Shown here: positions 1 through 64,000 of the stretch, in pieces | Position numbering within the stretch: position 1 is the stretch's first letter | Layout: the number at the start of each line of letters is the position of its first letter | Source: Dioscorea cayenensis subsp. rotundata | Lineage: Eukaryota; Streptophyta; Magnoliopsida; Dioscoreales; Dioscoreaceae | Direction of reading: 5' to 3' | DNA: 64,000 nucleotides | NCBI RefSeq assembly: GCF_009730915.1 | Contig: NC_052479.1 | Location: forward strand, 29,761,610 to 29,825,609 | Notes under the pieces: model-generated | Told to the model about the DNA's origin: nothing | What the model saw: the letters and a program-made list of their open reading frames with translations, nothing else | The model's database searches: none | Position numbers and translations under genes: made by a program

Positions 1-1390
1 TCTATGTTCTTGGAATTTATGTTTCTTATTATAAACTGGCATGAATATCGTTTTTTGAGGGCAGGCACCAGTTTTGGTACATGGTGGTTGTACAAAGAGT
101 GTGTGCTATCAAAAATTTATGCCAGACAACATGCGAAACTGCATTCCCCAATTGTCGTCCTGTAATAGGCAATTGTATTGTTGCCATTACTGGGGCAGCC
201 TGCTCCTGCTCATTCAACTGCTGAGTGGCATGAATAGTAGTATAATTATCTTTCACTGTAAAAAGACCTTGTTGAGTTCTCTTGATTCTTTGAAATCCTA
301 TACAATTATGTTTTGAATTGCCAGCATGTCGGCGAAATAAGAATGCTCACAGTTTTTATCACTGGTGATGATGATCATCTTGCTTATAATTGTTTTGTTC
401 TTAAGCTTTAGTGAGCGTGCTCTTATACTGCTTATTATCAGATTATTGCCACTTTGATGATGCTCCAAAAGCATATAGTGATTAAAAAAAAACTCAGATC
501 AAGTTATCCTGCCATTGGCTTCTCTATTGTCAATTTAACTGAGACCCCCTGTAGTTAATGGGTTGAAGATAGCATGTATTCGGATATCCAATGACTTGCT
601 TGATTTCATTGTAACTGGTTGATAAAATCTGGAAAGAGATCCTGTCAATAAGAAAAGTGTTAGCGGATACCATGTGAGGAAATCAAAGGAGAATATTAAA
701 TATTACCTTGTATAATTCGTTGTATTTGACAATGTTCTAATTTATTTATTTATTTATTTTTTTATGGACATTACTGACGATTGACAAGAGATTCATCTCA
801 CAGGAGATTTTTATGAACTCGGTCTATCTAGACCGAGCACATAGTGAGTGGCTTTAATTTTGATAATTCTCTGTAATATTGTCCAAAATTTTCTTTGAAA
901 TGCATCAGTATCACTCTACAAATCCTCTGTGTATCTTGATTTTTTGAAGTATGGATTGTAACAGACCAAATGAAGGTCTCGGGCATCATCGTTGGAGTCA
1001 TCTTTTGTTGTCTTGCTTTTATCTGCACGTGCAGAGTAACAGGCTTGAAATGTCATCCTTTCATATTTCTTTTTTTCATGCTGATGATTTTGAAGTTATG
1101 TTTCAGCATTTTTGAAGATGAATTAATGCGGTTGCAGGTGAGGCAGCCGATGTGAATGAATGTGTTAGAATGTGTTAGAATGTTAGGCTGCAAACAAAAT
1201 TTATGCCAGACACAATGCAAGCCTTCCAAATGCCCTGTTCAGTTTCGGCCTCGTGCATAGACGTTGGCCATTGTAAGTGAACTCTCAATTGCTAATAACT
1301 ATGCCCGTTGCTCACTGTATGTTTAATAAAAGGTATCTGTAATCTTCTGTTGTTTCTTCACTGCTGTGTTTGGATTGATATTTGATAATT
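1..1390. other. Non-coding left edge, possible 3' part of an unseen gene
   Basis: I recognise no gene here. Short open frames exist on both strands but none shows a known domain or a coherent exon series. A poly(A)-signal-like AATAAA lies near 1324, so the region could be the 3' end of a plus-strand transcript that starts outside the window. Two related segments, near 112-140 and 1194-1222, share AAAATTTATGCCAGACA, which suggests an old local duplication of about 1.1 kb spacing. Confidence 0.4.
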
Positions 1391-2490
1391 GAAATACTTC
1401 TTTTTTCTGAGATTTTACACTGATTTGAATGAGTATCAATGTCTAAACTATTTAACTGTATGAAACTGTGCATCAATAAAGGAATCATTATTAATTGATC
1501 TAAATCTTCTTCTTCTTCTTCTTCTTCTTCTTCTTTTTTTGTGAAAAGTTTCAGTAATTTGAGAAGAGTGTAAGGAAGAAAAGATACCCTTATTAGTAAT
1601 CTTTAGAAAGTTTCAGTGATTTGAGAAGAGTACATGCATCAATGATTGAGAAACTTTAAGAAAAGGAAGCAAGCATTATCTATCAATGATTGAATTGCCG
1701 CTTTATTTCTGAAATGTTTCAATGATTTGAGAAGAGTATCAATGTCTATACAATGTTGATCAATATTGACAAACTTGAAGTAATCATTATAGCTAATCTA
1801 AGTATCACTGTTTTCTGAAAAGTTTCAGTGATTTGAGAAGAGTAACAATGTCTATACTATATAATTGCAGTAAAACCATGGATTGGTGGGTGATAAGCTT
1901 GAATGAAAGAAAGGAAACAATTGTCAGTATAATCAAAATATTTATATAATTTTTCTGAAAAGTTTCAGTAATTTGAGAACAATATCAATGTCCCCAAACT
2001 ATACAAACATGGTAAAAATGCTTTGATAGTTGAGAAGTTTGAATGAAAGAGCAGAAACTCTTGTCAGTGATAGAAATGCTCATTTTCTTTATCCTGGAAA
2101 GTTTCGGTAATTCAAGAGATGAGTATCAATGTCTCTAGATCATTTAAATGCAGTAAAAAGCATTGATACTGGAGAAGCTTGAATCAAATACTTTTTGAGA
2201 ACAGTACCAACATCTGAACTATATATCTTCAGTAAACCATGAGTCAATGCTTGCAAATCTTCGATACAGAAATAGTGAAACGTGTCACTGATCCGAGAAG
2301 AGTATCAATCTCGAAAGTATATAACTGCAGTAAACGATGCAGCAATGCTTGCGAATCTTCAATGATCAAAAGTGCTTATTTTTTGTTTTATTATGCTTAT
2401 TCTTTTTTGCTGAAAAGTTTCAGTGATTCGATAAGAGAATCGATCTGAAAACTGTTTAACTGCAGTAAAATCATGGATGAATGAGAAGCT
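1390..2490. repeat. Degenerate tandem repeat array with a conserved hairpin box
   Basis: About eight diverged copies of a 100-140 bp unit are visible. Each begins with a box close to CTGAAAAGTTTCAGTGATTT, followed by GAGAAGAGTATCAATGTCT, then in several copies by ACTGCAGTAAAACCATGG and GAGAAGCTTGAATGAAAG. Copy starts are near 1539, 1604, 1709, 1818, 1957, 2097, 2280 and 2412. The box start CTGAAA-AG-TTTCAG can form a short perfect hairpin. There is no conserved open frame. Function is unknown. Confidence 0.8.
1506..1535. repeat. (TTC)n microsatellite
   Basis: About ten TTC units followed by a T run, lying just before the first strong copy of the tandem array. Confidence 0.95.
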
Positions 2491-2649
2491 CTGAAGTATC
2501 TTGATCTTTCAATCTGATCTTGTTTTTATGCCATTCTGGTCTATGTTGCATTTGTAGCTCTAGGCTTTGAGCATATGATGCTCATCTTTAATACCAATTC
2601 AGACTAGAGCTTTGTCTTCTGCCATTCTTTTCTCCAATAAAAAGATTCA

Positions 2650-3775
2650 TGACTTTGATTATGTAAAACAAAAACAAAACCGATCTTTTATTTGATTCCA
2701 ATTACTTTCTGTATTATTATCTTTATTTTCCGTATTCGGCTCGAGGTTTATAAAGATGATAATGTAGTTCTTTATGTTGTATCTTATGTTTGATTTTGAT
2801 ACTTTACCACTTTGAACTTTTTGTTGATTGTCAAATAGTCCCTCTTTTTAGACACAGTTATATTTTCCTCCATACCGAACGGATAATTACATATATACCC
2901 ATATGACACCGACCTATTTACATATCCTCTCTTTGGATCTAGATTGCACTAATTAATAAAGTATCAAAGAGTCAAATTTACCCCGTCATATATTGAAATA
3001 ACATTCTTGTTACATATATATATATATATATATTAAGAGGGCTTGTTTCTAAACGAAGGTTGATATTTTAGTCATTGGATTGGAATCTAATGGTTGCAAA
3101 TTATCTCTCAATCTCAATAGTGCATTTATACAGCGTTTTGCAATAATGATTTGAACAGTGCTGTAAAATAGAATGCACAATGCTATAAACAGTTATACAA
3201 TATAAAGTAGGATATACAGTACTTTGATCTGAATTACCTAATCATAATTGTTATATTAACTCCGCCAATCACAAAACTTTTTATAAAAATCAACATCACA
3301 GTCACTCGGGCAATTACAGACGTCCAACTCTCTCACACTATAACTATACATTCTCACTGCAAATATATGATATCATTACTACTTATTTTATTATTATTAT
3401 ACTGATTTGTGTCTGTGTCTCTATTTCTATTTTTTCACAACCAGACGTTGGTTCCATCCGCAGTTGACGAATTCCCTCTATTTATTTTTCTTTATTTTTT
3501 TCTTTATATTAAAAAAGGTGTTTATATGAAGAACAAAGCATATGCCATTCTCCCTTTCAATGCAATTCAAAAAGGCTACTCCTACAGAATAGAATTTGCC
3601 TACACTTATATATTTATATATATATATATATATTTAAAAGCATCCTTCCACAAAATATCATTGTTTGCAAACAACCCTAAATGATCAACAAGAGCATAAA
3701 ATGACCGTTTTACCCTTATCGGAATATTATACATAATTTTTATCAGAGGGCAATATTAGTACATTTCTCCATATT
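2650..3775. other. AT-rich intergenic DNA upstream of the NIP gene
   Basis: No gene is supported. The stretch holds (TA)n runs at about 3014-3033 and 3609-3632 and a possible small MITE at about 2798-2985, whose ends share TTTGATACTTTA in inverted orientation. A short open frame at 3409-3684 is low-complexity and looks spurious. Confidence 0.5.
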
Positions 3776-3797
3776 ATATATATATATATATATATAC
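3776..3797 (+). promoter_or_regulatory. (TA)n tract that may serve as the NIP TATA region
   Basis: A pure TA run ends about 55 bases before the NIP ATG at 3852. Its place suits a TATA element, but the same repeat type occurs many times in this window, so this is only a positional argument. Confidence 0.35.
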
Positions 3798-3851
3798 CAT
3801 AACACCAACCAACTCTCTTATAGCACAAGCCTTAAGATCTCCGGCCACACA

Positions 3852-6241
3852 ATGGCAGACCCTGAGCAGAGTGGTGGTGGTGATGTGAAGAACTCCGGCG
3901 ATGTTGATAGCGCCGGAGTTCTTATTCGGAAGATCGCCGCTGAGTTCATCGGCACTCTCATCCTTGTCTTCATGAGCACTGCCGGAGCCATAGTTGATGA
4001 GAAGACTGACGGCGCCGTCACGTTCGTTGGCGTCGCCGCTTGCACCGGTCTCGCTGTCATGATTGTTGTCATGGCCATTGGACATATCTCCGGTGGTCAT
4101 GTCAATCCGGCCGTCACCGTCGCCGCCGCCACTCTCCGGCAGCTCCCTTGGAGGCAGGTACGTAAACATTGTTGTTGTTGTTGTTGTTGTTCATGCATGC
4201 ATGGTTTTAACTTGTTGTACGTAGAGAAATAAACAATTAGAGAAGAAAATTGTAGTATTATTATACTAATTTTTTAGGGTATAAATTATATTGAAATTCG
4301 TTGATATTGAGATTTATTTATATTTATATTTTTATTTTTTTATTTTTTTATTTTTTTGATTAATATGAGCTATTAGTTTGAATTTGGAAAAATTTTAATA
4401 AGATGAAAAATAAATGGTAATTAATTTGTATTGATGGAAGCTAAACAAAATTATTTACAAAAATATATATATATATATATATGCTATTTAATATTTTTAA
4501 ACTATATAAATAAAAACAGTAAATATATGAACAAAAAAAAACTTTAATCCATACTAAGTAGTAAAATGAATGAAGGTTAATTAATTATCAAATATTGAAT
4601 ATATATATATATATATATTTATTTTGATGCATAAAATGAAGGTACCAATGTACATAGGAGCTCAATTAACAGCATCTATTTGTGCTGGACTTGCACTGAA
4701 GATAATTTTTCAACCGGCGGTGAGCGGAGGAGTGACAATTCCAACCGGCGGTGATCTTGAAGCTTTCTTCTTGGAATTCATCATCAGTTTTAATTTGATG
4801 TTTGTCATCACTAGTCTTGCCTTTGATGCTAAAGCCGTAAGATTGTTATTATTATTATTATTATTTTAAATTTATTTATTTTACCAAAGAGTTGATATAT
4901 AAACTTATCGGTAATGGTTCCACTGAGAAAGACATACATACATTGTGAGAATTCATTATTCGAGATCAAAATACGTTGAATACAATAGTGGCAAGGATCC
5001 TTAGTTGTAGGAGCAGACTTATAGCTTTATCTTTGTTTTGGTCAGGTGAGGATGCATGAGTAAGCTGTCATTGTTTTTTCTTTGCGCACGTTTGGAATTG
5101 CGCTTGCTACATTTGTAAAAAAATAAAAAATAAAAATTATTTTATTTTATTTTTTATATTTTAAATTTAATAATTTGTGTAGGTTGGCGAACTCGTTGGT
5201 ATTGGTGTTGGTGCCACAGTAGGCCTAAATGTTCTCATTGCCGGGTTTGTATGATCACCATTTGTTTTTGAGTTTCCATTTATGTATAATTTCTCCCCTA
5301 AAAATTAAAAAAATTTCATATATATATATCATTTTGTAAATTTTTTTCTTGTTGGTGTGTGTGCTTATGTGCTTGGCACAAGTATAGTGTCTCAAGTTCA
5401 CAACTATATATGTCACAAACATATAGTACATATAGTTATGATATATGGTTAATTATGATATATAGTTATGAGTTTTTCTCTGTTAGATTTTTTTTGTGTT
5501 TTGAAGTGAACGTTCATATCTTGACTAGCTAATTTTGGGTGTACATGGATTTGTCTTTTAATTGATTTATCCTTTAGAGTGAGGGTTTACAACCTAACAT
5601 ATAGTACTGTAGTATTGTGCCCGTATTGAGTCTCCCGAGATTGTGCAAGCTTGTGGGTTGCACAATCCTGTTGACATCTTAAATCAAAGTTATTAGAACC
5701 GGATTGAACTGACTGTTTGACGGATTGAATCGGTGTTGGAACCGGTCTGATTTTTCAATTAAATTGAAATTACAATTCAACCGGTAAAAATCAGGTAGTT
5801 TTTAAATGAACTAATAGCAGTTATTTTTAAAATAAACTGTTTTTTTAGATAATCATGAATGTTATATTAAATTAAAATATTTAAATTGATTTAGTAATTA
5901 AATTGATTTAACACTTTAAACAGTTCAATGTCCTGTCTGGTTCTAACAACTATGTTCTGAATATTAATCAATGATTAATATCGTCAATGTAAGATAGATA
6001 TTACGGTTAATCAGTTTGACACCATAAAATATTTCTCAATAATTTAATTATAATATATATGATTTACAGGAAAACAAGTGGAGCTTCAATGAATCCAGCA
6101 AGAACTTTAGGACCGGCCATCTTCTCAAACAACTTCAAAGCAATTTGGGTGTATTTCATTGCTCCACCATTTGGTGCTCTCATCGGTGCTCACACATACT
6201 CTTCCATCAAGTTATCCCCCCAAAAAAATAATAAATATTAA
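3852..6241 (+). CDS. NIP: NOD26-like intrinsic protein (aquaporin, NIP subgroup II-like)
   Basis: Membrane channel of the major intrinsic protein family. Relatives in the NIP5;1/NIP6;1/rice NIP3 group pass boric acid and other small uncharged solutes; the substrate here is inferred. Four exons join in frame: 3852-4157, 4642-4836, 5183-5244 and 6070-6241, giving 244 residues. Visible are six hydrophobic segments and both pore motifs, NPA at 85-87 (after GHISGG) and NPA at 196-198 followed by Arg199. By alignment from memory the selectivity filter is Thr65, Ile150, Ala193, Arg199. Subgroup II normally has Ala at the first site and often NPS/NPV motifs, so this copy is divergent. The N-terminus (about 25 residues, acidic, Gly-rich) is shorter than usual. 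AKAV replaces the common TRAV after helix 5. ATG context is CACACAATGG. Introns carry (GTT)n and (TA)n runs. Confidence 0.93.
4173..4190. repeat. (GTT)n run in NIP intron 1
   Basis: About six GTT units start 15 bases after the intron 1 donor, followed by an alternating CATGCATGCATGG palindrome. Confidence 0.8.
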
Positions 6242-6700
6242 TCAATAAATTCAATCTATATATATATCATAATAATAAAATTTTAATACTATTTTATTGT
6301 ACCATTTTTTTTTACTAAATAAACAAACCACCGTGAGCTTTGTAAGTATGTATTGAATGTACTACTGGCCGGTTCTTATCTTGTGCATGAGAAACTCACT
6401 GTCTATGTCTCTATTTAATATGTTTCAGATAGAGTTTAAATATGTGTTTATTACAAGATTTGATGTATAAATTTTATGTGTATGTATATGTTAGTGAAAA
6501 GCATATTAAATTCAATAAAAAAAATTCATAATTAAATATATGCTATTTTTTTTTAATATTTTATTTAGAATTTGGGTCTTGGTATGTGAAACAGGCTTAT
6601 CGGATTTAGAATCCGATAGGATCTAGGATCCGAATGGCAATTAGTTATATAGCCCCCTGAAAAATAATAAAATTTATGAAAAGGCCCTTCTTTCAGACAC
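6242..6700. other. Intergenic DNA between NIP and eIFiso4G
   Basis: NIP 3' UTR followed by AT-rich spacer. No gene or repeat is clearly seen. The two genes are in tandem orientation and only about 650 bases apart. Confidence 0.6.
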
Positions 6701-6701
6701 T

Positions 6702-6709
6702 ATAAAAGG
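6702..6709 (+). promoter_or_regulatory. TATA box of the eIFiso4G gene
   Basis: TATAAAAG lies 182 bases before the ATG at 6891. A leader of about 150 bases without any ATG would follow, containing (GAGC)n and CT-rich tracts typical of plant 5' UTRs. Confidence 0.6.
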
Positions 6710-6890
6710 GCTTCCTTTTCCGAGCGAGCGAGCGATCTCTCTCCTCTTTGAGAGGGTTTCTCACTTGCGATTCGAAAAGCGAGGTCTTAGAATTCGGTTC
6801 GAGGTCATCCGATCGAGATCGAACGGATCTCTTCATCGAGGCTGCTTCAGAGACGGATTTCGGGATCTAGGTAACCGGCGAAGTGTGTGG

Positions 6891-9800
6891 ATGGATCAGA
6901 CGGTCATCAGTCTCCGGCCAGGTGGCGGCGGTGGGCGTCCTAGGCTCTTTGCTCCCCGGTTTGACGTCTCGGCTCTTGGAGCTGAGACTACGGGGTTTCG
7001 CACTCATGGAGGCGTTGGCACGGAGTTGCAGATTAAGGTGAGAGAGAAATTGGGCGGTTTTGGATCTAGGGTTGATTCTTTTTTATTTTTAATATTTTAT
7101 TTGTAGTGGATTTGGTGATTTGAGTTTGGATTTGTTGGAAAGGTGGCGAATTGATGGGTGTGGTGGTAGGTTTAGGGTTAGGAGCTTGGTTTTGGGTGTG
7201 TTTGGTGGAATTTGGGTTTATTTTATTGTGAATTGGGTTTAATTGTGGCAAAGATTCGAACTTGAAGGAATAAGGAGATAGGTTTATTAGGTAAGCGTAA
7301 AGGTTGCGTCTTGGTTGGATATGGTGGTATATTTAGATTTGGAAGCTACGGTTTTGGGACATGTATTAGATTAAAGGATATATTGGACCATGAGTTTTGT
7401 GGATTTTAGTGTTTGGAATTTTAAGTTTGTGGACTTATTTGTGGTTGATTGAAATTGTAAAAGATGATCAGAGGCAATCATCACTTTTAAGATGATACTT
7501 CGAGTAGATTGGTTAGCTCATTTCTTTAGGATTTATTTGATTGAAATCCAATACTTCCTTTGGGTCTTTACAATTGTTTGTTTCTTTTCCTGCATATATT
7601 TTCATGCAGTGTTGTGTATCCGGAAGCAGGTGGACTTGCTTTTATGTTCTGTGATGAAGTTTGCAACTCAAAAAATGAGGATTTATTTGTCTTTGATTGA
7701 AAAAAAAAACGCTTCACATAATGAAGAGGCAATGGTACGTATAAAAAATGAGAGGAGGCAGGAATTACTATTGAGATAATACTGACAGAAGATTGGTTAG
7801 TTCATTTTCTTAGGTTTAATTTGACTGACATTCACTCCATTGGGTCTGCATATTTATGGTTTTCTTCCTGCTATGTGATTTCAATCAGTTTCTTGGATGT
7901 TGTTTTTGTTTTGTGTGATGATGTTTGCACCTTTGAGTATGAGAATTTACTTGTGTTTGATTGAAAAAAATCCTAATGAGGCAAGGACGTGTGTAAAAGA
8001 TAATAAGAGGCAATAATCTCTATGAAGATACTTCTGACAGAAGATTGGTTTGTTCATGTTCTTAGGATTTATTTGACTGACGTTCGGTGTTTCCTTTGGG
8101 GCTTTACATTTGTTGTTTGTTTCCTGCTACATTTGTCTTGGCATCCTTCCTTTGGGGCTTTGCATTTGTTGTTTGTTTCCTGCTACATTTGTCTTGGCAT
8201 CCTGTTATATGTTTTCAATTGTCGTCTTGCATATCATTGTTTTTGTTCTCTGTCATGGCATTTGCAATCTTGCATGTGAGGATTTATTTATATTTGGTTG
8301 AAAATATTTACACAATGAGGTGGAAAGGACATTTGTAAAATGTGATATAAGAGGCAAGAATCACTAACGAGATAATTACAGGGGAAGATTAGGTTAGTTC
8401 ATTTTCATAGGCGTTAATTGAGTGATGGTCAAGACTTTCTTTGATATTCACACTTGACATTTGTTTACTGTTACACGTTCTACAGTGATGCATATCATAT
8501 CACTGAAAACTTATCCTCGTATTAATTTGGCTATGATTATTTTATATGTCAGACTGGTGATGCGAGATTTGAAGGTCATGAGCACATTCATTATACAAGG
8601 GATCAACTTCTAAAACTTAGAGAGGTACCTTTTCTTTTGGTATTTGCTTTCCTTGGTCATTATTGCAAATGATAATATGGTGAAGTTGCAAGACATGTAA
8701 TTATTTTCTTATGCTTTGTGAGTTCTTTCTTCTTTTTGTTATGCATCATTGACTTATTATGTAAACGGAGGAAGAAGTGATCAAGGTTGGAAGGAAGCCA
8801 ATTGTTGAGGGAAGCTTACTATGAGATGCCCGCCAATTTTGCTTTGAGTTCTTTTATTGGAATGCTTTGCTGAATTTCTTTCACGTCCGTTTCTAATCTT
8901 TTTTCCATGTTAATGTGCAACCAAATAAGTTTCTAAATTTTGCACAAGCATTCAACCCTGAAGCCTGAACTTCTACTTTTGATTGTGTAGAGTTCTGATT
9001 TTTGCTTTTTATGATCTTTTTAACATGGGTTCTGCATTACTGTTTGGCTATTGTAAATTTGCATCTATGCTGTCAATTATGTTTGACAGTTGGCACTGGA
9101 GAAAAGGGCATTGAAAAAGATACTGACCAAGCAATATATTTGCCCAAATTTTCAAGTGATTTTTTTGTTTCATTTAAAAATCTTTCTTTTCAATGACTTG
9201 GTATTTCCGTCCAGGCTGTTGATGTCCCAAATGATATTCTGAAAATCAAGCAAGAGATAGATGCTGAGCTTTTGGTTGAAGATCAAACTTGGGGACACAA
9301 TGATGCTAATGTGAGTATTGTTATGCTTTTTGTTCTTGCATGTAATTCATTGATGGGAATGTAATTTAGGATGCTTCCTCCTTTGGATTCTCTAGCACAA
9401 TCATAAAATATAGTATTCAAATAGGTTTCTTGATTTCCATCTTATTCTGATGATTATAATGCGTTGTTATTAACACATCTATTTATGTTTAGTTGCAAAA
9501 TCAGTCACAGAGTCGTTATTCTGAGCTAGACAATCGTGATTGGCGCAGCCGACCTACCTCATCACAGCTAGTTTCAGAGGAGAGATCATGGGAGGCAATT
9601 CGTGACAATAAAGAGTCAGGCTCATCCATGTCAAGACAAGATCAATGGACTTCTCATAAAGATCAAACATCATCCTCCCAAGGGGTAATTTTCATATTTT
9701 ATTAATTGCTATTTGATTGAAATTATTTGGGAAATTCTTCTTTTACGAAATGCTTGCTTTCATTTTTGTTATGAGGCTTTACTTTTGTTCATCATCAAAG

Positions 9801-12479
9801 TATAACGAAAGCAGATTTACTTGTAATTAACTCGTTAAATGTGCTGAATATAATTTCTTTGCTTTCTTGTGAGGTTTACCCAGGTTGTTTGGGGAATTCC
9901 TTGTTCTTTAATATGATTGATGACACACAGCTATATAATTGTTCTGATCTTCGGGATATGGCCAAGTTGTAGTAGTTATAAAGATTTTACAGTTTTTACT
10001 CCATATTAATTTTGGAGGAATGTAACTCACTTTGATTGATTGTCATTAATCAGGTAGGACCTACTCCTACTCTACTCAAGGCAGAGGTTCCATGGTCTGC
10101 TCGAAGAGGAAATCTTTCTGAAAAAGAACAAGTTCTGAAAACTGCGAAAGGGTAACTAGCACAAACATTGAATCTAACATAGAGAAATTTTCCCTTTTGA
10201 TTCTTTTTGAACTATATTTATGCAAGATAACCTTTATTGTAGCCTTTTTCTAGTGGAGACTCATTGGGCTTGACATACTTAACAGCTGCAAGACAAATAA
10301 ATAGGGATTTATGCTCATTGGATGAATTGAATGTCCTATGTATGGCATATGAACAGAGTTTATAAGTTAATTTTTGCTCCTGTATACTTGCAACAGACTA
10401 TGGACATTCCTTATATTTTTTTCCCTGAACAGGCTGTTTCTGAAGTTTTCTAATATGATCAACTGTGGTTCTGATTGATTGATAACATTAATTTTATAAC
10501 TTTTTTTTTCTTTCATGTTTGATGCAGTATACTGAACAAACTGACTCCAGAGAAATTTGATCTTCTCAAGGGCCAATTAATTGATTCAGGAATCACAACA
10601 CCTGATATTCTGAAGGTATTTGTGCCATCTTCTGTGAATTTTCTTTTGTCGAATTAAAAATTTTGGCTTAGCTTTGACTTGTGATCTTGTTCTGCTAAAT
10701 ATGCTATAATATTGCAGAGTGTCATCGAGCTCATATTTGACAAAGCGGTCTTGGAGCCAACCTTCTGCCCCATGTATGCCCAATTATGTTCTGAGCTCAA
10801 TGAAAGCCTTCAACCGTTTCCATCTGAAGAGCCTGGTGGAAAAGAAATTACATTTAGGCGCATTTTACTAGATAACTGCCAGGAGGCATTTGAAGGTGCT
10901 GACAGTTTAAGGGCCGAGATCAGGAAATTGGGTCCGGAGCAAGAAATTGAACGGCAGGATAAAGAAAGAATACTTAAGCTCCGAACTCTTGGTAACATCC
11001 GCCTTATCGGAGAGCTTTTAAAGCAAAAGATGGTGCCGGAGAAATTAGTTCATCATATTGTTCAGGTTCAGAGATTTACTATTTCTGATTTTTCTGCTTT
11101 TCTTTGGTGGACTTTGCAAAAATTTTCCTACTAAGTCTATGTTTCACATGACAACTACATGCAGGTGCTACTTGGACATGACCCCAAAGTATGTCCTGCA
11201 GAAGAGAATGTCGAGGCACTTTGCCAGCTCTTCAATACTATTGGCAAGCAGTTGGATGAAAACAAAAAGTCTCGGCGTTTTAATGATGCCTACTTCAACC
11301 GGGTGAAAGAGTTGACTAGAAACCCCCAACTCGCAGCACGTTTGAAGTTTATGGTTCGAGATGTTCTAGATCTGCGTGCCAATAACTGGATTCCTCGTCG
11401 TGAAGAGGTATTCTTTTCTACTGATTCAACGTGGCCCCTTTAATATTTACCTGTTCTTTGACAGATATCTCATTTTCTTGCTTCCCCTGATTTTGCAGAT
11501 GAAGGCAAAAACAATATCAGAAATCCACACAGAGGCAGAAAAGAATCTCGGGCTGCGTCCTGGAGCAACTGCAAGCATGAGAAATAGTCATAGCACCGGC
11601 TCATTGGGAAGCCCAGGTGCTTTCCCTGCAAATATTCCTCCCGGTATTGGTGGTATGATGCCTGGAATGCCCGGTGCAAGAAGGATGCCCGGAATGCCAG
11701 GACTCGATGGCGACAACTGGGAAGTTCAGCGAACTAAATCTTCGCACAAGGGTGGTGTTTCTTCTGCGCAGTCTCATGTTCTCGGAAAGCCATCCTCTAT
11801 TAATCCCCGGCTATTAATACAAGGCAGCAGCAGCGTTATAGCTGGGAAAACTAGTGCATTGTTGCAAGGCTCACGGTCTTCTTCTAATCCAGTTTCTGTT
11901 TCGATGAACCCTTCAAAGCCTCTTGCTCAAACAATTACCGAAAAGGCTGTGCCTGCTTCGAGATTGAGCACTGATGAGCTGCATAAGAAGACGGTTTCTC
12001 TCTTGGAGGAGTACTTCCACATCCGCATGCTTGACGAAGCATTCGAATGTGTGGTGGAGCTCAAGAGCCCGGATTACCATCCGGAGCTTGTCAAGGAGGC
12101 CATCAATCTTGCATTGGATAAGGGATCGAATTGTCCCGAGTTGGTTGGGAGGCTCTTGGAACATTTATTCGTCAAGAAGGTTCTCACATCAGGGGACCTC
12201 GGAACTGGTTGTTTGCTTTATGGCTCAATGATTGACGATATCGCCATTGACCTACCGAAATCGCCGTCACAGTTTGGTGAAATTGTCGGGAAGTTGATTT
12301 CGATCAATGCTGTGAGTTTTAAGACTGTAGAAGAAATCCTGAAGAAAGTGGAAGATTCAATGTTTAAGACGCCGATATTCATTGCCGCGTTGAGAAATGT
12401 CGAAGTGAGCTCGTCTGGTCAAGCGATTATTAGCGCGCAATCGGCAGATATTGAAGCTTGTCGGAACTTGCTTTCTTGA
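6891..12479 (+). CDS. eIFiso4G: Eukaryotic translation initiation factor isoform 4G
   Basis: Scaffold of the plant-specific cap-binding complex eIFiso4F; binds eIFiso4E, eIF4A and eIF3 in the cytosol. Nine exons join with consistent phases: 6891-7037, 8553-8624, 9215-9310, 9493-9684, 10054-10151, 10528-10615, 10718-11065, 11165-11407 and 11499-12479, giving 754 residues. The start [15 protein letters not shown] matches the family N-terminus. A MIF4G HEAT-repeat domain runs from about 202 to 430 ([37 protein letters not shown]). A Gly/Met/Pro-rich linker follows ([15 protein letters not shown]), then an MA3 domain from about 588 ([14 protein letters not shown]). No frame break is seen. Intron 1 (1.5 kb) contains a tandem array. 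Related proteins include eIF4G, which is much longer at the N-terminus; length and start favour the iso form. Confidence 0.97.
7460..8420. repeat. Tandem array of an approx. 280-bp unit in eIFiso4G intron 1
   Basis: Three full copies and one partial copy begin near 7466, 7748, 8003 and 8348 with variants of AGAGGCAATAATC, followed by AGAAGATTGGTTAGTTCAT, TTAGGATTTATTTGACTGA and TTGGGTCTTTACA. Copies differ by many substitutions and small indels, so the array is old. Confidence 0.85.
8091..8202. repeat. 56-bp recent duplication inside the intron array
   Basis: Two units, 8091-8146 and 8147-8202, start TTCCTTTGGGGCTTT and differ at only about one base. This is much younger than the surrounding 280-bp repeat. 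Confidence 0.9.
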
Positions 12480-13558
12480 AAGGAAATTATGGAATGTTTG
12501 ATCATGAGAAGTTGAAAGTTGTCAGGTCTGTAGTTTTGATAAAACTCTGTTTCATTTCTATTTCTATTTCCATTTTTTGTTTTTTGTTTTTTTGTTTTTG
12601 GGTCATTTAGAGGTGAAAAACTTGTGTTATAATGAGCATAAGCAGAGGTGTGATGGATATTTGATTTTGTTGAGTTTGTATATTTCTGCGAGATTAAAAT
12701 CAGTGTCTGATTATCAATTCAAGATGAAAGAAAATGAAATTTTCTAGCTTTTCTTTTGTGTATAGATATGTGTGTGTATATTTTGTAACTATATAAAAAA
12801 ATGACATAAAAATGAGTGAAAATAATGTGAATGCAATATGAGTTTCTAAAAAGATTAATATCAAAGTTGCCTCCTAATGAGATCTTTACTAAGATGTGAA
12901 TTAGATCTTTAATCAGATAAAATGCTTTAAAAATACCTCATATTTCATTTATTTATTTGACAGAAATGTCTTTCAGTTTTTTTTAAATAAAAACATGTAA
13001 TATTAAATGAAAATTTATGTGGAGAATACGCAAATGTCAGACTGTTTTGAATTTTTCATAAATTTATAATTCATTTTCCCTTATTATCTAAAACAATTTT
13101 TTTTTTAATTTTCATAAATTATTGTTGTTAATTAATTTTTTTCCTTCCAAGAACTAAAAGTTAATTCCTCTTTTTAACTAAGTCACTATAAAAGCACTTC
13201 TCATACACTGAAAAATTAAATAACTTCAGTCAGCCAAACACAGCTAATTTTTTCTTTTAAAACCCAAAAAAAATGGGGTAAGAATTGTTTCTATTGAAAC
13301 CAATCCAAACTTGCATAAATAAATCAAGTGTGAAAAATTGTTGTCTTGAGTAAAGCTTCTCTTACATGCACACATAATATCATCTGTGGTGAAATGTTCA
13401 TGTGAGATCGATGTTTGATCGTTATAACTAGAATGAACTTAATTTTTTCTTTTTCCGAAGACATAAAATCACTTCGTTTATCTTCGAAGTACTCCGAATC
13501 GATTGAATCGCGCAGACTCTGAGAAAGCAAGAAAGCATTAATCTGCTGATTCAGTGTG
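12480..13558. other. Convergent 3' intergenic region
   Basis: Contains the 3' UTRs of eIFiso4G (+) and AlaRS (-) and AT-rich spacer. No further gene is seen. Confidence 0.7.
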
Positions 13559-16500
13559 CTACCTCAACTTGAGTGACGCGAAATTAGCCGCGATATCCAT
13601 GGCCTCTTGAACATTAGAGGCATTACTTCCCTGTAAAGTTCATCAAACAAGCCGAAAACAATTAATCAAACAAGATAGTGTTAATTATTTGTTTTTTTTA
13701 ATCTGTTTAACGACGAACCTGGCCTTGAGCAATGCCATTTTTCCCTCCACCACCTTTCCCTTTAAGAGGCACCATTGTAGCAGTCAGCCACTCAAGAACC
13801 ACCAAACCATCCTTCGATCCATTGTTTGGCACTGCTGCGCATACCAGCGCCTTGTTCGTCGTCTCATCCGTGCTGAATATCATAATCGGCAATCCCTGCA
13901 TAAAAGATTTCAATAATTGCAGAAAAAGAAAACACTAAATCCGAGTTCCCGACAATTGGTTTCAAAGGATTAGTCCCCGGACAATCTTGTTTCCATTTAC
14001 CTTCTGATCCACGACCTTGAGCACGGCTTCTCGAACTGCAGTGGTGTCTAGACCCACATTGACACGGATTAGGCAGAATGCCTTCGATTGTGAAACAGCG
14101 GCATCGGCTGCGTCCATTGCAGCCTTTATTGCTTTTATGGATATTTTCCTCGCCAATCTTCTTTTTCGCCTTCCTAAGTTGATCCTGGTAAAATGAAAAG
14201 ACAAAGTATGAACTAACCTTTTTCTTCAGTTCACTGGTAGCATATGATTTGAATGAATAAATAGTTTTGTATACCTCGAGTTGGGAGATCTTTGCTCTAA
14301 GATCTGCTTTCAGGGCTGCTGGAATGGCAGCAGCATCTGTTTTGCTTTTAAGGGATGCAACTTTCTGTGAGAAACACATGGTAAAATTAACATCACAATT
14401 TTATTATAAAACGTATTAATCACAAACAGAACTGAAATTCAGAATCCAAGATAGATACAAGTCAGTATATCTCCAGCTTGACAATGGTAATGCACAATGA
14501 GAATCTACCACATTTATCAATGACCGATAGACGACAAAGTTCTAATCTCACTCCTGATAGCATGGGTATGAGAGAATGTAAGTTCACATGCCAATGCTCA
14601 ATAATAATGTCGTAAGCTATAGTTCCCTAAACCTTTGGAAACGATAGAAATATATCACGATGACAAGATAATTATCTTGCTATAATGATTTTTTTTTTCC
14701 TTTTTTAAAATTACCTTCTCCAGTATTGCTCCTTCGGATTTTGATGCATCTTTTATTTCAGAATCAAGAGAGGCAGCCAACTCCAATGCCTTGAATGCAA
14801 GCTCAGTTGTCACTGCAGTTACTCTACGAACTCCCTTCGCAATTCCCTCCTCAGATAATAACGCAAAGGCTTTTGCTTCCCGTGTGTTTGATATATGTGT
14901 TCCTAACATGGTTACAGAGAGGATAGTTTTATGAAATGGGAAAATAAAAGCGCACAAAGACTTTTTTAGAGGTTACCAAAGGACTACCTCCACATAATTC
15001 TGTGGAAATTGACAACCACTCTTTGCTATCTGGATTGGTAAGAATTTCCTCCACCTTCCGTCCAATGGACACAACCCTAACTGGGTCAGGATAGACCTAC
15101 AATGTGGATGGCATAGAAAAGAATGCTTGAGATTTTACAGGATATGAAGTATGCTGAAAGAATCATGGGAGGCAACAATAACTCACTTCACCAAAGACAG
15201 CTCTTAATCCATTAATGAGTTTTGCATCAGCCAGTTTTGTCTCGGTTGCAAAAACATCCAATTCATCTTTAATCTGTTGATTCACGATTGATTCAATTTT
15301 TCTCAGGTCTTCTGGGTGGATAGGTTTCCCTGTTGACAGTTCATTGAAGAAATATGAAGCTGCTCATATGCCAATACTAAAGTGAATCAATGTAAAAAAT
15401 TTACCATGAGAGAAATCAAATCTTAGCTTTTCAGGTAGAACAATGGAACCCTTCTGATCAACATGATCACCAAGTACCTCCTGCAATTATTTGAAGAAAT
15501 AAGGGCAAGGTAGACGGGAATAGATTTACAAGTGAACTTTTTAAAACATGAATTTTTCATACCCGAAGTGCAAAATTTAGCATATGAGTGCATGTGTGAT
15601 TAGGAGCAATAAGTGCCCGTCTTCCAAAGTCAACCTGCCATTTAACCAGAGATGGTGTGCAAGCAATAATATATACAGATCACTCTAAAAACAGTAGCAT
15701 AAAATAATCAACTATTGACTTTCAATTTCACCTTGCAGATTACTTCGTCACCAACTGAAAGTGCCACTGTCCCTCTTGAAAAAGAACCAATGTGGACAAT
15801 GAAGCCAGCATACACTTGAACATTATCAACTTGAAAACATCCAAATGATCCTTCAAGAGACCCGATATCATATATCTGAATTCACAGCAAATGAGTCAAA
15901 CAAAGCAATTTTTGGTGCATATATTGTAGTTATGGATGAGACAGAATCAGGAATTTCAAAGAACTGAAACATTCAAGTTCTAAGTTTCAAGGCAACTGAT
16001 TTGCTTTAATTGCTTTTTTCGTAAATATCACAGCCTAAAACTATAAAGCAAGTTTTAAGGAGGATAGGAAAATCGATATGTACCCACATGTCAATGTAAT
16101 GTACTTGGTTTTACCTACCTATCTTATGCACAAATTTCAAGCAAAGAGTAAGTCATGATATGGGTTATTTCAAGCATGATTCTGAGAAAGAACACACACG
16201 AGATACCAATATTTTGGATAACAAGTTAGCAATCTCCATTATATGTTTCTGAAAAGAACTTCATGGTTAGATATCAATAGTTAACAAATAAAATACACTG
16301 TTAAAGCTTCTACATGGCATTGAAGGTAAAGAAAGATGAAATTAAGCCAGGTTTGTTTTAGTTTCAGTTTTTATCACTATACCTGACCACCTTGCTCAGC
16401 ATAAAAGCTTGTACTTTCAAGAACAATACCAACATCAGCACCAGGAGAGACTGTCTCTAGAAACTCGGACCCTGTGTAGATAGCTTTTACCACACTTTTG

Positions 16501-19500
16501 TGGTCCTAACAAAAGAAATAAAACATATAAAATATGAGCAACGGATTATAACTGTTCAACTTTCAAGTAGATGAGAATATTCCTTAGAGATCATCTGAGA
16601 ACCAAGGTCCATCTGACATTCTAATACAGGTCAAAGACATACGAAGAGCAGACTTTTAAATTATAGTAAACATCTAACATGGCATGGATTTTGGAGAAAC
16701 CCAACCTTATCCACATGCAAGATTAAGTAACATTGTAGCAGACTAAAAATCTCAATTATGGTGGCTAATACACAAATTATCCTTCATATAGCATCATTCT
16801 CTAGTCCATGCATAGAGTACTGTCTGCATATTAAATATCACTGGTAACATAGGGAGAAAATAATGAGATCACTAATTACATAAAGAACATGAACCAATTT
16901 AGCAAACCTCAAATATGAATCTAACTATTAAAAAAGCATGTTGTGGTAGTCAATAACAAATGAAAAAACTAAACATGTTCTGTCATGAAAACAATTCGAA
17001 GGCCATGCCAGCATATGTTGACGAGCCATCTACATAATATAGTTAGATATGCAAACTTATTCTAGAAGGAGAACAACAGGCACTTGATTCTTAATTGTCA
17101 ACAATTTGAATGAACAACAGTCAAGATCCATTTCACATCCTAGAAAAGACAACACTATACGAACAGAAAAAATTCATAATAAATTTTCTCACCTTGTACC
17201 AAGTGAACTTATAGCTATCATCTGTTGCAGCCACTCCCCTTCTTCGCAGCTCTGATGTTGCATCCGCCTCCATAACAATAGAGTCACCGAGCAACTGCAA
17301 GCATTGATATAAACATCAAACAAATATAAAAGGCAAGTGGAGGAAAAAAAAAACATCTCTGATATTAAGGATCAAGTTAATATCTAAAAAAATGAAATCA
17401 CTCAAAGAAACTGTTCAGAATAAAAACAACAGACGCCTGGCAGGTGACCAACCAGAGGCACTCTAACAAAAAATAAACTGGATACTCAATGTGATTTTAT
17501 ACAAATAGTCCAAATGTTGTATGAAGACAGATCAATCCACATTGATAGCTCATGGTAAGTATTACCACCAAAACAGAATAACTTCGAAAACTTTTAATGA
17601 TGATATAGAAATGCATATATTCAACCTAAAGGAATGCTCCTGAAATAAGAAGGTAGAAGGTAGAAATAAATAACATTGAGGCTGTTTCTATACAAAACAA
17701 TAGGCAACTAACCATTTTTCAATTGAATATTTATAAAATAGTACAAATTCACATGTATGCCTGAGCTGATTCTTTGTACATATTAGGAACAATTATAATC
17801 ATTGGCAAGTATAGAGCATAGAGGATATGACTATTCCTAATAAACCAAATATAAAAGCAGCAGAAAAATTCAACCTTATTGCGGGCACTCCTGGCTTTTT
17901 CTCTGGCTTCTTCCATAGCAATATTAAAACCCTCTACATCAACAGTTAAACCTCTTTCTTCAGCCATCAGCTGTTGTAGTAGAACAAGGTGAGGAAAGGG
18001 GCAAATTACCATTTGAAGAAGCCTGGAATTATAGTTTTACACATACATAATATACAAGTGGTTACCTGTGTCAAATCCATTGGGAAGCCAAAGGTATCCC
18101 ACAAAACAAATGCATCCTGAAACCAAGACAATCAAACAATAACCACGCATTTAAAGTACATGAGTTCCAGCGAAAAATAGGCATATTTATCTAATGAATG
18201 AAAAAGTGAAGGTGAGGGAATCCCAGAAATGTTTAGGAAAATTATTGGACCAGTGAAAACAGTGTAAGTCATCTACTTTCCTCTTGTTAATGCATGTTAT
18301 AGCTTATGTAGATGAACTACATAGGTTAAAATTAATGTGGGTATCTCACAACAGTAACACTATAACACAGAATCATAGTTGATCATATGCATGAATGTTC
18401 AAAGAAATGCATGGATAAATAGATAAGAAGCGCATACCTGCCCACTCAGTTTATTTCCCTGAACATCCTGAGCAGCCTTCTTAAACTTCTCAATTCCCTA
18501 CAAATAAGAAAACACAACAAATATATTTCATAGAAGGAATACAAAATGAACATGTCTGTCTACTGCCTACCTACATATATACTGATGAGCATAGAACTTA
18601 TTTGACAAACAACATATGTGGAATAATATATTAACAACAGATACAACAAAGTAAATCTAATATGGCATGAACGATGTTTATGACTAAAATGGTTGCGACA
18701 GACACAAACATAATTTCACAAAAAATAAAATAAAATAAAGTATAACACCCTAGAACAACTTAAAATGCCAGTAGCTTGCATCGTGCTGAATAATAGTTGT
18801 TAAAAGGAGAAAAAGAAATAGCCAACATTCTAAAGTGAAAAAGTTCACAGATTGGATACAAGAAAACAAATATATATGGATCTGAAATGGAATGATACTT
18901 CCGCAAATAGTGTTAATTTCAAAATATAGTGAAAAAAGAAAAGAGAACGGATTTGCCAAATTTAAACTTTCACCTTAACTAATGTCCTCCCAAAACTTGC
19001 TTCCTCCTCTGCGATAATGTCTCTGATTTTTTTCTCATGCTGCTTTAGTTCAGGAAAAACATCACCCATCACTTCGACCACAACACCTACAAGCCTGCAT
19101 TGAATCATCTGATTATAATAGATACAAAAGCCATTTATAAAAAAAAATAAAAAAATAAAAAAATAAAAATAAAAACAGAAGATTTTGTTATAACTCAAGC
19201 AACAAATGAAGAAAAATAAATAAAATGATTACACCAAGTATATGCTTTGATTTAATACAGTGCAAGCATGACTTTTATATATATATATATATATATTAAA
19301 GACTTATGGCATAACCAACACAGAGCTTAGCAGGTGGTGTAAAAAACAAGACAATTAGATAACTAAGGTCCTCTCTCAATCAACATTCTTATCTGTTTCC
19401 TTCATACTCTAAGAAAACAGCCATTCAAATCAAAAGAGTAACAGAAACAATTGATAGGCCACAGAAAAGTATCAATAGAAGCTGAAATAAGAATGAAAAA

Positions 19501-21758
19501 TTAACACATAATTACATAAATTGTTTGAAACAAAAAATTTTCCTTACCCACTGAAAAATCCTTCTTGTGCCTTTAAGACTTCTCTACCATACCGCACAGC
19601 TCTTCGTAAAATGCGTCTTAATACATATTCTCTCCCCTCATTGCCTGAACACACAAAATGTTCTTGGGCATAAGCTATGTGACTTTTATGAAGTGGAGAA
19701 CAAAAGAGCAACTTTCACAGTTGAAGTGCAGAGAGTAAATATGATGGGCATTAAGGGACCTATATAAAGAGCTCATTGTATAAATCCATTACCACTCTGC
19801 TGAGTCTGCTCACGCTTAGAGATAGAAATTAAAAATTTGAATATATATTGTCTGATTTTATTGAATAGTCTGTTTATGTGCAATTTCTTTATACCAGTTC
19901 TAAGTGAAGAACTTTTTAATTAAATTTTCACCTGGACGAGAGCCATCGGCAATAGCAAAGGAGAGTGTTCTTATGTGATCAGCCACCACTCTATAAGCCA
20001 TATCAATTTTATCAACATCATCAGCCCCTACTTTTCCGGAGTATGGGCGAGCACCAGTTGCCTACAAGAAAGAAAAGGAGTGAACAAATTAATCAGCACC
20101 AAGTTCAGAATCATATCCAATTATTTGTTACAACTTAATGAATACATAGAGAAACAGAATGTTCCAGTTGAAGCTACAGTCTAATATGACTTCACCTGCT
20201 GGATGGCTTCAAATATTGGCAAGAATACATCAGTATCATAATTGCTCATTTTCTTCTGGAGAACAGAAGTGAGACGTTCAAATCCCAATCCTGTGTCCAC
20301 ATGTTTAGAAGGTAAAGGCTTTAATGTGCCATCACTTTCCCTATTGAACTGCACCCAAAAAAAAAAAAAAATTTCAACACTGTTTTTTAACTTCAAACAT
20401 GAGCACAAATAAGAATAATTTTCATTTTGAAATTATAAAAGAAATAAAAATTTCCAAAGTTCAACAACCAGGCTAAAGCATAAGAAGTAGGATTTATAGA
20501 CCTGTATAAATACAAGGTTCCAAATTTCAATGCATGTGGGATCATCATTATTGACCAAAGATGCAGCATCTCGGTTACCAAGGCGATCAAAATGGATTTC
20601 AGTACAAGGGCCACAGGGGCCAGTATCTCCCATCTCCCAGAAGTTGTCCTGTTCAGAATTCACCCATGGAAAATACATTATGAGAAGCAAGCATATCAAC
20701 AAGGTATGGAGTATCATCACTTCAATAAGACATGATGGAAATTTATAGAACAAAACCAGAAACACTTTCAGCAAAATGTGCAGAAGTATGGATATAGCAG
20801 TGATTTATTGAAATTAACAACATTCAAACTGTTCTGAATTTGATAGCACCACAGCTTACCTTGCAACCAAAAGGCAGCACATGACCTGGCGGCAAGTATT
20901 TCAACCATAAGTCCTTAGCCTCATTATCAGGTGCAAGACCAGCCTTTTCATCACCTCCAAAATATGTTGCATACAGCCGATCTGTGGGCAGTTTATAAAC
21001 CTGAATATCCATAAAAAATTACTCTTTACTTTCAAGTAACAAGTGCGGTTTTAATTTGGCAGCCATAAAGCTTAAATTTATCCAATTCTTTCCCAATTCA
21101 TCAAGACAGGAAACGCATCAAAAAGAGAATAACATACCAATAGAGCATCAAAAACAAACCACAATTAAACTCAAAACATTAGATAGAGCAGAGCCTCAGT
21201 AATAGATCCCCCAAGGACCAACTTCCCCAGCAAATTAAAAAGTGGGACAAAAACCATAAAAACCAGAAATTTATTTCAATAATAAGCGCAAGTCTACCAT
21301 AAAAGAAACAAACTTCTTCTAAACCCTCAATTCCCAAAAAATAATTTAAAGATAAAAAAAAAAAAAAGATTCAAGCTTTAGATCATATATACCACAGTGA
21401 GCAGCTCCCAAGCCCAGGCAATAGCCTCCGTCTTGAAATAATCCCCAAAAGACCAATTCCCCAACATCTCAAAGAACGTATGGTGATACGTATCCTTGCC
21501 AACATCATCCAAATCATTATGCTTCCCGCCAGCGCGGATGCACTTCTGGGTATTGGCGGCGCGAATGAGCTTCCCAAGCCCAGTGCTAGGGTTAGCAGTG
21601 CCGAGAAAGATGGGCTTGAACTGGTTCATGCCGGCGTTGGCAAAGAGGAGAGTAGGGTCATCAAGAGGAACGACAGGGCTGGATGGCCAGTTTGTGTGGC
21701 TCCTGCTCTCAAAGTAGGAAATGAAGGTATCCCGAACTCTTCTCGCCGGCCACTCCAT
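13559..21758 (-). CDS. ALATS: Alanyl-tRNA synthetase, dual-targeted type
   Basis: Class II enzyme charging tRNA-Ala. Transcribed right to left; 22 coding exons: 21758-21393, 21000-20860, 20648-20502, 20348-20196, 20061-19932, 19644-19548, 19094-18974, 18497-18438, 18116-18066, 17970-17875, 17294-17193, 16505-16383, 15875-15732, 15634-15563, 15480-15405, 15329-15187, 15096-14988, 14902-14715, 14364-14275, 14184-14001, 13895-13719, 13630-13559. About 946 residues. Catalytic core near the N-terminus ([27 protein letters not shown]), editing-site HTCTH at 590-594 and C709-x3-H713, C-terminal domain ending SLKLR. Exon 20 is 184 bases between two phase-0 introns and carries one surplus base at 14133-14136 that breaks the frame after residue 820; without it the conserved C-terminal domain reads through. 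The start used is the first in-frame ATG (MEWPARR); an open ATG-less extension precedes it. Confidence 0.96.
14133..14136 (-). other. Apparent +1 frame break in AlaRS exon 20
   Basis: On the minus strand the run is AAAA. Read as assembled, ENIHK continues SNKGC; with AAA it continues [12 protein letters not shown] and stays open into exon 21. The exon is 3n+1 long between phase-0 introns, which points to a surplus base rather than an unusual splice. Confidence 0.85.
19277..19297. repeat. (TA)n microsatellite in an AlaRS intron
   Basis: Pure TA run within the intron between exons 6 and 7. Confidence 0.9.
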
Positions 21759-21830
21759 CGCCGCCACCGATGAGAAAACCCTAACCCTAGCGCAGCGGAG
21801 AAGGGATGACTGGAGGAGGACGAAGGCCAG
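21759..21830 (-). promoter_or_regulatory. ATG-less in-frame N-terminal extension of AlaRS with CUG
   Basis: The AlaRS frame stays open for 24 codons upstream of the ATG. It begins at CTG (21830-21828) in the context ATACTGG, with A at -3 and G at +4, and the next in-frame stop upstream is TGA a few codons earlier. The peptide would contain [20 protein letters not shown]: hydrophobic, Ser/Arg-rich, no acidic residue, like a mitochondrial or plastid targeting peptide. It overlaps a telo-box-like AGGGTTAGGGTTT. Arabidopsis AlaRS is known to make cytosolic and mitochondrial forms from alternative starts; use of CUG here is inference. Confidence 0.5.
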
Positions 21831-23398
21831 TATGAGATTTTTTTCTCAAAAAAATGGACTTTTTAGTACTCTTTTATTCTGATTTTATGTTGACAGTGAC
21901 TTTGGTTATTTATAATTTAAGTATATTTGTTCAGGACCGTTGGATGGTGATCCAACGCTTATGATCATTTTTTATTATTACACTTATTATTAATATTACG
22001 GTAAAAAATAAGATGCATAATATTTTAATTGAATATAAACAGTATTACAATGAAATCACAATCATTGATATTTAGAGTAATAGATCATCTTATATAAACA
22101 AATAAGAATACTTCGTCGATCCCATTTTTCAAGAGTATGAGTCATTTTATTACTGTTTATGCTACTATTATATAATATCCATATTTTTTTCTCTTTCATG
22201 TGATTTCTCACATTTACTTTTTAAATACTACTTCTATGAATGACCCCAAAATGCATTTTTTTTTTATGTTTATATAAATTTTTGCAAGTCTTTATTCAAA
22301 TTCTATGTCATATTCCGAATCGAAATTAATATAAAATATATATTTTTAATTTTTAAAAAAATCATTTATTTTTGAGAAAAAAATTTTAAAAAATCAATTT
22401 GAAAAAAATTAAAAAAAGGCAGAAAGATTATGTGTCAAGTTTTTAAATAATTAATTAATTAAAAAAATTTAAAAAAAAACTGAAATAAAAAAAAATATCA
22501 TGGATAGTCATAACTTTTTGGGCTCAATATTGTCATACTGTATAATACTATATAAATATTATATAATATTATATATTATTTATTCAGTCTTATATACAAA
22601 TATTATATAAAATATCAATAGTTAATAATGTATACTGTGTAGGACTATCAAACTCCCAAAATGACCTCTTTAATGTTGTCATATTTGTTTATTTTTTAAA
22701 TAAGAAAAACTAGTAAGTATTTATTCAAGAGAATAAGTAACAATAAATCTACTAAAATATTGAGTATTCTTATTAGTTTTTATTAATTATCATTTAAATT
22801 ACTTGGAAACTTGGCTCTCAAGTTTTGACTCGTCTTCTAATCTTTTTATTTTTAGAAGAAAAAAAAAATTAGTTGGGTTCTTTTGCATTTATGCTTTGAA
22901 AACATGACAACTTGTAATTTTTTAAGGAAAACTTTTTATTAATCCTTCTTATTTTTTTTAATCATTTAGATTAGTCTCTTTGACAATTTAATATTCCCTA
23001 TGTTCTTAGTATATAATTGTCCCATTTCATTTCAGTGCTCTTTTTTATTTGTTCATTTATTGGATTAAAAAAATATTTATTATCATTTTTACAAATTTAC
23101 TGAATTTTAAAAAAATAGTAATCAGCATTAAATATATAGGTTTAACTGATGTACATATCAATATAATTATGTACTTTCTGCTTTTTTAGTCATTGCGTCA
23201 TTTTTAAATACAATTAAATCATCATATTTGATCGAGTTAAGTCATTATTCTAGTCTACGACAATATTTTTACATACAAAAAGTGAATCATGATATCAACT
23301 CAAGAAGCAGAGGAAGCTGATAACAAACAACATTGGAATTCATTCAATCAATTTTGTAACTCTGATAAGATTGGAAAGATCAATAGAACAATGCAATT
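21831..23398. other. AT-rich intergenic region upstream of AlaRS
   Basis: Very AT-rich DNA holding the AlaRS promoter and the 3' flank of the oxidoreductase gene. An AATAAAAG motif on the minus strand lies about 120 bases upstream of the AlaRS ATG. No gene is seen. Confidence 0.6.
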
Positions 23399-26300
23399 CT
23401 AGTATTTAACAAACCCGGTGTTTTTCTGGGCTTTGCCGAGTATTGATTCGGTATCACCCTGAAAAAGATTCAGTTTTTTAGCTAAAGCAAAACCACAGTA
23501 CATACCATCAACAGCAGCACTGACAATGCCGCCGGCGTAGCCTGCGCCTTCTCCGGTTGGATACAGCCTGTTCAGTGATGTGCTCTCGTAAGTATCAGAA
23601 TGCCGGGAAATCTTTAGTGGCGCGCTAGTTCTCGTCTGTGAGAAACAAGCAAAACATTAGCAATGAGTTCAGACCAAACCTTGGGATAATGACTTTTGTC
23701 ACAATACCTCGACACCGTGGAGAAGGGCGTCTTTGGAGATGAAACCTGGTAGCTGATAAATTGAAGCAGTTTTAAGTGGATGAAATCAATGAGTAAATGT
23801 ATTAAAGAAGAATGATGATTCGATTAAGAAACAGTGGCAGACCTCTTTGTCGAACATTGAAATTGAATGTTGCAGAGCTTGGGTTATTGGAGCAGGGTAC
23901 AAGTTGTGGAGATTTGCTGCCTTCACCCCCAAGCGGTAACTTGACAGAGGCAATGATGTCACTGAGAAATCAAAAAGCTGAAAATTATTCACAATTTTTA
24001 TTAAAAAAGCATTACAGGATTGGAATGATGTTTTACCGGACAATTTGTTGTTGAGGAAGTCGGTGACTGTCTGTGCAGGGACAACAAAACTTCCTCCGCC
24101 CATTAGAGCGGCTTGTTTTTCAAATTCTCTCTGAATGTCAAAATCCAACAGTAAAAACTGATGCTTTGATAGAACTGACAGTGATGAATCAGAAAATTTT
24201 TGATGAAGTAATACACTCTGAACCATTTTTATTAGTATGTGAAACACTGCCTCCATGCTTAAAAAAATTTACAGATTTGACTAATATGTTTAAGTGCATC
24301 AATGAACCTAAATTTTGTTTGAGTTGCTGAATACCTGAAATTCAACACCAGCAAGAGGCCCATGACATTTGAAGGCATCAAAATCATTTGAAGAAACAGT
24401 GATAACAACTGCTGCATTTGCCCATCTAGATGCACGCCGAGAAAAAGACATGCCATTGATGCAAAGTTCAGATGGATCAGTGCTGGTTAGAACCACCTGC
24501 CCACAAGCATTTAATTGATTAAAACTGTTGTTCATGTTATCAAATAATTCCAACAAATAAGGGATAATCACGTGTGATACCTGTCCACCAGGGCACATGC
24601 AGAAGGAATAACAGCTCCGAGTTTGATCTCCCAAATCAGAGCTTGTGTCAGCATTCCCTTCGCCAACATACTTCACCAATTTATAATCTGCAACAGGTAC
24701 CTTTCCACGCCCTTCACGAACTTCGGCGGCCAGAGCGGAATACTAGATATTTGCAAAAATATACCTTACTTAGGATAGTCATGAAACAGAAGGCTTGTGT
24801 GCAAGTGGCTGCAGAATATTATGGTCATTACAAATGAAGAGACCAATCATTACCAAGACATATTCCTGGCAACATTTTATTCTTGGGGAGTACAAATATG
24901 CAGGGAAATATAAAGGAAAATTATCAGACCCAAAAGACTGATAACCATCCTGAAGATATAGGTTCATTGGTTAAGGCATCAATACTTGCATCAAAACCAG
25001 GTAATATCTCAAGTGAAATATTGATAAAAAAAAAAAAACGAGCATGATACAAACATGATTTTCTTTCAGATAATAAATACGTTTATTAAAGACAACATCA
25101 ACATGCAACGAGGATATGAACAAAGGATCTCCATTGACCTATGCTAGGAATTGTTTAAAATATGACCGAGCAATACGGAAGGAGAATATAGTGACCATTG
25201 AATCACACAGAACTGGACTGAATGAAAGGGCAAGTAGAAACCACAACTTACTTGTATGCTATTTATTAGTTCCTGTGGATGCTCAATTCTTAGGCCAACC
25301 TGCTTAGAGAAGCAAATATAAGCATTCATATATAGAGTAGAAGGAACAGAATGACTTCGAGTATATTTAAATGACAGCTCTTTCCTATTATTTATTGTGA
25401 GACAAAATTTCAGAAATTCTCCAACAACAACATTTCAAATAATTCATTGGCATGAGATATGTAATCTTACAGCGAAATCCTTGGGAATTAAACCCACATT
25501 GTGCTGAAGGAGCATTTGATATACATCTCGAGCCGAGTGGCCAACTGCCAGAACAACAGCATCATAAAATAAGTTATAGCTGCCAGAACCAGGGTCCTGC
25601 CTAACGTTGGAAACTTTGACCCCCAGGACATTTTTATTTTCCACAATCAAATCATCCATTCTAGTGCTGAACTTTAAAATAACCTATAGTGATAAAATGG
25701 TAAGTTTTGTTACAATATTGATTGAAACCATAGGAGGAATTAATAGTGAAGTGCATATTATATCACTCACACCCAACTCTTCTAAATGATTTCGGAAGTT
25801 ACGTAGCAATGGAATCAACCGATCTGTTCCCAGATGAGGTTTTCCATCAATTAAGATATCCATAGGGGCTCCAAAGCGAACCAAAGTCTTCATCACCTGA
25901 TGAAATGACAGAAACATCAAGCCCCAAGGCACTTGAAACCGATTTGAATACAGATGTACATGCATGGTATGATAATTTTTCTTTGTCTCTTCAGTCTTGG
26001 TGTATTTCATGCACGAAGGTAGCTGCTTACTCTTTGAAAAGCATTATACTCAGAGCATGATAACAGATAAGACTTTAAACTTTAATGGCCTACCATTATG
26101 TGTTATTTTTCACAACACTAAACAATAAAACCTTGGAATAACCACAAAGGTTAAAAGTAATAAACAATTCTCACAGCTTGAACACTGTCACTGTTCCTTC
26201 CAATTCTGGTTACCAGTTTTCCATCACTCCATGTACCTGCACCACCCTGCCATGTATAAGTCTTTAATAAATGTAGTGTCTAAATTAGTGCAGTAGGATT

Positions 26301-28197
26301 ATTTTTGGGATTAAAAAGGTTAGAGATTTATATATGAAAGAGTATCAGAGTGCCATTTCTGACAAGAATGGAAATAAGCAAAATGATGTTCAAAGTCAGG
26401 TAAGTTCTCACAATTCACTACTCGACATATTAAAGCAGGACTCTGTGTTGTTTCTCACAATACGAAATAACCAATAAATGAGAAATAAATGTTGAAGGAA
26501 GCTGACTTCCAAAAAAAAAAAAAAACAAAAACAAAAGTAGCATTTGTAAAATTCGTAAGGTAAAAAATGCATTGCCAGGAAAAGACAAGCAAACTGCATT
26601 GTTAAACTGCCAGCACAATAAGCCTGTGATGCACATATGTTCATATAGAGTTTACCTCTCCAAAGCAAAAATTGCTATCCGATTGCAAGATCCTCCGGGC
26701 TACTAGAGCACCAATGTCACGCCCTCGTTGTTCAACTGGCTGCCCCCTTTCTATTAAGGTAACCTCTGCACCAAGTTCCACAAGCACAAGGCAAGCAAAC
26801 AAGCCTGATGGTCCGCTACCTACAACTGCTACCTTAGGCCTAGGATGGGGAAACTTGTATGAATTACTACTATCCATTTCTTGTTTTCCTTCTTTATTGT
26901 CTTTCGAATCATGTATAATGCTGATCAAATCAAGAGAAACCGTCTCACTGGGCATATACTCCACCAGCCCAACTTTATATTCTAAGCGATCAATAAAGTC
27001 CCAAGTGCGAGGCTCCAATTCAAGTAATTGCTTAACATCCATATCCACTGTATAAACAAACTCAGGTTCTTTCAGCAGCTGTAAAATCATCAAAACTAAT
27101 ATTCAGAAGCTCAGTCTGCTATGAAAAAACAATATACTTCAAATTTTACTTTTTTAAGATATAAATAATTCAAAGGGATTGAAGTAACTATTTACTTATG
27201 ATAAAAGAAAAACTGGATCAAAAATTTGAGTGGTAAAAATAAGAAGGAACTAGGTTTTATGATATAGGTCCTGACTCAAATATAGCATTTGCCATACAAT
27301 TGACAAGACTTGAGGCTAGAGTTTATGTTACAGAGAAATACACCATTATAATGCACTATTTTGCATTCTGAGAAACTAACCTTCCTTGCATCAAAGGATT
27401 TCCTGACGACGAAGAATGCTTCATGTGGCAGCATTGAAGCAACCTGCAGAAAATACAGACATTAGCTGAGACAAATTACACAAACATAAAAACCAAACTG
27501 CTGATTCAAAAACATAAGCATAATCATCATCATTAATCAAACATGAAACGTACAATAAAAACATTCGTTCGATTCAGAAAAATCTAAAGCTACAGGTAAA
27601 ATAATTAGCTATTTATAAATATAATAATGTGAATGAAGCATAAGGAAACAGTGAGCAAAAGGAACCGCCTTTCTCACTCATATAAGAACGATTAAGCAGC
27701 TAAAAATGGTGCATTAATCCAAACAAGTTTCCGAATTCTCAAAAACATCAACTTTATTCATTCTTCCAAACTCCAGACATAAAATTCTCCTCAAAACGGC
27801 AAATAAATTATCAAGAAAAATCAAAACAGCACCATAAACCACAAGAGCCAGCTCACCGGAAACTCAAGAACCTTAGCGATGGCCTCGAGCAACGGCGGCG
27901 ACACACCAACAAAATCCTTCCCAGGATCCTTACTAAGAGGAACACCAAGCTTCGAGAGCCTCCAAAACCCCTCCTTTCGGTTTTTAATGTCGCTCTTGAC
28001 TAGAGTTTCGGCCATTCTACGGAGCTTCTTCTTTCTCAGAGGGGTACCGCTGCTTCCCCCTCCTCTTCGCGCATTGAATCCCCGAAAACTCCGACCCGAC
28101 GAGGAGGGACAATCAAGGGCTTAGATGAGAGAAAAGCAGAGCTAGGGTTTGGGGTAGCACGGAGGAACGAAGGCGGGAAGCGAACGGTGGACGCCAT
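23399..28197 (-). CDS. PDE327: FAD/NAD(P)-binding oxidoreductase, plastid PDE327-like
   Basis: Flavoprotein of the NAD(FAD)-utilising dehydrogenase family (COG2509 type); the Arabidopsis member is, as I recall, the plastid PIGMENT DEFECTIVE EMBRYO 327 protein. The reaction is unknown. Thirteen exons on the minus strand: 28197-27857, 27443-27381, 27078-26656, 26246-26175, 25896-25771, 25683-25471, 25299-25252, 24742-24581, 24496-24335, 24130-24037, 23961-23843, 23752-23708 and 23635-23399, about 700 residues. The dinucleotide fold shows VAVVGSGPSGLFA (GxGxxG at about 221-226) with Glu at strand 2 (TLIERG); other conserved blocks are FCFGEGGAGTWSDGKL, VLAVGHSARD, CMCPGGQ and GEGAGYAGGIVSAAVDGM. 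The first 40 residues (MASTVRFPPSFLRA) look like a plastid transit peptide. Exon 1 needs two surplus bases removed (28080-28083 and 28032-28034) to link this peptide to the body. Confidence 0.92.
28032..28083 (-). other. Two apparent +1 frame breaks in oxidoreductase exon 1
   Basis: Three frames succeed each other here: the transit peptide ending RRVGVFG, then CAKRRGKQRYPSEK (the block I recall as conserved), then KKLRRMAETLVKS leading into the main body. Removing one G from the run complementary to 28080-28083 and one A from the run complementary to 28032-28034 fuses all three into one frame of 113 codons ending at the exon 1 donor. Confidence 0.75.
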
Positions 28198-28269
28198 TAG
28201 AAAAAGCTTGAGAGAGTTCTCAGAGAAGAAGAAATGAACCGAGATAAGGTTTTGGGTTTTGAGAACTTT

Positions 28270-28962
28270 AGTGTTTAGTCCCTGAATGATTTTCTATTTT
28301 TCTTTCTAGTCCTCAACAGTATGCATTTTGGCCCTAAAACTATGGCTTCACATGCAAATTGGTCCCTCAATCTCAAAGAAGTTAAATAGAAAAAGAAAAT
28401 TATTTAAAATTTTCTCCTGCAATTAAGAACCACTTAATCTATTGACACTGGATCCATTGTGCAGTTTATGTCCCAATCACTTATATATTGTACAGTTTAT
28501 GTCCCGATCTATTACAGTGAAAACATAAATCTACTGAGAGAGTAATTTCATCTATTAATATTATTCGTAAATATATATATATATATATAATTATGGTACT
28601 ATTTCATTCTCATCTCTGACTTTTATTATTATTATTATTTTTTTAATTTTTTTCCCCATAATAATCCATAGTATTTGTTTTAAGTTTTTTTCCCTATCAA
28701 TACCCTTGATACCTTCTCTATTTTATCAGACAATTTTGTGCTTTTAAATTAATTTGAATTTAAAAACTAGAAATGTTTTTAAAACATTTAATAAATTTTA
28801 GAAACTTTTTGAGGAATTAAAAACTTAGAAAGACCTATTGTTATTTTTCTATTAAAAGATCAACTAAGCAGAAGAAATTATAACTTAAATACAGAACTAT
28901 AATATACGATTTTCAATAAGTCATTGAAAAAAATTACTGACCTGTTGAGGGACTAATAGCAA
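28270..28962. mobile_element. Possible small non-autonomous DNA element
   Basis: The ends carry TTAGTCCCTGAAT (about 28275) and, inverted, TTAGTCCCTCAAC (about 28942-28955), with an internal TTGGTCCCTCAATCTC. The interior is AT-rich and non-coding. Such ends are common in plant MITE-like elements; a target duplication was not established. Confidence 0.35.
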
Positions 28963-29292
28963 ATAAAAACTTAATGGAAAGTAGAAATCATCAAGGGCAA
29001 CACATAAATATTGAAAGTAAACGCCTAATTTTTATAGCAATTTCACACATAAAATCAAACATCCAAAGTTTTGGAATTCAATTCCTCAATCTTTGTTCAC
29101 CACCAAACTTTAGAAAAAAGATTTTTCATTATTCAACCGACAATTTCAGCATCACATTTTGTATCACAATTCCATAACCGAAGATTTTCATGGCTCTGTC
29201 ACAAATATTGTTTGTGAATATCATAACAACTTCGGGAAAACCCTAATTCACCACGCCAATCTTCTTGCTAAATACTAAGTCATGCACATGTT

Positions 29293-29773
29293 TTACGAAA
29301 ATGAAGTGAAATCTTCAGGCCGCGCAATGTTAACTTCCTCAAAGTCATCATCATCTGAAATATTAGAGAGAAAAAACAAGTTTGAATCACAAAGTCAAGT
29401 CAAGAGATTGCATTTTCGATAGAAAGAATGTGCTCTAATGAAATTGATGAATTGTGGATGAAAAAGTGCGAAGAAAACCTTTCCTAAATGTTAATGCAAC
29501 GACAGCATCATTTTCAACCTGTACAGATAAGAAAACAATATAATCAGTGCATTTGACCAAATCAGCAGAAATTAGAGTTTCTTTTGTTACCTTCTGCTCT
29601 GCTAATGTTTTTGAATCAACCAAAATTTCGTTGCTTGATACTAATGTTAAGCGTTGTTTATCAGTTGGTTGATCGGTTAGGGCTTGCAGTTTCTGCTTGA
29701 TATCTGAAGTTTTTTCGGTTGGATCACACTGTATAAAGTACGTTGTCTTCTCACGCTTCACACGAATATACAT
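29293..29773 (-). CDS. Elongin-B-like ubiquitin-fold protein
   Basis: Small ubiquitin-like protein of the type annotated in plants as ubiquitin-like superfamily and resembling elongin B, an adaptor in transcription elongation and cullin ligase complexes in animals; its plant role is not established. Three coding exons on the minus strand: 29773-29591, 29518-29479 and 29354-29293, giving 94 residues. It starts MYIRVKREKTTYFIQCDP, shows the ubiquitin-fold LKxxL-like helix (DIKQKLQAL) and QRLTLVSSNEILVDSKTL, and ends with an acidic tail (DDDFEEVNIARPEDF). The ATG lies three bases after a good acceptor (TTGATTCAG), so the 5' UTR is split by a long intron, with the first exon probably near 31494-31620. 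Confidence 0.88.
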
Positions 29774-30860
29774 GGCCTGAATCAATGCAACAACAATGAT
29801 CATTGATTAAATGAGGACATTGGCATATTAATGGCCAACGAATGTCCAGACAAAATGGTAAGAAAGTATAACAACTGATGACTGTCGATAAATTACATAG
29901 AAGATTGAGAATATGACAAACAAGTTTTGCTTGCAGACCATGATATCTACGAACCCAAATAAGGCTGAAAATAGAAATCTAATACAAAAGTTTAAGGTTG
30001 ACCTTTTCGTCTAACCCAAAGCATGCATTCATGCATATATATATATATATAACTCATTCACAAACTTATTCAATAAAGAAGTGATTCAAAGGAAATTAGT
30101 GAGGAACATGAGGATAGTACAAAGGCATTCGATGATACCATATTCCAACGACGGTTTTTTTCAAGAATAAGTTTCAGTAACTGTCTCTGACAAACAGGAA
30201 ATGCAGCCAAGTAAGCAGGTTATTATCTGCATACAAAATAGAGAAGAACAGCTCATCCTTTATATGTGAGAAATAAACTGACAATTTATAATATAATTTC
30301 AATTTATTGCAGGCAGTGAAACAATATAATACACACTAAAACTTAAGTAAATCAAGTTCTTAAGCTACTATTGGTCCCCGAACAACAGCCAATGTTTGTT
30401 TTAGTTGGCTGAAAAACAATGTTTGATTTTATACTTCAGCTGGATGAAATTGTTTATTTTAGCCCCTCCATCAGTTACATCATGACTGATGCTGTCAAAC
30501 AGACTTTAACTTGGTATATCAATGTAAACAAGAACACAATTAATTATTAAGTTTTAGTTTTTTATGCCAAATTGCCAATATTTGCTAGGCAGCACTAAAA
30601 AGGACAAAGTCACCTAGTTCAGAGACAAAAACTAACAAAGATCCCAACTTCATAGACCGATACTAACTTTGAACTGTAAAACTAAGCATACTTTTGAAGA
30701 ACAAACAACAGAATGCTGAAAGAACAGAACTTCTAAGAAGTAATAAACTATGCATTGTCAGGAACAAAAATTAAAAACTAGATGCACAGATTTTGTTATA
30801 TCCTGGATAGAAAAAGGTACAAGAAACACAGCAAAAAAATATTAAAATAAAGAACTTCCA

Positions 30861-31262
30861 TAAAACCACTACTTTTCAAGGATTTCATTGTAACGAAAGC
30901 TTCAAGCTTGAAATCTAATAGAAACCACCCAAAAAAAAAAGGCTCTATAACCATGAATTCATCAACAACAACATGTTTATTAAAGAAAACAACTTCCTTA
31001 ACACCACCAGTTTCAAAAATTTCAATGTAACAAAAGCTTCAAGCTTAAATATTAATAGAAACCAAGAAAACCTATAACCATCAATCCATCAACAACAACA
31101 TGCTCATTAAAGAAAAAGAACATCCACAACACCACCAGTTTCAAAAATTTCACTGTAACAATGGCTTCAAGCTTGAGCATTAATAGTAAACAAATAAACC
31201 ATAGCCATCAATCCATAAACTACAACAAGTCTATTAAAGAAACTATAACCTCAACTGAACTT
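30861..31262. repeat. Tandem array of an approx. 130-bp unit in the 5' intron
   Basis: Three clear copies begin near 30866, 31002 and 31131 with CACCAGTTTCAAAAATTTC-like sequence, followed by GTAACAAAAGCTTCAAGCTT, a variable part, CCATCAATCCATCAACAAC and TTAAAGAAA. A partial copy follows near 31215. The array is AT-rich with no coding frame. Confidence 0.85.
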
Positions 31263-31493
31263 AGAATAGGAACGAAAGCATTGACATAAAAAATTGATTA
31301 AATTACTAAAAAAAATTTGATTCCAAACCATGCAAAATGACACCTTTCTAACGCGAAACTCAGTAGGCAGAGAAAAAAAACCCTAGATCCCCAAATCAAA
31401 CTCAGAGAAACAAAACATTATTGCTAAAGATCTCCAGAACAAACCAAAATCCGAAGGGAAAACCAAGAAATTGAGAGAAAGTTTGGAACTTGC

Positions 31494-31620
31494 CTTCAAA
31501 TAGGAATTTCTCAATGCGATTGGATTGAGTTCCGAATCGTTCAAATGGAACGCACCCGTGAAATTGTGGAAATCGGAGGAAAATCCGAGGGTATCCAAGT
31601 TTGCAGATAAACCCCTTCAT
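31494..31620 (-). other. Probable 5' UTR exon of the elongin-B-like gene
   Basis: A moderately GC-rich block next to the divergent promoter. On the minus strand it contains AAGGCAAGT near 31494, a good GC-type donor, which would pair with the acceptor at 29777. A GT donor alternative (CGGGTGCGT near 31557) also exists, so the exact end is open. Confidence 0.4.
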
Positions 31621-32163
31621 TATATTTAATAATATTTTTTTAAAAAAATCCCTTTTTTTTACTTTTCACTCTGAGTTTTTTTTTTCTTTTGACCGGGGAC
31701 TCTTTTAGTTTTACTTAAAAAAAAAAGTGAAATTAATTAATATCAAAATTCTAAAAAAATATCATTGTAAATTTTAAATTTAAATATTCAAATGTATATA
31801 TATTTTTGTCAAATCTACATTTCAACCTTTGAACCATATTACAGTTTTCTTAATGTTTTTCTTTTATTAAGATTAGTTAAATAATTATATTTTTATAAAT
31901 ATATATTATAAAAATAATTTTTTTCATCTCAGTTTTTAAAGCCCCACTCGGCTTCCGAAGAAGACGCCAAAACCCTCGAACATCAGTAGAGATAACATCA
32001 AGGAAGGGTTTTGCAGTGGTTTTGACTCTTCTCTATCCTTTCTTCTCCCAAAACCCTAATCAAAATCCCTCCTTTTTTGATTCCAATCAATCCCCAATTG
32101 ATACCAACTGGCGTCCTTAGCACCTTCGTTCCTTCTAATCCCTCCATTCCATGCCCATGGTCA
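31621..32163. promoter_or_regulatory. Divergent promoter between the elongin-B-like gene and RPOT
   Basis: The two transcripts point away from each other across about 540 bases. The core is very AT-rich (31621-31930) and both flanks hold AAACCCTA telo-box-like motifs (about 31379 and 32051). No coding sequence is seen. Confidence 0.55.
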
Positions 32164-35100
32164 ATGGAGGAGGATTCAAGCAAGAAGGAGTCCTTCTCCC
32201 AAGGTTTCTCTTTTGAATTTTGGCTCTTCAGTCGCTGGTTCACTGGCAGTGAAGAACAAGCGCAAAGGTCTCATCTTTTTGATGAATCCAAGCTCTTCAA
32301 AAGGAGTTGGGGAATGGATGGTCTTTAGCTCTCTTCATTCTTCTTCGTTTCCTCTTGGTTCGGAGCCTTCGGAGCCAGAGAGCTCTTTTCCAGTGGTCTT
32401 TTCACAATTGGGTCCAATGCAATCTCCTTTGTTGTTAGATCCAGTTGCGGATTATTCTATGGAAGAGATGGATTTTCAGTTTTGGAGAAAGGGATTGTCA
32501 CTTGAAAGAGTTTTCCAAGAAGACCCACCTTGGATTTTATCCAATTATGCTGAACAGATTGATCTTTCGTTGAGTTTTGAGAAGTTTGATGCCAAGAGGA
32601 TGGATAGGTCAAAGTATAATAAACTCCGGAGGAGGCAGGTGAAGGTGGAGACCGAAGCATGGCAAAAGGCAGCCGAGGAGTACAAAGAATTGGAAAGAGA
32701 GATGCTTGATAAGAAGCTTGCCCCTAGTTTGCCTTATGTGAAGTCCTTGTTTTTGGGGTGGTTTGAGCCTTTGAGAGATGCTATTGAGAAGGAGCAGAAG
32801 TTGCAGAAGGTTAAGAAGCAGAAGGCTGCTTATGCGGCTCATATTGGTTTGTTATCAGCTGACAAGCTCGCGGTCATTGTGATGCATAAAATGATGGGGC
32901 TGTTGATGACTGGACAGGAAGAGGGGTGTGTTAGGGTTATTCAAGCAGCTTTCCATATTGGTGAGGCCATAGAGCACGAGGTGAGTCATGTTCATTTTGC
33001 TCAAGCAATTAGCAATTCAGCTACAACATATTTTTATGATGTTGGATTTTATATGCGTGCAAAGCCCTTCTAATTTGTGAGCGATTATTATAATAATCTG
33101 ATTTACTAAAACCATCTCTTTTGTATCTTATGTCAATGTGTATCTATTTATAGCGGTGTGCTTGCACTTGCTTAAATTTTCTTCGACCGGGGAAATTTAT
33201 AGCCACTTATTTCCCTCAGTTAAAAATGTGGAATTTACTTTCCATTTCAATCATGTAACCCCTTTATCATATCTTGTTCTTGAAACTTTCAGGTGAAGAT
33301 TCATGATTTTCTTCAAATGACAAAACGATCTGGAAGGAGAAAAAAGCAACCTGATAAAAGTGTTGTTTTCAACAAAGAGCAAGAAGTCCTTAGGAAACGG
33401 GTTGTGGATATGGTAAAAATGAAAAAATTTGGTGAAGTGCAAAAACTTGTGAAAGATGAGGTTACTGTTGAGCCTTGGGGCCGGGATGCCCAAGTTAAGG
33501 TTTGTGCATCTTTCTCTAGCTCGGAGTTTGCTAGGTGATACTTTATACTTATATTTTACAATTTCTGGAGTAAAAATTTCTTCCCTTTTTATTCTTGCAG
33601 TTGGGAAGTCGGCTGATAGAATTATTAACTGAATCAGCTTATGTACAATCTCCACCAAGCCAATTAGCAGATAGTTTGCCAGAAATTAGACCTGCATTTA
33701 GACATGTCTTGAAAACCATCACCAGGGAAGATGGGTAAACCTTTTTTTCTTTTCTTTTCTTTTTTATTCTGCCACTGTTCACAAGTTCATAACTGTATTC
33801 CATGCCCTTGTAGTGGAAAATTAAGGAGGAGATATGGAGTGATAGAATGTGATCCCTTGGTCCACAAGGGGCTTGATAGCACGGTAAGTATCATCAAATT
33901 TTTAATCAGATACATCCTTTTTTCAGTCCTGGTTGAAGGGGGTGTCTGTACTAGCTATATGATTGTATTATTTGATTTTGAAGGTTATTATAAGATTTCT
34001 GCTGTATTAGCCTTTGAATAAGTTAGATGATCAATGTAAGATGGGTCACAAAAATGGTGAACTCATGTGTTTTCTCAATGTTTGATTGTGTTGTATGATT
34101 GCTTTTCTATCTTCTTATGTATTATTATTAATTTTGAATTAATATTTGCAGGCTACACACATGGTGATTCCTTACATGCCAATGTTGATACCTCCCAAAC
34201 GGTGGAAGGGGTATGATTGGACGTGGGAATTTAAATTTTGTTTATGATATATTACTATGTGCAAAAGTTTTACTTAGCTACAGACCACAATGAATCATAA
34301 AGTCGCATACTATTATTCTTTTGTCATGTTTCTTCAATGCCTCATCTACGTATTGAACATTTAAGTTGTTGGATCGTTCTCATTTTTTGCTCTGTGAGTT
34401 ATTAGTTTCCTTTCACTTTAAGGTATGACAAAGGTGGGCATTTGTTCTTACCATCATATGTCATGCGTACACATGGATCAAGGGAACAACAAGATGCAAT
34501 TAAAAGCACCCCTCGAAAACAGTTGCAGAAGGTTTTTCAGGTTAATAATTTTCTGTTTATCTTTTGGCTTTGTTGCTTCTTTTTTGCTACAGATTGCTCT
34601 CTGTTTGTAACTGCTGTTCCGTTTCTTATAAATGCTGTTAAATGCAATATAATTAGCTTTGAAGAAACATTTGGGTGACTAGTGTATAAATGTTCTGGAA
34701 CACCATTTACTTAAACTTTTTGTGCCCATGTTTTACAGGGTAACTATGCCATTCATGATAATGCAAATTTTTCGATTCTTGGCGATATCTTAAAATAGAT
34801 AAAATGTCATTTTCATACTAGTCTTCCAAATTTGTCTTGATCAATACCCTGCTTTTTTAGTAGAGAGAAGATTCAGTATTTTGTTTGAATTTCATATCCG
34901 TTCTATCAAAGTAGCCAATTCCACTGGAGTTTTAACATGCCAACCACATATTTCAGGCACTAGACACGCTTGGAAGTACAAAATGGAGGGTAAACAAAAG
35001 AATACTTGATGTGGTAGAGAGCCTGTGGAGTACAGGTGGTGGAATTGCTGGTCTTATTGACCGGGAGGATGTGAGTATCACCTCAATTTAATTTTGTGGA

Positions 35101-38100
35101 GAACAAAGTTAATGCCAAAGCTGTTGCATAATTCCCCATATATATTTTTCTTTTTTTCTTTTTCCCCTTCTTTCTATGTATCTCATTTTTTTCCCACCCT
35201 TGTAGGTGCCTTTGCCAGAAAGACCTAATTTAGATGATCTAGCTGAGCTCCGGAAATGGAGATGGAACACTAGAAAAGTTAAGAAGACCAACTCTGAGAT
35301 GCATGCTCAGAGATGTGATATAGAACTTAAACTCTCTGTGAGCCATATTCTCTTCATTTTTTATATACTTCATGCTTTTTGTGCATCATTGTCTGCTGCT
35401 TATTTCACTTTATCTGTAAATAGGTGGCACGCAAAATGCGGGATGAGGAAAACTTGTATTATCCCCATAATCTGGATTTTCGTGGCCGGGCGTATCCTAT
35501 GCATTCCCACCTGAACCATTTAAGTTCAGATCTATGCCGAGGAATCTTGGAGTTTGCGGAAGGAAGACCACTTGGGAAGTCTGGGTTACGTTGGCTAAAG
35601 ATACATTTGGCAAACCTCTATGCTGGAGGTGTTGAAAAATTATCACATGATGGAAGGTTGGCATTTGTCGAGAATAGTTTGCCTGATATATTTGATTCAG
35701 CGACCAATCCTGTTGATGGAAACCGATGGTGGCTAAATGCTGAAGATCCTTTCCAATGCTTAGCTGCATGTATAAATCTTTCAGATGCCTTGAAAAGCTC
35801 ATCTCCCCAAAGCGTCGTTTCCCATTTGCCTATTCATCAGGTATGATAGCTGGCATTGAAAATTATGCTGCCTAAAGAAAAGCAAGATTTTTAGATTTTT
35901 TTTTTCCTTGTCATCCTTTGGAATCCTCACAGCACCATATCGTGCAAAATGTTTTAGAACTTAGAGTAGGGATTACTTTTCACTTCATAAATTGGATGTT
36001 CATGATGCAAGTCTTCTGTTGTTTCTTTGAGCGTTTTGTCTTATAGTATCATAGTCATCCAGACTAATTCCTTCCACCATATGTAAAGTGATTGTACAAG
36101 CCATGTAGGCTTTATATCATTAATGGTTTAGTTCTGTCTTGCAATTTTATCTTATGCTAACTTCCCATCTTTCATCTATAATGTTCGATTGAGGTGCTAA
36201 ACAATGTTTTCGTTGCAAATGTAGAGTTTTACTCCACAAGAGCTAATTAAATTGTTATCTAATTAGCTCTCGAACTTGTTAGCATTACTTTCACAAATGT
36301 AGAGTTTTACTCCATAATCTCAATCAAATCCTGGTTTCTTTGTAGGATGGTTCTTGCAATGGTTTGCAACACTATGCAGCTCTGGGAAGAAATTCTGTAG
36401 GCTACATTTTTCTTCTTCAAGCAATCTCATTTATTTATATAATTTTCATTGTGCATGTGTGATTTGTATATTCTTCAACTATGTCCCTGCATTAACAATT
36501 CTTTGATATCTCAGCTAGAGGCAGCTGCAGTCAATCTAGTTGCAGGGGATAAACCTGCTGATGTATATTCAGGAATATCTGCCAGGTATACATTGCATAA
36601 TGCACAATATAAGCCTCTGAAGAATAACGAAACTTTTCTGCCAGAAGTTGGTTCAATTATCAAGAACATTGGCTCTCTGATGATTAAATGCTAAATTTGT
36701 GATAAATTGTTTCTTTGTTCAAAATAAAGAGTTCTGGAGGCTGTGAGAAGGGACGCCCAGAAGGATCCAGCTGCTGGTCCAACCGCCGCACTTGCCAAGC
36801 TCCTAGTTGATCAGGTTAGTGTTCCTTCAAAGAGCTCCAAGAAATCACCTGAACAAATATAAATGCTTCATTGATAATCCTTATATTCAGTTGAATTTTA
36901 TTCGGCCTTGGTAGCATTCAGGTGGATAGGAAGTTAGTGAAGCAGACTGTAATGACATCCGTGTATGGTGTTACATATGTTGGTGCTCGTGAGCAAATCA
37001 AAAGGAGATTGGCAGAGAAGGGACAGATTGAGGATGACGTGTTACTGTTTAGTGCATCCTGCTATGCTGCTAAAGTAAGTGTTTCTGTCTTAATTAACCG
37101 CAAATGTAGTATTTTGAATCGACGAGCTTTTTATATTGATGCAATACATTGCTGTAGGTGACATTGAATGCTCTTGGTGAGATGTTTGAAGCTGCGCGTA
37201 GTATTATGAAATGGCTTGCTGATTGTGCGAAGGTGTCCCCCTTTATCTTGTCCAACATCAATTGACATTCAATGTCTTATATATATATATATATTTAAAG
37301 AGAACTTTTTGAGAGTTTGTATAATTTCTTGCACTGAAATGGCATTTTAGGTGATTGCTTCGGAGAATCAACCTGTTAGATGGACGACTCCTCTTGGTCT
37401 ACCCGTTGTTCAGCCTTATCGAAATAGCGAAAGACATCAAGTGTGTTGAGTTTTTATTTGAACTTCTATGTATATATATATATATGTTCTGGACAATGCA
37501 AAGAATCATGAAATTAACTGATTTCAATGTTTACAGGTACGAACTTCGCTTCAAGTTTTGGCATTACAGCGGGAGGGTGACATGGTACAGTACAACCAAT
37601 CTTTTTTCCTTTGCGATCTTTTCCTGCACCCAAAACTTTCTTTCTCATTTTGTTATTTGGTCACCAATATCAGGTTTCAGTTAAACGGCAGAAGACCGCT
37701 TTCCCACCAAATTTTGTACACTCTCTTGATGGTTCTCATATGATGATGACTGCCATCGCTTGCAGAAAAGCCGGCTTACATTTTGCAGGTCTCTAATGTT
37801 TCTTTAACTGTTAACATTTCATTGTCTACTTCGCATTCATTTCAACATATATATAAAATCTATGTACTATTTGGTTGCAGGGGTTCATGATTCTTTTTGG
37901 ACACATGCTTGTGATGTGGACACCATGAATCAAATTCTAAGGAAGCAGTTTGTGGAGCTCTATGAAATTCCTATACTTGAGAATGTAAGGAAACACTACA
38001 CTATATATATATTTTCAATTCTTATCGATTAATTTTGATTGATTATAATTTCTATATATCAAGCAGTTGCTCGAGAGTTTTCAAACATCCTTTCCGACAT

Positions 38101-38177
38101 TAACATTCCCACCTCTGCCAGAGAGAGGTGAATTCGACATGAGAAATGTCCTCGACTCACCTTACTTCTTCAACTAA
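32164..38177 (+). CDS. RPOT: Organellar phage-type (T7-like) RNA polymerase
   Basis: Single-subunit nuclear-encoded RNA polymerase of mitochondria and/or plastids. Nineteen exons: to 32980, 33293-33499, 33601-33734, 33814-33883, 34152-34210, 34423-34540, 34957-35070, 35206-35337, 35424-35840, 36346-36396, 36515-36585, 36730-36814, 36922-37074, 37158-37232, 37351-37440, 37537-37584, 37674-37788, 37881-37984 and 38067-38177. Counted from the first in-frame ATG (32282) the protein has 950 residues. All catalytic motifs are present: DFRGRAYP (about 529), motif [17 protein letters not shown] with Asp651, motif B with Lys726 and Tyr734, motif C HDSF with Asp883, and C-terminal Phe-Asn. The open frame continues upstream of 32282 as an Arg/Ser-rich peptide ([18 protein letters not shown]) but lacks an ATG; the ATG at 32164 joins it if one G at 32166-32167 is surplus. 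Whether this is the mitochondrial or plastid copy cannot be told here. Confidence 0.95.
37279..37294. repeat. (TA)n run in an RPOT intron
   Basis: Short TA run between exons 14 and 15; a similar run lies near 37472-37485 in the next intron. Confidence 0.8.
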
Positions 38178-39249
38178 TTTCTTCAGCAAACAATTCTCCG
38201 CTCATGTAATCAGCAAGCGAACGACCTCAAATCATTTTTTGAAGCAGGTCATTTGTTCGCATACCATGTAACGGCGAAAGATACAAGAGGACATGTACAG
38301 TAAGCTGAAAACATCACAAGCAATACAATGCACACTCTCCGGTCGATGAATAAATCGTATTATGCTCGAGAATTTTCTAAAGCTCTGAAGTAGAAACCGG
38401 GAAGCTGAATCCTTGTATAATACATCGATCGATCTGTTGGTCGGAAAGTTTTACATAGAGCTCTGTTTCTGCTTTGACTCTTTTTCTCATTTTATTTTAT
38501 TTTATTTTATTTCAGAAGTTGAACTGAGATTAGAATATGACTGCAAACTTTTTGTGGTTTATGTTCAGTGAATGAAAGTTGTGTTTCTTTCCTCAATTCT
38601 TAGGGATAATATTTTAGTTAAATAATGATATATTTTAATAATTTCTATGATATATATGTGTGTAAAATTTGCAAAAGTGACCTTAACAAGATTTAATTTT
38701 TTAAATAGTCTTTATATTTTTAAGCTTATTTTTTTAGTTTTTTATTTTAAATTATAACTTTTTAGTTCATCTATTATATTTAAATAAGTCATATTAGTTT
38801 CTTTTTTGATGATTTAGAGTTTAAAAGGATTGACTAAATTAAAATTGTAGAGGCACCGAAAAATTACAATAAAGGGTAAGTTTGGAAAAATAGAGGGAAT
38901 GTTTAGAGAATTATATCTATCAAAAAACGCAAGTTCATAATTATTTAATTTTTTTAAAAATAATTAAAATTAAAGTAAAATTATAGTTAAATTCTGAAAT
39001 TTTTAGGATTATGCATATAAAAAAGGATTTAAATGTAATTTTGTTTGTGAGGGAGTATTTATGAATATAAAACTTTTCCAGGGGGGTAATTGGAAAAAGT
39101 GTACGGATTTTCTCTTGCTAAGGATTTCAGGATCGAGAATCCGATTTCTCTAGTGTTGCGTTCCCTTTCCTCGTCTTTCACCAAAACTCCAGCTTTGTCT
39201 TTCGATTCTCCCAGCTCTCGGTTGCAGAGGGCTCGATTTCGATCCAATC
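38178..39249. other. Intergenic region between RPOT and ERH
   Basis: RPOT 3' UTR to about 38600, then AT-rich spacer, then the ERH promoter and leader from about 39090. No further gene is seen. Confidence 0.6.
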
Positions 39250-41151
39250 ATGGTGAGCCTTGTTCTCCTCTTCTCGCTGATCTCTATGTTGCTATTATTG
39301 TTTTGTGTGATCTCGCCTTTGGGTGGATCTCGAAATTAGGGTTTGAGTTTTTATTAGACTTCTTTTCAGTGTTTTTTTACTTCAGTTTATGGTTTTTTTA
39401 ATCTCTATTTTGATATGTTTTGAGTTCGATCTCTGCGTGTCTGGTGGGCGTGTAGATAAGCGCCATAAAGAAGCTGCCTTTGTTTGTGTTTTCTTTTTCT
39501 CCCTTTTTGTGGAAAAAGGAGAAAGTTTGGCCTGGATTCCATGTGGGAATTTGGTTTTACGGTGGTGCTTGGTGATGATATAGATGGACGAGTAGCATGA
39601 ATAGCTTCTCATTTTGTTCGGTTTTTCTTGGAGCGACTTGTTGTGCAAAAAATTTAGGATTTGTTTGGGTTGATGGAGAATATTGGGGTTTTGTGATAGT
39701 TCTTCATGTGAGCTCCAAAGCATGAGTGAAATTTGGTAAAAGAAAAGGATTGCATTTGAAAGGATGTTGTGATCTTTGGTTATGCTAATGGAGAATAAGG
39801 TGTTAGTTGATGTGCAAAGTAAGTCTCATGATTTGATTATTGTCAAGAAAAACAAAAAGTTGATAGCTTTGAGTTTTTGTGCACTCACTCAGGTGCAAAG
39901 GTTATGCTTGTTTCAGTGGAAGGTAAGATGCCTGTTGTTATGAGTAATGTTTTTATGTGTTGTATCTTCTCAGCATTTTACTGTTGTCAACCCTGATAAA
40001 TTTATTTTGTTGAATATCTATTGATTAATTGTGGGAATCAAATTTTTTGCAGGCGAACAGGCACACGATTATTTTGATGCAGACATCTCAGAACAGAGCA
40101 ACAAGAACATTTATGGACTTCGACTCAATTAGCCAAGCGATGGATGGTAGTTATCATTCCATCAGACATTAGACTTATTTTTTTCTTGAGAAATGAACTA
40201 TGATCATAGATATTCTTTTGATGCTCTTGCTAAAGGATTTGATGATATGAAGTTATGAACTCATGAATATTTTCAGAAATTTTGCTCACATCTACCTTAT
40301 GCGGGTGTGCAATATTTAACACATTGATACATGATCTCCTTTGGACATATATATGTAAATGGCCTTTAGGTGATGTTTGTTGTAGTTGGAAAAACTTGGA
40401 ATTAGAGTTCTGTAATTGGGATCTGAAGTGAATACTATTATCTGTAGTTCCTCATTATGAGCTGTATATGTTGGTTACTATTGGATTACAATAATGCTTT
40501 TCAGTTCCAGTTGTATTCATCTAACTAATTATTAGTACTACTACAGTACTACTTGATCAGGTTTTGTATAAAAAGCTACCAAACATGGCCTTAATGTATG
40601 TAGATGATTACACTTATATGTGTGCACCTGTTGTTCCTATAATTCATCCACTAAATTGGGATTGCATCTTTCTGAAGAATGGAAAGTTTTTGTTGTTGCT
40701 GTGTAAAATTAGTAATGTCCTATGCTTAAAATAGGATAACCAAAGTCTCCTTTTTAAGTTATAGGTATCTGAATTGATTCAACTTTTATTGAAGAAATTT
40801 ATTTTTAAAGCTTTTATTTCTTATTTTCTTACCCTTTTTGTCACCATGGATAGGTATATGTGGCTTGTATGAGAGGAAACTCAAGGAGCTTAATCCTACC
40901 ATCCGAAACATCACTTATGACATTGCTGATCTCTACAACTTCATCGATGGCCTTACTGATCTGAGTGCATTGATGTATGTGTTCTTTCTACAAAGTTACC
41001 ACATTCCAAATGAGCTAATATAATGAGCTGAACCATGCTTTTCGATCTTGATTGCAGTTATGATCACTCAATCCAAGCTTACTTACCCTATGATCGGCAG
41101 TGGATAAAGGAACGAACTTTCAAGCATCTAAAGAAGTTGGCTTCTCACTAA
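39250..41151 (+). CDS. ERH: Enhancer of rudimentary homologue
   Basis: Small, highly conserved nuclear protein; animal and yeast homologues act as dimeric adaptors in RNA processing and decay. Four exons: 39250-39252, 40053-40146, 40854-40974 and 41058-41151, giving 103 residues, the usual family length. The first coding exon holds only the ATG, which directly abuts the donor (ATG-GTGAGC). The body shows HTIILMQTSQNRATRTF, the conserved DFDSISQAMDGIC and YERKLKELNP, and the C-terminus has YDHSIQAYLPYDRQWIKE. No frame break is seen. Intron 1 is 800 bases and AT-rich. Confidence 0.96.
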
Positions 41152-42540
41152 ATATTCGAAAACTCTGTATTCACTACTAGTGTGCGGCCTAGAAGTGGTT
41201 TGTGACATGTGGAATTACTACTGTTGTGATGTTGCTGCTAAAAGCTTCAAATTTCGGCCATGACTTTGATTGCCAAGTATTTTATACCCTATGAATGTGG
41301 ATATGTGATTTGTTTCTCGTCTGCTAATATTTTGGACAATGGATAAATAGAGGGCTTTTACTGTGTTTTACTTCTCTTTGTTTGTTTTCAGTGTTAATTA
41401 TTGGATTTGGGATGCTTGATAATCCTGTTTGCATTGTTGTTCATGTAGGTTTATTATTGTTTGCATTATTTGTGATGCAGATTAAGAATTATTTATATAA
41501 ATATGAATGTTTTGCAGGGTATATTAGCAATTATTTACTTCTATCTGTACTCAAAACAAATTTTCATAAACTAATTGTAAACCATTTTATTTTTTAATAT
41601 CATGAATAATGTAAAGCTTTTTTCTTTTTGTTTTTGAATTTTAAATTTTTTTCCCAGCTGAAATTACATATAATAGTCATAAATACTCATTTGATATATA
41701 TGTTGCAAATTTCAAATTTTTTTACCCACCTTAAAATAATTAGATATAGACCATTATACGGAGTGGTTAAGATATTTGATTTCCAATGAAAGACGAAGTT
41801 GAACTGGAAGGGTTTATATCGTAAGGAAAAAAAAACTTATTACATGTTACACCTTTAAATAGGGATATTATGTACACATTCATATGTTTTTCGTATTTCT
41901 TGTTTGTTTTGACCATCATCAGTCATTTTTTTAAATTTTATTTTAAGAATCAATTAGTATCATTAATTAAATGAGTGATTGTAAAGGAGTTTAGCCTACA
42001 ATCTATATTTAATAAGTATATATATATATATATATATAACTTTTAAAAATTAATTATTACATATTCTAACTAAGAGTTAATTGTAAAATTTTCTATATGG
42101 TAAGAACTTAGAAGGCCTTTTTGTCATTATAAGAAAAGTGAAAGGGTTGTTTATAATGAACAATGAAGGATTATTGCATAATTTTGCTTAATTGTAAATT
42201 TTCCAAACGGTAAGAACTTACAAGGTGTAATTATCCACAAAAAAAAAGAACGTTTTTTGAAAAATTACTATTTAATTTTATTTAATGATAAATTTCTCAA
42301 ATGATACAAACTTTAGAAAGTACTCAATAATTTATTAGTATTGGGAGCCCGTATAAATGATGAGAGTTTTAATTATAAATGATGTGATATTTTTTTAAAA
42401 TGTATAAATAGTGATTGTGTGTTATAAATAAATAAATAAATAAAAAAAATAAAAAGATAAAAAACCTAGAAGGGGTTCTTTGTAATTATCATAAAAGTGA
42501 AGGGGGTTTTGGTAATGAAGCGGGAAGGATTAATCCGCAA
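41152..42540. other. ERH 3' flank and RRC1 upstream region
   Basis: AT-rich non-coding DNA. Contains a (TA)n run at about 42019-42038 and the tandem array listed separately. No gene is supported. Confidence 0.6.
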
Positions 42541-42560
42541 TTTTACTCGGGTTCACGGCC
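42080..42560. repeat. Degenerate direct repeats in the RRC1 promoter
   Basis: Related blocks start near 42080, 42191 and 42290: ATTGTAAAATTTTC, then GGTAAGAACTTA. A longer pair, about 42109-42185 and 42471-42545, shares AAAAGTGAAGGG, then TAATGA and GAAGGATTA. Copies are diverged and partly overlapping in layout. Confidence 0.6.
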
Positions 42561-42665
42561 TTCTCGACTTCATAGTGCGAGGAACCCCTTCTGATCCCTC
42601 TCGCTACTTCGATCCCAATTTATTAGGTTTTCCTTTTCGATCCGCTTGAAGCTCTGTGATTCCAG
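42545..42665 (+). other. Probable 5' UTR exon of the RRC1-like gene
   Basis: A less AT-rich block ending in TGATTCCAG before GTATTT, a good donor. It lies about 700 bases before the first coding exon and contains no usable start for the protein. The start of this exon is a guess. Confidence 0.45.
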
Positions 42666-43121
42666 GTATTTCTTGTGAATTCATTCCTATTTCTAGGGTT
42701 TTTTTTTCTTTTGATTTATTTTTCCGTTCGAAATCTATGAGCCTTGAGGTTTTAGTTTGTGAAATCATGATTTATTTGGGTGTTTTTTTTTCCCTGGATG
42801 GTCATCAGTTTGGAAGCTTGATTTCTTGTGAGGCTTGTCAGCGTTTCTTGGATGATTATTGAATGCGCCTGTAATTTCTTGTGTTTTAAATAGTGTTCTT
42901 AAATCTTGTAGTCATGATTTCAGGACACTAATTTGGAACCATGATTTCTTGTTTTCTATTGATAATTTGGTTAAATTTCTAGTTGATTTGTAAGTATTTG
43001 GGGGAAATTTAAGCTTTTAGCCAGCTATGGGAACTTTGTTTTTCTATTGTTTTTGGCCAGTGCTTCTGCTGTTTTCTTTGTTCTTTGGTTAAAGTTCTCG
43101 TTGATTTGTAAGAAGTGTGTG

Positions 43122-43122
43122 A

Positions 43123-43149
<27 letters not shown>
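43122..43149. repeat. (TA)n microsatellite
   Basis: Pure TA run in the presumed 5' UTR intron of the RRC1-like gene. Confidence 0.95.
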
Positions 43150-43155
<6 letters not shown>

Positions 43156-43367
43156 AGAGAAGGGTAAAAATTTAAGCTTTTAGCCAGTGAGAGAACCGTT
43201 GTTTTGGTTTGTTTATCTGTATTTGGTTAAGGTATGGGATTGGGCACGCCTTTGCTTTCATTGCTCGGGTTGAAGCCTAATTTGAGATAATGAATAACAA
43301 CATTGTGTGTGTTTTTCATGGCTGAGAAGGTGCTCTGGTTTTTGGGCCTTGAGCTTTTGATGAGAGG

Positions 43368-54500
<11,133 letters not shown>

Positions 54501-57179
54501 ACGTAAATTGCCTGCTTGAAAAGTTTTTTTTTTGAACTTAGAATGATGAAAACTTGAGCCTTTTCCAGGCAAATGTTTGCGTTAATGTAAGATGCAAGCT
54601 TGTTTTTGCCTTTCGATGGTATCAATATTACGTTGTGTTTTTTTGTTTAATCAAATAATACCATTTTTATGATCTTGAGTCTTTCAGTTAATTTCTTTCA
54701 GTTAATTAGTGATCTATCCTCATCATCATCATTATGATTATTATTTAAACATTAGAAATTTAGAGGGAATACTTGCAATTGATTGTAATGTAAATCATAT
54801 TACTAAATCATCCTCTTAGGCTATGTTTGGTGCCCGGATATCCCAGGATGGGGATGGGATAGCCATGCCAGGATGGGGATGGGATAGCCATGGCTACAGT
54901 CCCATTCGGATGTTTGGTTTTCCGGATGGGGTTAAATAGGGAATGGCCTCCATCTCTGAAAATGGGATGAGTGACGTCCTTCTAAATCGGTGGGACACCG
55001 CTCATCCCGCAATCTCATCTTTTCTCTCCTCCCACCCATCTCCATACCTTTTCTCTTGAGCCAGCTAAGAGATAAACTCACCCGGAGGAGTAGCCAAATC
55101 CGTAGATCCGATCTCCTTTCTTTTTCCTCAAATTGATTAATACAAGGTGTTCTAGATCTCATGGGGTTTTCTCTCTCTCTCTCTTTTTTAATTTTTTTTC
55201 TGACCGATTGATCCAATGTTCTAGATCTCAGGGGTTCTATCCAAAGCGTTTTGATCTTAAGCTTGAGGGAAAGTACACGGCTATTAGAGGTATTCGTGTT
55301 CTGTTTTCCAATTTGTTTTGATTTTTTTTTTCAGTTTTAATTTTTTCTCTTTGTTCTTTGTTTTTTTAATTTTTAATTTTAATTTATAATTTATGTTTTA
55401 ATTTGAATTTGAGTACTGATTGCTTGGATAGAGAATGAAAAAAGAGATCATTTTATATGGATAGAGAACTAAAGAAGCAACAACTAGCCTAACAAATTCC
55501 TAACAAACTCCAAGGTTTCTTGAGATCTTAATTAGGACCAACTTAACCAAGTTTCAGCCATGACATATATGTGAGACCATAAGGCCAATCAAGCACAAGA
55601 TAATTTGCCCTGAATAAAGCTTAATGAAGGAAAAACAACCACATCATTGTAAGTACTCAATCTTGTCAACAAGAGTTGATGTTAACTGACACTGCAGACC
55701 ATTTTTCCAAAGACAAACTCTTTTGTGACACCAAGCCAACCATAGCACAACAGAGTATTCACAGTAAATTATACTGCCAGACTCAATAGTTAGGTTGTTC
55801 ACAAATGTGATCATTCTCCAAACCTGTACTTGTAAGAAGCATGAACTAACTATATACATCAATATTTAAATTTGATTAACTTTTGATGAGAAGCTCTTAA
55901 TATTGCACTTTGCCAAGAAGATTTAAAAAAGAAAAATAATTGATTATTACTTAAATATTGAAACTTACCTTATTAACCTTGAATGTTTCTAGTCTATTAG
56001 TTAGCTATGAATCTCAAAAGAACCATAATGGAAAAGCTTCTAATCCCAGTCCAGCGTGTTAGTTTATAAGCTTCTTCTCTAGCATAATCATATTGTAATG
56101 TTTCATCTCATTCACTTCATTTCAACCTCAAAAACTGCTTTAGAGAATTATAATGTAAATCATCATCTTCGAATTCATGTGAAATTGTGACATGAATTTG
56201 AACATTGAAACTCTAAAATCAATTAGAATGATTATGTAAATTGCACACCCGACATTCAAACCTGATAATGTAAATTGAACATCAAGAGTTCTCCCTACAT
56301 CAATTAAAGCATATGAATGCATTCACATGATAGCTAACCACATTTTGCATGGCCATGTTAAGTTTATTTTATTTATTTCTTTAACCTTGTGCAAAAAGTT
56401 TGATGTTGATAGACTGAAATATTTAATCAAGATTATAGAGAAAGCAAAGTTTACTTGATAAAATGGCACTCAAACACTCTCAAAGTTGGTCTTTAGTCCT
56501 AGTACATGCTAGTAAAACACCAAATGGGATGTAGTGGTGGTGATTATCAGTTGTCACTCATAGCATCATGCTTGCAATTTTGAATCATTAACTATCTTAC
56601 TTCAAGAAGATGGGCTAGTAAACCGTATGTTTGAAAAATCAGTCATGGTATAGTGATTTATTTTTAAACACAATGATATACAATACAATCATATGTCTTA
56701 ATTCTTGGTAGTTCCATCCAAATCAATTATTGATTAACTTTTGTATCAAGTAGGTGATTTTTCATGGAGAAAAATAAAAGAAAAACCTCGCGGAAATTAC
56801 GAGAGGTCGCAACAATTGTAGCCACAATTATGGAAATTATAGTAACACATATAAGTAAGCGTAGGGTATGTCGTACACCCAATTCATGCAGTCATTTGTG
56901 CTTTAAGAGAGAATTTTGGTAAAGACTGTACAGACTCTAACATACATAACCATCTCCGAACATTAAAGGGCATTAATGGGCTATAATCAGATGACTTTGA
57001 GAGATGAGTGGTGTGGGTTGGGACGAAGAAAACAAGAAAATAATTATGGGTTAAAAGGAATGCATGACATATTTGATGGGTATAATCTTTATATCCTATA
57101 ATTTTGTAGTCACCCATTACACTTTATTTATATTTCTCTAACCTTAATGATAATTTTTTTATTGTTTTGTTGACAAAGC
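54501..57179. other. Gene-poor region downstream of RRC1
   Basis: RRC1 3' UTR to about 54640. From 54820 a repeat-like block begins with GGCTATGTTTGGTGCCCGGA, similar to ends of plant MITEs. A pair of TTCTAGATCTCA-containing segments lies near 55151 and 55220. From 55440 to 57100 I see only AT-rich non-coding DNA with short spurious frames. Confidence 0.5.
54843..54892. repeat. Perfect 25-bp tandem duplication
   Basis: CCAGGATGGGGATGGGATAG plus CCATG occurs twice back to back (54843-54867 and 54868-54892) near the left end of the MITE-like block. Confidence 0.95.
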
Positions 57180-57365
57180 CATCCAAATGAAGAACCATAT
57201 ATAAATAAACCCATTGAAGACTATGATATGTTTGAAGTTGTTTGTGGCAATGATCATGCAATAGGGCGTTTTGCTTGCGATAGTATTGAGTCATCTCCCA
57301 CTGATGACGGTGTACCAAACTTTTCGCAAGATAATTTTAATATTGGATTGACACCAGAGGATCAT
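57180..57365 (+). pseudogene. Fragment of a Myb/SANT-like domain protein
   Basis: A 62-codon frame reads HPNEEPYINKPIEDYDMF, VVCGNDHAIGRFA and a Ser/Asp-rich linker. The pattern (HP..., KPI..YD, CG.D.A.G.FA) matches the end of the Myb/SANT-like domain in plant proteins linked to PIF/Harbinger transposons. It follows a T-rich acceptor-like tract ending ACAAAG and has an in-frame stop just upstream, so it resembles a single exon. The rest of the gene was not found. It runs into a (TA)n tract, so it is probably a relic. Confidence 0.5.
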
Positions 57366-57367
57366 TG

Positions 57368-57388
57368 TTATATATATATATATATATA
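57368..57388. repeat. (TA)n microsatellite
   Basis: TA run directly after the Myb/SANT-like fragment. Confidence 0.9.
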
Positions 57389-57394
57389 AATTGG

Positions 57395-57740
57395 TTTTGT
57401 TAGAACTGGAGCTTTATAATTGGCATCATTTGACATAAGTCAAGATGACGTGGCAATAATGATGTCGTGGCAAGTCTAGTGATATGGCAAGATGACTTGG
57501 CAAAAGATGTTAATGTGTTTTGAAGACTAGAAGACCATGGTTGGTGCTATTTTTTGAGGATCGCTATCAAGGAACCAAGTGGAGAAAATCTATATGAGCT
57601 ACATTTGGTAAGAGCATCAACTTTGGAGGATCTCTCTTGAGTAGCAAGCAAAAGGTATCTAGAGAATATCTACAAAACTATTTTTTGGAAAGAAGATCTA
57701 TTTGAAGACACAATGATATCTATGGTCACAACTAATTTTT
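57395..57740 (+). mobile_element. Left part of a Ty3/gypsy-type non-coding region
   Basis: No coding frame. The style of the sequence (ACTTGGCAAAAGATG, then GAAGACTAGAAGACC, TTGAGGATCGCTATCAAGGA) resembles LTR or leader sequence of plant gypsy elements. It probably continues at 59764 after an inserted LINE. Assignment rests on pattern memory. Confidence 0.35.
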
Positions 57741-59763
57741 TATATTTTGAAGAAAAAACCTAAAAGGGCTATTTTATTAAATAAAGAAACAACTAAAAAG
57801 TCAAAAGGGAGAGAAAAGAGAGAAAGAGAAACACTAAAGACAGAATCTCGACCGTGTAGAAAGAGATTTAAAGGACAGAGATTTGTGTTGTGAGCAGCCA
57901 AACTAATAGTAGGGGTAATCCAGGCTTTGGGAATAACATGAATAGCAGGATTAGACACCATGTCAAGAAGGAACCGATGGTTGGAAATCTAGGGAGTGAG
58001 GTATCACGTGACAGGGGAAGTATTGTTTCTGATTTTCTCCAGCAAATTTGGGTTGATTATGAAGATATGCTGAACACGGAGATTGAAGTCAATTGCCATT
58101 TGAAGAGCTACTTGCATAGAGTACATATTAGCATTGTGTTGAGTATCAATTGAAAAGTGAAGACTGCCTACAAGGGAAACAACATGATTAAAATTGGATT
58201 AGAAAAATCCAGTAGAACTTACCATGTTTTTTGGGTTCCACATTGCAAAGGAAAAAAAGGAACTTCCCATTAGGGTTGGAGAAGTTGTTGATGATGAAAC
58301 GCTTGTAGGAGAGTTTCGAATAACTCTGGGAGAATTCCTGAGCATGGGCCAGGGCTCTACAAGCAATAACATAGTAGTTTGGAGTAGTATTTTTGAAGAT
58401 TGCATCGCAACGAGCCTTTCAAATGAACAATATAACTACATCGATTACTGAGATGATAAACTTGGAATGGTTATAATCAGTGAGCCACACCCCAAAAACT
58501 TAAGCCATCAGGAAAAGAGAGATCGTTGTTAAGATTAGAGCTAATCTGCCTCCAAAATGTTTGAGTAAGTAGATGTTTGCTAGTTTCATGGACATTACGA
58601 TAGAGAATACGAAGGCTATTAGGGCCAAAATGGAGTTGATGGAGGTAGTCATAAGTGGCCAGTCTACCTTTAAACACAAGCTAGAGGAAATGCTTGACAC
58701 GGGGCAACACCAATTTTCCAAAGTTTGTTTCAGCCATCCCAGAGATTTAGAGGGATTGTGTTTTGATTTAGCTGATGATACACCGTGCAGAAGTCTTATA
58801 TACAATGGGATTTGGGAAACCAAACCTAGTGGTTATTTGTATTGGAGTCGATCATGCTTAAATTGGAGGAGATAAAGTTTGAATTTTTGCCAAATAAACT
58901 CTGTAGCTTATTGGTGTCCCATCTATCATTGTGAATCAAATCAGAAATAGTAATATGTTCAAAAATTGAATCCATATTTAAGAAAGTGGGCTTTAAAGCA
59001 ATTGGGATTTCAAAGCTCCAAGGGTCATAGAAAAGAGAAGTACTCGTAGGGTTTATAGAATTAATCCAAGAAAAAGGTTTTAAAATAGCAGCTGAATGAC
59101 AAAGTCTATTGAAAAGAGGGCACGGGATCCTTAAATTTATTTTTCCATACTTGACATGCAGAATATCGACCCAAATAATATCATCATCATTTATATACTT
59201 GAAAACATTTTTGGCCATAAGAGAATGTTTAGAAAGAGCAAGATTTTTGATGCCTAGGTTCCCTTTAGGCTTACCTTCAATTATACAATTTCAAGCCACA
59301 ACATGGATGCCCTTTCCATTGCCACCCTTATACCAGAAAAAACTCCTCAAAATTTTGGAAATCTTATTGTGTCGGGAATAGGGTAAATAGAAAGATAATG
59401 GGTAGGGAATTGAAAGCAGAGAGGAGTTAATCAAGACAGTTTTTGTAGCGGGAGAAAGATGAAGATGTCTCCAATAGTTACAAGTTCTACAAATTTTATC
59501 GACCATGGAGTTAAAAGCAACCACAAGTAATTTTTTGGGTGAGCTTAAAATTCCCAAATAAGAAATTTTTTGGATGAATGGAGATCAAGTTTGGAAAGAA
59601 AATTTTGAAGATTTTTGAAGACTATCGTGAGATGGAGAGCCAAAGGAAGCATTCTAGACCCAAAAAGATGAGTTTGGAGCTCTCTAAGCATCATTAGAAC
59701 AAAGACAAGGCAAACTGGGTGGCTTATGGGTAGCTTACGGTTGTCCTTACGGCCGTAAGTCAA
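57741..59763 (-). mobile_element. 5'-truncated non-LTR retrotransposon (LINE)
   Basis: On the minus strand, broken frames spell the end of a LINE reverse transcriptase and what follows. From 59560 down: ATKTVLINSSLLSIPYPLSF, then IRCFFW-like KILRSFFWYKGGNGKG; from 59218: DDDIIWVDILHVKYG; from 58677: FKGRLATYDYLHQLHFGPNS, typical of the zf-RVT region. Weak RNase H-like remnants may follow to about 57890. Several frameshifts and stops show it is dead. The catalytic part of the reverse transcriptase is missing, so the copy is truncated at its 5' end, as is usual for LINEs. A T-rich tract near 57735 would be the remains of the poly(A) tail. Confidence 0.75.
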
Positions 59764-61330
59764 TTGTAGAAGATCTTGTAGGCATGCTTATACCCGTGAG
59801 GAGGAGTCAGAGCCAATCTATAGGATCTTATGGGCAAGGCTTACGCTCGTAAGGATGCCCATAAGGACCATTCAGAGGAGCTTAATTACAACTGCAGTAG
59901 ACTCCCAGTAACGACAATCGCAAGAAGCAGAATAGTGAAGCTTACGGTCCAATGCTTATGGCCGTAAGCTGGACCGTAACAATATCAAAAGACCTTATAG
60001 ATGGGGCTTATAACCATAAGCGTTCTTGTAAGGCTCGCGACAATCTTCTCCATCTCCCTTACAGCCTAGTCCTTACTCCCTCGTAGCAGCCTGTAAGCAG
60101 TTAGGTACAATTAGAACTTGTGAAAATTTATAGGGCATTCTTTATTCTATCTTTGTATCTTTTTTAGAGCGATTCTTGGAGGCAAGGTTGAGGAAGAAAA
60201 AGGCTGAATCTCATGCACTCTAAGAGCGATTTGGAGAAAGATTTGGTCTTACATTAAAGGGGATTGAAGATCGTAGGCGTCAAGCTCATCTTGACGGTGT
60301 GCGTGGAAGATTCTTCGGTGACTCTTCATCGTAAGGATTGAAATGGTGGTTTTAATAGATCTTATGTCTTCCTTTATTCCTTGTATCTTGAAGGCTTGTC
60401 CTCTATTAATGGAGGGCTAATTTGTAGATTCTTGGTCATAGTTAAACTTTAGGGTTTATTTCTTTGACCTTGGTTGTTGGATCTTTAATGCTTTAATTGA
60501 TTTCCTATTTGTAATCATATCTATTTGAATCTAATTCCTTGTTTGAATGCTTGGTTGCTAACGTGGTGAAATCCCTAGCTATCATGTTTGATGTGCTACG
60601 TCACGAGTAGAAATACCCACCTAGCATAAGCATGCCGTACGTGATTAGAGGGAATTGTGAGTAAGCCTGAGTATAAGGGTACTTTGGAGACTTCATCTCC
60701 CTCAATTCTCTCGAGTGAGTTATTGGCAATCTTCACGCTCTTTGCAATCACGTGGAGTGGATTTTAGAAGAAATCGCATTTATGCTCTGTATTCTGATTA
60801 GGGATAATCTTTTTCTTTAGGGGAGATTATCTACTTAAGGGATTATCTTTAGCTCACATTGAGGTTTCATAGAGTGTTAATGCGATTATGTGGATGTCTG
60901 TATCAGCTTCGCACCTATTTAGTTACTATTTAGTTGAAAAATCGGAGTTTAGTATAATTTTGGAAACCTCTATGTTCAAATAGGATTGCATGCTTAGACA
61001 ACTATTGTCCTACACTCAATAACCCTAGAGGAATGCTATGCATTGACAACACTTTCTTCCTTGATTTCTCTCATACTATTTCTCGTATTTCTTTGTTTTT
61101 GCTTTCTTTTGTTCACACGCAAGCACCTCACTATTCAGGCTAATTTTTGAATCTAGAGGTATTACTAATATTCATTTTCTTCCCTGTGGACCAATACTCT
61201 GTATTTACGCACACTTTATTACGCGATTAGCATGTACACTTGCGACCCTATTATTGGCGTGCTCAACTGGTTGCGTGCTCAGGAAGATGCGTTTAAGGTT
61301 CTAGATTGAGTGGTAATGCTAAGTTTTAGA
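59764..61330 (+). mobile_element. Ty3/gypsy (Tat/Athila-like) LTR or leader remnant
   Basis: About 1.6 kb of non-coding DNA with hallmarks seen in leaders of plant Tat/Athila-type elements: TTAATGGAGGGCTAATTTGT (near 60408), TGGTGAAATCCCTAGC, and TTCCCTGTGGACCAATACTC followed by ACACTTGCGACCC (61178-61252). The first 350 bases hold many near-palindromes of TTACGGCCGTAAG. No gag or pol frame follows. Which parts are LTR and which are leader cannot be told. Confidence 0.45.
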
Positions 61331-61430
61331 AAGCACTTAAGCGGGGTTCACGCACATGTGAACATTAGAACTAGTAGCACACAACCGCTACTCACACTTC
61401 TAAAAATATGCCATCACCGATGATTCGAAC

Positions 61431-61570
61431 TCTCATTACTTAACCCTTACCTGTACCCATAACCCTTACCTTATACCCGTATCCTCCAGGGTAAAAAAAA
61501 TCATACCCTTATCTTTACCTGCAGGGTACGGGTATGCCCGCGGGTACCCACTTACCCGTGGTTCAAATTA
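61431..61570. repeat. TACCC/GGGTA-rich element
   Basis: Clustered ACCCTTACC, TACCCGTA and the palindrome-like GGGTATGCCCGCGGGTACCC, with the motif in both orientations around CTCCAGGGTAAAA. This resembles a dispersed plant repeat whose ends are built from GGGTACCC units; the family is not known to me. Confidence 0.5.
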
Positions 61571-61582
61571 TTGAATTAAATT

Positions 61583-61583
<1 letters not shown>

Positions 61584-61632
<49 letters not shown>
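61584..61632. repeat. (AAT)n microsatellite
   Basis: About sixteen TAA/AAT units next to the TACCC-rich element. Confidence 0.97.
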
Positions 61633-61639
61633 CCATTAT

Positions 61640-62085
61640 AATATAAAGTTTAAACACATGTCCATAAATTCAAAATTACAAGTTGATACATATTTGTTTA
61701 TCTTAAATCATATAATCACATAAAAATTATATGTAACAAATTGATTTATATAAAATAACAAGTTGATTAAATTTTTTTGGCATCTATTTGGAACTCAACC
61801 ATAACTCTACCTTTATTGCTTATATTTAATTATCTTGGTTTTTGTTTTAAATTTTTGCATATATCTACAATTTATATTTTATATAGTTTTAAATTTTATA
61901 AATGTCAAGTGAGATTTTGAAGTGAAGTGCAATTATAAATTAAGTAATTCTCATAAGTTTGTAAATTAATTAATTAATTTATATATCTAATTGATTTCTT
62001 AATAGTATTTTATTTTTCAGGATGTTCTTATTTTTTATATTTGTTTTATAATTTTTAATTTATTTTAATTTAATTATGATTCTTT
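61640..62085. other. AT-rich spacer
   Basis: Non-coding, AT-rich; no gene or clear repeat is seen. Confidence 0.6.
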
Positions 62086-62270
62086 ATGGTAAATTTTCAC
62101 GTGGTCATTGTGTTATAGCGGATTTCCATTTTGATCATCGTGTTTCAATTTGTTTCTTTTTTATCATTAAATATTGATTTGTTTTCACCTGTTGGTCACT
62201 TGGTGTTTTCCGGCCAAATTTAAATGACGTGGCGGCCGGAAATGCCACGTCACTTTTTTTTAAAATATTT
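62086..62270. mobile_element. End of a small DNA element
   Basis: GTGGTCATTGTGTTATAGCG, then ATTTTGATCATCGTGTTTC and TGGTCACTTGG form staggered repeats, followed by GACGTGGCGGCCGGAAATGCCACGTCAC, shortened here to its palindromic GTGGC/GCCAC core. This layout is typical of one end of a non-autonomous element; the other end was not found before the gap. Confidence 0.4.
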
Positions 62271-62408
62271 CTCTCATCCCAGCTGGAGAGAGGATGCTGA
62301 CTCGGCTCACTTAACCCTAGCGAGGATGCTGACTTAGATCACTTAATATGAGTCAGCATCCACCTAATCTCCTCCTTTCCCATTCTATTCTAGGGTTCAT
62401 CCATCCAA

Positions 62409-62482
62409 TCCGATAGAGAAAAAGACATTGGATCCGAGAGAGAAAGGGAGACATCAGATCCGAGAGAAAAGGGAGACACTCG
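62409..62482. repeat. Short purine-rich tandem repeat
   Basis: Three adjoining copies of a 24-26 base unit like CCGAGAGAGAAAGGGAGACA, starting near 62410, 62434 and 62460. Confidence 0.8.
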
Positions 62483-63118
62483 AAGAAAGCTAATGAAGTC
62501 TAGTTTCCAATCCCAACAAATTTCATATCAATTGAAGTTTCCTAGAAGGAGTTATGGCTGCTAGACTGGAGGCCTATCAAGTTGACTGGTTTCAGTAACT
62601 CCTTTACTTTCTATTTCTGCAGCTTCTCTTTTAGTCTTAATTATCTCTTAAGTGTTTGTTAGTTTGATAACTTTGTTTATCTTTAAGTTTTCCTATTCTT
62701 GGAGGGTTGTTCCAAGAGTTATATACTTGGATTGGGTGCCTAAGGGAGGACATCTAATGTTTGGTTAGAGAGTGGGAGGCTGTGCCTCATTTTTCTTGGT
62801 TCTTTTCTTTGAGCTTGTGCAGGCCATTGAAGGAACTCTCTCAACTCTGTATCTCTTTGGGCAGATCTAGGGAGTGGTGAGTGGCTAGGTCCTGTATCCG
62901 ATCGTGGACTTTGTTCGGTGGTGGATCTCATCCCTTTTGTTACATTATTTCCGCATCAGCAACAATGGAGGAGCAATGGTGGTGTTAATGGTGAGCCAGA
63001 GGACATTCTTGATGTGTTCATCTTTCTTAAAGATGATGAAGGAAAAGCCTCTCTTAAGAATTGAAGAAATTAAGGCACAATCTGCTGTGAGTGTCTATTT
63101 TCATATATATATAGCCTC
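62483..63118. other. Unassigned sequence before the assembly gap
   Basis: May be the leader and first exon of a gene cut by the gap: composition is less AT-rich, and ATGGAGGAGCAATGGTGGTG occurs at about 62965. No protein family could be recognised. Confidence 0.3.
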
Positions 63119-64000
63119 NNNNNNNNNNNNNNNNNNNNNNNNNNNNNNNNNNNNNNNNNNNNNNNNNNNNNNNNNNNNNNNNNNNNNNNNNNNNNNNNNN
63201 NNNNNNNNNNNNNNNNNNNNNNNNNNNNNNNNNNNNNNNNNNNNNNNNNNNNNNNNNNNNNNNNNNNNNNNNNNNNNNNNNNNNNNNNNNNNNNNNNNNN
63301 NNNNNNNNNNNNNNNNNNNNNNNNNNNNNNNNNNNNNNNNNNNNNNNNNNNNNNNNNNNNNNNNNNNNNNNNNNNNNNNNNNNNNNNNNNNNNNNNNNNN
63401 NNNNNNNNNNNNNNNNNNNNNNNNNNNNNNNNNNNNNNNNNNNNNNNNNNNNNNNNNNNNNNNNNNNNNNNNNNNNNNNNNNNNNNNNNNNNNNNNNNNN
63501 NNNNNNNNNNNNNNNNNNNNNNNNNNNNNNNNNNNNNNNNNNNNNNNNNNNNNNNNNNNNNNNNNNNNNNNNNNNNNNNNNNNNNNNNNNNNNNNNNNNN
63601 NNNNNNNNNNNNNNNNNNNNNNNNNNNNNNNNNNNNNNNNNNNNNNNNNNNNNNNNNNNNNNNNNNNNNNNNNNNNNNNNNNNNNNNNNNNNNNNNNNNN
63701 NNNNNNNNNNNNNNNNNNNNNNNNNNNNNNNNNNNNNNNNNNNNNNNNNNNNNNNNNNNNNNNNNNNNNNNNNNNNNNNNNNNNNNNNNNNNNNNNNNNN
63801 NNNNNNNNNNNNNNNNNNNNNNNNNNNNNNNNNNNNNNNNNNNNNNNNNNNNNNNNNNNNNNNNNNNNNNNNNNNNNNNNNNNNNNNNNNNNNNNNNNNN
63901 NNNNNNNNNNNNNNNNNNNNNNNNNNNNNNNNNNNNNNNNNNNNNNNNNNNNNNNNNNNNNNNNNNNNNNNNNNNNNNNNNNNNNNNNNNNNNNNNNNNN
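63119..64000. other. Assembly gap
   Basis: Unbroken run of N to the end of the window. Its true length is unknown. Confidence 1.

What the first reader, a model, noticed from the sequence alone, without database searches (positions are those of the whole stretch)
21756..21830. CUG-initiated targeting extension on alanyl-tRNA synthetase
The AlaRS frame is open for exactly 24 codons before its first ATG, contains no ATG, starts at CTG with A at -3 and G at +4, and is closed upstream by an in-frame TGA. The encoded peptide is hydrophobic with Arg and Ser and no acidic residue. In Arabidopsis one AlaRS gene supplies cytosol and mitochondria through alternative starts. Here the longer form may depend on a non-AUG codon, giving leaky initiation that would set the ratio of the two forms.
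Basis: partly seen in the sequence, partly recalled or inferred. Interest (0 to 1): 0.72.

Follow-up and report, generated by a model that had tools for sequence, protein, structure and literature searches.

The report
Possible CUG-started plant alanyl-tRNA synthetase
A plant gene for the enzyme that loads alanine onto tRNA has, just before its normal start, a short readable stretch beginning with CTG that could send some of the enzyme to mitochondria; the idea is plausible and has close precedents, but it is not proven and could not be checked in other plants.

Summary
The window is plant nuclear DNA. A cytosolic-type alanyl-tRNA synthetase (AlaRS) gene lies on the minus strand, ATG at 21758. 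The frame upstream is open for 29 codons (from TGA 21848-21846) without an ATG. CTG at 21830 (A at -3, G at +4) would add [24 protein letters not shown]. Leaving AAG/AGG aside, it is the only near-cognate codon in that context in any frame of the probable 124-nt leader. RVF|SS fits the published plant mitochondrial cleavage motif.

Against: an open, acid-free frame is largely leader composition (open in 34-69% of shuffles); the peptide is not amphipathic and has one Arg in its first 12 residues; RVRVF is encoded by a telo-box; the gene carries an apparent one-base frameshift elsewhere, so the assembly may hold errors. No plant relative was reachable, and the own-genome search did not complete.

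Best reading (0.6): leaky scanning. A minority of ribosomes start at CUG and make organelle-bound AlaRS; the rest start at the strong AUG and make the cytosolic enzyme. Arabidopsis AlaRS does this with two AUGs, some yeasts with near-cognate codons. A phage-type RNA polymerase gene 10 kb away shows a second CTG-start pattern, in a family with established plant CUG starts.

The parts
21828..21830 (-). candidate CTG (CUG) start codon, A at -3, G at +4
   Evidence: leaving AAG and AGG aside, the only near-cognate codon with purine at -3 and G at +4 in any frame of 21882-21758
21759..21830 (-). candidate N-terminal extension of 24 codons, [24 protein letters not shown] (first residue Met if CUG initiates)
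   Evidence: shuffles
21768..21782 (-). codons of R-V-F|S-S, fit to the plant mitochondrial presequence / ICP55 motif RX(F/Y)|(S/A)(S/T)
   Evidence: motif in 0.35, 1.4 and 3.6% of shuffles under the three nulls
21776..21783 (-). telo-box (TAGGGTTT on the minus strand) that encodes part of RVRVF
21846..21848 (-). in-frame TGA that closes the frame upstream
21756..21758 (-). first ATG, start of cytosolic AlaRS, context GCG-ATG-G
21393..21758 (-). AlaRS coding exon 1 (class II catalytic core begins)
13559..21758 (-). AlaRS gene, ATG to probable stop in a last exon at 13630 to about 13559; rough model, some short exons may be missing
21909..21914 (-). TATA-like box; YR dinucleotides 26-39 nt downstream would put the cap 45-58 nt before the CTG
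   Evidence: inferred, not mapped

Best explanation
One AlaRS transcript supplies two compartments by start-codon choice. Shown by the sequence: an ATG-less open frame joined to the AlaRS ORF, a CTG in strong context, a cleavage motif, and a strong downstream ATG. Inferred: transcription starts near 21880; most scanning ribosomes pass the CUG and start at the strong AUG at 21758, making cytosolic AlaRS; a minority start at the CUG and make a form beginning (M)[23 protein letters not shown], which is imported into mitochondria (perhaps plastids too), cut after RVF, and charges imported cytosolic tRNA-Ala. The inefficiency of the CUG sets the ratio of the two forms.
For: Frame open for 29 codons without an ATG, in frame with AlaRS. 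CTG 21830 is the only strong-context near-cognate codon in any frame of the 124-nt leader, AAG/AGG left aside. RVF|SS fits the plant cleavage motif (PMC4986872, PMC8847149 passages). No ATG on this strand between the TATA-like box and the main ATG. G+C change point at 21830, support 21827-21838. Arabidopsis AlaRS is dual localised through two AUGs (PMC7600831 passages) and tRNA-Ala genes were lost from mitochondrial genomes before the angiosperm ancestor (PMC13308715 passages). Fungal AlaRS switched between upstream AUG and near-cognate starts (PMC7049704 passages). CUG is the most used near-cognate start in plants (PMC11062462 passages). A phage-type RNA polymerase gene in the window shows a like pattern, and Nuphar RpoTp starts at CUG (PMC3022604 passages).
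Against: Openness and lack of acidic residues are expected from composition, and another leader frame is also open. No amphipathic helix: 94.7% of permutations have a maximal 18-residue moment at least as high, other settings ordinary. One Arg in the first 12 residues, against a four-Arg rule. The motif lies on a telo-box, common in plant 5' UTRs. No hairpin downstream of the CTG beyond chance. Codon usage of the extension does not favour its frame clearly. In RpoT the G+C change point is far from the CTG. Apparent frameshifts in the assembly. Arabidopsis has a second AlaRS gene classed as chloroplast-mitochondrion, so another gene could serve mitochondria. No conservation test was possible.
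Confidence: 0.6

Rival explanations
1. Ordinary 5' UTR: a pyrimidine-rich leader with a telo-box that reads by chance as a presequence. Organellar AlaRS comes from another gene.
For: Open frame in 34-69% of shuffles, no GA dinucleotide in the 72 nt, another real frame open for 34 codons. Telo-boxes are concentrated in plant 5' UTRs (PMC3022908 passages). Peptide not amphipathic. Arabidopsis AT5G22800 is classed as a chloroplast-mitochondrion AlaRS.
Against: The full set of features is rare even with the telo-box kept (0.19%, chosen after the fact). The stretch lies where Arabidopsis AlaRS has its mitochondrial signal. AT5G22800 was not detected in purified Arabidopsis mitochondria in that study, though other data sets show it at low levels.
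Confidence: 0.22
2. The long form exists but starts at an AUG hidden from this reading: an upstream exon spliced into the leader, or an assembly error at or near 21830.
For: AG sites at 21809 (score 0.1) and 21780 (4.3) lie within the range of 19 real acceptors of this gene (-4.7 to 10.3). Two ATG-exon combinations fit the 21780 acceptor. The window has apparent frameshifts, and CTG differs from ATG by one base.
Against: Zero combinations at 21809 and two at 21780, of two acceptors tested among nine AG sites; neither product is an obvious presequence. Upstream DNA from 21900 to 23300 has 12-29% G+C per 100 nt. The AlaRS frameshift is in an A-run, and 21830 is not in such a run.
Confidence: 0.13
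3. The CUG form exists but goes mainly to plastids, or to both organelles, rather than to mitochondria.
For: Hydrophobic start (AFVLL) with one early Arg resembles the plastid specificity domain described in PMC8847149 (passages). Arabidopsis AT1G50200 was classed as cytosol-chloroplast-mitochondrion.
Against: RVF|SS is a mitochondrial-type site, though dual-targeted proteins share it. AT1G50200 was not detected in purified chloroplasts and its transit peptide fused to GUS did not reach them.
Confidence: 0.05

Closest known systems
Arabidopsis AlaRS AT1G50200 (passages of PMC7600831 and PMC13308715; Mireau 1996 itself not held)
   Same: Same enzyme; one gene serves cytosol and mitochondria; the signal lies directly upstream of the cytosolic start; short form from a downstream AUG.
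   Different: Upstream start is AUG and adds 48 residues; here CUG, 24 residues, untested.
Yeast AlaRS with near-cognate starts: S. cerevisiae (ACG codons), S. pombe, C. albicans (passages of PMC7600831 and PMC7049704)
   Same: AlaRS whose mitochondrial form starts at a non-AUG codon upstream of the cytosolic AUG.
   Different: Fungi; experimentally supported in S. cerevisiae; ACG there, CUG here.
Nuphar and tobacco RpoTp (passages of PMC3022604)
   Same: Plant nuclear genes in which a CUG opens an organelle-targeting peptide.
   Different: A polymerase; in Nuphar CUG is the sole start; plastid target; shown with GFP fusions in Nuphar.
Arabidopsis ValRS, ThrRS and GlyRS with two in-frame AUGs (passages of PMC7600831 and PMC8770321)
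   Same: Dual localisation of an aminoacyl-tRNA synthetase by alternative starts in one mRNA.
   Different: Both starts are AUG; other synthetases.

Membership tests
Dual-localised aminoacyl-tRNA synthetase by alternative initiation (plant AlaRS type) | cytosolic-type synthetase ORF from a downstream AUG | tested here: met
   exon 1 matches human cytoplasmic AlaRS and tRNA-synt_2c; strong AUG context
Dual-localised aminoacyl-tRNA synthetase by alternative initiation (plant AlaRS type) | in-frame upstream extension with presequence properties | tested here: inconclusive
   cleavage motif and net charge +3 met; amphipathic helix and early Arg not met
Dual-localised aminoacyl-tRNA synthetase by alternative initiation (plant AlaRS type) | one gene supplies both compartments (no other organellar cytosolic-type AlaRS) | not tested
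   own-genome search did not complete (20 requests); no second exon 1 in the window
Dual-localised aminoacyl-tRNA synthetase by alternative initiation (plant AlaRS type) | codon-level conservation of the extension | not testable with these tools
   the scans gave 10 viral-contig loci at 58-63% identity and 80 kept genome-contig loci with bacterial titles, no plant
Dual-localised aminoacyl-tRNA synthetase by alternative initiation (plant AlaRS type) | long form found in the organelle | not testable with these tools
   needs proteomics or GFP fusion
Near-cognate (CUG) initiation with leaky scanning | near-cognate codon in good context, no in-frame AUG, frame closed upstream | tested here: met
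Near-cognate (CUG) initiation with leaky scanning | no AUG between the near-cognate codon and the main AUG | tested here: met
   no ATG on this strand between 21968 and 21758
Near-cognate (CUG) initiation with leaky scanning | hairpin downstream of the codon (helpful, not required; recalled) | tested here: not met
   z-scores 1.29, 0.81, -0.13 and 0.27
Near-cognate (CUG) initiation with leaky scanning | mRNA includes the codon | tested here: inconclusive
   TATA-like box at 21914 predicts a start near 21880; 5' end not mapped
Near-cognate (CUG) initiation with leaky scanning | initiating ribosomes at the codon | not testable with these tools
   needs ribosome profiling

The most novel reading that the evidence does not exclude
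A plant AlaRS whose only mitochondrial supply depends on a CUG start, as in some yeasts, and whose cleavage site RVF|SS arose from the telo-box of its leader, so that a leader element common in translation genes was turned into part of a targeting peptide.
Probability: 0.2. Interest if true: 0.62.

Novelty: new variant of a known kind. Interest (0 to 1): 0.45.

Why it matters
If true, plants, like fungi, can replace the upstream AUG of AlaRS by a near-cognate codon, and plant gene models would miss organellar isoforms wherever the presequence has no ATG. It would give a case for asking how CUG efficiency sets the cytosol-to-mitochondrion ratio, and whether telo-box leaders are a source of new presequences. 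The evidence here is one sequence, so it is a lead and not a result.

Tried and rejected
N-termini of 7 of these 90 loci were read; they are bacterial and of no use for the leader. No second AlaRS exon 1 in the window (tblastn).

Downstream hairpin: not beyond chance. Rfam, 13000-33000: no match at gathering scores. Codon usage of the extension: uninformative. Amphipathic helix: tested, against the reading. Spliced upstream AUG exon: two acceptors tried of nine AG sites in the leader, 0 and 2 combinations; unlikely, not excluded. G+C change point as a start-codon mark: falls on the CTG in AlaRS and 2 nt from the probable first ATG of the FAD-oxidoreductase neighbour, but 167 nt upstream of the RpoT CTG; mild support only. 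NCBIfam gave only AlaRS models for exon 1 and weak FAD/NAD-domain matches for the neighbour.

Literature: ten searches ran (two were for the cleavage motif and the telo-box). I saw no plant AlaRS starting at CUG in the listings, nor in the passages of 12 papers and the abstract of one that I opened. The library does not hold PMC161156 (Mireau 1996), PMC1242274 (Christensen 2005), PMC7605272 (Li and Liu 2020), PMC3245939 (Chang 2012) and PMC6380273 (van der Horst 2019), so this is no claim of absence from print.

Full report
What is there. The window holds intron-rich plant nuclear DNA of mostly 30-40% G+C. On the minus strand an AlaRS gene runs from the ATG at 21758 to a last exon at 13630 to about 13559. 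Exon 1 matches human cytoplasmic AlaRS (E 7e-53; query residue 5 aligns with residue 4 of chain 5knn_A) and Pfam tRNA-synt_2c (E 6.7e-60). The first 18 modelled exons join into 764 codons; exon ends were picked by score and stop-free joining was required, so the lack of stops is partly built in, and short exons may be missing. The ATG at 21758 is the cytosolic start, in the strong context GCG-ATG-G.

The leader. Upstream and in frame come 29 open codons, then TGA at 21848-21846. The next ATG upstream on this strand is at 21968, beyond a TATA-like box at 21914; the in-frame ATGs listed up to 22600 all run into stops before the extension. The candidate start is CTG 21830, A at -3 and G at +4. 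Leaving AAG and AGG aside, it is the only near-cognate codon with purine at -3 and G at +4 in any frame from 21882 to 21758. YR dinucleotides 26-39 nt from the TATA-like box would give a cap 45-58 nt before the CTG. The cap site is inferred.

Chance. Three nulls of 20,000 shuffles each (the 124-nt leader, its 72-nt part, and that part with the telo-box kept) gave an open frame in 34, 61 and 69%; open and acid-free in 13, 61 and 69%; open with at least three Arg/Lys in 30, 31 and 47%; open with the cleavage motif in 0.35, 1.4 and 3.6%; a strong-context in-frame near-cognate codon in 6.1, 4.9 and 4.5%; all together in 0.01, 0.06 and 0.19%. The 72 nt hold no GA dinucleotide, so Asp and Glu cannot occur there in any frame: absence of acidic residues is not separate evidence. 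Of the two other real leader frames one has stops and one is open for 34 codons, acid-free in its last 24, with fewer than three Arg/Lys there. All features were chosen after seeing the sequence.

Is it a presequence? RVF|SS at residues 17-21 fits RX(F/Y)|(S/A)(S/T), given for Arabidopsis mitochondrial presequences and the ICP55 peptidase (passages of PMC4986872 and PMC8847149). Cleavage would leave a 19-residue presequence, inside the reported range of 7-117 but short of the mean of 43. Net charge is +3. Against it, the maximal 18-residue helical moment is 0.16, and 94.7% of permutations do at least as well; five other settings are ordinary (21-72% of permutations at least as high). Only one Arg lies in the first 12 residues, where PMC8847149 reports a four-Arg rule for mitochondria. 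The RVRVF codons lie on a telo-box, an element concentrated in plant 5' UTRs (passages of PMC3022908). This can be read as chance, or as the raw material of the motif.

Composition. The maximum-likelihood G+C change point between 22300 and 21600 is 21830 itself (support 21827-21838; 62.5% G+C in 21759-21830 against 23% in 21831-21882). In the neighbouring FAD-oxidoreductase gene it lies at 28195, 2 nt from its probable ATG at 28197. In the RpoT gene it lies at 31941, 167 nt before that gene's CTG. Three genes are too few, and a transcription start could also explain the shift, so this is mild support.

Prior biology. In Arabidopsis the AlaRS mRNA has two AUGs, the upstream one adding 48 residues that carry a mitochondrial signal (passages of PMC7600831). 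Mitochondrial tRNA-Ala genes were lost before the angiosperm ancestor; the cytosolic-type AT1G50200 was found in Arabidopsis mitochondria while the chloroplast-mitochondrion AlaRS AT5G22800 was not detected there in that study and was low in others (passages of PMC13308715). In fungi AlaRS uses two AUGs in Cryptococcus and Neurospora and a near-cognate codon in S. cerevisiae, S. pombe and C. albicans, and the authors infer repeated substitutions (passages of PMC7049704). CUG is the most used near-cognate start in plants (passages of PMC11062462; 14.1% of alternative sites in PMC8770321). On the other side, the abstract of PMC9789052 reports that ribosome-profiled human non-AUG extensions far outnumber those with phylogenetic support: even a translated extension need not be conserved. 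That the window's plant is an angiosperm is inferred.

A second case nearby. A phage-type RNA polymerase gene starts about 10 kb away on the plus strand (RPOL_N E 1.2e-27, RNA_pol E 1.1e-34). Its first-exon frame follows a TGA directly and its first ATG is 60 codons on, at 32282. CTG at 32108 (C at -3, G at +4) would give (M)[26 protein letters not shown]..., and three out-of-frame ATGs precede 32282. Nuphar RpoTp was shown with GFP fusions to start at CUG, and tobacco RpoTp is reported to (passages of PMC3022604). Whether this gene is RpoTp was not tested. It makes CUG initiation in this plant more credible but says nothing directly about AlaRS.

Assembly quality. AlaRS exon 14184-14001 is 184 nt long although both ends are at phase 0 in my model, and its open frame changes part-way: an apparent one-base frameshift in an A-run. 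The probable first exon of the FAD neighbour has no single open frame. A base error at 21830 hiding an ATG is thus possible, but 21830 is not in a homopolymer. An indel inside the 72 nt would also break the frame; I put this risk at a few percent (estimate).

What failed. The collections scanned gave no plant. Conservation and a second AlaRS gene, which would decide the matter, are untested.

Verdict. It would be a new variant of a known kind: plant AlaRS dual targeting with a near-cognate codon in place of the upstream AUG.

Noticed in passing
32102-33070 (+), CTG at 32108: Phage-type RNA polymerase (RpoT) gene whose first-exon frame has no ATG for 60 codons after a TGA; CTG would open (M)[26 protein letters not shown]..., and three out-of-frame ATGs precede the first in-frame one. 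RpoTp of Nuphar and tobacco start at CUG.
   Followed up: partly
14001-14184 (-): AlaRS exon of 184 nt with phase-0 ends in my model: an apparent one-base frameshift in an A-run, assembly error or real.
   Followed up: partly
27856-28197 (-): Probable first exon of the FAD-oxidoreductase neighbour starts MASTVRFPPSFLRATPNPSSAFLSSKP but no single frame is open through it.
   Followed up: no
L011-L015, L017, L019: AlaRS N-termini of Phycisphaerales and other planctomycete metagenome-assembled genomes are 72-78% identical to this plant cytosolic-type AlaRS, the top of the 80 kept hits; of possible interest for the origin of the eukaryotic enzyme.
   Followed up: no
21776, 29238, 31378, 32051 (AAACCCTA); 28143, 39337, 42694, 49084, 59047, 60450 (TAGGGTTT): Ten telo-boxes in the window, some of them in gene leaders (AlaRS, RpoT) or a first exon (FAD neighbour).
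   Followed up: partly
about 63120-64000: Run of N: an assembly gap at the end of the window (one search shows X in the translations).
   Followed up: no
11370-12476 (+): 369-codon open frame with an MA3 domain (Pfam PF02847, E 1.4e-25).
   Followed up: no
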